Below, in pieces: positions 1 to 64,000 of a stretch of DNA of 64,000 nucleotides. A model generated the notes under the pieces. That model worked only from the letters and a program-made list of their open reading frames with translations, did no database searches and was not told the DNA's origin. The position numbers and the translations under genes are program-made. Source of the DNA: Narthecium ossifragum (taxonomy: Eukaryota; Streptophyta; Magnoliopsida; Dioscoreales; Nartheciaceae); the NCBI GenBank assembly GCA_963920575.1, contig OY986964.1, positions 16,061,987 through 16,125,986 on the forward strand, given 5' to 3'. Within the stretch, counting starts at the first letter, position 1. Every line of letters starts with the position of its first letter.

Positions 1-1052
1 ATACGAGGGAAAAACCTGCTCTCCCGAGCACCCTCAAAACAAAAGGGGGAGGAGTTCACCACAGACTGGTGAACAGCCTCAGCTCTCGACAATCAGAAGG
101 CGCGCCAACCCGCGACCTTCAACGAGAGCAAAACAACACCGTCAGGTGTACCCACAACACCTTCCCACAGCCAACAAACACAACTCGGTGTACGACCAAC
201 TAGCGCAAACCGAGGAAGCCGTCGAACCCCAACGTGTCCCACACGTAGACGATGGACACCTAGAGGTCTCCAACCTCTAGCAAACTCCCCGACAAGAGCA
301 ACCAACCCAAGCTCTTGTCCCAAATCGGTGGCTACTCCCAAAGCCACACCTGACTCCAGTCCCAAGCCAACACAGCTGCACTGGGACGAGTCACAAGGGG
401 GAAAACACCCAGCGCAGCGCCATAGAAAAACCCACGAGCCGCAAAATACCCCGAAAGCTGAAGGCTGAAGCTGAAAGCTAGAGGAAGGCGGCTCCGAAAT
501 GGGCTGCTGTTGAAGGTGCTCTCTGCCAAGAAGTGCGTGAAACTCTGGCAAGACTGGTCGCTGCCTCGTCTCCGGCAAGGCTCTATCTGGAATATGAATT
601 CCTGTGTCTGCCACAGGTACTAGCCCCAGCTAAGGCATCAACCCACTACTCTGCTCTACACCGTGCGTCATGCCCGACTGCTCTGCGGTAAGCGTCTCGC
701 GCCCCTCGCAACCAGCACCGTCGGCGGAAAGGCTCCCGGCGGCTAGCACTCAAGCACCCTGTGGGTTCCCTCTCAGTCTGGCGGTCCAGGCTACCTCTCA
801 AAGGACTGGCAAGACGTTGCTGCTGCCACGGCTGTCGCTGATGCTGAAACCACAGCCTCTACCAACGGCTACACTGCCGTTCCCCAGAAGCAGGAACGAC
901 AACCCCGAAACTCATCACGACCACCGACCAATAGTCCGGTGTCAACCCTCAAGTCATCTATCTCAGTATCCAGAGTATAGTCCAGGGCGTCCCCCGTTGT
1001 CGCTCCAAGTTACCGAGCCAGGTGATCCAACCAACCCGCGTGCTACCACACC

Positions 1053-1127
1053 ACCCTTGGAGGGTTGTGTAGTTGGGAGTACCAAAAACAAAGGAAGGTA
1101 CTCCCAACTACACCACCCTCCAAGGGT
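1053..1127. repeat. 31-bp inverted repeat with 13-nt loop (foldback)
   Basis: The left arm 1053-1083 and the right arm 1097-1127 are reverse complements with one mismatch (30 of 31), separated by a 13-nt A-rich loop. Transcribed from either strand it would form one long stem. It lies in the leader of the family I element. It could be a small foldback insertion or a structural element of the retroelement RNA. Confidence 0.85.
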
Positions 1128-1656
1128 AGGTGCTAAAGAACAGTACGCGAACTGCTCCCAACATACAACCAACAATGTCCCTAGTGGCCCCGACAAGCGC
1201 CACTACGCATCGCTTCTTGGGAAGGTAAGAAAATAAAGGCTTCCCAGGCAAGCGATACTCCAGGAGTCCAAAACATCCGGGATCCGGGACATCTCCTTCA
1301 ATCAGTCCTCAATTGTCGAAGGCTCTCCAACATCATCTCTGAACCCTAGCAGGTTCACTTCTCGAGATTTCGAAAGTACAAATATGACACACGTCTGATT
1401 ACCTACTCGCTCATCTCCAGCAGGGGGAAGATACACTATCAGACGAGGGAACGGACAACACCGGCGTGCGTGCACACCTCCCCTTGAGGTGTCACGACAC
1501 AACCGAAAACCAAAACACAACAACAAACAAGATAACTAATGCACATCACACACATTCACAAACAGTCATGCAAGGATGTTCTAGACCTAGAACTATCCCA
1601 TTCCACACTCAAAATCTCAACCGTAAGCCTAATCCTATCCCTGGGATCTACAGCCT

Positions 1657-1668
1657 GCTCTGATACCA
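1657..1668 (-). other. Primer binding site, iMet-tRNA type
   Basis: On the minus strand this reads TGGTATCAGAGC, the standard complement to the 3' end of plant initiator-methionine tRNA. It lies three bases inside the LTR end at 1672. Many plant Ty3 chromoviruses and Copia elements use this primer. It shows that 1672-8443 is a 5' LTR and not a solo LTR. Confidence 0.85.
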
Positions 1669-2587
1669 AACTGTCACGCCCCGACCCAAAAAACCCATCC
1701 AGATCGAGCCGTGAGCCACCTAAACCTGTTTACATCATCAATTGGCGCACAAGTATATAACTGTTATGAATTTAAACAATTTAATCCTCAAGTTCATAAA
1801 AAACAAATTCGGCAGAATCCCCTTTATAATTATAGCACAAGAAACCTGTACATTTGATAATTTTACAACTTTACAACTTCAATATCAATACATTCATCAA
1901 TATCTACATTAAAGAATATTACAACATTTCTCACATAAAACTGAATTAATAATCATACAATTCTGTTCTTGGATACATCAGATTATACATCATTGATTAA
2001 AACTGTAAATGAACTGTAGAAGAACTCCTCGAAACTCCAAGTCCTCGATCACCTCTAAACATAGCGACATCTTCTAGAAGATCACCTGAAAGAAGGAACT
2101 GTATCGATCTGCATCGCCGATGCAGCCCAGGTAGGATGAGCAACAATGCCCAGTAAGGTTCTACTTTACGTCACACTCAAGAAAGGGGAAACCATAACAG
2201 TATTGTCCTTCATCCCAAGTCCAAGGTGTCACTGGAAGCGTCACGCCTTGTCGATCCAGAATGGGCCCCTAAATAGGGTCACCCTCACCCAAGCGGCGAA
2301 ACAAGGAGGATGACTAACACGAGCTCGGACCCAGGGTCGGTGCATCGCCGCTGCACTCACCGCCGGAGCTCTCACCATACACCACCCCATGTACGGGGAC
2401 ATACGTCATGTACATCGACATCCACACTTAGGCCCTTGGGACAAACAGACAATACGACCTCTATTCCTCAATAACAATATAATATTCTAGTCCGAGTACC
2501 TAATAATCCTCGAATGATGTCAAACATAATCATGGATGACAATCACGTCCTAAGCCTCGACTACCCAAACCCCGGTCCTAGGGCTAG

Positions 2588-5261
2588 TGTCGCGCCCCGA
2601 CCCGCGAAAGCCCAACCGGGCCGGGCGACGCGAACCGGAACCTAACACAACGCGGAAAACAAAGCTGGCGAGGGTTCCCTCTAACTTATTGGTCTCCCTA
2701 GCAGTTCACCAAAAGCACCCTCAATTTAAAAAAATAACAATTAGCAGAACCTCGAATCACAGATTTAAAACTCAAAGTGTTTAATATACATAACCTCGGA
2801 GAGGGGAAGATTCGAATACAACATTACTCCCGTAGGAGACTAACTAACCAAAGGTAAAAGCAGTAAATATCGCCACCTCTCAAAGTCCACCAGGCGCCAT
2901 TGCACCGCCGACCAACTGCCCGGTAGGGGTCACGGAAGAAAAACTGACGCCTGCACCTGCAAAACGCAGCCCGGGTAGGTGTGAGCACTAAGCTCAGTAG
3001 GGATCTACACTACGACACACAGAAAGAAGAGGGAAACGCAACAGTGCCGCCCTCAAGCAAGACTTGGGTGTGCAGCAAGAGTCCCACAACCCTTCGCCGG
3101 TGTCCATGAAGGGAGGCCCAGTTATGGTCTTCCCGCTGAACTGGTCACATACTGGGTTGCCCTCAGCGAGGCAGGAAACCACACTGCCCTCTCACTAGCA
3201 GGCACCGAACACTGCTAGGCGGGCAACTACACCGCTGGGTAGGCACCTCTTCCCCCCAAGAGACAATGACCCAGACACCGGTTTGCACCCACAACGTCTG
3301 GCTCGAGGCCGACACGACCTCGACAAACATCAAGCAATAAGTGCACCAGTCATCTAAGCCTATCATCGAATCGACTGGACACCACAATTCGAACCGGGTT
3401 CAAACTACCCAACCCCGGTCCTAGAACTAAGTCCGAGCTTCTAGCCTCGGGACGGCGACCCACAAATCACCCACACCCTAACCAATGGAACTAATGCACA
3501 ATACAACAATGCATGCTATGACATGCACAAACAGGAGATAGTCATGCAACAGTATGACAAACATCATATAAGTCGACCGGATCGCTGCAGCGGTACTACC
3601 GACCGCTGCCAGCCGATCCGCAGCGGGTCCCGACATTACGACAGTACCGCGACCGTCAATCGTGGACTCCTGCAACGGGAAGCAACCCCGAAAACGAAGA
3701 TGAACAGTAAACAATATAATATTATATTTCGAAATATAATATTATATTCAAAACACCCAAAGCCTCTACTTAGGGCTAATTGATCCCGTCAATCCAACGT
3801 CCAAACGACGTCGGATTCAGGATCAAACTTAGCCATTTGTAGATGTACATGCCAGTATCAACATATCCAAAATCCATAATCATTCAACGGTTGGATTAAC
3901 GGCAAAACACTAATCAAAACCGCTAATCAAACTAACTTACCAATTAATTGCTGCAACGCAGCCCTCCAGTAAACAATTCATAACAAATCATAAACAAATC
4001 GTAAAAATATGAAATCCATTGGGTTAGAGGGTAGATTCAAAGATCTACAACTCGTATGCTCATCACAACCCAAGATCGTGTACGTACCGGCCGGAAAACT
4101 CGCCGCTAACCGGCTGTTCTTTAAGAACAGCAAAAAGCAGAGAATTCGAGCTTAATCATGCATAAAAACCTACTAAGATCTCAACTAAAGATCATAAAAC
4201 TCATATCAGAAATTTTACTAGGCATGAGGAATCCAACAAGACAAAGATCAACAAGATCCAACGGCTAGATCTAAAGAAACCCATTAAAGAACACAGTAGG
4301 TAGAAGAACCTACCGAAGAACGCTTTCCTTAGCTGATCCCTCGCAACCAGTCACCAACAAGCCTCCAAACCACACCAGGAGCCTTCCTCTCGTTGCCACG
4401 GATCCAACGAGCCTTAGAACACCCAAAATAATGGTCGGAGGAGGGAGAACGGAGGAGAAGAAGCTCGCCGGCAGGAAGAGGAGAGGAAACAGAGCTTTCA
4501 GGTGAGAAGAAAGAAGAAGAGAAGAAGAAGGAAGGAGGGGAAGAAGAAAAGAAGGAAAAGGGGGAGGGGACAGCCGGGAAAGGGGGGAGAAAGGTGAAGG
4601 AGGGGAGGGAAAGTCCTCCCCTTTTGACAAGAGAGAGCGGCAGCCAGCGGCGGCCGTCCTCGCGAAGCAGAAAAAGCCACCGACGTGATTCCGATCGATC
4701 GTTCCAAGGAGCAGTCGATCGCTCGCGCCCCGGATCGATCCCAACAACAAGTTGGATTGATCCGACACAGGCTGGATCGATCCAACACCAAGTCAGATCG
4801 ATCTGAGCGGGTCAAAACCCACCGACTCGAGTCCGATCGATCGCTCAAAGGAGCGATCGATCGCTCCCGAGCCGCCAACAGCCCAAAGACCTTCTGTACT
4901 AAGCGATCGATCTCCAAAGCATGTTAGATCGATCTGGCTAGCAAGGCCAGATCGATCTCACTAGCAATCCAGATCGATCGCCTTCGCCCAGAAAGGCAAA
5001 CTTGGGCTAAAACATAAGCCCAAGCTCAGATCTTCCGATCTCGGGTTCACCTAGCCATTCTAAAGAAACACGAACACAGACAAGGTCAGTGTGTGCACAC
5101 GCGGGTGTGAAACAAACCAACAAGGTGCAATTTACCAAATTGCCCTTGCGATCCAAGAAACAATGCGATCCACCGGATCGCGCGCTCGACGCGAAACAAA
5201 CCAACGAGCCACGGGCCTGACCCAGCCAGTCGACCCAGGAGTAGAGGGACGGGTCCTCACA
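2588..5261 (-). mobile_element. Solo LTR, chromovirus family II, TSD gctag
   Basis: A 2674-bp unit begins TGTCGCGCCCC and ends GGGTCCTCACA (TG...CA) and is flanked by gctag at 2583-2587 and 5262-5266. No internal region is present, so it is the product of LTR-LTR recombination. It contains a 36-bp perfect AT palindrome (3713-3748), a GC-rich hairpin segment (about 3585-3640) that recurs in other copies, a purine-rich tract (4440-4610), and a cluster of GATCGATC palindromes (about 4690-4985). It is nested in the family I 5' LTR. Confidence 0.9.
3713..3748. repeat. 36-bp perfect AT-rich palindrome centred on TTCGAA
   Basis: Every base from 3713 to 3748 pairs with its mirror position around 3730/3731. 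Degenerate versions occupy the same place in other family II LTRs, near 29390-29432, 35755-35792 and 37335-37375, and near 31190-31232 in the opposite orientation. Position and form are thus conserved within the family. Confidence 0.85.
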
Positions 5262-5979
5262 GCTAGATTCGGGCTACCCGAGAATCCCGGATCGGCGATC
5301 GAATCCATCGCCTACCACCTAGCCTAAATGCTTATAATGCAATCAAGATACATGCAATCCTCACGCGCACACTAACAGATCAGGACAGGCAACAGTATGT
5401 CAAACATCATACAGGGCTAGGCATAGCACCAAACTTGCCAAGGGTAAAACATAGCAAGGGTCTGAACAAGCGAACATACATTTCAGCATTTCAACGGCGC
5501 CTACAGGCCGTAAACAAGTAACAACACATTCAATCGGAATTTCGGCATTACGACGACGTGAACGGCCATCTACCGAAAATTCTACAACGGGGCACACCCC
5601 CAACCAAACAATTAACAACCAAATACGTTTACAATAAACATCAATTAGGGCACACCTTCGGCCCATTTCTTGGTTCTCCATAAATTAAATAAAAACGGGC
5701 GCACAGCCGACCCTACGCATCGACATAATAAAAAAATACATAATTGAAGCAACTAAACTAATATTACGACAAGTGGATAGGGAGAAGATCAATTAGCACT
5801 AGTGGTTGGCATTTAACAATAAGTACAGAGACAACGATAAAAATTCAGTAGAGACTAAATTGAAAGGCTGCAGCCATGCCGAACAATTAGACAGGACCAA
5901 ATTGACAGAAGTTAAATGGAATTCCCAGCTTTGCCCTCAATGTGGTCCTCTGCCTGGCTCCCGATCGGTCGGCACCTAG

Positions 5980-6531
5980 TGTCGCACCCCGACCCGCGAA
6001 AGCCCAACCGGGCTGAGCGACGCAAATCGAAACCTAACTAAATGCAGAAATAAAGGCGAGGGGTCCCCCCAACTTACTGATTTCACAAAACAATTCATAA
6101 GCACCCCTGAATATTACAACAAATTTAAAACCTCAACAGATAGAATATAATAATCCAAAACCTCAAAGGGGGTTATAACAGTTTATACATCATACTCCCG
6201 TAGGAGACTAACTATAACAAAAGTGTAGAATGTGATCACCGAACCTCAGACCCCGCCAGACGCCGCCGCGCCTTCAAACACCTGCCCGGTAGGGGCTACT
6301 GAAGAAGAGCTGGTGCCTGCACCTGCAAAATGCAGCCCGGGTAGGAGTGAGCATAAAGCTCAGTAGGGTTCTACACTACGCCACACAGAAGGAAGGGGAA
6401 CGCAAGAGTGTTGCCCTCAAGTAAGACCTAGGTGTATACAGGGGTCCCATAACCCCACCGCGTGTCCCTGAGGCCCACGAACATGGTCGCACTCAGTAAC
6501 AGGAAACAGTCGCTCAAATGTCGCTCAAATG
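5980..6531 (-). mobile_element. Truncated family II LTR (3' part only)
   Basis: It starts with the family II terminus (TGTCGCACCCC, a variant of TGTCGCGCCCC) and aligns with the first part of the LTR at 2588, then stops at the Athila LTR at 6532. What follows the Athila LTR at 7981 is family I sequence, so the remainder of this copy was lost. No matching 5-bp duplicate was found. Confidence 0.7.
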
Positions 6532-7980
6532 TGTCACGCACAGCGGTCGCAGTACAGTACAGCATAAGAGAGGTCGAACCCACAGAGAGACAAGCAGAAA
6601 ACGTCCAAAACACAAATAATAATGAATTGAAGACAAATGAGAACTTAGGAATTAACTAAATCAGATCAAAGGATTTAATTGAAATATAAGATTAACTAAG
6701 GATATCAGGATTTTAATAAGGCTAGGCTTCAGGAATCACTTCACTCGGATTTAGGTTCTTCTCTTCTCAATGGTTCATATAATACACAGTTAAGGGATTC
6801 ACATCCCAATCACCTTAACCGGGAGATATGGAACTATAAACCTAACAAAATATATAAATGTCTCTTCCTACGATTGATTCTTCCTTATTATAGTTCTAAC
6901 TTCATCCAATCCAAATACCGGCTGTCACTACAGGCAACGCGCAGCAAAAGTTCATCGGGACAAAGCCCTAACTCTATCTACCCGGATCTCTAAGAATACA
7001 CAATACCAACTCTCACAATCGGCAATGCATAGCAAAGGTCTCGCGAGACTCGGTAGGAGAATCAAAAGAGATAACTATGGGATCACAATATCATAAAAGA
7101 AGCATGACTGGATTTATAATATTAATCATCCACATAGAAATCTATAATCTGAAAATAATCTTTGAAGATCCAATACATAGAAAAGAGTTTAACAATAAAG
7201 ATTAAAACTATTAACCATTGTTGGAGAAGAAGCCCTAGTCCTCGCTAGATCATCCGTCCGCCATGCCCGCGGATTACTCGGCCATGGATGGAGATTCCTT
7301 GATCTTCTTCCTTTGGAAAACGTCCAGAAAAGAGCCTCCAAAAATGTCCAAGAACTCCCCTTTGATTAACCCTAAGTTTCCTATTTATAGCCCCAAAGTC
7401 TCTCTATCCTCGGATTAGATCTAAACCGTTGATTTGCTTCACTGGGAAAGTAGGATCGATCCCTTGCATCAAAATCTTCAATTTCTGTCTACGCCCGAGT
7501 CGGATCGATCCTACTATAGGTGTCGGATCGATCCTACTCAGTAGGATGGATAGTAGGATCGATCCTACTATGAATAGCTGAAAAGTATGCGTTTTGTCAG
7601 GTCTGCGTGTAGACGGATCGATCCCACTATAGGTGTCGGATCGATCCTTCTTTCCAGAGTATTTACTGTTTTACCATCCAGACTGCGCCATCGGTACTAA
7701 AATTGCCGTAACATCCTCTAGGAAACTCGGAATCATGAACCGTAAAATTCTCCAAAAACTAGACTTCAAGAGCTTTCCAACCATATATGGAACATCATCT
7801 AGTTCTTTCTGAAAAGGTACAGTTTTGGCGTTGAAAACCCATCTTTGCTTCAATTTCCTGCATAATACAAATAACTTTGTGAAGCAACATATACGGACGA
7901 AATCATCTATATTAATCATGAAAACTAAGCAAATAAGCTGCTCTTAGTCATGTTCAGAGTGCACTTTCATGCACTCATCA
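6532..7980 (-). mobile_element. Athila-type LTR, probably solo, flanks rearranged
   Basis: The 1449-bp unit ends GCACTCATCA at 7980 exactly like the LTRs of element A (48669, 56713). It shares with them a block at about 7725-7815 that corresponds to 48395-48480. A TATA box on the minus strand lies at 7382-7390. Just upstream of it are repeated GGATCGATCC palindromes (7453-7647) where element A has GGTCGACC ones. The 5-bp flanks do not match and belong to different host LTRs, which implies a deletion after insertion. The left border is the less certain one. Confidence 0.7.
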
Positions 7981-8443
7981 TCGCCGCAGATCACCGTTTC
8001 CTCAAGCCGATGTTGCCGCAGGTCGTCGCCAAGCTCTTCGCCAAGCTCCTCTCCGGCCACCTCTCTCATTCTCTCGTTCTCTTGTCGCGATTCGGATGCC
8101 CTAACAAGAGATGGGTTAAGTGGAGGCTTAAGTACTAATGGCTTAAGATTAGATCCTGGCCGTCCGATCGGCCAGATCTGATCCCCTAAGCTCAAACCTT
8201 GTTCTAACCAAGATCCTTCGATCTAGGGTTCCCCTGATGATCTAATCAAGCACATACATCCCCACATGGCTGTGTATGCAAAACGCGTGTGTGAAACCAA
8301 CTCCGTCAAGGGTAGTTTACCAAATTACCCCTGGAGCCGCAAAGATCATAGGGGATCGTGAAGCAAGGCCAGCCAACCCAACCCAACCGATCCAGACCCT
8401 CGACCGATGCGGTCAGATCAGGTTGGAGGTATGGGTCCTCACA

Positions 8444-9387
8444 GGAATACTCCTTTTCAATCCTCTCTTTGAGGGTTTTCACTCGTCGTTGCGTGGGATC
8501 GGACGAGGGGTCTCTAGATCGAGGCAGCTCTCTGGGAATATAAGTTTCCTTCGATCTTGGCATTTGTATTGCCGAGGTCTGGAGCACAACTTTCCCCTTG
8601 GGAAGAGCCTTGTCTTTTATTGTGCGGTCGGAAGTTTTGTCCGCGGTATGATCTTTGCGAGCCATCTGGTGTAAGTAATTCTCGTTGTCGGTGGCCTTGG
8701 AAGTCAGCTCCTCGAAAGAAAGCAGACGGACACCTTATAGGTAGAGGGTCATTTCTGGCCGTAGGTTGTTCATGCACATCCGCACAGCTTCTGGTTCTGT
8801 GATGGGATGTGGGCAGTGGATACTCAGATTTCTCCACCTGTTGATAAATCAGCAGCCTTCTCATGCTGGCTCTGTTCGGTTTGAGTGAGCTCTGTAATCC
8901 CGACAGTCCTTTGGGTGCTATAAAATCTTTGGAGGAACGCCTCTTGCATCTGCTCCCATGAACTGATGGATCCTGGAAGTAGTTTGTTGTACCAAGTGAA
9001 GGGCGGTCCTGAGAGTGTTTGGACAAACTGGTGAAGAAGCAGTTCGCCATTGTGAGTCGTATCTTGACATGCTGCTAGGAAGTGAGCAATATGCTCATGT
9101 GGGGATCCGGTCCCGTTAAACTTGGTGAACTGAGGCTGTCGATAATTTGCTAGGTACGGGACCAAGTCGATTTCAGCTGCGTACGACTTCATGTACCTAG
9201 GCCTCATGGCATACTGTTGCTGCATGTGGAATGCTCTCACGCTCTCGGCGACCATTTTCTGTACGGTGTCGAGAGGTACCATATTTGGCGGTACATTGTT
9301 GTGAGAATGGTTCTCGACATGCGAGTTGTTTTCGGGTATTTGGGTCTTTAGATTGGCTATCTCTGCATCCTTCAACTGGAGTGTGTT
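8444..9387 (-). pseudogene. Tat-lineage gag, C-terminally truncated and frameshifted (Tat-1)
   Basis: Reading minus from 9387, the frame encodes a coiled-coil-like stretch and then a recognisable plant retrotransposon gag core. It has the block IDLVPYLANYRQPQFTKFNG, then SPHEHIAHFLAAC and PFTWYNKLLPGSISSWEQM, as in PF03732-type gag of Ty3/gypsy elements. After about 9050 the frame is broken: gag-like residues reappear in other frames (8650-8790, 8450-8665) with an in-frame stop. At 8443 the coding sequence is cut by the family I LTR. In this lineage gag forms the virus-like particle; this copy cannot make a full product. The frame is continuous with the upstream ORF at 9388-10827 except for one TGA. 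Confidence 0.75.
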
Positions 9388-10827
9388 TCACAGCTGCTCC
9401 AGCTCTTCCTCGAGTGTGGTTGCAAGGACTTGATATCTCTCCGGGGATCTAATTGTTGGTGAAGGCGATCGAATCTCCGGGGATTCAGGCATAACAAGGG
9501 ATTCTTCTTCATATGATACTTCAGAGGTTGCATCTTTGCTGCCAAGGGAACGAGTGACGCTCCGAGTGTGGGGACGATTGGGATGTATATTAATTTGAGG
9601 TAGACCGACGATGGTAGCATCTCGGGGTTCCTCGACGGCAACTTTCTTTTTCCGTCTCTTTGCAGGGACATTTGACGAAGTAGATGTCTCGTCATCTTGG
9701 ACTCCTACAGGCATCGCTGTGATGATGTTAAAGTTGTTCTCCTGGAGGACTCCTTTTGCACCGCCGTATGTTGGTGACAAAGCTTCAGGATGGTTGGTGT
9801 TGAGCGACGACCCGTAATATGGACGGCTTGAGCCCGTGGCATGGACAGGAGGGGGGTATGTAACTGCTTTTGAACTCGCCTTCTTCTTCTTCTTGGCGGG
9901 TTTCTCCGTTTTGGCAGGAAGATAATTGGTTTGTGGAGTGTTGCAGCTTGACTCTGGCTGAAGAATGTCGTCGCCAATATAGTTGCTACCCTCGCTCACG
10001 TCAGAGGCTGCTTCGATTTGAAGGCTCTGCAGCTCCTGGGTTATATAATAAGCATAAGCCGCTCGCATATCAGCGAGGTAAACTTGATGGTTTGGACTCT
10101 TCAGGTCCGGATTCCTCCGTTGGCGCTCGTACTCTGCCCGAAGTAACTGGACATAACAATGGCGAACATGCAGCGACTCTTCACCATTGCCGGTTGCATG
10201 GAGACCAATCCAAGGTCTATAAGGATAAACTTCGTACCGAGCCTCGTACGCAAGTTCAGGGATCACCAATGCTTTTATAGCAGAGGGAAATGTTAATTTA
10301 ATAGGGGTTATCTCGGCCGTTTTAGGCCCTTTTCTGGAGGTGATAAGCGTGAAGCCATCGTCATCTGTCGGGATACGTCCAGCGCGACTGGCTGCCCCCA
10401 GCTGTGCTTGAGAAATATTTGGTTTCATCGAGTGCTCAGCAGTCTTCGGGCGCGCATGAGCGTTTCCGGCATTCTGACGAATAGAGGGTCCGAGTATAGG
10501 GAACTTGACGTCGTGCCCCCCTTGGTGCGTAGGATAAGCCATCATCTCCTCGTACGGCCGCTGTGCTGACGCCTTCACTTGTGCATTGGAAGTAGCCATC
10601 ATTTTGGTACCGGAGGTAGCCGCAACCGAAGTGACAATAGAGATTTTGGCGCCAGGTGTAGTCGGCGCTTTTGTGCTGGTGACCGTCGTAACTGGAGTTG
10701 TAAGTGAAACTTTGGATGGTGCAGTGCGCATGGGGAGTCCGTCAGTACCCATGGGGATGTCGAACCAAAGATCACCGAAGCGGATAGTCACGAACGCCTC
10801 CAAAGTTACTTGTGCCATATCCTTCAT
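9388..10827 (-). CDS. Tat-1 upstream ORF (479 codons), N-terminal part of the gag polyprotein or Ogre/Tat-like ORF1
   Basis: It starts MKDMAQ and ends in a charged LEEELEQL stretch just before a TGA at 9388-9390; the same frame continues into gag. I recognise no catalytic motif. Visible features are a Thr/Ser/Pro-rich N-terminal third (residues about 35-90), a DDDGFTLITSRKG segment near residue 170 resembling the DDGWTLVTRRK-like segments of plant Tat elements, Lys-rich patches (residues about 305-315 and 385-395, KRRKKK), and an acidic C-terminal third. Tat/Ogre elements are known to carry extra coding sequence before gag. The PBS-like site lies only about 160 bp upstream, which fits the first ORF of an element. 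It is translated as a plausible intact frame, but whether it is expressed is unknown. Confidence 0.55.
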   Translation of the reverse strand: MKDMAQVTLEAFVTIRFGDLWFDIPMGTDGLPMRTAPSKVSLTTPVTTVTSTKAPTTPGAKISIVTSVAATSGTKMMATSNAQVKASAQRPYEEMMAYPTHQGGHDVKFPILGPSIRQNAGNAHARPKTAEHSMKPNISQAQLGAASRAGRIPTDDDGFTLITSRKGPKTAEITPIKLTFPSAIKALVIPELAYEARYEVYPYRPWIGLHATGNGEESLHVRHCYVQLLRAEYERQRRNPDLKSPNHQVYLADMRAAYAYYITQELQSLQIEAASDVSEGSNYIGDDILQPESSCNTPQTNYLPAKTEKPAKKKKKASSKAVTYPPPVHATGSSRPYYGSSLNTNHPEALSPTYGGAKGVLQENNFNIITAMPVGVQDDETSTSSNVPAKRRKKKVAVEEPRDATIVGLPQINIHPNRPHTRSVTRSLGSKDATSEVSYEEESLVMPESPEIRSPSPTIRSPERYQVLATTLEEELEQL

Positions 10828-10986
10828 TTAAGAAGGAAGACTTGTCAGGACATATGTATTTTGATTTTGATTTTGATTTTGATGATGATTTTTTTTTTAA
10901 TTTTCTTTTTCTTTAATTTTGATGATGAAATTTTTTTCATCATCATTTTTGTTTTAATCGGATCTAGAGATGGGAGGTAAGGTGTG

Positions 10987-11004
10987 GTCCCACTGGGCGT
11001 GCCA
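10987..11004 (-). other. Putative primer binding site of Tat-1
   Basis: The plus strand reads gtcccactgggcgtgcca, so the minus strand starts TGGCACGCCCAGTGGGAC. This is the arrangement seen at the 5' end of plant Tat-lineage elements, directly between the LTR and ORF1. I do not assign the tRNA from memory. Confidence 0.6.
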
Positions 11005-11009
11005 GATTT

Positions 11010-13504
11010 TGTTCGTGGATAAAACGTCGATCTCGTTGGGACGAGATTTCTATTTTATTTCCGAGAAAATTATTTTTAATTTCATACAAGGAAATTGCAG
11101 GCACCACACCCCTGGATCGCCAAGTCGGCAAATCCATCATTTACATCCCCGTAGGGAACACCTCCGATTCTAGATTGGATAAAATAAGCTTTTTACATTA
11201 AAAAAATAAAATAATGTCTGGGACCGCCACCTTCATCACCGGGATTTTTGAAGTCACTGAAGTTGGCGGGATGTTGTTAGAGTTTTGTTGCCGGAGCTTC
11301 GAAACTGCCGGAGTTGGGGAAGATGTCGGATAAAATTGGGAAGGCGCCGTCCAAGCTTCAAGCCTGGTGAAGATAGGGGAAGCCGCGGATAAAATAGGGG
11401 AGCACCTGGATCTGGACTTCGTCGCTGTGGAGGTATGGCAGTTGAATATGTCTGATCCTGGGGTCTTCAGACCGCTGGAGTTGAGGGAGCACCTGGTCCG
11501 ATCTCGGTCGCCGTCGAGTGAGCTGGCTGGAAACAGAGAACAGGGGAAGCGCCGTTGGGTGTAGATGCCGCCACAAGCTTTAGGCTACGCAAGACGGTAG
11601 CGACGGATCCGATGGGGATGCGCCGGGTGTTGGATATAGGGAACGCCGGAGAAGACCTCGCTGGACGAGATTTCGATGGACGTAGGTGTTGATACCGCCG
11701 TGAGCTTTAGGCTACATACGGCAGTGGGCGACGGATCCGGTGGGGATGCGCTGGATGCTGAGGAGACATCCAAGCTTGGAGATGGACGAAAACAGGGGAA
11801 CCCGCGGCGTGGACCTTGCTGGAGGTGTGCTTCACGCTTCATGGGTGAGTCAAGGACGGCGATGGGGGACGAGTCCTCCCACTGGATCAACGGACGGCGA
11901 CAAGCTTGAGGAAGGTGACGGGGCTCCCTCCTTGGGCTGGGCGATGAGTTTCTTTGGGTTCCTCTGGCTGGATGACAGCGATGGGTTCAGTGATGTGTTC
12001 TTTGAGTTCCACCGGCTGGATGAAGGAAGATGATGAGTTCTTTGGGTTCCTCCGGCTGGATGATAGCGATGGGTTTCGCGATGGATTCTTTGAGTTCCAC
12101 CGGCTGGATGAAGGAAGATGAATAGTTCTTTGGGTTCCTCCAGCTAGATGACAACGATGGGTTTCCCGATGAGCTCCTTGGGCTGGAACAGGGACGCCGA
12201 CGACGAAGACCTCGGACTGGCTCAAGGCTGGCGACGGTGATGGGTTCCTCCCTCCCAGGCGTCCAAGCTTTCTCTTCTTCTCTTTCTTTGCTTTCTCTGC
12301 TTCTTTTCTCACTATTTTGCCAGCCCTTCTTCTCCCTTTCAATATTTTTACCAGCCACCCCTTCGTTCACCCTAGCCTTCCTTTTATAGGTATTTGGAGG
12401 TTTGTTGAGAGGCTGGTGAGCTGTGCACGAGAGCATGGGGTGTTGAGATTTGGTTTCCAGTCATGTTTGTTGGGGGCTGGGGTGTTAGGATTTGGTTTCT
12501 AACCATGGATTTGGGTGTTGCGATTTGGCATCTGTTGTGATATGGGGAGGTTAGGATTTCCTAACCATCCAAATCATGGAGTTAAGATATGAGGTTTAGA
12601 TTTTGAATTTTTGTTTAAATTTCAAGTTCATGTGTGAACTTGTTTGAATTTTGAATGTTTATTCAGATTTCAAATGTTTATTTTGAATTTGAATAATTGT
12701 CCAGTTATCGAACATTTGTCCAAATTTCGAATGTCTTTGTTTGAGTTTTGAATTTCACCATTGGCAGATCGGGATGTAACCAGAACACCTTTTTATCGGT
12801 CATATGTACTTTGGACTGAAATGTCTCCGGGTAGAGACAATACTTCTATTTCAGATTTTCACACCTCTGAAAATGTGACATGACCAAAAAATGCCCATTG
12901 GGGCTAAATGACCAAAATACCCTTTTGGTTTGGTTGTTTATGCGCGACGCATGGCGGCACGATTTTTGTGCGTGTCATGGACACGTGCGCGCATCATGGG
13001 ATGCGCGTATTTTAGACTCGATGTATGCGACTCATGTGCGCGCGCATGGCGCGCATATGCGCGTGCGTATCGCCTTGGTCGGGACTTAGGTGAATTTGAA
13101 GTTGGGTATTTATTTGGGTTTATTTTGAATTTTCGGATTTTTCCTTTATTTATTGCAGGGAATTTTCTATAATGTCCCTGGTGTTGTGGAAAATTACCAA
13201 AACGATCTTATATTTACACAGCTTATTTAGGATGCCATCAAAGCTATGTAAAAGCTATTTTGGATTGTAGAGGGATATTTAGACATGTATTTTGGTTTAA
13301 ATTCTCAAAATACCCTTGGATAAGTAAAATTACCAAAATACCCTTATTCCTCCGATTTGTATAGGATGCCGTCAAAACAGGGAATATGTAGAGGGTTTGG
13401 ATGGACTCGATTATGTACAAGCCAGTTTGGATTTGGTGCATGTGGATTCAGTCGGGGGAATCCTGCAAATGTTGTCTATTTAGCCTTAGCTAAAATTGAT
13501 GTCC
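11010..13504 (-). mobile_element. Probable 5' LTR of Tat-1
   Basis: It occupies the space between the PBS-like site and the truncated Copia LTR. It has no ORF of note. A minus-strand TATA box (CCTATAAAAG) lies at 12381-12390, with GC-rich minisatellite DNA downstream of it and a cluster of CG-rich palindromes upstream (about 12940-13075). The inner border at about 11010 is placed by its spacing from the PBS. The outer border at about 13504 is where similarity to the other Copia LTR begins. Without the second LTR both are approximate. Confidence 0.55.
11925..12190. repeat. Minisatellite of about 85 bp in the Tat-1 LTR
   Basis: About three diverged tandem units contain the alternating motifs TTCTTTGGGTTCCTC and TTCTTTGAGTTCCACC, each followed by GGCTGGATGA. 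Weaker duplications of a segment with GCTTTAGGCTAC occur at about 11575-11640 and 11700-11760. The array lies between the TATA box and the LTR end in element orientation, so it would be transcribed. Confidence 0.75.
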
Positions 13505-13763
13505 ACCGTCGCTTCTCACTTTTCTTCATAAAAGCTCCACGGTCGATCTACGGATGCATCCGTTAGTCCCACGGATGCATCCGCGCATCATCCGTCAATC
13601 CCACGGATGCATCCATGCATCATCCGTCAATCCCAAGGATGCATCCATGCATCATCCGTCAATCCCACGGATGCATCCATGCATCATCCGTCAATCCCAC
13701 GGATGCATCCATGCATCATATTGGCATCATCGAAACATAATCAAAACGTCATTAGGGCTAACA
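13505..13763 (-). mobile_element. Truncated 3' LTR of the Copia element
   Basis: The minus strand begins TGTTAGCCCTAAT at 13763, directly after a purine-rich tract (13764-13778, AAAAAAGGGGGAGAT on the minus strand) that is the polypurine tract. Similarity to the 5' LTR at 20345-20476 ends near 13505, so the 3' part is missing. It contains the 32-bp repeat array. Confidence 0.75.
13550..13719. repeat. 32-bp tandem array built around the GGATGCATCC palindrome
   Basis: About four full units contain CATCCGTCAATCCCACGGAT followed by GCATCCATGCAT, with few changes, plus a partial first unit. Each unit contains the palindromes GGATGCATCC and ATGCAT. The other LTR of the same element (20400-20475) has fewer units, so the array length varies. 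Confidence 0.9.
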
Positions 13764-14224
13764 ATCTCCCCCTTTTTTATGATGACAATCTATTTTATAT
13801 GTGATGATAAAATATTTATTGCTCCCCCTAAATCTATGCATCCATTTCTTTGATAAAAGATGTTCTAAGATGAATGCTAAGGATGCACACCAGTCATATG
13901 ATATAGAAAAGTTCTATCCATGATATTATGATAGGATAATTTATCTTTTAGTATAATTTCTTCTTTAACTAATATCATGATTGGTAGCAATAGATCACAT
14001 TATAACTTTTTCTCCCCCTATGGCATCATCAAAAAGTGGGGATGGAGCAAGAAAAAGAAGTTGATCACTAATGAAAGCTTGATATCTAATCAATGAAAAT
14101 ATTCATGATACTAAAAGAAGTAGGGGATATATATATATATTTAAAAAAAAAATGTTTAAATCCATTCAAATAAAGTACTCCCCAAACATAAGTTCTTTTA
14201 TCTCCCTCAAATACAAATTATTTA
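13764..14224 (-). mobile_element. Copia 3' non-coding region, distal part
   Basis: AT-rich sequence with several C-rich runs (minus-strand GGGGGAG) next to the polypurine tract. There is no ORF longer than background. It is separated from the rest of the Copia interior by the Mutator-like element. Confidence 0.5.
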
Positions 14225-15378
14225 GGGTTAATAACAGTTTACTCCCCTCTAGTTTGGCAATATGTCAATTTACCCCTATATTTTAAAACGTGACAAAACA
14301 CACCCTTAATTTATCAATGTGGTCGTTTTAAACCCTAACCGTCTAACTCCGTTAGTGGCCTGACGGTAAACCGGTTAAATAGGTTCATTTGACCGATTTT
14401 GACCGGTTTGACCAGTTTGGGAGAAAATGTGAGAGAGAGGAAGAGGGGTGACGTCACTCTCTCCGTCACTGTCGATTTTAACCGGTTTGACCAATTATTG
14501 GGAGAAAATGTGAGAGAGAGGAAGAGGGGGTGACGTCACTGTCGACGTGGCTGGTGGCGGATAAGGGCTCGTCCTCTGCTCCGGTGACCTCGTCGCCCGC
14601 TTAGCCCTCAGAGTCCACGACAGCCCCGGATCCACCGGCTCCAGAGGCTGCGCAAACTCTTCCCGAACCCTAGGGAGCTCCATCCGGTCCGCCGCCTCGC
14701 AGAGGTGCACCATGAGCTTCGCCCGATGACATCGCCGTTGCGGTTGACGCCGGCGCAGCAGAGGAGGTGTTGGCCGCCCCATTTCGTGAGGATCATGGAC
14801 GAGAAGTTATGGAGGTGGTGTCGAGAGTTTGTGGCCTACTCGGGACGCTGGGAGGCCCGGACGAAGGGGCGGAGTGGAGGAGCAGTGGGTGGCTGCACGT
14901 CGGTGGAGTGGAGAGGCTGCGGTTGGCCGCACATCTTCATCAGGGAAGGTGGGAGTGGGATGATGGGGTGTGCCGGAGTTGGAGCTTCGCCGGGACGGTG
15001 ACGGGAGGTGGCTTGCGGTGGTGGAAAGTGAGGTGGGGCTATGGAGGAGAATGGAGGATGGAGGATGGAGAAGAGGGAGATGGGAAGAGATGAGAGTTGG
15101 AGAAGGTCTTGGAGATGGCCGGAGATGGGGGTGGTTGCCGGAGTAGATGGCAGTGAGATCGGTGGCCACGTTGGAGACGAGTAAAACCGGTGAAACCAGG
15201 TCATGTGCGATGCACGTGACCTATTTAACAAGTTTGTCGTCAGCCCGGCTAACGGAGTTAGACGGTTGGGGTCCAAAACGACCACATTGATAAATTGAGG
15301 GTGTGTTTTGTCACGTTTTAAAATATAGGGGGAATTGACATATTTTCAAACTAGAGGGGAGCAAACTGTTATTAACTC
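14225..15378. mobile_element. Mutator-like (MULE) non-autonomous element with long TIRs and 9-bp TSD
   Basis: The 1154-bp element has terminal inverted repeats of about 130 bp (14225-14355 and 15249-15378), with a few mismatches visible by eye, beginning G(G/A)GTTAATAACAG. Its 9-bp target duplicates aattattta lie at 14216-14224 and 15379-15387. Long TIRs with a 9-bp duplicate are diagnostic of the Mutator superfamily. The interior has no transposase. It is GC-rich (about 14520-15170) in an AT-rich host, which fits captured gene sequence as in Pack-MULEs, but I cannot name a source gene. A tandem duplication of about 75 bp lies at 14400-14545. Confidence 0.9.
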
Positions 15379-15387
15379 AATTATTTA

Positions 15388-16198
15388 AAACAATTTTTAA
15401 AATGAGATCCGATGAAAAATTTAAAAAGAATGTGACACAACAAGTGGTGGTCGACCTTCAAAGGTTCACGGTCGACCGTCGAGTATGATTTTAGCATTTC
15501 ATGAAATATTGCGTAGTCACGGTCGATCCAAGTGAACTCAGGGTCGACCGTCACTTCCAGAAAATGAATTTTGAAATTTAATTTAAAATGATTTTTGAAT
15601 CAAAATCTCATGAAAATTTGCATACACATGTAATTTAATATTTTGAGCTGGACCAAGTCATTTTTCCAGGAATTTATGCATTTAATCAAAAATATGGCAA
15701 ATGAGTGTATGTCTGTGAAGATGAGTTTTTAAGAACTCACATACCTCTTTTCTATTACATGAAATCAATTTAAGAATTGTAGCGAATGATGCATACAAGT
15801 TGCAATTTCTCATAGAAGATGATTAAACATCATTTCAAAACAGTAAACACTATAAAAGAAAATATGACTATATGACCTCTTTTAAAATCAATCATGATTC
15901 ACGATTTTTAACCAATAAGAATTCTTTTCAAAGATTCATTTCACATCAAGAAGAGAAACTTCATAAAAAAAATAATCACAGGATAAAATTCACTGAAGCT
16001 ATTTGAAATACAAAATGAAAATGGAGGAACAAGATTTCATACCATTGGAGGGATCATTTGACTATTTAGCATACCTCCTTTTTTCTTCGAAACATTTTCT
16101 TGTTCCCACGTTATCACTTGAGCATCCACCATCAAGATATCACCATTTTCTTTTGAATTTGTCTTGACAATTTGGATCTCAAGCATCCTTATCACAAA
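15388..16198 (-). mobile_element. Copia interior after gag: decayed protease start, pol deleted
   Basis: Just past the gag stop, the minus strand near 16120 encodes a degenerate Copia protease start with the residues YLDGGCSS (family pattern YLDSGCS) interrupted by a stop. No integrase, reverse transcriptase or RNase H follows before the 3' LTR. The remainder (15388-16050) is AT-rich non-coding sequence with GGTCGACC-type palindromes near 15450-15550. Confidence 0.6.
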
Positions 16199-19100
16199 TC
16201 ATGTCTTGATTTTTGGTACCCAAATATTTTCGGATCCACTATCGTTAGTTCTAGACATGTCCATATAAGATGTATGTTTTGGAATCCAAAGGGTGTTAAC
16301 ACTAGCATTTTTCATTAAATAGCAATTAGGAGCAATATGTCCCTTTTTACAACAATAGTGACAAGTAGGTATATTTGCAAATTTAGGAGGATGAGATGAT
16401 GCTTTAACAAAGCTTGTCTTTTTAATATTGTTCATCTTCCTAGGATTATAGCCAATTCCATTTTTGTTCAATGAGCTATGTTGGCTATCAAGGATCTCAT
16501 TAAATATGATCTTACTCTTCATAAACTTTGAAATAGTAATTTTCAAATCATTATTTTCAAGGGTGAGATCCCTTTTTGATTCTCTCAAAATAATGATTTC
16601 CTTTTGTAAGTTACTTGAGTTATTTTGTAAAATGTCATACTCACATTTGCAATTTTCAAGTTCTTTTCTAAGTGAGGCATGATCATCACTAGATGTCTTA
16701 CTACTCATCATGCATTTGTTTTCATTTTCCAATAAGTCAATCTTATGCATGGCATCTAGTTTTTCTTGTTCTAGCTCCTTCAAGTCCTTACATGAAGCAT
16801 AATATTTCTTTTTAAGGAACTTGAAATCTTTAGCTAAGGAATGATAAGCTTCAAAAACTTCATCAAAAGCTAGCTCATCATTTACCTCATGATCTTCTTC
16901 CTCATCCCCGATGGTCATTAGACAAATATTTACTTTTTCTTGTTCTTTTTCATCGGAGGAGGAATCCTTATCGCTTTCACTCCAAGTTGCCATCATGCCT
17001 CTCTTTTTCTTGAAACCCTTCTTGGTTGACTTCTTGTGTTGAGGGCAATCGGGCTTGAAGTGACCCGGCTTTCTACACTCATAACATATAATGTTATTTG
17101 AATTAGATGAGGTAAAGTTTGATTTTTCAGCTTCGGAGGTTTTCTTCTTGAAATTTTTCTTTCCTCCTTGGTGATTGAGCATCCTTTTGATTTTTCTTGT
17201 AATTGATGTCAATTCCTCATCGCTCGAATCCGATTCTTCATCACTTGAACTTGTTGAATCTTGGTATGACGACTTGAATGTAACTGATTTTTCTTTCTTG
17301 TCTCCTTTATTGTTGCTCTTCTTCAAGCTCATCTCATAGGTCATGAGTGAACCCATGAGCTCATCAAGTGATAGCTTGGAAAGGTTTTTGGTTTCTTCAA
17401 TCGCCGTCACCTTGGGATCCCATGCTTTAGGTAGACACCTAAGTATCTTTCTTACAATTTCATCATTAGCATAAGATTTGCCAAGAGATTGAAGCACATT
17501 CAAAATATTATTAAAGCGTGTAAACATTTCACTAATAGACTCATTTTCTTTCATGCTAAACAATTCATAGTCATGAACATGCATACTTATCCTAGTTTCC
17601 TTAATTCGGTTGGTTCCCTCATATGTAATTTCAAGCTTCTCTCATATTTCCTTGGCTGTTTTACAACTTGAAATTCTACTAAATTCATTGGGGCTCAATG
17701 CATAAATAAGAAAGCATTTTGCTTTAGCATTGGTTTCCAATTTTCTTATGTCGGATGGAGTGTACTCACTCTTAAGCTTGGGTACATCCTTTCCTTCATG
17801 CATTTTACTAGGAATAAATGGTCCATCCTCAATAGTAAGTCAAGCTTCATTGTGAGGACATGTATTCAAATTGAGGACTTATATGCAATTACCACTCTTC
17901 GAAGGGGGCTTTTAGCAAAGTCCTTATTAATAAGATCTAAACCTAATACCTATACTTAAGGATACTATAAACCAAACCCCTTCTTTCGTCTCCTTCTCCA
18001 GCCGCCGAACCAGAGAGAGAGAGAGAGAGAGGGAGCGGCGCTCGACGCCCGTGACGGACGCCAGCGAGATCGTCGTCGCCGGCGGGAAGACGTTTTGCCA
18101 TCGGAAGAGGAAGCTGAATAGTTGTAGTTGCTTGGATCGGGTGGCTTTGGGGGTTGCTGTTGTGGTTTCCTGTTCTTCTGTCTGAGGTAGGTGGACTATC
18201 CCGATGCATACCTGAAACTAACTACGATAACTGCCATAAATTGTGGATGATGTATAGATAAAATATCTCATGTGATGCTCATGGTGGCAGCTCTGCTATT
18301 TTGATCGAATTGTAGTAGTTCCTATTAGTGTGTAGGTGATTGAGCAGGTTGTTGATTGAATGTTGATTCTTGTTTGATCATTTCCTTGTGGTTGTCTTGT
18401 GGTTGTCTGTGATGTGTCAGCTATATGACTAATTATTATGGTGCCATTAATGCCATGTGAAATTGTTTATTTGTATGTGGATGAAGATAACTCTCGTGAG
18501 GCTTAGGGTTGTTCTATGTTGGTTATAATATGGTTAAGTTTGGTATGCCAGCTATTTTGTATTGCTTGGATTCTCGAACGTATATTAATGTGTTATTATG
18601 TGCAAATTAAATCATGTACGAGGACCACATTGCATGTCTAGGCCGGGGTCAGGTCTAGGAACTTGCGATCGAGGCTACGGGGGGATGTGGTCCCCGCCTC
18701 GATTGGGGTTTTGGGAGAATGACTCTGAAATCCAAATTGGATGAGGGAATTAAATGGTTATCGTTCGAGAATTGTTTGATCCTCTGAAACCTTAGTCTTA
18801 GTGGCTATTGCGAGGTAGCCTAATGTCTGCTGGTCGACGCCAGTCTAGCTGTGCCCATAGTTGGCAGGGTAATATCCCGGACTGTGGTGGAGAGCGAGCT
18901 GTGCCCATGGTTGGCAGGGTAGTCGCCCGAACCGTGGTGGAGAGCGATGGGTCGATTGCGAGCTTGGGCTTAGGTTGTGACTTCCCTTGAGCTAAGACTT
19001 AGGCGCCAGAATTCATTGCTTATTTATGTTGGTTGTTAGTTAGTTTCTTGTATGTCGTTAGTTAGTCTCCTACTGGGCTTTTTGCTCACCCCTACTTTTG

Positions 19101-19565
19101 CAGGTTCTTAAGGTGATGACGCCCGAGTTTGAGATCGTCAGTGGATTCGGCATTAAGTTCACTTGTTTTATTTTATTACATTCATTTGAAAGTTGTAGTG
19201 ATATTGGGATTATGAGAGTTGAGTAATAATTCGATTCATGTATTCGGAATCAGGGAATTGTAATTAATTATTTGAATTATGTATTGGAGTACTGGAATTT
19301 ATGTGATTGATCCTGAAAGTTTGGAATAATGTAGTGAGTTTATTATGGTTTAGATTGTGACAATTAGCAGGTTGATTATGTTGTGTTAGTGTAGAACAGG
19401 TTTTCCTCGCGTCCTGTGGTCGGGGTGGGGTATATCCCGGGGCGGGTTGTGACGTTCATAGTCTAAGGATTGGATAAAAATTTCCATCCTAGTTTTCCAA
19501 TAATTGTAATTTTCTTCATCAAAGTAGGGATGCCTATTGGTAGATTGTCCTTGTAGGTTTTCCAT
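16199..19565 (-). pseudogene. Copia gag pseudogene, interrupted by a solo LTR and two nonsense codons
   Basis: The start is ATG 19563-19565, about 50 bp inside the PBS. The first 37 codons run to 19455 and include the Copia gag signature YNYWKTRMEIF. The frame is then split by the solo LTR at 17851-19454 and resumes at 17845. Two in-frame TGA codons occur at 17840-17842 and 17642-17644, both where tryptophan is expected, consistent with TGG to TGA change. The 461-codon open part (16199-17584) has a UBN2-type gag core, the zinc knuckle CYECRKPGHFKPDC (CX2CX4HX4C), a Lys/Ser-rich linker, a long coiled coil and a second knuckle CHYCCKKGHIAPNC. Two knuckles and a long coiled tail resemble Sirevirus-like gag. 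The nucleocapsid would bind element RNA; this copy is inactive. Confidence 0.8.
17851..19454 (+). mobile_element. Solo LTR, chromovirus family III, TSD ttcat
   Basis: A 1604-bp unit begins TGTGAGGACATG and ends GGGTTGTGACG (final A changed to G), flanked by ttcat at 17846-17850 and 19455-19459. Its end shares with families I and II the tract with CTACTGGGCTTTTTGCTCACC (about 19070-19105). It interrupts Copia gag, and removing it together with one duplicate restores the reading frame. It contains a duplicated segment of about 65 bp, with GCTGTGCCCATGGTTGGCAG, at about 18847-18950. Confidence 0.88.
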
Positions 19566-19614
19566 CTATACCTAGGATCCTCTAGGTTCGTTAAATCTCG
19601 AATATAGAGACGAG

Positions 19615-19626
19615 GCTCTGATACCA
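19615..19626 (-). other. Copia primer binding site, iMet type
   Basis: The minus strand reads TGGTATCAGAGC two bases inside the LTR end (19629), as in most plant Copia elements. It fixes the orientation of the element as minus. Confidence 0.88.
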
Positions 19627-19628
19627 AT

Positions 19629-20476
19629 TGAAGGTCCAAGCGGGGGGGGGTGAATTGGACCTTTTTGCGGAAATACAATAGATGAAACCCTACATATAAA
19701 GCTAGAAGACTAGTATGCTTGTTTAGTTATGAAAGCAATGAATAAAGCAATCAATGAAGAAAGAGTTAGGAGACTTGCACCAGATTTATAGTGGTTCGGC
19801 AAACCTTCCCTACGTCCACTTCCTTACAAGTATTCCCACCAAGCTTCCGGGTGCTTGGCAACCTTATAAATCCTCCAACAACTGCTGGAGCTCCCCCTCA
19901 AACTTTCGGGTGCTTGAGAACCTTACAAATCACTCCAAGATCTCTCTTGGATACTTCTCTCAAAGTCTACTTCACACTTGAAGTAGTTTTACAAAGGTTT
20001 AGCTCACTAATAAAAGATAGAAACTTGCTAGAATATTATTACAATAATCCCTTAGCACCCCCTAAGTCATTGGCAAGTTTACTGCAACTTCTCTTTTATA
20101 GCTGAGCTCCAAAGCCCTCCAAATAGCCTCCCAACGGCTTTGGGAGGCTATTTTTTGCTCCTGCAACGGCTTTTTAACGGCTCTTTTCTGGGCTCACGGT
20201 CGATCGTCGCATCGTCCGTGACATCGTCCGCCAAGCTTTTCTTGAGCCACGGTCGATCCACCTATCGACCGTCAAGCGTCACGGTCGACCGTCGCATCGA
20301 CCGTGACATCGTCCGTCAGGCTCTGTTAAGAAAAATGCTTCCCACGGTCGATACTCCGATCGACCGTCGCTTCTCACTTTTTTTCATAAAAAGCTCCACG
20401 GTCGATCCATGGATGCATCCGCCAGTCCCACGGATGCATCCGCGCATCATCCGTCAATCCTACGGATACATCCATG
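19629..20476 (-). mobile_element. Copia 5' LTR, truncated at its outer end
   Basis: The LTR ends GGACCTTCA on the minus strand at 19629. Its outer part aligns with 13505-13719 but is cut at 20476 by another LTR before the TGTTAGCC terminus. A minus-strand TATA box (GCTATAAAAGAG) is at 20091-20103. Immediately upstream of it (20195-20475) is a dense cluster of GGTCGACC, GGTCGATC and GGATGCATCC palindromes. Confidence 0.8.
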
Positions 20477-21150
20477 TGATACGGTTGGGACCCAATCCCA
20501 ACCCACGCCCAGCTAAGTGAAACCAAGTCCAGCTCCACCTGGGCTAGACCAACCCACGCCCAATTCTGGGGCAGGGCCCACACGTGGGATAGGCCCAGGA
20601 TGCACCCACGCAGGTCAGGGACCACCTCCTAGGAGGATCCTTGGACCAGGTCCCAAGCGAAAGCCAGCCTTAAGGAATCCTATTCCTAGCTGGTTATTTC
20701 ATTAGTTGAGTCTTAATTGCTTTCCTAGTTGATTTCCTAGTTTGAGTCCAGTTTATGTTTTCCTAGTTCATATTATGAGTCCTAGTTGGGTTGAGTCAAG
20801 TCACTTGCTGTTTTAGCAAGTAGGTATCCAGGTTGGAGTAGAACTCTTTGAGGCCTCTATAAAAGGACCTCCATAGCTTGTATTAGGGTTTTTATGCATT
20901 GAAGAATAAAGTTAAGAGATATTATAGGAGTAGCTGTAACCCTAGGAGTAGCCATAACTTAATACCCCACATCCACCAGCCACCTTCATCTCTCTCTCCA
21001 CCAGCCCGCCACCATCCATTGCCGTCCACCGCTGCCATCTATAGTGCACGTCCCCATCACCGGCGTCCATCCTTGGCTGCCGACCCTCCACCGCCACCTC
21101 CACCTCCCTTGACTTGGATCTCCAAGAGTATGGGAATAAGGGGGTTATTC
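20477..21150 (+). mobile_element. LTR fragment related to the one at 25251-26648 (opposite orientation)
   Basis: It starts TGATACGG and shares with the minus-strand LTR at 25251-26648 the start, the CCCACGCCCAG block, repeated CTAGTTTGA/CCTAGTTGA-like blocks, and a TATA region TATAAAAGGACCT (about 20860). The 3' terminus CTCGTATCA is absent, so it is truncated somewhere before the ATP synthase gene; the end given is approximate. It may supply part of the upstream region of that gene. Confidence 0.6.
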
Positions 21151-21201
21151 CAAGCAGGGTCTAGAGAGTTGTTTGTTTGTTTGTTTTTTATTTTGCCAAG
21201 C

Positions 21202-21322
21202 TGGGCCGGAAGGCTAGAGTATGGGGCAATCTTGCTTTGGGCCCCTTAGGTTAAGAAGAAACGGGCCTATTGCTTCAGGAAGGAAAAGGGATCCGGCCCA
21301 ACCCAACTCCTAGTAGGGTTTT
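21202..21322 (+). promoter_or_regulatory. Site II / telo-box promoter of the ATP synthase subunit e gene
   Basis: Three TGGGCC/GGCCCA hexamers (21202-21207, 21238-21243, 21295-21300) and a TAGGGTTTT telo-box (21314-21322) lie 65-185 bp upstream of the start codon. This pairing of site II elements (bound by TCP factors) with a telo-box is known from plant nuclear genes for ribosomal and mitochondrial proteins. It supports the gene call and suggests expression tied to growth. No TATA box is evident close to these sites. Confidence 0.7.
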
Positions 21323-21386
21323 GTCCGGCTTAGACTCGTCTCTATCTCAATTCGCCGCGAGATCTCTGCCGCTGCCAATCGCTCCA

Positions 21387-24073
21387 ATGGCGATCCCCGG
21401 CCTCTACTCCGGTGCCAGCAACCTCGCCTTAGTACGTATAAATCCATCTCTGTCGTATCTGCCTCTACTCTGATACTGTTTTCTTATGCTTTGATCTCTT
21501 ACCACCGTCCCTAACAGGTGGCTCGCGCTTCGGCCTTGACCTTTGGGGTTGTCTACGGCAGCATAAAGCTCTCCTACCTCCAGGTGCGATATCTCTTCTT
21601 CCTTGACTTCTTGGGCCGAAACGATCTCGATTCGGATACATAATTCTAGGTTTTTCGTCCCTTTTCCTACGTTCTTGGAAACAATGATTTAAGGTATCAG
21701 GTCACCAATAATCGGTATAATTACCGCTATATAGCGTTGTTGTTGTATGGAAAATCTGTCCAGTTGCTTAGGGGGGATAGGTTTTTTGGGAGTCAAAAGC
21801 ATATTGCGCCTTCTAACATAGTTGGTGGCATTTTTAATTGTTCAATCCCTCATCCTCGCGGGAATAGTCTTCGTACCCTTTTCTCTACAAGAAAAGAACC
21901 AAAATACGGAAAGATAAGAAGTTATCAGGGGTCATGCTACGACTGGCAATGCTGGAGTGTCGATGGCCAATCCACCATTCGCCAAAAAAGTAGGAATAAT
22001 TGATGGCTAAACAACAAACATGTTAATGAAAAGGGGAGAGATTTTGTGATAATCTTCGTAAAAGAACTGATAGCATGTGGCTCTTCCTGTTTCTTTAGCG
22101 TTACAGCTGAAGGATGGTTGTTGGTTGTGCATGGTTTGGAATCCTTAAAACAAGATAACTTTTTTGTTATTGACGATATTCTCAATTAGGCCACCTATTT
22201 CTATTTGTCATGAAGTTGTGCTAGTTGGGTTGGGTTATCATCACATGATATAAGACTATGTTTAATGGATTCTATCATTGTTGGACATTAGGTCTATTTG
22301 CCAATGACAAGATAAGAATGAAAACCATGGGCAAGGGATCAACATGTCAGTTGAGGAGTTTGCTAGCAGATAAAGGTCTCTTTCATGAAAATGACATGTA
22401 GATTTTGTGCTATTTTCTGATCCCAAACACTAAAACTAAGGAAAAGATTTGTGCTGTGATTCATCTGCCTTTAGTTCGCTTGCAAGTAAAAACTTGGTTG
22501 AACTTTTAAAAACCACCAAGTTCTTCATTTCTCCATAAATTTCCTAACCATTGACTTTTGACATTTGATTTAGGACAACAAAGCATCGCAGGAACCAGGA
22601 TGACACAAATAGTTGTCTACAGTAAAATGTGCTCTATTGGTTAGACAAGAACAAGTCACAAGTAGGATGATGGGAACCTGATAGTGGATCAAGCCAGAAG
22701 GCCGAGCCCAAGTTATTAGTATGATCGAGTCTTATTATTGTAGGAAGGGTCGGGTCAGTCTTCGTTATTTACGTTGATTGAGTCAGTTAATTATTTATGT
22801 AATGGGTCAGTCAGTACGAGTCGACTAGTAGTTCTAGGGTTTTAGTATTCCTCTATAAATAAGAGGCAGGAGTCTGTAATCAGATTATTCAAAAAAATAA
22901 GAAAATAGTCGAGAGGGGTCTTCCCAACCATTAATTGGGATAAGGGGTTCTTCCGGTCATTAATTGGAAGATAGGGGCGTCCTCGGCCATTAATCAAGAA
23001 ACTTATCCATCTCTACCATCTTCGACCCAGTGAGATCTCCCCGGATCCGGGATCTCATCATAGGAGATCTTTCTCGTCTGTAGCAGCTTTCAAACAAGCA
23101 TTTAATACAAAGTGAAGACAAAGGTATCTGAATGGAATGAACAAAAATTCCTTTATTGGGGCGATATTTTGCTTATTGAAGAATGTATGACATATAATGC
23201 ACTTTTGAATGGTTTGATCAAATTAGTAGAAGTAGAGGTTTTAAAAAGAACTTCATTTCATAAAGGTTACTGAATGCAGTGCATATGAACAGCTCCTCCA
23301 TTGGGTTATGCACATTAGAACCCTAGGAGATATATGCATGCATAATGAAATCCTCCAAGAACTTCCTCATCTCATACATTACTATTCTATATGTGTGAAG
23401 ATAGATATCACGAACCATAGTGTGAGGCATGCCCTGCAGAGCCTTTCACGTGAAGAATTTCACATGAATTTCCACCTACATATTCAAAGTTCTTTCCCAA
23501 TATGCGACTGATACCTGTTTCAGTGCAAGTTCTTACATCATGACTGCAGCTTCATTATCTGATTTTTAAGTTTCCTTGCTAATCGCATTTAAAGAAGTTC
23601 GAACTTCTATAGTGGAATATTGGATCATTGTTCATCATTGAATTTCCTGTGAAGTAGTCATGGCAATGCGACACCCTAGATAGAAAGAGCACCGTATATG
23701 TTGTATATTCTCCATCTGCCGCTCTTTGAACATCAGTATTCTTCTAATTTGTCTGCAAATGAATCATGCAATACAAACGATCATTTTGGGATTTGATTTT
23801 ATCTTTGTTTCATGTTTAAGTGGTTAACTCTTAGAGCAGCAATTACAAGGTTTTTGCATGCATTTACAGCTCATGAGCTACGAGGTTTCCTTTTATCTTA
23901 TTTAAATTTTGTAATTGAGACTACTATTCTATGGGATGATTAAGGAAGGTTTTGAGTTGATATATCTTGATAGCTCCTTATGTCCGCATTAAGAAGAGTA
24001 TTAACATCTCTTCTTTTTTTGACAGGGGAAGGCAAAAGCTTATAAAAAGGCTGAAGCGAAGGCCCATCACTGA
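21387..24073 (+). CDS. Mitochondrial F1Fo-ATP synthase subunit e (three exons)
   Basis: The exons are 21387-21431, 21518-21583 and 24026-24073, all phase 0 with GT...AG introns of 86 and 2442 bp. The product has 52 residues: MAIPGLYSGASNLAL, VARASALTFGVVYGSIKLSY, then a Lys/Ala-rich tail ending KAEAKAHH. This matches the short plant subunit e (ATP-synt_E) family: an N-terminal YSG..NLAL lead, one membrane helix with the GxxxG-like FGVVYGS dimerisation region (residues about 20-34), and a basic tail. Subunit e sits in the inner mitochondrial membrane and supports ATP synthase dimers and cristae shape. Frame, splice sites and the conserved KAEAKAHH-type end argue that it is intact. Intron 2 holds a solo LTR. 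Exons this short are easily missed by gene finders. The only host gene seen here. Confidence 0.88.
22668..23060 (+). mobile_element. Solo LTR (393 bp) in intron 2, TSD tagga
   Basis: It begins TGATGGGAACC and ends GGGATCTCATCA, flanked by tagga at 22663-22667 and 23061-23065. A TATA-like CTATAAATA lies near 22853, with repeated CATTAATTGG/CATTAATC blocks at about 22929-23002. The size suggests a small Copia or TRIM-type LTR. It lies in the same transcriptional direction as the gene. No internal region is left. Confidence 0.85.
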
Positions 24074-24351
24074 AGGAACTATATTGGATTTCTGGGATAT
24101 GCTAGTATCGGCTATTCCATTTTACCCTTTTTGGAATCTTTAGCGTGCTTTTGTATTAGATCCAACAATCCCGACAAAACTCAAGATGGAAGAATATTCA
24201 CTTTCCAGCATGGAATTTGGAGATGGGTTTTGATTATGGATTTAATTCCTTCGCCTTGAGGTGAATTGTTATTTTTTTGGCCTTCACATAGGCCAAATAC
24301 ACTGAGTACATTTAATAAGTACTGTATTTTACCAATTCGTGCTGCATGAGT
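24074..24351. other. 3' flank of the ATP synthase gene
   Basis: This is the expected 3' UTR and downstream sequence. I see no clear AATAAA signal and no other gene here. Confidence 0.4.
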
Positions 24352-24571
24352 TTTGAACAGCTCAGAAAGACTGGTCATTGTCTTGTTAGGCTGCAAACCA
24401 AGTTTTAGCGAACTTATCAGTTTCTTTTCAAGCTTGGATTTGCACTCTCTCTAAACCTTCTGTTTGAACAGCTCAGAAAGACTGGTCATTGTCTTGTTAG
24501 GCTGCACACCAAGTTTTAGCGAACTTATGAGTTCCTTTTCAAGCTTGGATTTGCACTCTCTAAACCTTCTG
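24352..24571. repeat. Tandem duplication, 111-bp unit
   Basis: 24352-24462 and 24463-24571 are nearly identical (a few substitutions and one 2-bp indel), both starting TTTGAACAGCTCAGAAAGAC. It lies just downstream of the gene and has no coding content. The 250 bases after it (24572-24824) show nothing I can name. Confidence 0.92.
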
Positions 24572-24824
24572 CTACGATATCAGTTTTTTTTTTGTGAGTT
24601 GAGCCCTTAGGCTACTTAGGCTAAAAGTAAAACTACAACATACTATGAAATAACTCTCGGCCATCCTCTCAAGTCCAGGACAATTAGGATCGGGAGTGGC
24701 AACAAAAACGGGTGATATTTTCGGCCTGATCATTACAATCTTTAGGGATGTATGAAAATAAAGTTGAAACGAGCTTTAAAGCAGTTGACCAAACTTTCTT
24801 AGTCAAGTTCTTCAACTCTCATGG

Positions 24825-25163
24825 TCATAATCTTACCCCTATTAAGATCTGAATCGTTTTCATAGAGTCTGATTCAATAACAATTGCCTCATTATCACGA
24901 GATAATGCCAGTTTAAGTGCAAAAATCCCGCCCTCCATCTCTCCATGTAGAACAGAACAATAGCCAATGACCCTTCCTCCCGCCCAATCCAGAATCCTCT
25001 CATCTGTCAGACCCACGCCTCCAATCGCCGTCAAGCCAGACCCGACGTCAACGGAGGCGTCCGACTGGATGATTCGAGCACCCCTCCTCTGTTCACCTTG
25101 ATTCTCTGTAGCTGGTCCTTGCCGAAAAAATTCATTCGGCATCCTCCTAATCCTGCATGCCAA
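24825..25163 (-). pseudogene. RNase H-like (RVT_3 type) fragment
   Basis: The frame encodes IIQSDASVDVG, then ILDWAGGRVIG, a short acidic segment with HGEMEGGIFALKLAL, and IVIESDSMKTIQIL. This is the order and spacing of the plant RNase H-like domain PF13456, with the catalytic D (SDAS), E (GEMEG) and D (ESDS) positions present. Such domains occur at the C-terminus of plant LINEs and in many isolated genomic copies. The domain ends early and the following sequence is out of frame, so I call it a remnant. Nucleic-acid cleavage activity is not expected. Confidence 0.65.
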
Positions 25164-25250
25164 AGCAAAGGCACTAACTCCTTCATTAGAGAAAATAAGG
25201 CTATTCCTATCCTTCTATGCAACCCATGCTCCAACCGCTAGGAAAGCCTT

Positions 25251-26648
25251 TGATACGAGCGGTCTACTCGCAATCCTCTCGTATCGGGTCTCTACTACTC
25301 CAACTGATAAGAATTGATTCTGATCGGACTTGATTGAGTTCGATTGGCTGAAATCTGGCTAGCTGGATCGAACCTGCGTTGAGCCTGATTGGAACAGTAC
25401 TTGATAGGACCAAGTGGCTGGGAGAAGGGCTAAGGCAGATCCAAGGGCTGAGGGAGAGCACGAGAGTCGATTGTCGGCGAGGAGAGGTTGCCGGAGGTCG
25501 GGATCTTGGCGGTGGGGTCGTGGGAGGACGGGGATTCGATCCAACGGAGTGGATCGCCTGGAGGGATGCCGGATCGACGAGATCTGGAGGCTGACAGTGG
25601 TGGGTTTAGAGGGGATCGGCGTCGGGGACGACGACGAGGCGTTGGCAAGGTCGCGCTTGGGTCTAGGGAGTTCTGGGAAGGGTTTTAGGATGTTTTCAGA
25701 GGAGGATGATGGCTAGAGTAAGTGGGGAGAAGAGGGAAGGCGATGAAGGTGAAGGTTTAGAAGGCCATGGAGTTCGCCGGAGACGGCAAGGGGCGGCGAG
25801 GATGGGTTGCTTGGGGTCGTTGGCTACAAGGGAGGTCGCAGGTAGCTTTGGATGGCAGTGGGGCGGCCAGAGAGGAGGGAATGGTGGTGGTGGCTAAGGT
25901 TCCGGACACGGAAGAGAAGAGAGGAGGAAGAAGATGGTGACATGGCAGAGGGCGCTGACGTGGTGCTGACGTGGCAGAAAGAGAAAAGGACGTGGAGAGA
26001 GAAGATGAAGGTGAAGGGAATACCGATGGAGATGGAGGCGGTGCCGGCTGCTGAGAAGGTGACCGGCGATGAAGAAGGTGGATCGATGAATGTCGGTTGA
26101 AGAGAACTCTTTAGGGAAGAGATCTTAGCCCTTGAATAGTCTTTAACGGAGAACTGAGCCCCGGAATAATCCTAGCTAGAAGATTAAGCCTTTTTAATCC
26201 CTGGGGGAGGATCAAGCCATGATAATTACTCTATTACTCTATGAGAAGCTACTTCTAAACTACTCTCTACTTTATTCATCTACTCAATACTTCATTGTTG
26301 TTGGATACATCATACCTAGGTACTGAGGTCCTTTTATAGGGGCTTCGACTAAGTCCTAATCCAACTAGAAAACCCACTTACTTAAGTAGCAAGTAATAAG
26401 GCTTCCATATTCAAACTCAACTTACTAAGTCAAATAGGACTCATAATTAATTCCTAACAACTTGTAGCTAACTAGGAAAGCAGATAACCACTAGGACTCG
26501 ATTAAATATAAAAGACAAATAATAAATCCTATTTAAATACTCTAGTTTGAACTAGAGAAGTCCAAGTCAAACTAGGAAAGACGCTAAACAAGTTTGGGTC
26601 CTCTTCTGGGCGTGGGTCTAGTTGGTCGAGTTAGATTGACTCGTATCA
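25251..26648 (-). mobile_element. 3' LTR of a Ty3-type element (1398 bp, TGATACGAG...CTCGTATCA)
   Basis: The minus strand begins TGATACGAG at 26648 and ends CTCGTATCA at 25251, a 9-bp terminal inverted match. The tract GGGAGGGGCGA immediately before it (26649-26659 in complement) is a polypurine tract, so this is the 3' LTR. A TATA box (CCCTATAAAAGG) lies at about 26332-26343. GC-rich and protein-like ORFs inside (25379-25720) are low-complexity and not recognised. The other LTR of the element is not in this arrangement; only a related fragment lies at 20477. Confidence 0.85.
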
Positions 26649-27501
26649 TCGCCCCTCCCTTCAAAATTAGTCTTGTCCTCAAGGCCGGAGTCAAGTCAGG
26701 TAGGAGGGCTCTTTGCTGGTGGACCGAATCGACTTGCTTCAGTAGCTCTGGGCTCGGCAGGGAGAAACCGGGTGGATCCCATGACTGGTCCAGGGGTAGC
26801 AGTACCAACCATCTGGTGGGTCGTGCTGAGGACGGAGCATCCGGGGGATGATTTGACGGCTCAGGTAGCTCCAAAAGTCGTGCTCTCTCTAGTTCTCCTG
26901 GATCATCTTCGTCATATCCCATGAGTTGTGTTGCCCATGACTATAGGACGGGATCTTATCTCCATGCTCTGATTAGCTGTGCAGGGTCTTGGCTTGTAAC
27001 TGAGTCAAGCTGACTTTGGTCAATCTGAAGTGAAGTCAGCTGGGCCATGCTTCCGGTGCACTATTTGGGGCTTGAAGTTGTTTTAACCCAGTTGAGTCTT
27101 CAGCGGCGCTGAGTCATCCTCCGGTCCAAACCTGTCTGACATGGTTGGGTCGTCCGGTGTCAATATGGACTTGAGTCAGTTGAGCGAAGCCGGTGGTACC
27201 ATCATAGTCAGATCTGATCAGATTGAAGATAGCATCTGAGTAAGGAGGGTAGCTCCTTTGATGGCTCCTATCAACCTTCGGATGCTTGATCAATGACTGA
27301 GGATGCTTTGTGATCACTCGGACATTATCTTGATTGCTTGAGACTATTTGATCAGGTTCAGATCGAAAATCGAAAGCACTGGATCAAAGATCAGGCTGAT
27401 CGGACGGTTGGATCAAGTTGCAGTCTTGATCGGACGGTGAAGGAGTGCTCAATGGCACTCGAGCTCGCGGGGAAAAGATTTTAGGAAGTCCTGGCATCTT
27501 C
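26649..27501 (-). mobile_element. 3' end of the internal region of the same Ty3-type element, decayed
   Basis: Next to the polypurine tract the minus strand shows the usual chromovirus-like finish, a clause equivalent to CTTGAGGACAAGA followed by TTTGAAGGGAGGGG. Upstream, ORFs are short and none carries integrase or RT motifs. It is cut at 27501 by a family II LTR. Confidence 0.55.
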
Positions 27502-27742
27502 TGTGAGGACATGTCCCTCTACTCCTGGACTGACCGTCCCGTGGCTCGTTGTGGACCGCAAGGGTAATTTGGTAAATTACATCTTGCCGGTTTGTTTCAC
27601 ACCCGCGGGTGCACACACTGACGTAGTTAGAGTTAGTGTTTATTTAGAATGGTTAGGTGGACCCGGGATCGGAAGATCTGAGCTTGGGCTTGTGTTTGAG
27701 CCCAAGTTTGACTTTCTAGCCCAAGCTCGACTTTCTGGGTGA

Positions 27743-27842
27743 AGGAGATCGATCTTCCCTTGCTAAGGAGATCGATCTTCCCTTGATAAGGAGATAGATC
27801 TTCCTTGCTAAGGAGATCGATCTTCCTTACTAAGGAGATCGG
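27743..27842 (+). repeat. Array of GGAGATCGATCTTCC units
   Basis: About five units of 19-24 bp contain the palindrome AGATCGATCT with small changes, near the 5' part of the family II LTR. Corresponding clusters occur at about 4915-4985, 30390-30500 and 38320-38395 in other copies. Confidence 0.9.
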
Positions 27843-28280
27843 TCGTCTTGTGCCAGAAAATTGAGGCGGAGGATTTCTGGGTGGACGGCCGCCGTTGGCC
27901 GTGGCTCTCCACTGTCAGAGGGTGAGAAGATTTTTCTTCTCTCTTCTCCCTTATCCCCTTCTTCTTCCCCGGATTCTTCCTCCTTCTTCCTCCTTCTTCC
28001 TCTTTCTTCTTCTTCTTCCTTCTCCATCTTCCTTCTTCTTTCCCGCGGCCATGTTTCCCCTGTTTCCGGCAGCCACCTTCTTCCCCTCCGTTCTCCCTCC
28101 TCCAGCCATCATTTTGAATGCTTGAGGGCTCGTTGGATTTGTGGCAGCGAGAGGAAGATCCTTGGCTTGGTTTGAAGCCGGTTTGGTGCTCGTACAGCGG
28201 GGATTCAGTCGAGGTTTGCTCAGTCTGGTAAGTTTCTACCTACATGAGTTATTTTGGGTTTGCTCTTAATCTAGTAGGTA

Positions 28281-30705
28281 TGTCGCGCCCCGACCCGCGA
28301 AAGACCAACCGGGCCGGACGACGCGAACCGGAACCTAACCAACGCGGAAAAAGAACGACGAGGGTTCCCTCTAACCTATTGGTCTCCCTAGCAATTCACC
28401 AAAACACCCTCAATTAAAACAATACTAATTAGCAAAACCTCGAACCTCAGATTAAAAACTCAAGTGTTAATATATACAAATCCTCGGAGAGGGGAATATT
28501 CAAAGTACAACATCACTCCCGCAGGAGACTAACTAACATAAGGGTAAAAGCAATAAACGATCACCACCTCTCAAAGTCCACCAGGCGCCGCCGCACCGCC
28601 GACCAACTGCCCGGTAGGGGCCACAGAAGGAGAACTGACGCCTGCACCTGCAAAACGCAGCCCGGGTAGGTGTGAGCACTAAGCTCAGTAGGGATGTACA
28701 CTACGACACACAGAAGGAAGAGGGAAAACGCAACAGTGTCGCCCTCAAGCTAGACTCGAGTGAGCTACAATGGTCCCATTACCATTTACCGGTGATCTCT
28801 AGGCATATCCAACCATGGTCACCCCAATGGACTGGGCCCATCCTGGATACGCCTAGTGTCGCATGGTTCCAGCTGTGGTCACCCAACTCGCCATGGGCCC
28901 ACACTGATGCCCCTACTGGCAGGAACGGACACTGCCCAAAGAATAAGACCCGCCACCGATGGCATCCTCGACACCTGACTTGAGACCGACACGACCTCTA
29001 CAAACATCAAGCATCAGGTGTGCCAGTCCTCTAAGCCTATCATCAAATCCGACTGGACACCACAATTCAAATTGGGTCCTAACAGCCCAACCCCGGTCCT
29101 AGGGCTAAGTCCGAGCTTCCAGCCTCGGGACGGCGACCCAAAGATCACCCACGCCCTAACCAATGCAACTAATGCACATAACAACAATGCATGCTATGAC
29201 ATACACAGATAATAGGAAAGGCATGCAACAGTATGTCAAGCATCATATAAGTCTACTGGATCGCTGCAGCGGTACCACCAACCGCTGCCAGCCGATCCGC
29301 AGTGGGTCCCGGCATTACGACGGTACCGCGACCGTCAACCGCGGACTCTTGCAACGGGAAGCAACTCCGAAAACGATGATGAACAAACCACAATATAATA
29401 TTATATTCCGAAATATAATATTATATTCAAAACACCTAAAGCCTCTACTTAGGGGCTAATTGATCCCGTCGATCCGACACCCAAACGACGTCCGATTCAA
29501 GATCCAACTTAGCCACCAGTAGGTGTATAAACCAGAATCATCATATCCAAAAATCCTAATCATCCAACGGTTGGATTAACGGGAAAATGCTAATCAAAAT
29601 CGTTAATCAAACTAACTTACCCATTAATTGCTGCAACGCAGCCCTCCAGCAAACAATTTATAAGAAATCGTACATAAATCGGAAAACTATAAAACAAGAT
29701 GGAATGGAAAGCTAACGAGTAGAGCTACAACTATTATGTTTATGAAAAGCCAAGATTATGTACTCGTCGGCCGGAAAACTCGCCGCAAGCCGGCTGTTTC
29801 TCAAGAACAGCAGAAAACCAGAAATCCGAGACTAAGCTTGCATAAAACCTACTCAAATCTCAACTGATTAATATGAAACTTAAATCAGTTATTTTACAAG
29901 GTATAAGGAGTCCAACAAAGCTAGGATCAACAAGATCCAACGGCTAGATCTCAAGAAAACCCGAAAAGAACACAGTAGGTATAACCCTACCTAGCTGCGC
30001 TTTCCTCGGCTGATTCCCCGCGATTTGATCACCAACAAGCCTCCAAACCTCTTCAGGGATCTTCCTCTCATTGTCATGAATCCAACGAGCCTTAGAACGC
30101 CGAAAAAGATGGCCGGAGGAGGGAGAACGGAGGAGAAGAAGCGGCTGCCGGAAAACAGGGGAAAGAAGCAGAGTTTCGGGAGAGAAAGAAGGAAGGAAGA
30201 AGAAGAGAAGAGAAGGAGGAAGGAGGGGAAGAAAAGAGGGGAAAGGGGGAAGGGAAAGCCGGGAAAGAGGGGGAAAAGCTAGGGGAAAGGGAGGGGAAGT
30301 CTTCCCTCCCTGACAGGGGAGAGCGACGGCCGACGGCCGTCCTCGCGAAAGAGAAAACCCACCGACTCGAGAAAGAGAAAACCCAAGGCATGTGAGATCG
30401 ATCTCCTTTGCAATCGAGATCGATCTCCTCGAAATCCAGATCGATCTTCTTTGCAAATTGCCAGATCGATCTCCCTAGCCATCCAGATCGATCTCCTTTA
30501 CTCAGAAAGGCAAACTTGGGCTAAAACACAAGCCCAAGCTCAGATCTTCCGATCTCGGATTCACCTAGCCATTCTAAACAAACATGAACACAGACAAGGC
30601 CAGTGTGTGCACACGCGGGTGTGAAACAAACCAACAAGGCGCAATTTACCAAATTGCCCTTGCGGTCTACAACGAGCCACAGGGATAGAGGGGCAGGTCC
30701 TCACA
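28281..30705 (-). mobile_element. Solo LTR, family II, TSD aggta
   Basis: A 2425-bp unit, TGTCGCGCCCC...GGTCCTCACA, is flanked by aggta at 28276-28280 and 30706-30710. It is inserted in reverse orientation into the family II LTR starting at 27502. It has a near-perfect version of the AT palindrome at about 29390-29432. No internal region. Confidence 0.92.
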
Positions 30706-31629
30706 AGGTAGATCTAGGTGTTCTTGGTGTTGTTGTGTGCATCTTGCTTAGATTAATTTCCGTTTTTAGTTTCATATGATTTGATTGATTTTTTAGTAGG
30801 ATTTTAGCATGTTTAAACTCGGATTTTCCGATTTCTCTGTTCTTGAAGAACATCCGGTTTACGGCATGTTTTCCGATCTATACATGCATGAGCTTGATTT
30901 ATGATGAACATGAGAGTTGTAGATATTTGAGTCTACTCTCAGACCCAACCAGTTTCATAATTGTCTGATTTTCCTATGAATTGTTATGAATTTCCTACGG
31001 ATGGGATGCGTTGCAACAATTAGAGGTAAGTAGTGAGATTAATGGTTTTGATTAGTGTTTTCCCGGTTTCGGATATGTTGATCCCAGCATGTTTATCTGC
31101 GGTTTTCTAAGTTGGATCTCGAATCCGACATCATTTGGATGTCGGATCGACGAGGTCGCTTAGCCTCTAATTAGAGGATCTTGATGACTTAAATAATATT
31201 ATATTTTCAACACATATAATATTATATTATATGTTCATATGAGTTTTCGAGGTTGTTTCCCGTTGCAGCAGTCCGCGGTTGACGGTCACGGTACCATCGT
31301 AATGCGAGGACCCGCTGGGGATTGACTGGCAACGGTAGGTAGTATCGCTGCAGCGATCCAGTTGGACTTATATGTTATTTTATCATACTGTTGCATGCTT
31401 ACTTCTTACCTGCGTATGATCATAGCATGCATTCTGTTTGCGTATTAGATGCATAAGGATAGGGCGTGGGCGATGGGTTGATCGCCGATCCGAGGCTTTC
31501 GGGTAGCTCAGATTTAGCTCTAAGACCGTGGCGGGTAGCAAGGTCCAGGTTGGATTGTAGTATTCAGTTGATATCGATGATAGGCTTAGATGACTTGAAT
31601 ACATATTGATCGATGATTTAGAGGTAGTA

Positions 31630-34364
31630 TGTGAGGACCCGTTCCTCTAATCTGGTTCGACCGCGTGGGTCGAGGGCCTTGTGACCCCAAGGGCAATTTG
31701 GTAAATTGCACCTTGATGGCTGGTTTCACACTCGCGTTGAGTGCGATCGGCTGATCGCACACACAGCCGTGGGATGATGTATGTGCTTGATTAGACCCGT
31801 AGGTGTGCTTTAGATCTAAAGGTCGGAATCCGATCGTAAAGATTGAGATTTTTGAGCGGCCGTGATTAACTCTAGCTAATCAAGTGGTTAGGAGAGTTTA
31901 ATCTCCACTCACTTTATAATCCTTAAACCCTCGTTAGGGCACTATTCCACCCGATACGAGAGAGAGAGAGAGGGGAGAGTGGCGACTCGACTGGAGGGAG
32001 AGGAGAGCTTGGCGGCAGTGGTCGCGACCGGAGGTGAGAGACACGGCTGCGGGGCCCTTCTCTCTGACGGCGGGGAACTTGGCTGCGTTGGCGGCGACGA
32101 TGGTGGTCTTGGCGGCGAAGATTGTTGTGGCCGGAGAGGAAGATGAAGGACGCGATCTCGACACCCAGAGGTAGGGATTCCTACCCTAACCGTTGGTTAG
32201 GCTTCTAGGGTTGATTGAAGCTTGCTAGTCTAAGATTTGGTTGGCTTCCTTTGCTGGTTTCGTGATCTCCGATGGATTTCTCCTTCTCGCTCTGTGTTGT
32301 TCCGCTAGGATGCATGCTAGCTTAGGACTCGTATGCTGCTTCTTCCCTTCTGCGTTGCACTGGCCAAAGCTTTGGGTTCCCGTGGATTTTTTTCCCCTCT
32401 GTTCCTCCTCTTTCTTTCTTTCCCCTGTTCTGGGTTGGCCGGCTATTGGAGTTTTTAGAACCCCACTGGATCTCATGTGATGCTGGTTGATGGTTTCCTT
32501 TTTGCAATAGCGTGAATCTTTGGGTTCTGCAGATTTTCTTCTCCTCTGTTCCTCCTCGTTCTTTCTTTCCCCTGTTCTTGGTTGGCCAGCTACTGGAGTT
32601 TCCAGAATTCCTTTGGATCTTCTGGTGTTTGTTGTTGGATTCCTTTCCATGTTTCCGGTTTGGTTGAATACAATGGAGTTGGCTTGAGACCTAGGCTTCG
32701 GCTCTGTTTTCCAGAATTCAGTGGTGTTCTTCCTCTCCTGTTCTGTTGCCTAGTTTGTCCCTGGCTGCCACGAACTGCTCGAGGGGGATGTAGGATCGAT
32801 TGGTGGGACCCTCAGTTCCCTCCCAGTTGATGCTCCACCCTATAGATGAGAGCTACATTGCATACTTGTGGGTCTTCGCTGAAGGTTGGCTTCGTTGGTG
32901 GTTGAGATTTTTCCCCCATCCCTCTCCTCTTCTTCCCATTTAGTGTTCTTAAGTCATTATGGAAGTGCTCTATAGTTGTTGCCAAATGTCAGGCTGCTGA
33001 TTGATCGTTGTTCCAATTCTCTATGAGTTGGTAAAAGTATTGCAAGCATGTCAATTGAATAATAGAGAAGCATGTTTCTTCCTCTATACAAATCCTATGA
33101 CTTAGTGTTAATGTCAACGTGCTTATGATCACTTGCTAATTATCCATTTGCGTCCTCTTGTATCTTATTCATGCCTAGGGTCGGCGGTGTGCCAGTTTCT
33201 ATTTCTTTTGTGGGATTAACCAAGGGAGTTATGCCCTTGGGAATGTTAGATCTAACTGGGCTGAATGTGTGCCCTTTTATATATGTTGAATGATTATGCA
33301 GGATTGGGGTATGTGAATGTTGAGCTTGACTTCTGTTTATTCTTGAATGCTGAAGCTACCCTATGGCTATGCTATATCTTGTGGACATGTGATTGATGAA
33401 TTGACATGTAGAGACACCTAGGACTAGTTGCTTGATTAGACTCGCCATATTGTATCCATTAGAAGCATTAAGGCTAGGTGCGAGCGATGGGCTCGATCGC
33501 CGATCCGTGGGCTCGGGTAGCTAGGATCTAGCTCTAGGGCCGTGATATGGGTAAGAGGACTAGGGCGAGATTGTGTGGATATGATCTTGTGTTGATCGAG
33601 GTTGCAACCTAGATATACTCATGTGATTTGTGGTATTGAGGTGTAGAGGTCGTGTTGTTCTCTGCGTCAATAGCTAAGGGCAGTGGATGTTATCCTGTTA
33701 ATGGTTATAAAGGTGGGAGTGCACGGGAGGTGCACTTGCCCCTTGTCCTTCCCTGATCTGTAGAGGGGCGCTTGGTGATGCGTGACCCATGTCCAGACTT
33801 GTTTTTCATTTCCTTAGGATTGGACGGAGATGACACAGTTGCAGTTTACCCCTTTCCTTGAGAGTGTCGTAGAGTAGAACCCTACTGGGCTTTATGCTCA
33901 CCCTACCCGGGCTGCGTTTTGTAGGTGCAGGCGCCACTCCTTCCACTTCAGTAGTCTCAGGCGGATCAGTTCTTGGAGGCGCTTCTATTTCAGGTGGACT
34001 TTGAGGTTGTTGACAGATTGAGGGCTTTCATTCAGTATTTTATATTTATTTGATGTAGTTAAATCTTGGAGACTATTGTTTCGTATTTCAGGACAATTGT
34101 ATAACCTTAAGTTTGACATTAATGTGGAATGATGTTTATTTAAATGTCTAAATTGGGTTGTAATAACGATAGTAGTTGTGAATCTAAATTTCTGCCCTCA
34201 TGATCAAGTATCTAAATTTATCATGGAATATAGAAATTGTACAGGTTCCTTGTGTAGGAATTATAGAGGAGACTCTGTCGAAATTTTTGCGCCCATTGAT
34301 GATTTAACAGGTTTAGGTTGCTCACTTCCCGATCTGGATGGGTTTTCTGGGTCGGGGCGTGACA
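31630..34364 (+). mobile_element. Family I LTR (2735 bp), plus orientation
   Basis: It begins TGTGAGGACCCG and ends GGTCGGGGCGTGACA, matching the reverse of the 5' LTR at 1672-8443. The 5-bp flanks (tagta / cactg) do not match, so it may be one LTR of a recombined element and not a simple solo LTR. A tandem duplication of about 147 bp with a TTTCTTTCCCCTGTTCT core lies at 32372-32650. It contains no PBS or polypurine tract at its borders. Confidence 0.78.
32372..32650. repeat. Tandem duplication of about 147 bp inside the family I LTR
   Basis: Two diverged units start TTTGGGTTC and share CTCTGTTCCTCCTC and CCCCTGTTCT(G/T)GGTTGGCC. It is absent from the corresponding position of other copies as far as I can see. 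Confidence 0.75.
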
Positions 34365-34670
34365 CACTGCCTTGGATTGATGCATGTGGTTGATTAGATC
34401 CTTTTAGGCGTCCTCGATCAATAGATCGGAGCTCGATCGGGATAGATCGAGAAGGAATGTTGAGATTAAATCTCAACTTTAGTATAAAACCATCTTCTCT
34501 TCTCTCTCTCTCTCCCTTTCTCGGCAGGGATAGATGAGCTGGTACCTGCACCTGCACCTGCAAATACCGCAGCCCAGGTAGGAATGAGCAAAAGCTCAGC
34601 AGGGTTCTACTCTACGACACACACAAGGAAGGCAACAACAACTGAACTAACTCTGTGCCAAGTACTGAGG
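34365..34670. mobile_element. Mosaic of LTR pieces (family I 5' part, plus; then 3'-type LTR part, minus)
   Basis: 34365-34511 resembles the early part of the family I LTR in plus orientation (a TGATGCATGTGGTTGATTAGA tract like 31775). From about 34512 the orientation switches to minus, with the CAGCCCAGGTAGGAATGAGC tract typical of these LTR ends. The switch marks a rearrangement. Confidence 0.55.
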
Positions 34671-36671
34671 TGTCGCGCCCTGACCCGCGAAAGCCCAACC
34701 GGGCCGGGCGACGCGAACCGGAACCTAACAAAACGCGGAAAAAGCTGGTGAGGGTTCCCTCTAACCTATTGGTCTCCCTAACAATTCACCAAAAGCACCC
34801 TCAATTAAAAGACATTAATTTAACAACATCGAACCACAGATTTCAAACCCAAAACGTGTTTAATATACATATCCTCGGAGAGGGGAAGATTCAAATACAA
34901 CATTACTCCCGTAGGAGACTACCTAACAAAAGGTATAAAAGCAGTAAAGATCGCCACCTCTCAAAGTCCACCAAGCGCCGCCACACCGCCGACCAACTGC
35001 CCGGTAGGGGCCATAGAAGAAGAACTGATGCCTGCACCTGCAAAACGCAGCCCGGGTAGGTGTGAGCACTAAGCTCAGTAGGGTTCTATACTACGACACA
35101 CAGAAAGAAGAGGGAAACACAAGAGTGTCGCCCTCAAGTAAGACCTGGGTGTATACAGGGGTCCCATAACCCCACTGCGTGTCCCTGAGGCCCAAGAGCA
35201 GCACTCAGTAGCAGGAACAACACTGACGACACACAACTGCAGGAAACGGCACTGTAGGGGGGAAAAAGGCACCGCTGAGTAGACAACTCCTCTACCCAAG
35301 GGTCAGCACAGTGGGACACCGGCTACACCTCAGCATCCGACTCAAGGCCAACACGACCTCTACAATCGTCAAGCAACAAGTGTACCAGTCATCTAAGCTT
35401 ATCATCGAATCGACTGGACACCACAATTCGAACCGGGTCCAAACTACCCAACCCCGGTCCTAGGGCTAAGTCCGAGCTTCCAGCCTCGGGACGACGACCC
35501 ACAGATCTCCCCACGCCCTAACCATGCAACTAATGCACAAATCAATAATGCATGCTATGAACATACACAAACAGGAGATAGTCATGCAACAGTATGATAA
35601 TGCATCATATAAGTCAACCTGATCACTACAGCGGTACTACCAACCGCTGCCAGACGATCCGCAGTGGGTACCGGCATTACGACGGTACCACGACCGTCAA
35701 CCGCGGACTCCTGCAACGGAAAGCAACCCCAAAAACGATGATGAACAGTAAACATATAATATTATAATCCGAAATATAATACTATAGTCAAAACACCAAA
35801 ACCTCTATTTAGAGGCTAATTGATCTCGTCGATCCGACGTCTAGACGACGTCAAAACCCGCCGCAAGCGGACTGTTCTTCAAGAACAACAGAAACCTGAA
35901 ATATCCGAGATTAATCATGCATAAATCCTACTAAAATCTCAACCAAAGTTCATGAAACTTATAACAGAAATTCTACTAAGCAAGAGGAAGCCAACAACAC
36001 CAAGATCAATAAGATCAAATGGCTAGAACTAGAGAAAACCCAAAACAACATCAGTAGGTAGAAACCTACCGGAAAGGCACTCCTCGGCTGATTCCCCGTG
36101 AACTAGTCACCATCAAGGTTTCAAACCACTTCAGGGATCTTCCTTACACCGCCACGGTTCCAAAAAGCCTTAGAACACCCAAAACGGTGGCCGGAGGAGG
36201 GAGAACGGTGAAGAAGAAGGAGCTGCCGGAAAACAGGGGAAGAAAACAGAGCCACGGGAGAAGGAAGAAGAAGGAAGAAGAAAGGAGAAGGAGGAGGAGA
36301 AGAGGAAGAAAAGGAGGGAAAAGGGGAAGGGAAAGTCGGGGGAAGGGGGAAAAAGGGGAAGGAGGGGAGGGAAAGTCCTCCCCTTCTGACAGGAGAGAGC
36401 GACGGCCAACGGTGGCCGTCCTCTCGAAGCAGAAAACCCAACGACGCGAGTCTGATCGCTCGCGGGCCGCCAGCAGCCCAAAAACGGCCTGCTGCGCGCC
36501 CGAGCTGGGATCTTCCGATCCCGGGTCCACCTAACCATTCTAATCAAGCACTAACACATACAAGGTCAGTGTGTGCACACGCGGGTGTGAAACAAACCAA
36601 CAAGGCACAATTTACCAAATTGCACTTGCGGTCTACAACGAGCCACAGGGGTAGAGGGACAGGTCCTCACA
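34671..36671 (-). mobile_element. Solo LTR, family II, TSD tgagg
   Basis: A 2001-bp unit, TGTCGCGCCCT...GGTCCTCACA, is flanked by tgagg at 34666-34670 and 36672-36676. It is shorter than the copies at 2588 and 28281, through a deletion around the middle (near 35840-35870, where the sequence jumps past a block present elsewhere). A decayed AT palindrome lies at about 35755-35792. Confidence 0.9.
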
Positions 36672-36676
36672 TGAGG

Positions 36677-38605
36677 CCTGCCAAGGACCCCATAAATCCC
36701 GTCAAGAACCCGAAGGGTACCTGTCCAAAGTACGTCCCTCCGACAGCCACTGTTCAAGGTTGGACCACCTCCGAAAATCCCTGACACAGGGTGGACATGA
36801 CGATACCAGTAGGACACCCCTCTCCAAGCGGGATCTCCACACTTGGCGAAACAACCGTGGTTATGACAACCAACTCTCAACACTCACAGCAACAGAGCCA
36901 ACACGACTTCTAAACTCCAAATCAAAAGCTAAGTCCTGCCAGGAAGCCCATAAATCCCATTGATACCCTTAGGGTTCCTGTCCAAAGTACCTCCCTCCGA
37001 CATCCACTGTTCAAGGACGGACCACCTCCGACAATCCCTGATATAGGGTGGACACGACGACACATGTCGGGGTAACGACATCCACCTCTTAGCAAATGAT
37101 ACTGGAGTACTAGGGACAAAGCCCAATCAACAATGCATGCTACAATATACACATACAAGAGAAAGGCATGCAACAGTTTGATACAGGTAGCATACAAGTC
37201 AACCGGATCGCTGCAGCGGTACTACCAACCGTTGCCAGCCAATTTGCAGCGGGTCCCGGCATTACGACGGTACCACGACCATCAACCGCGGACTCCTGCA
37301 ACGGGAAGCAACCTTGAAAACCGCCGATGAACAGTAAAATATAATATTATAATCCTAACATATAATATTATATTTAAAACACCAAAACATTCTCTACCTA
37401 GAGCTAATTGACGCCTTCGATCTGACGTCCAAACGACGTCGGATTCGAGATCCAACTTAGACTCCAGTATATCTATATGTCAGGATCAACATATCCATAC
37501 TCCAGAAACATCCAACGGCTAGATTAACGGGAAAACGCTAATCAAAACCGCTAATCAAACTAACTTGCCAATTACTTGTTGCAACGCAGCCCTCCAGTAA
37601 TAAATTCATAACAAATCGTAGCAAAATCAAAAAATTATGAAATCAGTTGGGTTTGAGGGTAGATTCAAAGATCTACAATGCGTATGTTCATCACAACCCA
37701 AGAACATGCACGTACTGGTCGGAAAACTCACCGCAAACCGGCTGTTCTTCAAGAACAGCAGAAACCAGAAAATCCGAGATTAAACATGCTTAAATCCTTC
37801 TAAAATCTCAACCAAAGCTTATGAAACTTATAACAAAAATTCTACTAGGCAAGATGCATCCAACAACAGAAAGAACATAAAGATCTAACGGCTAGATTAA
37901 GAGAAAACCATTAAACAACTCTCGTAGGTTGAAACCTACCAAAAATGCACTCCTCGGCTGATTCCCCGCAAACTGGTCACCAAAAAAGCTTCCAAACACA
38001 CTAGGGATCTTCCTCACGCCGCCACGGTTCCAAGGAGCCTTGCAATGCCCAAAACGGTGGCCGGAGGACTAAGAACGGAGAAGAAGAAGGCTCAGCCGGA
38101 AACAGGGGAAGCAGAACCGCGGAAGAAGAAGAAAGAAGAAGCAAGAAGAAGGGAAGGTGAAGAGGAAGAAGAAGAAGAAAAGAGCAGGGAAAACCCAGGG
38201 AAGGAGGGGAAAAGGGGGAGGAGAGGAGAGAAAGTCCTCTCTCCCTCTGACAAGGGAGAGCGACGGCCAACGATGGCCGTCCTCGTGAGAGTCACCGCCA
38301 GGACTTTCTGGCACAGAGGGATCGATTTCTTCCCAAGGAAGATCGATCCTTTTAACAAGAAAGATCGATCTTCTTAGCAAGAAAGATCGATCTTCTTGCC
38401 CAGAAAGACAAACTTAGGCTAAACCACAAGCCCAAGCTCGGATCTTCCGATCTCGGGTCCACCTAGCCATTCTATTCAAACACATACACCAAAACAAGGC
38501 CGGTGTGTGCACACGCGGGTGTGAAATAAACCTACAAGGCGCAGTTTACCAAATCTCCCTTATGGTCAACAACGGGCTACAGGAATAGAGGGACAGGTCC
38601 TCACT
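36677..38605 (-). mobile_element. Family II LTR, larger part (other part about 34512-34670)
   Basis: It is interrupted by the solo LTR at 34671-36671 and ends GGTCCTCACT at 38605 (last base changed from A). It contains a local duplication of about 260 bp with CCTGCCA(A)GGA and CTGTCCAAAGTAC cores (36677-36800 and 36939-37060), the GCTGCAGC segment (37205-37300) and a GATCGATC cluster (38320-38395). It is inserted in the integrase region of Tat-2. Confidence 0.75.
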
Positions 38606-38896
38606 ACCACAGACACCGTTATTTATCTCGCCCATTGTTATTTTACCTTCATCAGGACTTAAACACCCTAACAAAACCCCATCTGAGCGATGTTTATACA
38701 TGACGTCGTTTTGAAGAAAATAATGTATCATCTTAAGGCGAATTTTTCTAGTAGTTTTAAGTGATGGGTTTTGCAAAAAAGTGACGATCGGGGTACGCCA
38801 ATCATGTTGGTCACTTAGTTGACCAATCTCTAATGAGCGAGAAGATCGCTCTATAGCAGACTGAATTGTACCATACTTAAAATCGGCCATGCCCCC
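38606..38896 (-). pseudogene. Tat-2 pol fragment: start of integrase region
   Basis: From 38890 the minus strand encodes QHDWRTPIVTFLQNPS, then IHYFLQNDVMYKHRSDGVLL and CLSPDEGKITMGEINNG. This is the conserved segment just before and into the integrase zinc-binding region of Tat-lineage pol. It is cut at 38605 by the family II LTR after NNGVCG, so the zinc finger and catalytic core are absent. It is in frame with the pol remnant ending at 42967 if the 38897-42966 block is removed. Confidence 0.75.
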
Positions 38897-40659
38897 TGAT
38901 AAGTCACTAAATGTTCATGATTCAACCCCTTAACTTAGCTTTGTTATGCCTAGAGTAGTTGTATTTGATAGCTTATTAGTTGATTTCAGATTTAATCATC
39001 CTTTGAGAAGAAATGCAGGAAATTCGGCTAAACTGACTAAATAAACTGCTTCGTCAAACGTCCGTAATATATTCGCCAGATATTTGACAAAGGTTAAAAT
39101 ATTCTGAAACTTTGGGATACTGTAGATAATTCAGAGATCTACAACTTTTCTGTTAGACACTTTATGAGATTTCTGATGGTGTGATAGAAGATTTGAAGAA
39201 TAGATGAAGATACATAAGATGGAAAGCTGCACCATCGAAGCTCATGAGAATATTCTCGAAATATTCTACATTAATCAGAATATTATGGAATAATTTGGAG
39301 ATGATAGAAGACGTCCAGATCTATAACTTTTATGTTGAATACTGACTCAGATTCCGTATAAATTGGCCCCAGAATTGACTCCAACTCAGAGTTCGAGTAG
39401 AAGTTGAAGAATAAGGAAGCTGATAACATGGCATAATCCAAGTCCAACTCATACGATGATTGGGCAGTTCGATGGATCGGTTTTAAATCTGATCGATCGC
39501 TCCGCTGACGTGACAAGTACGGAAAATAGGAAAATTAAAATTTTAAGCCCAGTTTAATTCCAAAAATCGGGTATTAGGGTTTGCCCTATAAATAGGGGTC
39601 TTCTGGCCGAAATTGGGAGGCCACCAAAGAGAAAAATTAGGTTTTCTGAGTTTTTGAAGACGGCGGAGACGCGGCTTGGATCTCGGGATCTCTTCATCAA
39701 CTATATGGTGTTCATCAATCAGATGAGTGGCTGATTCTTCTTCTTATGGATCTCATGAAGCTTTAGTGTAACTTTTCTGTATTTTCTAGTTTGATTCTTG
39801 TTATCTTTTCAAAGACATGATCCTATGAATATGATTTTATCTTATAAAGAGTTGAAGGAACTGAGTTCCATTGACGTATATTCAGACCTACTTGATTGTT
39901 GTGCTTGATGGTAGAGATTCGTAGAATGGTTTTTATGTTGCTTTTGTGTGCGCCTTTGAGATAGTTTATGCTAAGCTAAGATAGATTGTACTTAGGTTAA
40001 GTCCGAAGACAGTCTATGCTAAGCGAAGATAGACTATGCCGTAGGATAACATGAGTATTATTTTAGGGATTCATGCGAGCTTAAGAAGCCGTGATTTCAT
40101 ATGTCTAGATTTGAGAACAAGAGGATACTAGAGGATACAGGAGGTGAAGTTAAAGTGGACTGAGTAAACCCTAGGAATTATCTCTCATTGACAACTTTTA
40201 AGTCTTTTATTTGCTTTCATAATTATTTTAATAAAAATCCATAAAACCCTTTTTCGCTTTAGAATTAGAGTATCTGAGCTTTGATATTGATTCGTTTGCC
40301 CTAAAAGATACAATTTTCCCTGTGGTTCGACTCCGGATCTCACCACTGTTCTATGCCTGTAGAGTAGTGATTGATTGAAGGATTATCTATTATATAAGGA
40401 AGAGCGGTTTTTTAAATGTCTCAACTATAAGACATAAAGAGAAGTCCAGATTTATCTCCACACACATCCAATGGTTGTGATTCCATCTACAACCTCAAGA
40501 TTCCCACCAAATTTCCCCTCCAAAAATTTCACAACACTCTCTCCCCTCACTACCTTACAAACTCTCTCACCTCACTACCTTACAGGAAAGAGAAGAGAAT
40601 GGAGAGAGAGAGAGGGAGAGGGAGGAGGTGGAGAAGAGGGAAGAGGGAAGAAGTGGCTT

Positions 40660-41019
40660 CTCCAGTCGACGGTGAGGCTTCTCCAGTTCGACCATGCTCT
40701 CCGCCCTCTCCGGCTCGAACATCTCCATCATCGTTGGCGCCGCCAATGGAGACATCCCCACCCTCGCGGCCTCCGCCAGTTCCTGGGTGGCCTCCAACCT
40801 CCCACATCATCGTGTCCGTTGGCAACGAGAGAGAGAGAGAGAGAGTTGGCATCTCCAGTCGAGGGTGAGGCTTCTCTAGTCCGGCCATGCTCTCCCCCCT
40901 CTCCGGCACGAACATCTCCATCATCGTCGGCACCGCCAATGGATACATCCCCACCCTCACAGCCTCCGCCAGCTCTTGGGCCGCCTCCAACCTTCCCGAT
41001 CACCATCGTGTCCTTCAGC

Positions 41020-41080
<61 letters not shown>

Positions 41081-41211
41081 CGACGACTCATCCCATCCCC
41101 CCACACCTAATACCAGCTAAACAGGAGAGAGAGAGAGAGAGACGCCTCATCCGCCAGCTCTTGGGCCGCCTCCAACCTACCCCCATCGCCATCGTGTCCG
41201 TCGGCAATGAG
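40660..41211 (+). pseudogene. Three tandem fragments of a GH17 beta-1,3-glucanase exon, each ending at the VGNE site
   Basis: Copy 1 (40660-40829) and copy 2 (40860-41025) encode a segment like ALSGSNISIIVGAANGDIP, then SSWVASNL, then with a frameshift IVSVGNE (VSFSNE in copy 2). Copy 3 (41150-41211) keeps only SSWAASNL and IVSVGNE. This order matches the N-terminal third of plant glycoside hydrolase 17 proteins, where the Glu of VGNE is the proton donor. Each copy runs directly into a (GA)n tract at the GAG codon of that Glu. No intact enzyme can be made. Identification rests on motif order and not on a search. Confidence 0.6.
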
Positions 41212-41277
41212 AGAGAGAGAGCGCGCCCATGACTCATCCCATCCCCCCCCCCTCACCCCACCTAATACTAGCTAAAC

Positions 41278-41327
<50 letters not shown>
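41025..41327. repeat. (GA)n microsatellite tracts
   Basis: Long GA runs lie at 41025-41077 and 41279-41327, with shorter ones at 40830-40848, 41125-41142 and 41211-41220. They separate or follow the glucanase fragments. Confidence 0.95.
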
Positions 41328-41330
<3 letters not shown>

Positions 41331-41394
41331 GGGCAACCAACCACGAGAGGAGCTCTCCGTCGGCCATCCCCCTCTCGCACTCTCTATTCCCTCT

Positions 41395-41600
41395 CCCCAC
41401 ACCGTCAGCCATCCCCCTCTCTCACTCTCTGTTCTGCTCCCTCTCAACACACCGTCAGCCACCCGCCTCTCTTACTCTCTGTTCTGTTCCCTCTCCCCCA
41501 CGCCATTGGCCATCCTCCTCTCTCACTCTTTGTTTTGTTCCTCCCTACGCCGTCACTCATCCCCCCCACTCTCTTTGTTCCCTCTCCCCACACCGGTGAG
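41395..41600. repeat. Degenerate minisatellite, C/T-rich, about 50-60 bp unit
   Basis: Four to five units contain CCGTCAGCCATCCCCCTCTC and CTCTCTGTTCTG-like text. A separate direct duplication of about 85 bp (AGCGATCG(G/A)GACCGGTGAGA) lies at 41602-41690 and 41893-41980. Confidence 0.75.
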
Positions 41601-42966
41601 CGATCGGGACCGGTGAGAAGGTCTGGATGGCGCCACTAGGAGAGGCAGCCAGAGCATCAACGGGGGAGGGAGAGAGAGAGATCGGCGATGCCCTCGACCA
41701 GATGCCCCTGTCTCTCCCTCCCAGTAGCTCCACCACCCCCTCCTCTCCTCCTCCTCCTCCTCCTCCTCCCCTTCCCCACATCTCTTCTCCTCCACCACTC
41801 CTTCAAGAGGACGAAACCCACCCACCCCCCTCCCCCAAGGTAGCGCGCATGGGGACGAAGGGGGATTCCGGGTGAAGTAGGAGGCAGCACCGACGAGCGA
41901 TCGAGACCGGTGAGAAGGACTGGATGGTGCCGGCTGGAGAGGCAGCCGGAGCGTCAACAGGGGAGGGGGAGAGAGAGATCGGGATTTGAGGGAGAGGCGG
42001 TTGTGGGTGAAAACCTAAGGCATGTTGCTATTTTGCTATTTATAGGTGGATTGGAGAGAGACCATGATCGTTGATCTAAAGATCAATGGCTGAGATTACA
42101 GCTTTAGTTAATTATGGAGTAATAATAGATCTTGGTAGGTCATGATCTCAAGATCAACGACTAATATCTTAGCTTAGTTTTTTATACTAGAATTAGTAAG
42201 AGATGTTTGTCGTTAATCTCAATATCAATGACTAAGAACTCAGTTACGTGGAAAATTTAGAGAAAAATATAAATAGATGAATATATAAAATATGTACTCT
42301 TTTCTTATTTATTTAGAGCCAATAAATAAATTGAGTTGATCGAGCCGATATTGATCGAGCCCACCCTTGCTCATTATCGGCTCTAAATAAATCGAGTTGG
42401 CATAGAACAAGCCGTTATCGAGATCAAACTGATTTCGAGCGAGTTGTTATCGACCTAGATTCGAGTTTGAGCAATTTAGACAGAGTGGTTGGCTGGGTTG
42501 GAGCTGTTTTTTTTTCTTTCTTTCTTTGGAATTTGGAGCTTAGTGTAGAGTTTAGTACCTAAATATAACCAAACCTCGTCAATCTAACGGTGGGCAACAA
42601 GACAAGTTTCAATCAAACAATTCAAAATTAATGGTGAATATGGTTTTGAAGATAATGAAAGAAGATTAAGGTTTTTAGGATTTTTAATCCAATCGTGAAG
42701 AATTTTTAATGAAATGGTGGTAATCAAAGAAGATTGCGGTTTCAACTAATCATAACGTTAGCTAAACGTGATTACGGTTTTTTCTTTTCTTTTCTTTTCT
42801 TTTTTTAAATCATACCAGCGGCACGGGCCACACTTAGGGGAGGTTCTATCAAATTTTTTTTAAAAAAACTCTAAATATTTTATGCAGCATTACATTAGTG
42901 TCCGTGTCGTAGGCACGGGCATTCAATAGTATATTTATAAATTGTGTCAAGTTGTGCGATTTAACG

Positions 42967-43695
42967 ACGTCGTGTGAACGAGATCACCCCCCAAGTGTTT
43001 TAACACTTTATAGCCAGAGGCTATTTGGGCTAGAGTATTAGCCTTATTGTTCTACAACCTTGGTACAAAAAGTAGCTCGAAATCGTGAAATCGATTTAAC
43101 AATTGAAGAGCGATTTGATGAAATGGAATTAGTATATCGCTCTGACACTTATAATGGCCAAGTATGTGATTTATCACCAATTGTGAATCACCTTTGATGT
43201 GTACATTGGTCACTTGCAAATCTAATAATATTTCTAGGCCGATGATCAATGCTTCATACTCGGCCGATTATTAGTGCATAATCGCTCTAGTGTATATTCA
43301 AAGTTATATTGGCGACCAATAGGTGATAAAATCGTAATTCCCAGGCCAGCGCCATTGACAGTTTTAGAACCATCAAAGTACATCGTCCATGGGGTGATCG
43401 AGACGATATTAATTTCTCACTCTAATTCCTTTAGAACATCTACACAAGGATGATCGGCCAAAAAATCAGCCAGTGCTTGCCCTTTAATAGCCTTTTGAGA
43501 GACAAATTGAATGTTAAACTCAGCTAAAGTTAATACCCAATAACTAATTCGTTGATGTAAAATTGGTCGAGAGAACAAAAATCTCATTATATTGAACTTG
43601 GATATCAAGTAAACAGTTACAGGTTTCAAATAAGCTCTCAACTTTCTACACATAAAATACAAGGCCAAACATAACTTCTCTATGGCCGAGTATTT
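42967..43695 (-). pseudogene. Tat-2 pol: end of RNase H and second (archaeal-type) RNase H
   Basis: Just downstream of the RT frame, 43417-43668 encodes the connection and end of RNase H, including ISYWVLTLAEFNIQF and KGQALADFLADHP. From about 43400 a second RNase H starts with YFDGSKTVNGAGLGI; after a one-base frameshift near 43255-43275 it continues as IIGLEILLDL, HIKGDSQLVINHILGHYKC and, by 43000, NNKANTLAQIASGYK. Two RNase H domains in pol are the hallmark of the plant Tat lineage (Ogre, Retand and relatives). It ends at the 38897-42966 insertion. Confidence 0.8.
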
Positions 43696-45105
43696 TTACT
43701 CATAAGGCAATAACTTTCTACTTAGATAAAAAACTGCTCTCTCTATACCATCCTTGTCATCTTCCGCCAAGAGACCTCCTATCGATCGGTCTGCTGCAGC
43801 GATGTAAAGCTTCATAGGATCATTGACCCTTGGCGACACCATAACTGGTGGCGTTGCTAAATGAGTCTTTAAGCATTCAAATGCTTGCTGATGCCGCTCT
43901 TCCCAGACGAAGTCGTCTTCATTCTTCAATCGTAAGAGCGATGAGAACTCTTGAGTCTTTTCTGCATAGTTAGAAATAAATCTTCTTAAAAAGTTCACTT
44001 GACCAAGGAACTTTTGCAGTTCTTTCTTAGTTCTTGGAGGACTGACATCAATAAAAGATTTTGCTTTATTTTGATCAAGTTCAACGCCACATTGATGAAC
44101 GAGAAAACGAAGAAAGTTTCCTGCTTGCACCCCAAAAGCACATTTTAAGGGATTTAATTTTAATTGGTATTCTCTCATTGCCTCAAATGTCTTGACTAAT
44201 TGAGAAAAATGATCAGCCACCATTGGCGATTTAATAACAACGTCATCGACATAAACTTCGATAAACTGATCGATCATATCATGAAAGATCATGTTCATCG
44301 CTCGCTGATAAGTAGCACCAGCAGCTTTTAATCCAAAACGCATAACAATCCATTCATAGCTACCAATCGCCCCTGAGCATCTAAATGCCGTTTTATAGAC
44401 GTCTTTCTCGGCAATATATATTTGGTTGTATCCTGAATATCCGTCCATAAAAGAATACATTTTATGTCCAGCAGTTGAATCGACCAAATTATCTACTGAA
44501 GGCATAGGATACTCATCTTTTGGCGTTGCCAAATTCAAATTCCTAAAGTCTATGCAGACTCTAAGTTTGCCATTTTTCTTCATAACTGGCACTATATTTG
44601 AAAGGCATTCTACATATCTGGCCATTCTAATAAAATTGGCATTTAGCAATCGTTCAATTTCTTTTTTAACCTCTGGGACTACATTAGAAGCAAAACGCCT
44701 TGGCGCTTGCTTATATGGCTTAAAATTTGGTCGAGTAGGAAGTTCATGCTCGACGATATTTCTATCTAAGCCAGGCATTTCCTTATAATCCCAAGCAAAG
44801 CAATCTTTATATGAACGTAAAATAGCAATAAGTTCATACCTTACGCCTTGATCGAGAAGTTTGCTGATGAAGGTTGGCCGATGTTCCTCTCCATCGCCAA
44901 TATCGACTTCTTCCAAAGGATCTTGAGCTTGCATATTTCCACGTTCACCATAAGGAACTTTTTCTTCGTCCTCTTGAGGAATTTCCTTCAAACAATCCAA
45001 ATCGCTCATATCTTGTGCCATGAACGTCTCTATCTGATAAGCCATTAATTTGGCTTTCAAGGCCGTTACAGCGGTCCAATTTTTCTTAGGTTGTGTACCC
45101 ATCAC
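43696..45105 (-). CDS. Tat-2 reverse transcriptase segment (469 codons, part of a broken pol)
   Basis: The open frame contains the Ty3-type RT blocks in order: GKLRVCIDFRNLN (about residue 160), MYSFMDGYSGYNQI (about 200), FGLKAAGATYQRAMN (about 250), the catalytic YVDDVVI (about residue 287), KKELQKFLGQVNFLRRFI (about 370), and the start of RNase H, KLYIAAADRSIGGLLAEDD (about 435). The typical TNASD/CDASD of RNase H is changed to AAADRS, as in many Tat elements. RT copies element RNA to DNA in the particle. The frame is open, but neighbours on both sides are shifted (a frameshift at about 45105), so the pol as a whole is dead. Confidence 0.85.
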   Translation of the reverse strand: MMGTQPKKNWTAVTALKAKLMAYQIETFMAQDMSDLDCLKEIPQEDEEKVPYGERGNMQAQDPLEEVDIGDGEEHRPTFISKLLDQGVRYELIAILRSYKDCFAWDYKEMPGLDRNIVEHELPTRPNFKPYKQAPRRFASNVVPEVKKEIERLLNANFIRMARYVECLSNIVPVMKKNGKLRVCIDFRNLNLATPKDEYPMPSVDNLVDSTAGHKMYSFMDGYSGYNQIYIAEKDVYKTAFRCSGAIGSYEWIVMRFGLKAAGATYQRAMNMIFHDMIDQFIEVYVDDVVIKSPMVADHFSQLVKTFEAMREYQLKLNPLKCAFGVQAGNFLRFLVHQCGVELDQNKAKSFIDVSPPRTKKELQKFLGQVNFLRRFISNYAEKTQEFSSLLRLKNEDDFVWEERHQQAFECLKTHLATPPVMVSPRVNDPMKLYIAAADRSIGGLLAEDDKDGIERAVFYLSRKLLPYE

Positions 45106-45776
45106 AACAAATTTGAGACTGATGATCGGCCAACTCTTGGAGCAAAGGCCACTGAGGTTGGTCTTGCTGGATCAAATAGTTCAACGACTCGCTCCTTCAA
45201 CATAGTGCCATTTTCTGACAATACCTTCAGGGTATCATCAATCTGGATGAACTGCAATGGGCCATAATTGCCGTCATAGAAAGATGCCTCGATACCATGA
45301 GTGTCGATATTATAAGGCATGTTGTTGGCCATAATGGACTCCACATTTCCTTCAGCATATCATATAAACAAACACTGGTGAAGTGAGGATGGAACGCACT
45401 GGCTACTGTGAATCCAATCTCGACCAAGTAAAATATTGTAACTGGTCGTCGAGTCCATGACAAAGAACGTTGTCGTCATTGTAACACTTCCCACTTTGAT
45501 ATCTAAAGGGAGAATCCCTTTGGCAGGAGCCGGGACCCCACTGAAACCTGTTAGTTTTATATCTGTGGGAATCAAATCACTATCAGTCTTGCTCAGTTTC
45601 TTCACCCGTTTGGTCGGGATCACATTAATTGCTTCACTTGTATCGATTAGAACCCGACTTATAGGAACGCCGTTGATTTCGGCCTTAATGTGCAAAGGTT
45701 GAAGATGACGCGTCATGGCCTCTGGTGGTCGATCAAACACCGCCATGCTCTTTAATCGGCGATCTTCATTCAGCAA
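45106..45776 (-). pseudogene. Tat-2 protease and protease-RT linker, with nonsense codon
   Basis: It contains LQPLHIKAEINGVPISRVLI followed by DTSEAINVIP, the aspartic protease site with Asp-Thr-Ser where Asp-Gly/Ser-Gly is usual, then TTSYNILLGRDWIHSS, the ILLGRDW block of retroviral-type proteases. An in-frame TGA at about 45360-45362 falls where Trp is expected (before YAEGNVES), and a frameshift separates it from RT at about 45105. It would process the gag-pol polyprotein if intact. Confidence 0.8.
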
Positions 45777-47202
45777 CTTGGTCGATGATCCAGGCTGATC
45801 TTGAACTGCCTTTCCTTTGATCTTTGCCGCAATGTTGATAACTTCCGGGCTTTCTTGTCCATCCCATGATAGCCATTGCGAATCAGTTCCCTTGTCTTTT
45901 CGCTGTACCTCAGTTGCGTCTACATCCCAACCAATTGGAATGATCTACGTCTCTTCGGTTTGCTGAGCATACTTTGCCACATCGCTCTTAGGAACCCATT
46001 TCTTCACCAGCGGGTCGCCGTAACAGACTAAATAGTCAAACCTACCACTAGACTCGCCCTGAGTACTCACAGCTGAGTTGCCTGCTTTGTAGAGCTCCAT
46101 TAGAAGTTTCTTCTGGGAGATGTTCCTTCTCACCGCTTCCTCTTGAACCTTGATGGAAACTTCTACTTCTACCCATTCAACGTCTTCGACAATTGGTTCT
46201 TCCTCATCGCCCCAACCAGTTGGGACAATTGCTGCTGGTGCGGGGGAAATGATTTGGGCGACAACCTCTGTCTTCTTGACCAATCGCTTGACCCTTACAT
46301 TGCCATAAACTCGCAGGTAGTTGTATCGGCCACTTTCCTGGCCACCTGGTCCCACTGTTGGGTTACCGTTGTCATACAGCTATTGTAGCAATCGCTAAGT
46401 AGAGATACCCCTCTTCTGTGCTTCTTCAGCGACATTAATCTTCTCCTCCACCTCGACATATTCGTCCTCGTCAGCATGTATTAGGTTGACTAACGTTGAC
46501 CCCAAAGTTTCATCGACCAATGCGGTTGACGCTTCTCCATCGTCGACCATGTCGAAAATATCAGAGTCACTTTCCACTGGACACTGCTGTCCAAGGCTAC
46601 TAGGCAGTATGTAATGATTGGTGATGACGGGAGGCAAGGTTCCAAACTGGATCATCTGGTTATCTTCATCATCTTCCTCCTCATCCTTCTTGGGACGATA
46701 AAACATGCTAGGTCCTTTGCCACCTACCTTAGAACCGGCAGTGTTCTCATCTTCCTCCACGGTATCTTCGGTCTGGTCTTGGCTACTTTCTTGAGATTGT
46801 CTGGCCTTCATCATTTGGCCATACTTCTTCTGATGTCGCCGGTACTGAGTTCTTGTTATCTCTTCCACTGGAACTGATAGGCGAGTGTAACCGTTGTAGT
46901 TGTATCACCTTTCTGGCTTGTATGTGTAGAGGCACAAAATTCCTAGGGTAGACATGTGACGGACCTCGATTCCACTGCCAAGGTTGTGGGCGATGAAACT
47001 TTGTCCCAGGGAATGGAGTCATTGAGCGACTGAGGTCCCAGTGACATCTTGGCCAAACTTGGGACAATTCTTGTTCCTTCCCTTTATCTTGGCTGAGTCG
47101 GGCGAAGACATTTGGACGACTGTCGTCCTGAGTCTCATCGATAATGATCTTGAACTTTGGCAACTTGAAGTTTGCCATATCGGTCAGCACCATTCCCACT
47201 AT
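45777..47202 (-). pseudogene. Tat-2 gag C-terminal part with a duplicated domain of about 65 residues
   Basis: Three open pieces (45945-46355, 46395-46868, 46783-47199) form the stretch between the gag zinc-finger part and the protease. Two related segments occur: one with VEVEVSIKVQEEAVRRNIS...SGRFDYLVCYGDPLVKKWV (about 46000-46190) and one with VEVEEKINVAEEAQKRGIS...SGRYNYLRVYGNVRVKRLV (about 46280-46470). An in-frame stop and frameshifts break the region. The 5' end at 47202 is the insertion point of element A; the frame resumes at 56719-56766 and again at 63765. I do not know the function of the repeated domain. Confidence 0.65.
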
Positions 47203-47207
47203 AGCGG
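47203..47207. repeat. Target site duplicate agcgg of element A (left copy)
   Basis: It is identical to 56714-56718 and borders the TGATGA start of the left LTR. Confidence 0.95.
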
Positions 47208-48669
47208 TGATGAATAAATTTTATATCTCGCAAGTATACGAATCGGTGCAATCAGTATAGTAGCAAGACGAGTATCGTACCCACAGAGATTTGTAGAAAT
47301 TATTAGAGTGAAACGCTAAAGAACAGAAAAGAAAGAAAATAAGGAAGGGAAAATAAGAAATATGAAGTCTCAAAGATAGATAATCTAATAACGAAATAAG
47401 AAAATGATGAAAATATGATGGATGAATACTAAGGTTCCGATTTCACCATAACATCCTCATTCTATGCATTGAATCAATCAAGTTTCAGTTTAATTCCAAG
47501 GGCTCGTTCTTCCGGTATGATGATCCGTTCGGCCGCGGTCTTCACCAAGTACCCTCAATTAACCCTAGCTAATGAACCCATAACTAAGTGTTAATCAAGA
47601 ATCCATTAAGCTCTGAAGAACAATTATGAACCAAGAATACTCTTAGCTTGAACCCGGCCTCGACATAAACTCATTCATTCATAGATCCTGCAAGATTAGG
47701 GAATGAACCCTCGCCCAATCTCACATATAACAATCTATAATACTTCTATTGGCCAGATAAAGGTATTTAAGATCTCAGTTATAATAATGAATGAAACAAG
47801 GAAAATAAACTGATTAAATAATCATGATCCAATAACATAGAACGATTCAGTTAGGCTACATCGGTACCTTAGAAAAGAAACTAGCCACTCATGTTCATCA
47901 TGAGGGCAGCAAAACTAATGGAGAAATAAAGAAGAAATAAGAAAAGAAAACCAAGCCTGGAACCCTTATCTTCGCCTCCAAACGCTGCCAAAAAGTCCTC
48001 CAAAAGTCCCGCTTTGATAACCCTAAGTATTGTATTTATAGGCCTAAACTCGGGTGAGATTCGGCTCATTAAACGCTCCTTGCTGACGTGGCGGTCGACC
48101 GTGAGATCTCACGGTCGACCGGCAACTGTTCAAAATATTTCGGAAGAGCGACGGTCGATCCTCGCATCGACCCTGAGAAGTATTTTCTTTAACAGAGGCT
48201 GACGGTCGATGCGACGGATGATGCCACGGTCGACCGTGGGAAGTTTTGCATGTGACGGTCGATGCAACGGTCGTTCGGGGGAATTTCTGAGCGCGACGGT
48301 CGACCGTCACATCCTCACGGTCGACCGTCACTATTCATTCAGCTTGCGCACTTGTACGAAAAGTGTTGTATCTTCCTCTCTGAAACTCCAAATCACGAAC
48401 CGTAAAATTCTCTCGAAACTAGACTTCAAGATCTTTCCAACCATATATGGCACATCATCTGGTTCTTCATGAGCAGGTACTGATTAATCTTTAAATTTGA
48501 TCCATGCACTCTTTTCAGCTTCTTTTCTCCTTTTTCCTGCATTTTCCAAACAACTATGTGAAGCAACATATAGATATAAAAATAGGAATAAAGATGTTGA
48601 TTAAAGATAATAATCTAGCAATTGAGATGGTTATAAGGCTATTTAGAGTGCACTTTCATGCACTCATCA
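47208..48669 (-). mobile_element. Element A 3' LTR
   Basis: 1462 bp, TGATGA...TCATCA. TATA box on the minus strand at 48033-48041. GGTCGACC-type palindrome cluster at 48091-48331, starting about 50 bp upstream of the TATA box. Confidence 0.95.
48091..48331. promoter_or_regulatory. Cluster of ACGGTCGACCGT palindromes in the U3 part of element A LTR
   Basis: At least four full GGTCGACC cores and several half-variants (GGTCGATC, GGTCGATGC) lie in 240 bp just upstream of TATA. The same array is in the 5' LTR at 56136-56375. It is a plausible set of transcription factor or methylation-sensitive sites; the binder is unknown. Confidence 0.7.
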
Positions 48670-48682
48670 CACCCCCCAACCA
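48670..48682 (-). other. Element A polypurine tract
   Basis: The minus strand reads GGTTGGGGGGTG directly before the 3' LTR; it primes plus-strand DNA synthesis. Element B has the same tract at 58277-58289. Confidence 0.85.
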
Positions 48683-49853
48683 GCTTATTGCTAGTCTCTA
48701 GCAATTTTAAGCGCATAAAATATATTAAGCACACCACGGTTCAAGGATGTAGACAAGCATGATAAAAGTTCTGCCTTATCAAGTCAATAATGTTGTACAC
48801 CGTACAGAGCACGAAAACTTATAATACTCATACACATACCACCAACATATGAAATCAACTTCTACACTTCAAACATGCTAACACCATCCAGAAGAACACA
48901 TGTGACGTGATAAATAAATGTTACGTACAGAAGCAACTTCTACCCACCATTAGTCCAAACACGCTACTATCTTCATGACCAATCATCCAACCCTCGCACT
49001 TTAAGTACAACATGCTCTTTTTTTTTTTTTTTTTTTTTTTTCAACTATCAAACATTTTGCCGTTTTACACGAGCACTCTCCGCTTCATGAGGCGCAGAGA
49101 CCCGGTTACTTAACAAAACACTGAGTAGTTTTTTTTTTTTAGTGGTTCTACCTTTTTACGCGAGCTCCCTGCTTCCTGAGGCAAGAACACCCGGTTACTA
49201 AGTAGATCACCTAACAGTCGTTTAGGCACAGCTTATTAAAGCTCCAGAACATTTTCTGTATTTTTTTTTTTTCTGCATGCAATACTCAACACTAGCTAAT
49301 GCTGAAATCATGGTCTAGATTGACAATAGCATGCTCATTCCTCTGGTGAGTATAATCGCCACTGCACATAAAGTGTTCGTGTGTGAATCACATAATATTC
49401 TACCTTCAGGTTATTATACATGCAATCAATGTATCGGCCAATCCATATGAAAGCAGCATGTAAAATAAGCATAAACATTTCAGCTCATGTACAATTTAAC
49501 ACTATTAAACCAACAAGGTAGCATGAATAAAGTCATGAATGTCTACACCCCCCAACCTGAATTCAACATTGTCCTCAATGTGTGCATTTATCCAATAAAA
49601 ATATGTAGGAGGTGGCAATCCAAAAAATTTCAAGAAAAGGAAGAGACAAGATACTGTAAATAAGAACGAGGCTACCTTATAGAATAGCGAACATCTCCTC
49701 AAGGATCCTCCGGGTGGCTGAAAACCTAAAAGAAAAACAAAAGAGAAAATATAAAATTGAAAACTAAAACTTAAAGTTAAAAACTGGTTACCTTGGTGGG
49801 TTGCCTCCCACCCAGCGCTTTATTTAACGTCTAGGCAAGACGTAATACCAAGT
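48683..49853 (-). mobile_element. Element A 3' non-coding region
   Basis: 1.17 kb between pol and the polypurine tract with T-runs (49018-49041, 49129-49140, 49260-49272) and no env-like ORF. A conserved clause at 49545-49585 reads on the minus strand as CATTGAGGACAATGTTG followed by GGTTGGGGGG, an internal polypurine-like motif also present in B at 59289-59325. Confidence 0.75.
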
Positions 49854-52800
49854 TTAAGGTTCACCAAAATCAACTGCATCCACCACATCTGAATGTCCTT
49901 CCAAATACAATTTCAAACGGTGCCCATTGACTTTGAATTTGCTCCCATTCCTTTCATTCTCAATTTCAACAGCACCGTGAGGCGATACTTGTGTCACTTT
50001 GAACGGGCCCGTCCATCTGGATCTTAATTTACCTGGAAAGAATTTCATTCGTGAGTTATAAACTAAAACTTTCATACCTGGTGTAAACTCCTTCCGTTGT
50101 ATTACTTTATCATGATAGAGCTTGGTTCTTTCCTTGTAAATCTTAGCATTCTCGTACGCTTCATTCCGCAGCTCATCCAATTCATTCAATTGCATCTTTC
50201 TCATATCCCCCGCTTCTCTCATGTCAAAATTCAGCTGCTTTATTGCCCAATACGCCCTATACTCCAATTCCACCGGTAGATGACATGCTTTTCCAAAGAC
50301 AATGCGATAAGGGCTCATACCAATTGGAGTTTTATATGCAGTGCGATACGCCCAAAGAACATCATTCAATTTCACTGCCCAATCCTTCCTTGTAGTGCCA
50401 ACAACTCGTTCCAGGATCGTCTTTATTTGCCTATTGCTCACCTCCACTTGGCCCGACGTTTGAGGGTGGTAAGGAGTTGCGACCCGATGAGTGATGTTGT
50501 ATTTCTTCAACAATGCATCAAACGCTCTATTGCAAAAGTGTGATCCCCCATCACTTATAATCGCCCGAGGTGTACCAAACCTTGTAAAAATCATATCTTT
50601 CAAGAATCCCACCACGGTCTTGCTGTCATTGTTCCTGGTTGCAATTGTTTCAATCCACTTAGACACATAATCTACAGCAACAAGAATATACGTGTACCCG
50701 TATGATGGAGGAAACGGTCCCATAAAGTCTATGCCCCAAACATCGAACAATTCCACCACCAGATTATTTGTAAGAGGCATCTCATTCCTTTTGCTTATGT
50801 TCCCTGACCGTTGACATCTGTCACACTTAGCAACAAAATTAAATGCATCTTTGAATAGTGTAGGCCAAAAGAAACCAGATTGAAGAACTTTAAAAGCAGT
50901 TTTCTTATCTCCAAAGTGTCCTCCACACGTTAATTCATGACTAAATTTCAATATATGGTCATGCTCATATTCTGAAACACAACGCCTTATTATTTGATCA
51001 GGACAATGTTTAAATAAATAAGGGTCATCCCAAAAGTAATATCTGACTGTGGACAAAAATCTTTTCTTTTCTTGTGAACTTAGATCAGCACGCAGAACAT
51101 TACTAGCTAGATAGTTAACAATATCCGCATACCAGGGCTCTTTACCATTCACAGAAAATAGTTGTTCATCGGGAAAGCATTCTTGGATGGGTTGTACATC
51201 CTTAGGGCCGCCCATGTGTTCCAGTCGTGACAAGTGATCTGCCACTACATTATCGCTCCCTTTCTTGTCCCTTATTTCCAAATCGAACTCTTGCAGCAGT
51301 AGGATCCACCTGATTAACCTTGGCTTTGTATCCTTTTTGGTTAGTAGATATTTCAATGCTGCATGATCTGAATAAATAATAACTTTAGATCCAATCAAAT
51401 AAGAGCGAAATTTCTCCAATGCAAAAACAACAACAAGTAATTCTTTTTCAGTAGTTGAGTAATTGATTTGAGCAACATTGAGTGTACGACTTGCATAATA
51501 AATAGCATGAGAGACCTTATTTACCCTTTGTCCTAGAACAGCCCCTATAGCATAATCAGAAGCATCACACATTATTTCAAAGGGCAACGACCAATCAGGA
51601 GACATAATAATTGGTGCAGTAATCAATTTCTCTTTCAAAGTATTGAAAGCATCAAGACAAGCTTTACAAAACTTAAACTCACTATCTTTGGCCAATAAAT
51701 CACACAATGGTTGTGCAATTTTAGAAAAATCTCTAATGAATCTGCGATAAAATCCTGCATGGCCTAAAAAACTCCGCACACCTTTCACAGAAGTAGGGGG
51801 CGGTAATTTCTCAATCAAATCTATTTTTGCTTTATCTACGCCAATACCTTTACTAGAAATAGCATGTCCCAACACAATACCTTGCCTTACCATGAAGTGA
51901 CTCTTCTCCCAGCTCAATGTCAAATTTGTCTCTTCACATCTTTTAAGCACCAAGGTTAGGTGTGCCAGGCAATTATCAAAAGAATTCCCAAATACAGAAA
52001 AATCATCCATGAATACCTCGACAAACCTTTCTATCATGTCGGAGAAAATCGATATCATGCATCTTTGAAAGGTGGCAGGTGCATTGCACAATCCGAATGG
52101 CATCCTTCTGTATGCGAATGTTCCAAACGGACAGGTGAAAGTTGTCTTCTCTTGGTCCTCTGGGGCGATAGCAATTTGATTATAACCTGAAAATCCATCA
52201 AGAAAACAATAAAATGAGTGACCAGCTAAGCGTTCAAGCATTTGATCAATAAAAGGTAAAGGAAAGTGGTCCTTTTTAGTAGCTACATTAAGCTTGCGAT
52301 AATCGATGCAGACACGCCATCCAGTAGTCATCCTCGTGGGTATGAGCTCATTGTTCTCATTCTTCACAACTGTTATCCCTGATTTCTTAGGCACCACGTG
52401 AACTGGACTTACCAATTTGCTGTCAGAAATAGGATAGATCACGCCAACATCGAGCAACTTAAGGATCTCTTCCCGAACAACGTCTTTCATGTTTGGGTTG
52501 AGGCGACGCTGGGCATCCCGTATAGGTTTGGCATCCTCTTCCAAAATAATGCGATGCATGCACAGAGTAGGACTTACTCCTTTAATATCTGCAATTGTCC
52601 AACCTATTGCAGTTTTATGCTCCCTAAGAACTCTCAATAATTTTTCCTCTTCCAATGGAGTAATGTCAGAAGCAATAATCACAGGAAGGGTTTCATTCTC
52701 ACCAAGATATGCATATTTCAGATTACTAGGAAGAGGTTTTAACTCAAGCTTTGGTGGGGAAACTATTGATGAAACCATTTTAGAATAGGATTCATTTAGC

Positions 52801-55211
52801 ATGTCTAACCGAGATTCATCAGGGAAACATGGCTGCAATGCCTCAAGGGCTGCTATAACCTCCTTTGCTCCCTCGTAATTCTTCAACTCCTCCTTTTCCA
52901 TCGTCAATGCCGCTTCTAGAGTAGTCTTCACTTGCTCCTGCATGAAACTAGAAAACACCAATGAATCTAAAACATCTATTGAGAAACAATCAAAAGAGTT
53001 TGAAGGATAGGACATAGATTCAAAAACTTTAAATTCAATAGTTTCACCTAAAACTGTCATGCTGAGCTTACCATCCTGCACATTTATCATAGTCTTGGCT
53101 GTGGCCATAAATGGACGTCCCAACAAAATTGGTAAATTCCTATCATGTAAGGGCGCATTTTCCATATCCAATATCACAAAATCAGCAGGGATAATCAATT
53201 TATCAACTTGTACTAAAATGTCTTCTACAATGCCTAATGGATATTTAATGGAACGATCTGCAAGTTGTAGAGACATTGTAGTAGGTTTTAATTCACCCAC
53301 ACCTAACTGAAGAAAAACAGAGTAAGGCATCAAATTAACACTGGCTCCTAAATCAAGCATTGCCTCTCCTATCTTTGTATCACCAACAGTAATAGTAATG
53401 TTAAAACTCCCTGGATCCTTAAGCTTGGGTGGAAGCTTCCTTTGTAGAACCGCGCTTACCGTCTCTGAAACCATCACTTTTTCATGAGGTTCATACTTAC
53501 GCTTTGAAGTACTTAGTTCCTTGAAGAACTTTGGAAATGCTGGCATGTTCCTGATCACCTCAAGCAATGGTAAGTTCACATTAACCTTAGATAAAATATC
53601 ATAAATTTCAGAATATGACTTATCCATTTTGGCTTTCTTTAGACGGCCTGGAAACGGAACCGACGACACATATGGTGGAGGAGAGTTGTGATAAATCTCT
53701 GGAACTGAATTTGCTCTCTTTCCATGCTCAGAAGCAGATGTGGCCGGTGGTGGCCCTTTCGAGCATTCCTCCGTTTCAACTTCCTCACTTGCATCATCAT
53801 TACACTCATCAACAACTTTAGCATTAATCTTATTATCAATAATTTTACCTGAACGAAGAACTGTAACTGCTTTCGCTTGCTCAGGTTGGCTTGGGAATTT
53901 GCCTGGGACATGGGCTCGTACCGCATCAGCAAGTTGTCCCACTTGAACTTCTAACTTCCCAACGGATGCTGCAACATTCTTTAGTACCGCGTCATGTTGA
54001 GCAATGGCTGAATCTTGTTTTTCCATCTTTGAATCTATTTTCTGCATAAAAGCTAACATAGTCGCTTTCAAAGACGACTTAACAGGTGGGTTAGACTGAT
54101 TAGCAGTAGGCATACTAGCATTAGCAGTATTTTTCCATGAAAAATTCGGATGCTCCCTCCAACCAGGATTGTAAGTATTTGCATAAGGGTCAAATCTAGG
54201 TCTTGGGTTATACGCATTCATCAAATTAGCTTGCTCTTGCACATATTCAGGAAATTCACTACCAGAAGGACATGAATCAAACCTATGACCAACAATATTG
54301 CAAATTGAACAAACCTCAACCGGTTTTGCTTGTGTAGACATCATCGCGTCTATCTTCTTGTTAAGAGTTGCAATCTGCCTTGCCATGTCATCATTCTGGT
54401 TCAGCTCATAGATGCCTCTCGCCTTATTCCTCGTGTCCCTCTGCTGCGAGTTTGATCCTAGCATCTCATAGATTTCATATGCCTCCGGTGGTGTCCTTTT
54501 GAACATCGCTCCACCTGCAGCATTATCTGCCATAGTCTGACAAGAAAGATTTAGTCTATCATAAAAATATTGCATCTGATTTTCTAAAGAATAATTATGA
54601 TGTGGACATTGCATCAAAAGCATTTTAAATCTATCCCATGCTTCATGGAATGGTTCTCCATCAGCTTGCTGAAAATTTGGAATTTGTCTTCTCAAGTTAG
54701 TAGTCATGGCATGAGAATAAAATTTGCTAACAAACTTATTATAAATTGCATCCCAAGTCGTGAGTGATCCAGGAGGCAACGACATCAGCCATCTCTTCGC
54801 TTTATCCTTCAGGGTGTAAGGAAAACATCGCATCCTCAAGTGATCTTCAGTAATGCCACCTAAAGGAAAAGTCTGAATAGTAGCATAATAATCTTTCACA
54901 AACGTTAGAGCATCTTCAGAAGGTAAACCATGAAATTCAGGAAGCATAGAAAAATGTAGATTTTTAAGTTCATAATTTCTAGCCTCTGCAGGTAACGCAA
55001 TGCACGAAGGTGAGGTAGAAATAGTAGGCCTCGCGTACTCCTCCAAAGGACGTAAATTATTATTGAGCTCCATCTCCTCTTGTTCCTCCTCTTGAACTCC
55101 TAGATCTGATGTGGACAGGCTGTCTTTGTTAGATTTCTTCTTCCAACCAATTTGATCTACTTTATCGTTCAAGGACAACAACTTTTCTTTCCGTGATCGG
55201 CGACCTTGCAT
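49854..55211 (-). CDS. Athila gag-pol polyprotein of element A (1785 aa)
   Basis: One uninterrupted frame. Gag core (residues about 85-260, with [20 protein letters not shown] and [19 protein letters not shown]), zinc knuckle [14 protein letters not shown] (about 300-313), protease with the Athila-type [14 protein letters not shown] (about 618), RT with [20 protein letters not shown] and the catalytic FMDDF (about 1066), RNase H with [14 protein letters not shown] (about 1214) and SDHAALKYL (about 1280), and integrase with an HHCC finger (about 1427-1466) and catalytic D (GIDFMG, about 1492), D (ISDGG, about 1552) and E (QVEVSNR, about 1588). The C-terminus has [13 protein letters not shown]. 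All key residues are present. The ATG lies only 25 bp from the PBS. It would make particles, cDNA and integrate it; RT and integrase could also serve element B. Confidence 0.95.
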
Positions 55212-55236
55212 TCACTACAAATAAACTCTAATCAAA

Positions 55237-55254
55237 TCCCCGGCAACGGCGCCA
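55237..55254 (-). other. Element A primer binding site, tRNA-Asp type
   Basis: The plus strand is tccccggcaacggcgcca; the minus strand TGGCGCCGTTGCCGGGGA is the known Athila primer site matching tRNA-Asp. Six bases separate it from the LTR. Confidence 0.9.
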
Positions 55255-55260
55255 AAAACT

Positions 55261-56713
55261 TGATGAATAAATTTTATATCTCGCAAGTATACGAATCGGT
55301 GCAATCAGTATAGTAGCAAGACGAGTATCGTACCCACAGAGATTTGTAGAAATTATTAGAGTGAAACGCTAAAGAACAGAAAATAAAGAAGGGAAAATAA
55401 GAAATATGAAGTCTCAAAGATAGATAATCTAATAACGAAATAAGAAAATGATGAAAATATGATGGATGAATACTAAGGTTCCGATTTCACCATAACATCC
55501 TCATTCTATGCATTGAATCAATCAAGTTTCAGTTTAATTCCAAGGGCTCGTTCTTCCGGTATGATGATCCGTTCGGCCGCGGTCTTCACCAAGTACCCTC
55601 AATTAACCCTAGCTAATGAACCCATAACTAAGTGTTAATCAAGAATCCATTAAGCTCTGAAGAACAATTATGAACCAAGAATACTCTTAGCTTGAACCCG
55701 GCCTAGACATAAACTCATTCATTCATAGATCCTGCAAGATTAGGGAATGAACCCTCGCCCAATCTCACATACAACAATCTATAATACTTCTATTGGCCAG
55801 ATAAAGGTATTTAAGATCTCAGTTATAATAATGAATGAAACAAGGAAAATAAACTGATTAAATAATCATGATCCAATAACATAGAACGATTCAGTTAGGC
55901 TACATCGGTAACTTAGAAAAGAAACTAGCCACTCATGTTCATCATGAGGGCAGCAAAACTAATGGAGAAATAAAGAAGAAATAAGAAAAGAAAACCAAGC
56001 CTGGAACCCTTATCTTCGCCTCCAAACGCTGCCAAAAAGTCCTCCAAAAGTCCCGCTTTGATAACCCTAAGTATTGTATTTATAGGCCAAAACTCGGGTG
56101 AGATCCGGCTCATTAAACGCTCCTTGCTGACGTGGCGGTCGACCGTGAGATCTCACGGTCGACCGGCAACTGTTCAAAATATTTCGGAAGAGCGACGGTC
56201 GATCCTCGCATCGACCCTGAGAAGTATTTTCTTTAACAGAGGCTGACGGTCGATGCGACGGATGATGCCACGGTCGACCGTGGGAAGTTTTGCATGTGAC
56301 GGTCGATGCAACGGTCGTTCGGGGGAATTTCTGAGCGCGACGGTCGACCGTCACATCCTCACGGTCGACCGTCACTATTCATTCAGCTTGCGCACTTGTA
56401 CGAAAAGTGTTGTATCTTCCTCTCTGAAACTCCAAATCACAAACCGTAAAATTCTCCCAAAACTAGACTTCAAGATCTTTCCAACCATATATGGCATATC
56501 ATCTGGTTCTTCATGAACAGGTACAGATTAATCTTTAAAGTTGATCCATGCACTCTTTTCAGCTTCTTTTCTCCTTTTTCCTGCATTTTCCAAACAACTA
56601 TGTGAAGCAACATATAGATATAAAAATAGGAATAAAGATGTTGATTAAAGAGAATAATCTAGCAATTGAGATGGTTATAAGGCTATTTAGAGTGCCCTTT
56701 TATGCACTCATCA
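55261..56713 (-). mobile_element. Element A 5' LTR
   Basis: 1453 bp, TGATGA...TCATCA; TATA box on the minus strand at 56077-56085, GGTCGACC palindrome cluster at 56136-56375. It is followed by TSD agcgg at 56714-56718. Confidence 0.95.
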
Positions 56714-56718
56714 AGCGG

Positions 56719-56766
56719 CTTTGGGAAATGGTTTAGCATCAACTCCCATGTTCTTGGATGGAAAAC
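56719..56766 (-). pseudogene. 48-bp piece of Tat-2 gag between elements A and B
   Basis: This is the Tat-2 coding sequence left between the two insertions. The minus strand reads in frame with both the 47202 side and the 63765 side (residues such as FPSKNMGVDAKPFPK). Confidence 0.75.
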
Positions 56767-57641
56767 TGGTTACGCCCAAAACGTGCACACAACAACGGCG
56801 GTCGCAGCAGTGCAGTAAAAACGGTCGGTCCACAGGGAGGCAGAAAAGCAAGATGAAAACACAAGTATACAAGGTAGCTAACTAGGGGTTATCAATATTA
56901 GAATAACAGAACAAAGCATGTAATAAGATATGGTTGGTTTGTTGATCAAATTCAAAGGGTAAAGAAGGGTGGAAAGGATCGAAGCAAGGCCTTGGGCATC
57001 ACCTTCTCTAACCTGGGTATTTTCCTTACCCAGTATCCTTGTATAACACAATCAAGGGATTCACATCCCAATCCCTTGATCGGAAGGTATAGAAATATAA
57101 ATCATGCAGTCACAAGGTAATGATCTAAATGAATCTATCCTCAACAGTTAAGAATGAAACCTTGCTTACAAGGGTCTAAGACGACGATGTATCAACTGTC
57201 ACTGCGGACACATCGCAGCAAAGGGAATCCAAGAAGCAAGTGATCTATGCATACATCCATTCTAAATCGACGAAGTATCAGCTGTCACGGCGGACAAAAC
57301 GCAGTAAAGAAGTGGACATGGCATATAAATCATTATCTAAACAAGGATTAAATAACCATCCCCACATAGGAAGAGCATGACTGAACCTATATGTGGACTA
57401 ATCATGTAAAACATGCATCGAAAGCTTATAAGAGTAGAGAGGAATGAAACAAAATCGATCATCTATTCAATAAAAGGAATCTGATACAAAGATAAGGGAT
57501 GAGAAGAAAAACCAGGAATAGAGGAGGATCAGCCTGCAGCCCAGCAGAGGACTACTCACATTTGCCCATCTTCTCTCTCTCTCTCCTATACATGTGGTAT
57601 ACCTCAATGAATTGATACTATAAACCTTACCCCTAGGGGTG

Positions 57642-57650
57642 TATTTATAG
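57642..57650 (-). promoter_or_regulatory. TATA box of element B 3' LTR
   Basis: The minus strand reads CTATAAATA; the same box is at 63126-63134 in the 5' LTR, where it would drive the genomic transcript. Confidence 0.75.
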
Positions 57651-57801
57651 GCAAAGTTTTCTTATCCACTCAGGGGTAAAAGGGTAATTTGAGTGGATGG
57701 TCAAAGGATCTTATCCAGTGACTAGGATTCTTATCCACTCAGGGGTAAATGGGTAATTTTGAGTGGTCAAATGATCTTATCAACTGGAAAGCTCTAGCAA
57801 G

Positions 57802-57879
57802 TTCTAGAAACTTCAAGAAACTTCTAGAAACTTCTAGAGACTTCAAGAAACTTCTAGAAACTTCTAGAAACTTCTAGAA
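57802..57879. promoter_or_regulatory. 78-bp heat-shock-element-like array, 16 alternating TTC/GAA pentamers (3' LTR copy)
   Basis: The unit acTTCtaGAA repeats eight times without spacing change; only one half-site is altered (GAG for GAA) and the two-base spacers vary slightly (ta/aa). Contiguous inverted nGAAn pentamers are the binding pattern of heat shock factors; three are enough for a trimer. It lies 152 bp upstream of the LTR TATA box in element orientation. Confidence 0.85.
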
Positions 57880-58289
57880 TTTCAAGGGTCTCCATTCGAT
57901 GTGTCAGGTGCCGACATGCCTATTCGGTGGATGGGCCGTCCAACCGGGTGATCGTGCCGAAATGCATCTCCTGTTGATGGTCCATCTTGTCTGGTGATCG
58001 TCTAGTGCCAACATGCTTCTCTTGTCGATGCGCCGTCCAATTGACCGGTAGTCTGACCAGAGCGGCAGTTTCAGCTATTTCTTTGACTCTTTATTCTGGA
58101 AATCCACAAAGACTCCAAAAACATGTGAAGCACACCATTTCAACCCCATTTCAACTGGTAAGGGTATAAAACACCGATTATAACAAATCATATATATTAA
58201 ACAAGATTTAACAATATTTAATGCACAAATCGGGTATTGAAAACAAGTAATTGGATGCAATATTTGCATCCAATCACACCCCCCAACTT

Positions 58290-59522
58290 AAATGGTTGCT
58301 AGTCCCTAGCAATGAAGAATGTGAGAAAGAAGTGAACTGAATGAAGAACTACGAATAGCACATACAAAGCATACATGATAGCTGCGAAATCTCCAACAAC
58401 CGATTGAATACCATCTTTATCACATATGAGTTAAATGAAATTAAGCTATAGATACAATTAACAAGCTTCCAGCATTTATACACCCTTTATAATAAGTAAG
58501 AATAACTCGAAGAGTCCGTGTAGTGTAAGTGACCCACATGTATTTGGCGTCTAATAGGCTTCAAGCATTTCTTTATTTGAGATACAAAATTTTCTTCTTT
58601 TTTTGCGCAACCTAACCCGGTTGCTATTTTTTTCCTTTCTCTATACATATCCTTTGTACAACTTGTGATTGTGCAATGTCAAATTCCATTAAGCAAACAA
58701 CTAAACCCATATAATGATATTTAGGCCAATGGCTCCCAAGTCAGATGACTTTAGGGCATTAGGTGTAAAACACCCCTCAGGCTAAAATGATCGAGTCTAG
58801 TGGCTTCAAAAAATGACTAATCACAAGAGTATGCAAAGACTTTCTTTTTTTTTTTTTCCAAGCAACCAAACTTTTTTTTTATTTTTTATTTTAGGATCTC
58901 ATTAAGGCTTATGCAATGAAAGCGAAAGTTTGTCACTTCCTACATGTGGACGTGCACAAGTGCAAAGATGGCTAATAGAGTCAACTTAAATAAAACAAGT
59001 GTGTAAATTTACGACAATCATGCTAATAAGATCCAAGCTTGCTAACTTTTAACATAAGTGAAGATTCATTTGGCAATATATAACCAGATTTCGCGGTCAT
59101 CAAGCTAGCTAAAGTGCAAAGTCACTCAATCACTCCTTCATACACATGTGTAATAAGGTGTAGTGGAAGTCTAGCTTGGTGAAACAAATGCACATCAAAA
59201 ATAATTTTCAATCATAGTAAACATTAGATAAACAACCCCCCAACTTGGATAAAACTATGAATTAACATGCAAGGTTATATATGCCCATACCCCCCAACTT
59301 AAAATGTGCATTGACCTCAATGTGCAAAATGGGAAAGAGGCATTATAAGCTTAAAATAAAGAAGTAGGAGAGATGTCACCTTGATTTTTGAGTATGTAGC
59401 CTTTGGCATAGGAGATGATCGATTGAGCCAAAAAGTTAATAAAAATAAAGTAGTAAATAAAGAAAGCAGTAAACAGCTATTTACAAGGTTGTGAAGTACC
59501 CTAAGGACTGGTAAAGAGATGG
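58290..59522 (-). mobile_element. Element B 3' non-coding region
   Basis: AT-rich, with T-runs (58843-58858, 58871-58890), no ORF of note, and the post-coding clause at 59289-59325 (minus strand TTGAGGTCAATGCACATTTT then AAGTTGGGGGG) shared in form with element A. Confidence 0.7.
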
Positions 59523-62192
59523 TCAAGGTGCATATACGGGGTTGGCAAGAGGAACAAAGTCCTCCACCAAGTCGAACCGTTCTGCAAAGGGTTTCAGCCT
59601 TTGACCATTTACTTTAAAAACACGACCATCCTTTGGGTCTTCGACTATAACGGCCCCATTTTCAAAGAGTCGCTTATCAAAATAAGAATTAGTAGAATTT
59701 AGAGCGTAAGAAAACTCCTCTTCCATGAGGGAGTCAATTCTGAATGTGTGCTCGCATCCGTCATTGTCATCTAGGTTCGTGCCAACATTGAATATGTTGA
59801 CTTCGAGCGTCATTGCTCCGAATGTTAACTTCATCAGACCGTTCCTGCAGTTAATTATGGCATTTCCAGTGGCAAGGAATGGTCTACCTAAAATAATAGG
59901 AATTTTGGAAGTCGAAGTCACTAAAGCATGAGTGTCAAGAACTAGAAAGTCGACAGGATAACAGAATGTATCAATTTGGATGAGCACATCCTCTATTACG
60001 CCCCTTGGCACTTTTGTGGATCTGTCTGCCAATTGTAGTACAACCGAAGTAGGCTTGATTTGACCCAAGCCAAGCTGTACATATACTGAATATGGTATTA
60101 AATTCACGCTAGCACCTAAATCTAGTAAGGCATGCCCGACCTCACGTCCACCTATCATGCAAGATATAGTAGGGCATCCTGGGTCTTTATACTTAGGGGG
60201 AATATTTTGCGTAAGCAAGGCGCTAACTTGCTCAGTCAAGAATGCAGTTTTCTTAACATGGTGCCTTTTCTTAACTCTAAACAGGTCTATAAAAATTTTC
60301 TTAAATGTAGGCAATTGTTGAATAGTTTCTACGAGAGGGAGATTTACCTTGACCTGTTTGAGAGCCTGTATTATCTCACCAGTATGGTCGATGATTGGTG
60401 ATGTTGACTTTAATGCCTCAGGAAAAGGCACTTTTGGTTTGAATGCTGCTTCTGGGCGGTCGACCACCGCTTCAGCCGGTTCTTTCTTTTCCTCTTCATC
60501 TTCCTCACTTATTGACGTTGAAGGTACTTGCATGTTTTCCAATACCTTTCCGCTTCTAGTAGTGATGGCATTGACTTCCTTTATGTCTTTCTTACCTAAA
60601 TTGGAAGTTTGCCCTTGGATTGGTTGAAACGGTTGGGCTGGAAATTTCCCTCGTTCGATCGATAAGTCGGTCAACGCGCTGAAGACTTTCGATAGTTGAC
60701 CCTTCACCTCCTTTATTTCCTCGAATACCTGCACAAATGTGGACTCAAACTTTTGATTAGTCTTTGCTTGAGTTTCTATAAATAGTTGCAAAGAATCATG
60801 TAATGAAGGTTTAGGAGGAGTATTATAAGAGGGGTTAGAAAATTGTCGAGGAGGTTGTTGTTGTTGCGCCTCGTTGAGCTGTTGTGGTGCATTGGGTTTC
60901 CAAGCGAAGTTGGGATGGTCTCGCCATCCGGGGTTGTATGTGTTGGAGTAGGGGTTGTATGATTTGTTGAAGGTGCCAAGTGCTCCACACTGCTCTTCTT
61001 GCGACCCTCGTTGTTCCCCATAACTCTGACATTCACCCATATAGTGGTCCAGCGCTCCGCATACAGCGCATGATCTTTGGGGCTCGACGCTTGTGGTGGC
61101 TTGTGTCACCATCACATCCCTCGTTTTCAATAATTGCATCATACTATCTAATCTCGCCCTTATATCATCATCTTCCTTTAAATGGTAAACTCCCCTGGTC
61201 CTTGTGGTGCTATCGGTAGGGGATGGCCCTGCCCAGTTTATAGCCTTTTCCACAAGTCCATCTAGGAATTCTAGAGCCTCGTTGGGATCCTTCTGCATGA
61301 AATTTCCTCCACACATAGACTCGATGAATTGACGATCAGTAGGATTAATGCCGTTATAAAAATGGCCAAGTAAATGCCAATTTTCAAGTCCATGATGAGG
61401 GCAAGCAGTTAGTATTTCTTTAAAACGTTCCCATGCCTGACACAGGGTCTCATGACCCTTTTGTGCAAATGTGACGATTTCTCGCCTCAATGCATTGGTC
61501 TTGTGGATGGGGAAATATTTGTTTAAAAAGATTTGGGTCATTTGATCCCATGACCTAATCGTTCCTGGCCGTAAAGAATAAAGCCAACTCTTAGCTCTGT
61601 CTTTAAGAGAAAAAGGGAAAAAACGTAGTCTAACAATATCTAGGGCAGCAGGTGCATGATGAAAAGTGGCCACAACCTCTTCAAATTCCCTAATATGCAC
61701 ATATGGTAGTTCATTTTCTAAGCCATGGAAAGTAAGGAGCAGTTGGATCATACCAGGCTTAAAATCTTGAGGTGGTGCATTAGGAGGGATCACAATACAC
61801 GAAGGTGTGGGCGATCGGGTAGGATAGAGGTAGTCGTTAAGACTCCTCGTGGGCTGGTCCGCATGCTGACTCATAGCTAATGATTTATGTGATGAAACAA
61901 AATCAGTGTCAGATGAAGTAAAGCGAGGACTAGAGTCAAGAGGTATATTAACGAGATCGTCAAAGATAAAAGCTTGGCCAGGAACAAAGTCTGGCCGAGT
62001 CACAAGTCTACCAGTCTCGTCTCTATACCAAGGCATGCAACAGTAAAAATCTCTTTTTGGTCTAAAATGTAATTTAAGAACAGAAGAAAACAGGGGAAAA
62101 TATGCAGAAATCAAATTAAACACAAAAACAAATAACAAGAGCAAAAAGTAAGGAATAGAGTTATCTAATCTTGATGTTATTATAGAAAGCAA
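59523..62192 (-). CDS. Gag-protease protein of element B, fused to the last residues of pol
   Basis: The frame is 889 codons. The likely true start is the ATG at 62034-62036 (MPWYRDETG, 837 aa), because the first 52 residues are hydrophobic and lie in the leader. Gag core with TFHGLENELPYVHIREFEEV and DRAKSWLYSLRPGTIRSWD (about residues 160-230 of the long form), zinc knuckle CAVCGALDHYMGEC (about 373-386, CX2CX4HX4C), a Gln/Pro-rich linker, and protease with Athila-type [14 protein letters not shown] (about 690). After the protease the frame passes directly into NGAVIVEDP and KVNGQRLKPF, equivalent to the C-terminal tail of Athila integrase. RT, RNase H and the integrase core are missing, yet the frame is kept. 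It could package RNA and self-process. Confidence 0.92.
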   Translation of the reverse strand: MLSIITSRLDNSIPYFLLLLFVFVFNLISAYFPLFSSVLKLHFRPKRDFYCCMPWYRDETGRLVTRPDFVPGQAFIFDDLVNIPLDSSPRFTSSDTDFVSSHKSLAMSQHADQPTRSLNDYLYPTRSPTPSCIVIPPNAPPQDFKPGMIQLLLTFHGLENELPYVHIREFEEVVATFHHAPAALDIVRLRFFPFSLKDRAKSWLYSLRPGTIRSWDQMTQIFLNKYFPIHKTNALRREIVTFAQKGHETLCQAWERFKEILTACPHHGLENWHLLGHFYNGINPTDRQFIESMCGGNFMQKDPNEALEFLDGLVEKAINWAGPSPTDSTTRTRGVYHLKEDDDIRARLDSMMQLLKTRDVMVTQATTSVEPQRSCAVCGALDHYMGECQSYGEQRGSQEEQCGALGTFNKSYNPYSNTYNPGWRDHPNFAWKPNAPQQLNEAQQQQPPRQFSNPSYNTPPKPSLHDSLQLFIETQAKTNQKFESTFVQVFEEIKEVKGQLSKVFSALTDLSIERGKFPAQPFQPIQGQTSNLGKKDIKEVNAITTRSGKVLENMQVPSTSISEEDEEEKKEPAEAVVDRPEAAFKPKVPFPEALKSTSPIIDHTGEIIQALKQVKVNLPLVETIQQLPTFKKIFIDLFRVKKRHHVKKTAFLTEQVSALLTQNIPPKYKDPGCPTISCMIGGREVGHALLDLGASVNLIPYSVYVQLGLGQIKPTSVVLQLADRSTKVPRGVIEDVLIQIDTFCYPVDFLVLDTHALVTSTSKIPIILGRPFLATGNAIINCRNGLMKLTFGAMTLEVNIFNVGTNLDDNDGCEHTFRIDSLMEEEFSYALNSTNSYFDKRLFENGAVIVEDPKDGRVFKVNGQRLKPFAERFDLVEDFVPLANPVYAP

Positions 62193-62227
62193 ACCTTGCT
62201 TTCTTATGCTTTTTCTTGGCTAATACC

Positions 62228-62245
62228 TCCCCGGCAACGGCGCCA
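62228..62245 (-). other. Element B primer binding site, tRNA-Asp type
   Basis: The same 18 bases as in element A (tccccggcaacggcgcca on the plus strand), five bases inside the LTR at 62251. The shared primer site supports use of the Athila machinery. Confidence 0.9.
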
Positions 62246-62250
62246 AAATT

Positions 62251-63759
62251 TGGTTACGCCCAAAACGTGCACACAACAACGGCGGTCGCAGCAGTGCAGT
62301 AAAAACGGTCGGTCCACAGGGAGGCAGAAAAGCAAGATGAAAACACAAGTATACAAGGTAGCTAACTAGGGGTTATCAATATTAGAATAACAGAACAAAG
62401 CATGTAATAAGATATGGTTGGTTTGTTGATCAAATTCAAAGGGTAAAGAAGGGTGGAAAGGATCGAAGCAAGGCCTTGGGCATCACCTTCTCTAACCTGG
62501 GTATTTTCCTTACCCAGTATCCTTGTATAACACAATCAAGGGATTCACATCCCAATCCCTTGATCGGAAGGTATAGAAATATAAATCATGCAGTCACAAG
62601 GTAATGATCTAAATGAATCTATCCTCAACAGTTAAGAATGAAACCTTGCTTACAAGGGTCTAAGACGACGATGTATCAACTGTCACTGCGGACACATCGC
62701 AGCAAAGGGAATCCAAGAAGCAAGTGATCTATGCATACATCCATTCTAAATCGACGAAGTATCAGCTGTCACGGCGGACAAAACGCAGTAAAGAAGTGGA
62801 CATGGCATATAAATCATTATCTAAACATGGATTAAATAACCATCCCCACATAGGAAGAGCATGACTGAACCTATATGTGGACTAATCAGGTAAAACATGC
62901 ATCGAAAGCTTATAAGAGTAGAGAGGAATGAAACAAAATCGATCATCTATTCAATAAAAGGAATCTGATACAAAGATAAGGGATGAGAAGAAAAACCAGG
63001 AATAGAGGAGGATCAGCCTGCAGCCCAGCAGAGGACTACTCACATTTGCCCATCTTCTCTCTCTCTCTCCTATACATGTGGTATACCTCAATGAATTGAT
63101 ACCATAAACCTTACACCTAGGGGTGTATTTATAGGCAAAGTTTTCTTATCCACTCAGGGGTAAAAGGGTAATTTGAGTGGATGGTCAAAGGATCTTATCC
63201 AGTGACTAGGATTCTTATCCACTCAGGGGTAAATGGGTAATTTTGAGTGGTCAAATGATCTTATCAACTGGAAAGCTCTAGCAAGTTCTAGAAACTTCAA
63301 GAAACTTCTAGAAACTTCTAGAGACTTCAAGAAACTTCTAGAAACTTCTAGAAACTTCTAGAATTTCAAGGGTCTCCATTCGATGTGTCAGGTGCCGACA
63401 TGCCTATTCGGTGGATGGGCCGTCCAACCGGGTGATCGTGCCGAAATGCATATCCTGTTGATGGTCCATCTTGTCTGGTGATCGTCTAGTGCCAACATGC
63501 TTCTCTTGTCGATGTGCCGTCCAATTGACCGGTAGTCTGACCAGAGCGGCAGTTTCAGCTATTTCTTTGACTCTTTATTCTGGAAATCCACAAAGACTCC
63601 AAAAACATGTGAAGCACACCATTTCAACCCCATTTCAACTGGTAAGGGTATAAACACGGATTATAACAAATCATATATATTAAACAAGATTTAACAATAT
63701 TTAATGCACAAATCGGGTATTGAAAACAAGTAATTGGATGCAATATTTGCATCCAATCA
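62251..63759 (-). mobile_element. Element B 5' LTR
   Basis: 1509 bp, almost identical to the 3' LTR. TATA box 63126-63134, heat-shock-element-like array 63286-63363. This copy would drive transcription of the gag-protease RNA. Confidence 0.95.
63286..63363. promoter_or_regulatory. Heat-shock-element-like array, 5' LTR copy
   Basis: Same 16 pentamers as 57802-57879, with no differences seen. It lies 152 bp upstream of the TATA box at 63126-63134, in the promoter that would act. Confidence 0.85.
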
Positions 63760-63764
63760 AAAAC

Positions 63765-64000
63765 CAATTCTACCGGAGTCAATAGCATCCTACAAAACAT
63801 TGCGGAAGATTAAACATTGATTAGTATGATGCAAGGAAGCATTATGCCACTTACAATATCTTTTACCCTTAATTTGATCAAGGCTTGGCATAGCATGTCC
63901 ATCGTTCAATTTGATTTGTTTATCTTTTAACAATTGATCAAATATCTGATCGACCTTTGATATATCAAATGAAAAATTTCTTACTCGATGTTTCCCGTCT
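63765..64000 (-). pseudogene. Tat-2 gag, zinc-finger part (continues beyond right edge)
   Basis: The minus strand encodes FDISKVDQIFDQLLKDKQI, then LDQIKGKRYCKWHNASLHHT and NQCLIFRNVL before an in-frame TAG. The CxxH...H...C segment YCKWHNASLHHTNQC is the characteristic finger of Tat-lineage gag. Element B is inserted a few codons downstream. Confidence 0.75.

What the first reader, a model, noticed from the sequence alone, without database searches (positions are those of the whole stretch)
57802..57879. Long perfect heat-shock-element array in both LTRs of an Athila derivative
Seen: 16 contiguous alternating TTC/GAA pentamers (period 10) in each LTR of element B, 152 bp upstream of the TATA box, with no difference seen between the two LTRs. 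Known: heat shock factor trimers bind inverted nGAAn pentamers, and Copia elements of the ONSEN type are heat-activated through LTR heat-shock elements. Inferred: B is a heat-inducible Ty3/Athila element. I know of no Athila-lineage element described with an array this long; that novelty claim is untested.
Basis: partly seen in the sequence, partly recalled or inferred. Interest (0 to 1): 0.88.

Follow-up and report, generated by a model that had tools for sequence, protein, structure and literature searches.

The report
Heat-shock array in plant retrotransposon family
A plant jumping gene carries, in its promoter, a long row of binding sites of the kind that heat-shock proteins use to switch genes on; related copies in the same genome carry rows of different length, so the element is probably switched on by heat, although no expression was measured.

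Summary
The array is real and sits where stated. Each LTR of element B (minus strand) holds 16 in-phase TTC/GAA pentamers, 15 perfect (one reads GAG), identical in both LTRs, 152 bp upstream of TATAAATA. It belongs to a whole LTR family, not one copy. The host assembly (379 Mb) has 110 perfect 6-pentamer matches against 1 for the reversed pattern; I traced 104 of the 110 to 36 of the 40 LTRs of this family that I examined. All 20 further LTRs taken from an LTR similarity search carry the array, 19 of 20 with at least 4 adjacent perfect pentamers. Arrays span 3 to 19 ten-base units. B's group has other linker letters and mostly longer arrays, though B's is its shortest. B is a young (LTR divergence 0.47%) gag-protease derivative without RT, RNase H and integrase core; four elements share its deletion junction, and a full-length-type relative exists. 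Best reading: an HSF-bound enhancer makes this Athila-type family heat-inducible, as in ONSEN but with many more pentamers. Not shown: heat expression, HSF binding, or selection on the pentamers (tests not significant; cores no more conserved than flanks). I judge it a new variant of a known kind.

The parts
57802..57879 (-). HSE array in the 3' LTR of element B: 16 in-phase pentamers, 15 perfect (GAG at 57837-57839)
63286..63363 (-). identical HSE array in the 5' LTR of element B
57787..57801 (-). three further in-phase pentamer positions (GAA, CTC, GCA; two of them damaged) extending the 3'-LTR array towards the TATA box; the same at 63271-63285 in the 5' LTR
57642..57649 (-). TATAAATA box of the 3' LTR, 152 bases downstream of the array in transcription sense
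63126..63133 (-). TATAAATA box of the 5' LTR (the one expected to drive the element)
56767..58276 (-). 3' LTR of element B (1510 bp, TG..CA)
62251..63759 (-). 5' LTR of element B (1509 bp); 7 substitutions and 1 indel from the other LTR, K2P 0.0047
56762..56766 (.). target-site duplication AAAAC (partner 63760-63764)
63760..63764 (.). target-site duplication AAAAC (partner 56762-56766)
62228..62245 (-). primer binding site: 18 bases equal on the + strand to a tRNA-Asp-type 3' end plus CCA
58277..58286 (-). purine-rich tract next to the 3' LTR (read by eye)
59523..62219 (-). 898-aa open frame (stop to stop): gag, protease, then directly the integrase C-terminal tail; RT, RNase H and integrase core absent
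59674..59676 (-). deletion junction (2868 bp missing relative to the full-length-type relative on C1, a multiple of 3), shared with three other copies
   Evidence: window position worked out by hand from the alignment

Best explanation
The array is a tandemly expanded heat shock element in the U3 enhancer of an Athila-type Ty3 LTR family. Under heat, trimers of host heat shock factors bind the alternating GAA/TTC pentamers, several trimers per array, and drive RNA polymerase II from the TATA box 152 bp downstream. The RNA supplies Gag and protease; because RT, RNase H and integrase core are missing in B, reverse transcription and integration must come in trans from relatives that share the LTR and primer site. 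The array grows and shrinks mostly in 10-base steps, which keeps the HSE phase, so promoter strength can change from copy to copy. Shown: anatomy, family-wide presence, length variation, shared deletion junction, presence of host HSF genes. Inferred: HSF binding, heat induction, help in trans.
For: Array far above shuffles. Genome-wide 110 perfect 6-pentamer matches against 1 for the reversed pattern; 104 of the 110 lie in 36 of the 40 LTRs of this family examined. 17 of 17 pattern-found loci fetched lie in this LTR family. 20 of 20 fetched LTRs found by LTR similarity carry the array and 19 of 20 have 4 or more adjacent perfect pentamers, the '4P' class that a Brassicaceae study associates with up to thousand-fold heat induction (PMC5059998, passages read). 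TATA at one fixed distance (140 bp from the array-segment end) in 14 of 19 LTRs checked, 120 bp in 2 more, not found in 3. 35 of 39 array segments have length 10k+1. 15 HSF DNA-binding-domain loci in the host. HSFA2 binding to an LTR fragment with a far shorter HRE of the same motif is shown for ONSEN (PMC3907296, passages).
Against: No expression, chromatin or binding data. Core letters are not more conserved than the flank: deviation per site 5.1% in cores against 4.9% in the flank (16 LTRs of dialect 2), 6.3% against 1.35% (4 LTRs of dialect 1). The shared-versus-private test of core versus linker changes goes the expected way but is not significant (P 0.18; 0.08 for variants in 5 or more loci; P 0.22 in the first, smaller set). 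Core-breaking units have spread in B's group. 6 of the 9 loci whose 10-kb flanks were fetched show no second LTR, so many copies look like solo LTRs. The full-length-type copy examined has one stop in each of the RT and RNase H pieces. Two heat-responsive bamboo Ty3 elements are reported to bind TCP, DOF and GATA factors, not HSFs (PMC8656106, passages).
Confidence: 0.7

Rival explanations
1. A neutral minisatellite: a 10-bp unit that happened to contain TTCnnGAA was amplified by slippage and is copied along with the LTR, without function in heat.
For: Arrays change length mostly in 10-bp steps, also between the two LTRs of one insertion (111 vs 71 bp in C2:15.63; 151 vs 161 in C12 and 89 vs 51 in C1:15.36). 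Cores are no more conserved than flanks. Core-breaking units (TCTCTAGAAG) have spread in B's group (10 loci).
Against: A random 10-bp unit would hold the six fixed letters in some rotation only about 0.24% of the time (own estimate, 10 x 4^-6). The array lies upstream of a TATA box at a fixed distance in most LTRs checked and keeps 4 or more adjacent perfect pentamers in 19 of 20 LTRs found by LTR similarity. Linker letters differ throughout between two groups of LTRs while the HSE phase is kept.
Confidence: 0.2
2. The array binds HSFs and makes the LTR heat-responsive, but no longer serves transposition; it acts as dispersed heat enhancers near other sequences.
For: 6 of 9 loci with fetched flanks show no second LTR of the family. 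HSE-bearing Helitrons lie near heat-responsive genes in Caenorhabditis (PMC6927752, passages).
Against: B is young (K2P 0.0047) with an open 898-aa frame, so movement in the recent past is likely. The listed copies lie mostly in the middle of the long contigs, where plant genes are usually few (positions; gene density not measured).
Confidence: 0.07
3. The 10-bp period (one helical turn) is a DNA bending or nucleosome-positioning signal and the HSE match is incidental.
For: Strict 10-bp period.
Against: What both linker dialects share is TTC..GAA, not the A-run: the GAAAC tract of dialect 1 (+ strand) is broken in part of the dialect-2 units.
Confidence: 0.03

Closest known systems
ONSEN/ATCOPIA78 and other Brassicaceae heat-responsive Copia elements (COPIA37, TERESTRA, ROMANIAT5)
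   Same: HSE of adjacent nGAAn pentamers in the LTR; ONSEN's HRE is thought to have arisen by duplication of a proto-HRE (PMC5059998, PMC3907296, passages read).
   Different: They are Ty1/Copia with HREs of four adjacent nGAAn (ONSEN) or a cluster of six (A. lyrata TERESTRA, the largest in the passages I read). Here the element is Athila-type Ty3, with arrays of 3 to 19 ten-base units (up to 28 in-phase perfect pentamers), and LTR partners differ in array length.
PHRE1 and PHRE2 of moso bamboo
   Same: Ty3/gypsy elements studied under heat stress, with LTR binding of transcription factors tested (PMC8656106, passages).
   Different: Factors reported are TCP, DOF and GATA; 'HSE' and 'HSF' do not occur in that text, so not an HSE array.
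Thlaspi arvense Alesia.FAM.7
   Same: Putative HRE with a four-nGAAn cluster in most LTR copies (PMC10881000, passages read).
   Different: Ty1 lineage, short cluster. In the passages shown Athila is the most abundant lineage there, with no HRE mentioned for it.
Heat-induced Ty3/gypsy elements (Cryptomeria japonica; Athila in heat-stressed Arabidopsis)
   Same: Ty3 elements rising under heat (table entries in reviews PMC9780303, and PMC5056178; primary papers not read).
   Different: The review entries that I read give no HSE array for them.
Caenorhabditis Helitrons with tandem HSEs
   Same: Overlapping tandem HSEs in a mobile element, bound by HSF-1 under heat (PMC6927752, passages read).
   Different: DNA transposon in nematodes, not an LTR promoter.
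TR-GAG non-autonomous LTR elements
   Same: LTR pair, a gag frame, no RT; transposition of one shown in Arabidopsis ddm1 (PMC8704663, passages read).
   Different: B also keeps protease and an in-frame integrase tail; the Arabidopsis case is Copia.

Membership tests
Athila lineage (Ty3, OTA clade) | PBS complementary to a tRNA used by non-chromoviruses (tRNA-Asp among them, PMC6317226, passages) | tested here: met
   18 bases at 62228-62245 equal a tRNA-Asp-type 3' end plus CCA (tRNA sequence recalled; of two genomic loci read, one on C2 shows the anticodon arm by eye); ARAGORN called no tRNA in the two loci. The full-length-type relative has the same 18 bases. This PBS type is shared with other lineages.
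Athila lineage (Ty3, OTA clade) | RT/RNase H/INT phylogeny | not tested
   B has no RT; the full-length-type relative's RT piece is 71% identical to that of element A; no reference Athila sequences were at hand
Athila lineage (Ty3, OTA clade) | no archaeal-type second RNase H (which marks Tat, PMC6317226) and no chromodomain | tested here: inconclusive
   Element A's 1785-aa frame shows neither in Pfam; not tested on B's own full-length-type relative
Heat-responsive LTR retrotransposons (ONSEN-like function) | at least 3-4 adjacent nGAAn pentamers in the LTR | tested here: met
Heat-responsive LTR retrotransposons (ONSEN-like function) | transcription induced by heat through HSF | not testable with these tools
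   needs RNA-seq or reporter; 15 HSF domain loci exist in the genome
ONSEN family proper | Ty1/Copia type | tested here: not met
   Retrotrans_gag, aspartic protease; the same-family relative has the order gag, protease, RT, RNase H, integrase of Ty3
TR-GAG | LTR pair with a frame that encodes GAG alone | tested here: not met
   B encodes GAG, protease and an integrase tail

The most novel reading that the evidence does not exclude
An Athila-type family has turned its LTR enhancer into an expandable heat rheostat: slippage adds or removes whole 10-bp HSE units, one group of copies has replaced the linkers of its whole array while keeping the HSE phase, and a gag-protease derivative spreads by riding on heat-activated relatives that share the LTR. 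Nearly all long HSE rows of this genome (104 of 110 perfect 6-pentamer matches) then belong to one mobile family.
Probability: 0.4. Interest if true: 0.75.

Novelty: new variant of a known kind. Interest (0 to 1): 0.6.

Why it matters
It extends HSE-driven LTR promoters, best known from Ty1/Copia elements, to an Athila-type Ty3 family, a lineage that often fills pericentromeric plant DNA. It also offers a natural dose series (3 to 19 ten-base units in nearly the same LTR) for asking whether more HSF sites give more heat response, and whether heat drives bursts of such elements. Finding that 104 of 110 long HSE rows in a genome lie in one mobile family warns that HSF maps in plants may be dominated by such LTRs.

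Tried and rejected
Searching IMG/VR for relatives of the gag-protease frame: 116 stretches matched a pattern, none was confirmed. An IMG/VR scan for 8-pentamer arrays gave one unrelated GC-rich contig. A homology search with element A's RT region: none of the 120 listed records (of 7957) names the lineage, so the Athila label rests on PBS, domains and recalled lineage features. A selection test on array letters was run twice and was not significant. Array length versus age: only five dated elements, so no relation is claimed. Naming the host species: dropped, because the marker locus fetched reads partly as N.

Full report
Observation. The window holds element B on the minus strand: 5' LTR 62251-63759, 3' LTR 56767-58276, TG..CA ends, TSD AAAAC on both sides. 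The PBS at 62228-62245 equals, on the + strand, a tRNA-Asp-type 3' end with CCA (tRNA recalled; of the two such genomic loci read, one shows the anticodon arm by eye, the other only the 3' end, and ARAGORN called no tRNA in either). Each LTR has 16 alternating TTC/GAA pentamers in 5-base phase; 15 are perfect and one is GAG. The 4-pentamer pattern with at most 1 mismatch occurs 14 times in the window, all in the two arrays; 100 shuffles give a mean of 0.43.

Element B. The 898-aa frame 59523-62219 carries Retrotrans_gag and an aspartic protease and then runs straight into an integrase C-terminal tail. In a Fagus relative (P0029) the same two parts lie about 616 residues apart. Best named relatives (120 of 630 listed) are plant gag proteins at 58% identity or less. 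Against a same-family, full-length-type copy on C1:17072036-17081831 (gag, protease, RT, RNase H, integrase; same 18-base PBS) B lacks 2868 bp, a multiple of 3. Its junction is also found in C12:13896475-13903459, C2:15634935-15644249 and C1:15361213-15370490 (in the last an insert lies about 55 bp from the junction; the C2 copy has an insert inside the protease). So four elements with LTR pairs share one deletion and the derivative has multiplied, presumably helped in trans. LTR-pair K2P: B 0.0047, C2:15.63 0.016, C1:17.07 0.025, C1:15.36 0.034, C12 0.032, or 0.026 without the array region. TSDs are exact 5-mers for B, C1:17.07, C2:15.63 and C1:15.36 and 4 of 5 letters for C12. At a recalled rate of 1.3e-8 per site per year B would be about 0.2 million years old. 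The full-length-type copy has one stop in the RT piece and one in the RNase H piece; no intact partner was looked for beyond this. Exact copies of the 18-base PBS were not found in the fetched stretches of the C2:15.63 and C1:15.36 copies.

Family. The host assembly G000 has 379.4 Mb in 150 contigs. Perfect 6-pentamer HSE rows occur 110 times against 1 for the reversed pattern (the listing was cut within C2). I fetched all 17 further loci that were listed; 17 of 17 match B's LTR. An LTR similarity search gave 46 match rows, with 312 first-look candidates of which 40 were scored. I fetched array regions of 20 LTRs from it that I did not yet hold; three loci seen only as LTR pieces (C6:11.88, C9:9.40, C12:17.81) were not fetched. 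All 20 carry the array; the longest runs of perfect pentamers are 3 to 15, and 19 of 20 have 4 or more. The query contained the array (91 of 1510 bases) and the best-scoring LTRs are listed, so this set is nearly, not wholly, free of array bias. Over 39 readable array segments (a 40th LTR, L019, is split by an insertion), 37 have runs of 4 or more and 35 of 39 have length 10k+1; lengths run from 30 to 191 bp. 35 of the 39 segments together hold 103 of the 110 genome-wide 6-pentamer matches, 104 with L019. The other 6 were not traced.

Two linker dialects. In the sense strand B's group reads TTTCTAGAAG-type units and the rest reads TTTCTAGAAC/CTTCTGGAAC-type units. An LTR tree without the array (19 LTRs, seven of them of the first type) puts the first type on one side of a branch with 100/100 support; that it is derived rests on midpoint rooting only, and the four first-type LTRs fetched later are not in the tree. 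First-type arrays are longer: 10 loci, median 161 bp, against 24 loci, median 76 bp, Mann-Whitney P 1e-4; in the LTR-found set alone 4 against 16, P 0.02. The ranges overlap, B's own array (91 bp) is the shortest of its group, and related copies are not independent. The array seems to have been re-amplified from a changed unit in that group, keeping the HSE phase. LTR partners of one insertion differ in 4 of 5 dated elements: 111 vs 71 bp in C2:15.63 and 130 vs 131 in C1:17.07, 151 vs 161 in C12 and 89 vs 51 in C1:15.36; B's two are identical.

Tests that do not support selection. Counting unit variants as private or shared and core or linker gives 19 core/15 linker shared and 23/10 private over all arrays (P 0.18); variants in 5 or more loci against private ones 6/8 and 23/10 (P 0.08); the first, smaller set gave P 0.22. 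Core deviation per site is 5.1% against 4.9% in the 130-bp downstream flank for dialect 2 (16 LTRs), and 6.3% against 1.35% for dialect 1 (4 LTRs). The three most variable unit positions over the pooled 20 LTRs are all linkers, but within dialect 1 a core position ties for second; weak evidence.

Mechanism. TATAAATA lies 140 bp past the array-segment end in 14 of 19 LTRs checked, 120 bp in 2 more, and was not found in 3. The genome has 15 HSF DNA-binding-domain loci. In ONSEN an HRE with consensus nTTCnnGAAn is bound by HSFA2 (PMC3907296, passages), and four or more adjacent nGAAn ('4P') go with up to thousand-fold heat induction (PMC5059998, passages). B's array has runs of 7 and 8, so by that rule it is a 4P-class element. 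Heat induction remains an inference.

Print. Searches with heat shock element, Athila, gypsy, Ty3, HSF and LTR terms listed no Athila-type element with an HSE array, judged by titles, abstract starts and the passages opened; they cover open-access papers only, and some listed papers were not opened. Reviews list heat-induced Ty3 elements in Cryptomeria (PMC9780303) and Athila rising under prolonged heat in Arabidopsis (PMC5056178). Moso bamboo PHRE1 and PHRE2 are Ty3 elements studied under heat whose LTRs interact with TCP, DOF and GATA factors (PMC8656106, passages). Tandem HSEs in a mobile element are known from Caenorhabditis Helitrons (PMC6927752, passages).

Verdict. A real, family-wide, length-variable HSE array in an Athila-type LTR; function very plausible, untested.

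Noticed in passing
47208-56713: Element A: neighbouring minus-strand LTR element with an intact 1785-aa gag-pol frame (49854-55211), LTRs 98.3% identical, the same tRNA-Asp-type PBS letters (55237-55254), and no 4-pentamer HSE match.
   Followed up: partly
L039 (C2:15.638-15.641 Mb) and L024 (C1:15.364-15.367 Mb): Two deletion-type copies of the family each carry an insert of about 2.4 kb, in different places (inside protease; about 55 bp before the shared junction). Nature of the inserts not looked at.
   Followed up: no
LTR matches: Family copies lie mostly in the middle of the long contigs (with exceptions on C6, C7, C9 and C12), as one would expect of pericentromeric Athila-type elements.
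   Followed up: no
3289-5153, 28281-30667, 34671-38117: Families of repeated 150-300 bp blocks (D1-D7, D10), partly inverted at 27538-27725, suggest several diverged copies of one larger repeat.
   Followed up: no
L001:4009-4046: The only IMG/VR contig with a perfect 8-pentamer TTC/GAA row, in GC-rich, apparently bacterial or phage DNA; probably unrelated to heat shock factors.
   Followed up: partly
array units in L009-L012 and L007, L014, L015, L022: Recurrent G-to-A change of the GAA pentamer (to AAA) in several arrays, compatible with deamination of methylated cytosines on the other strand.
   Followed up: no
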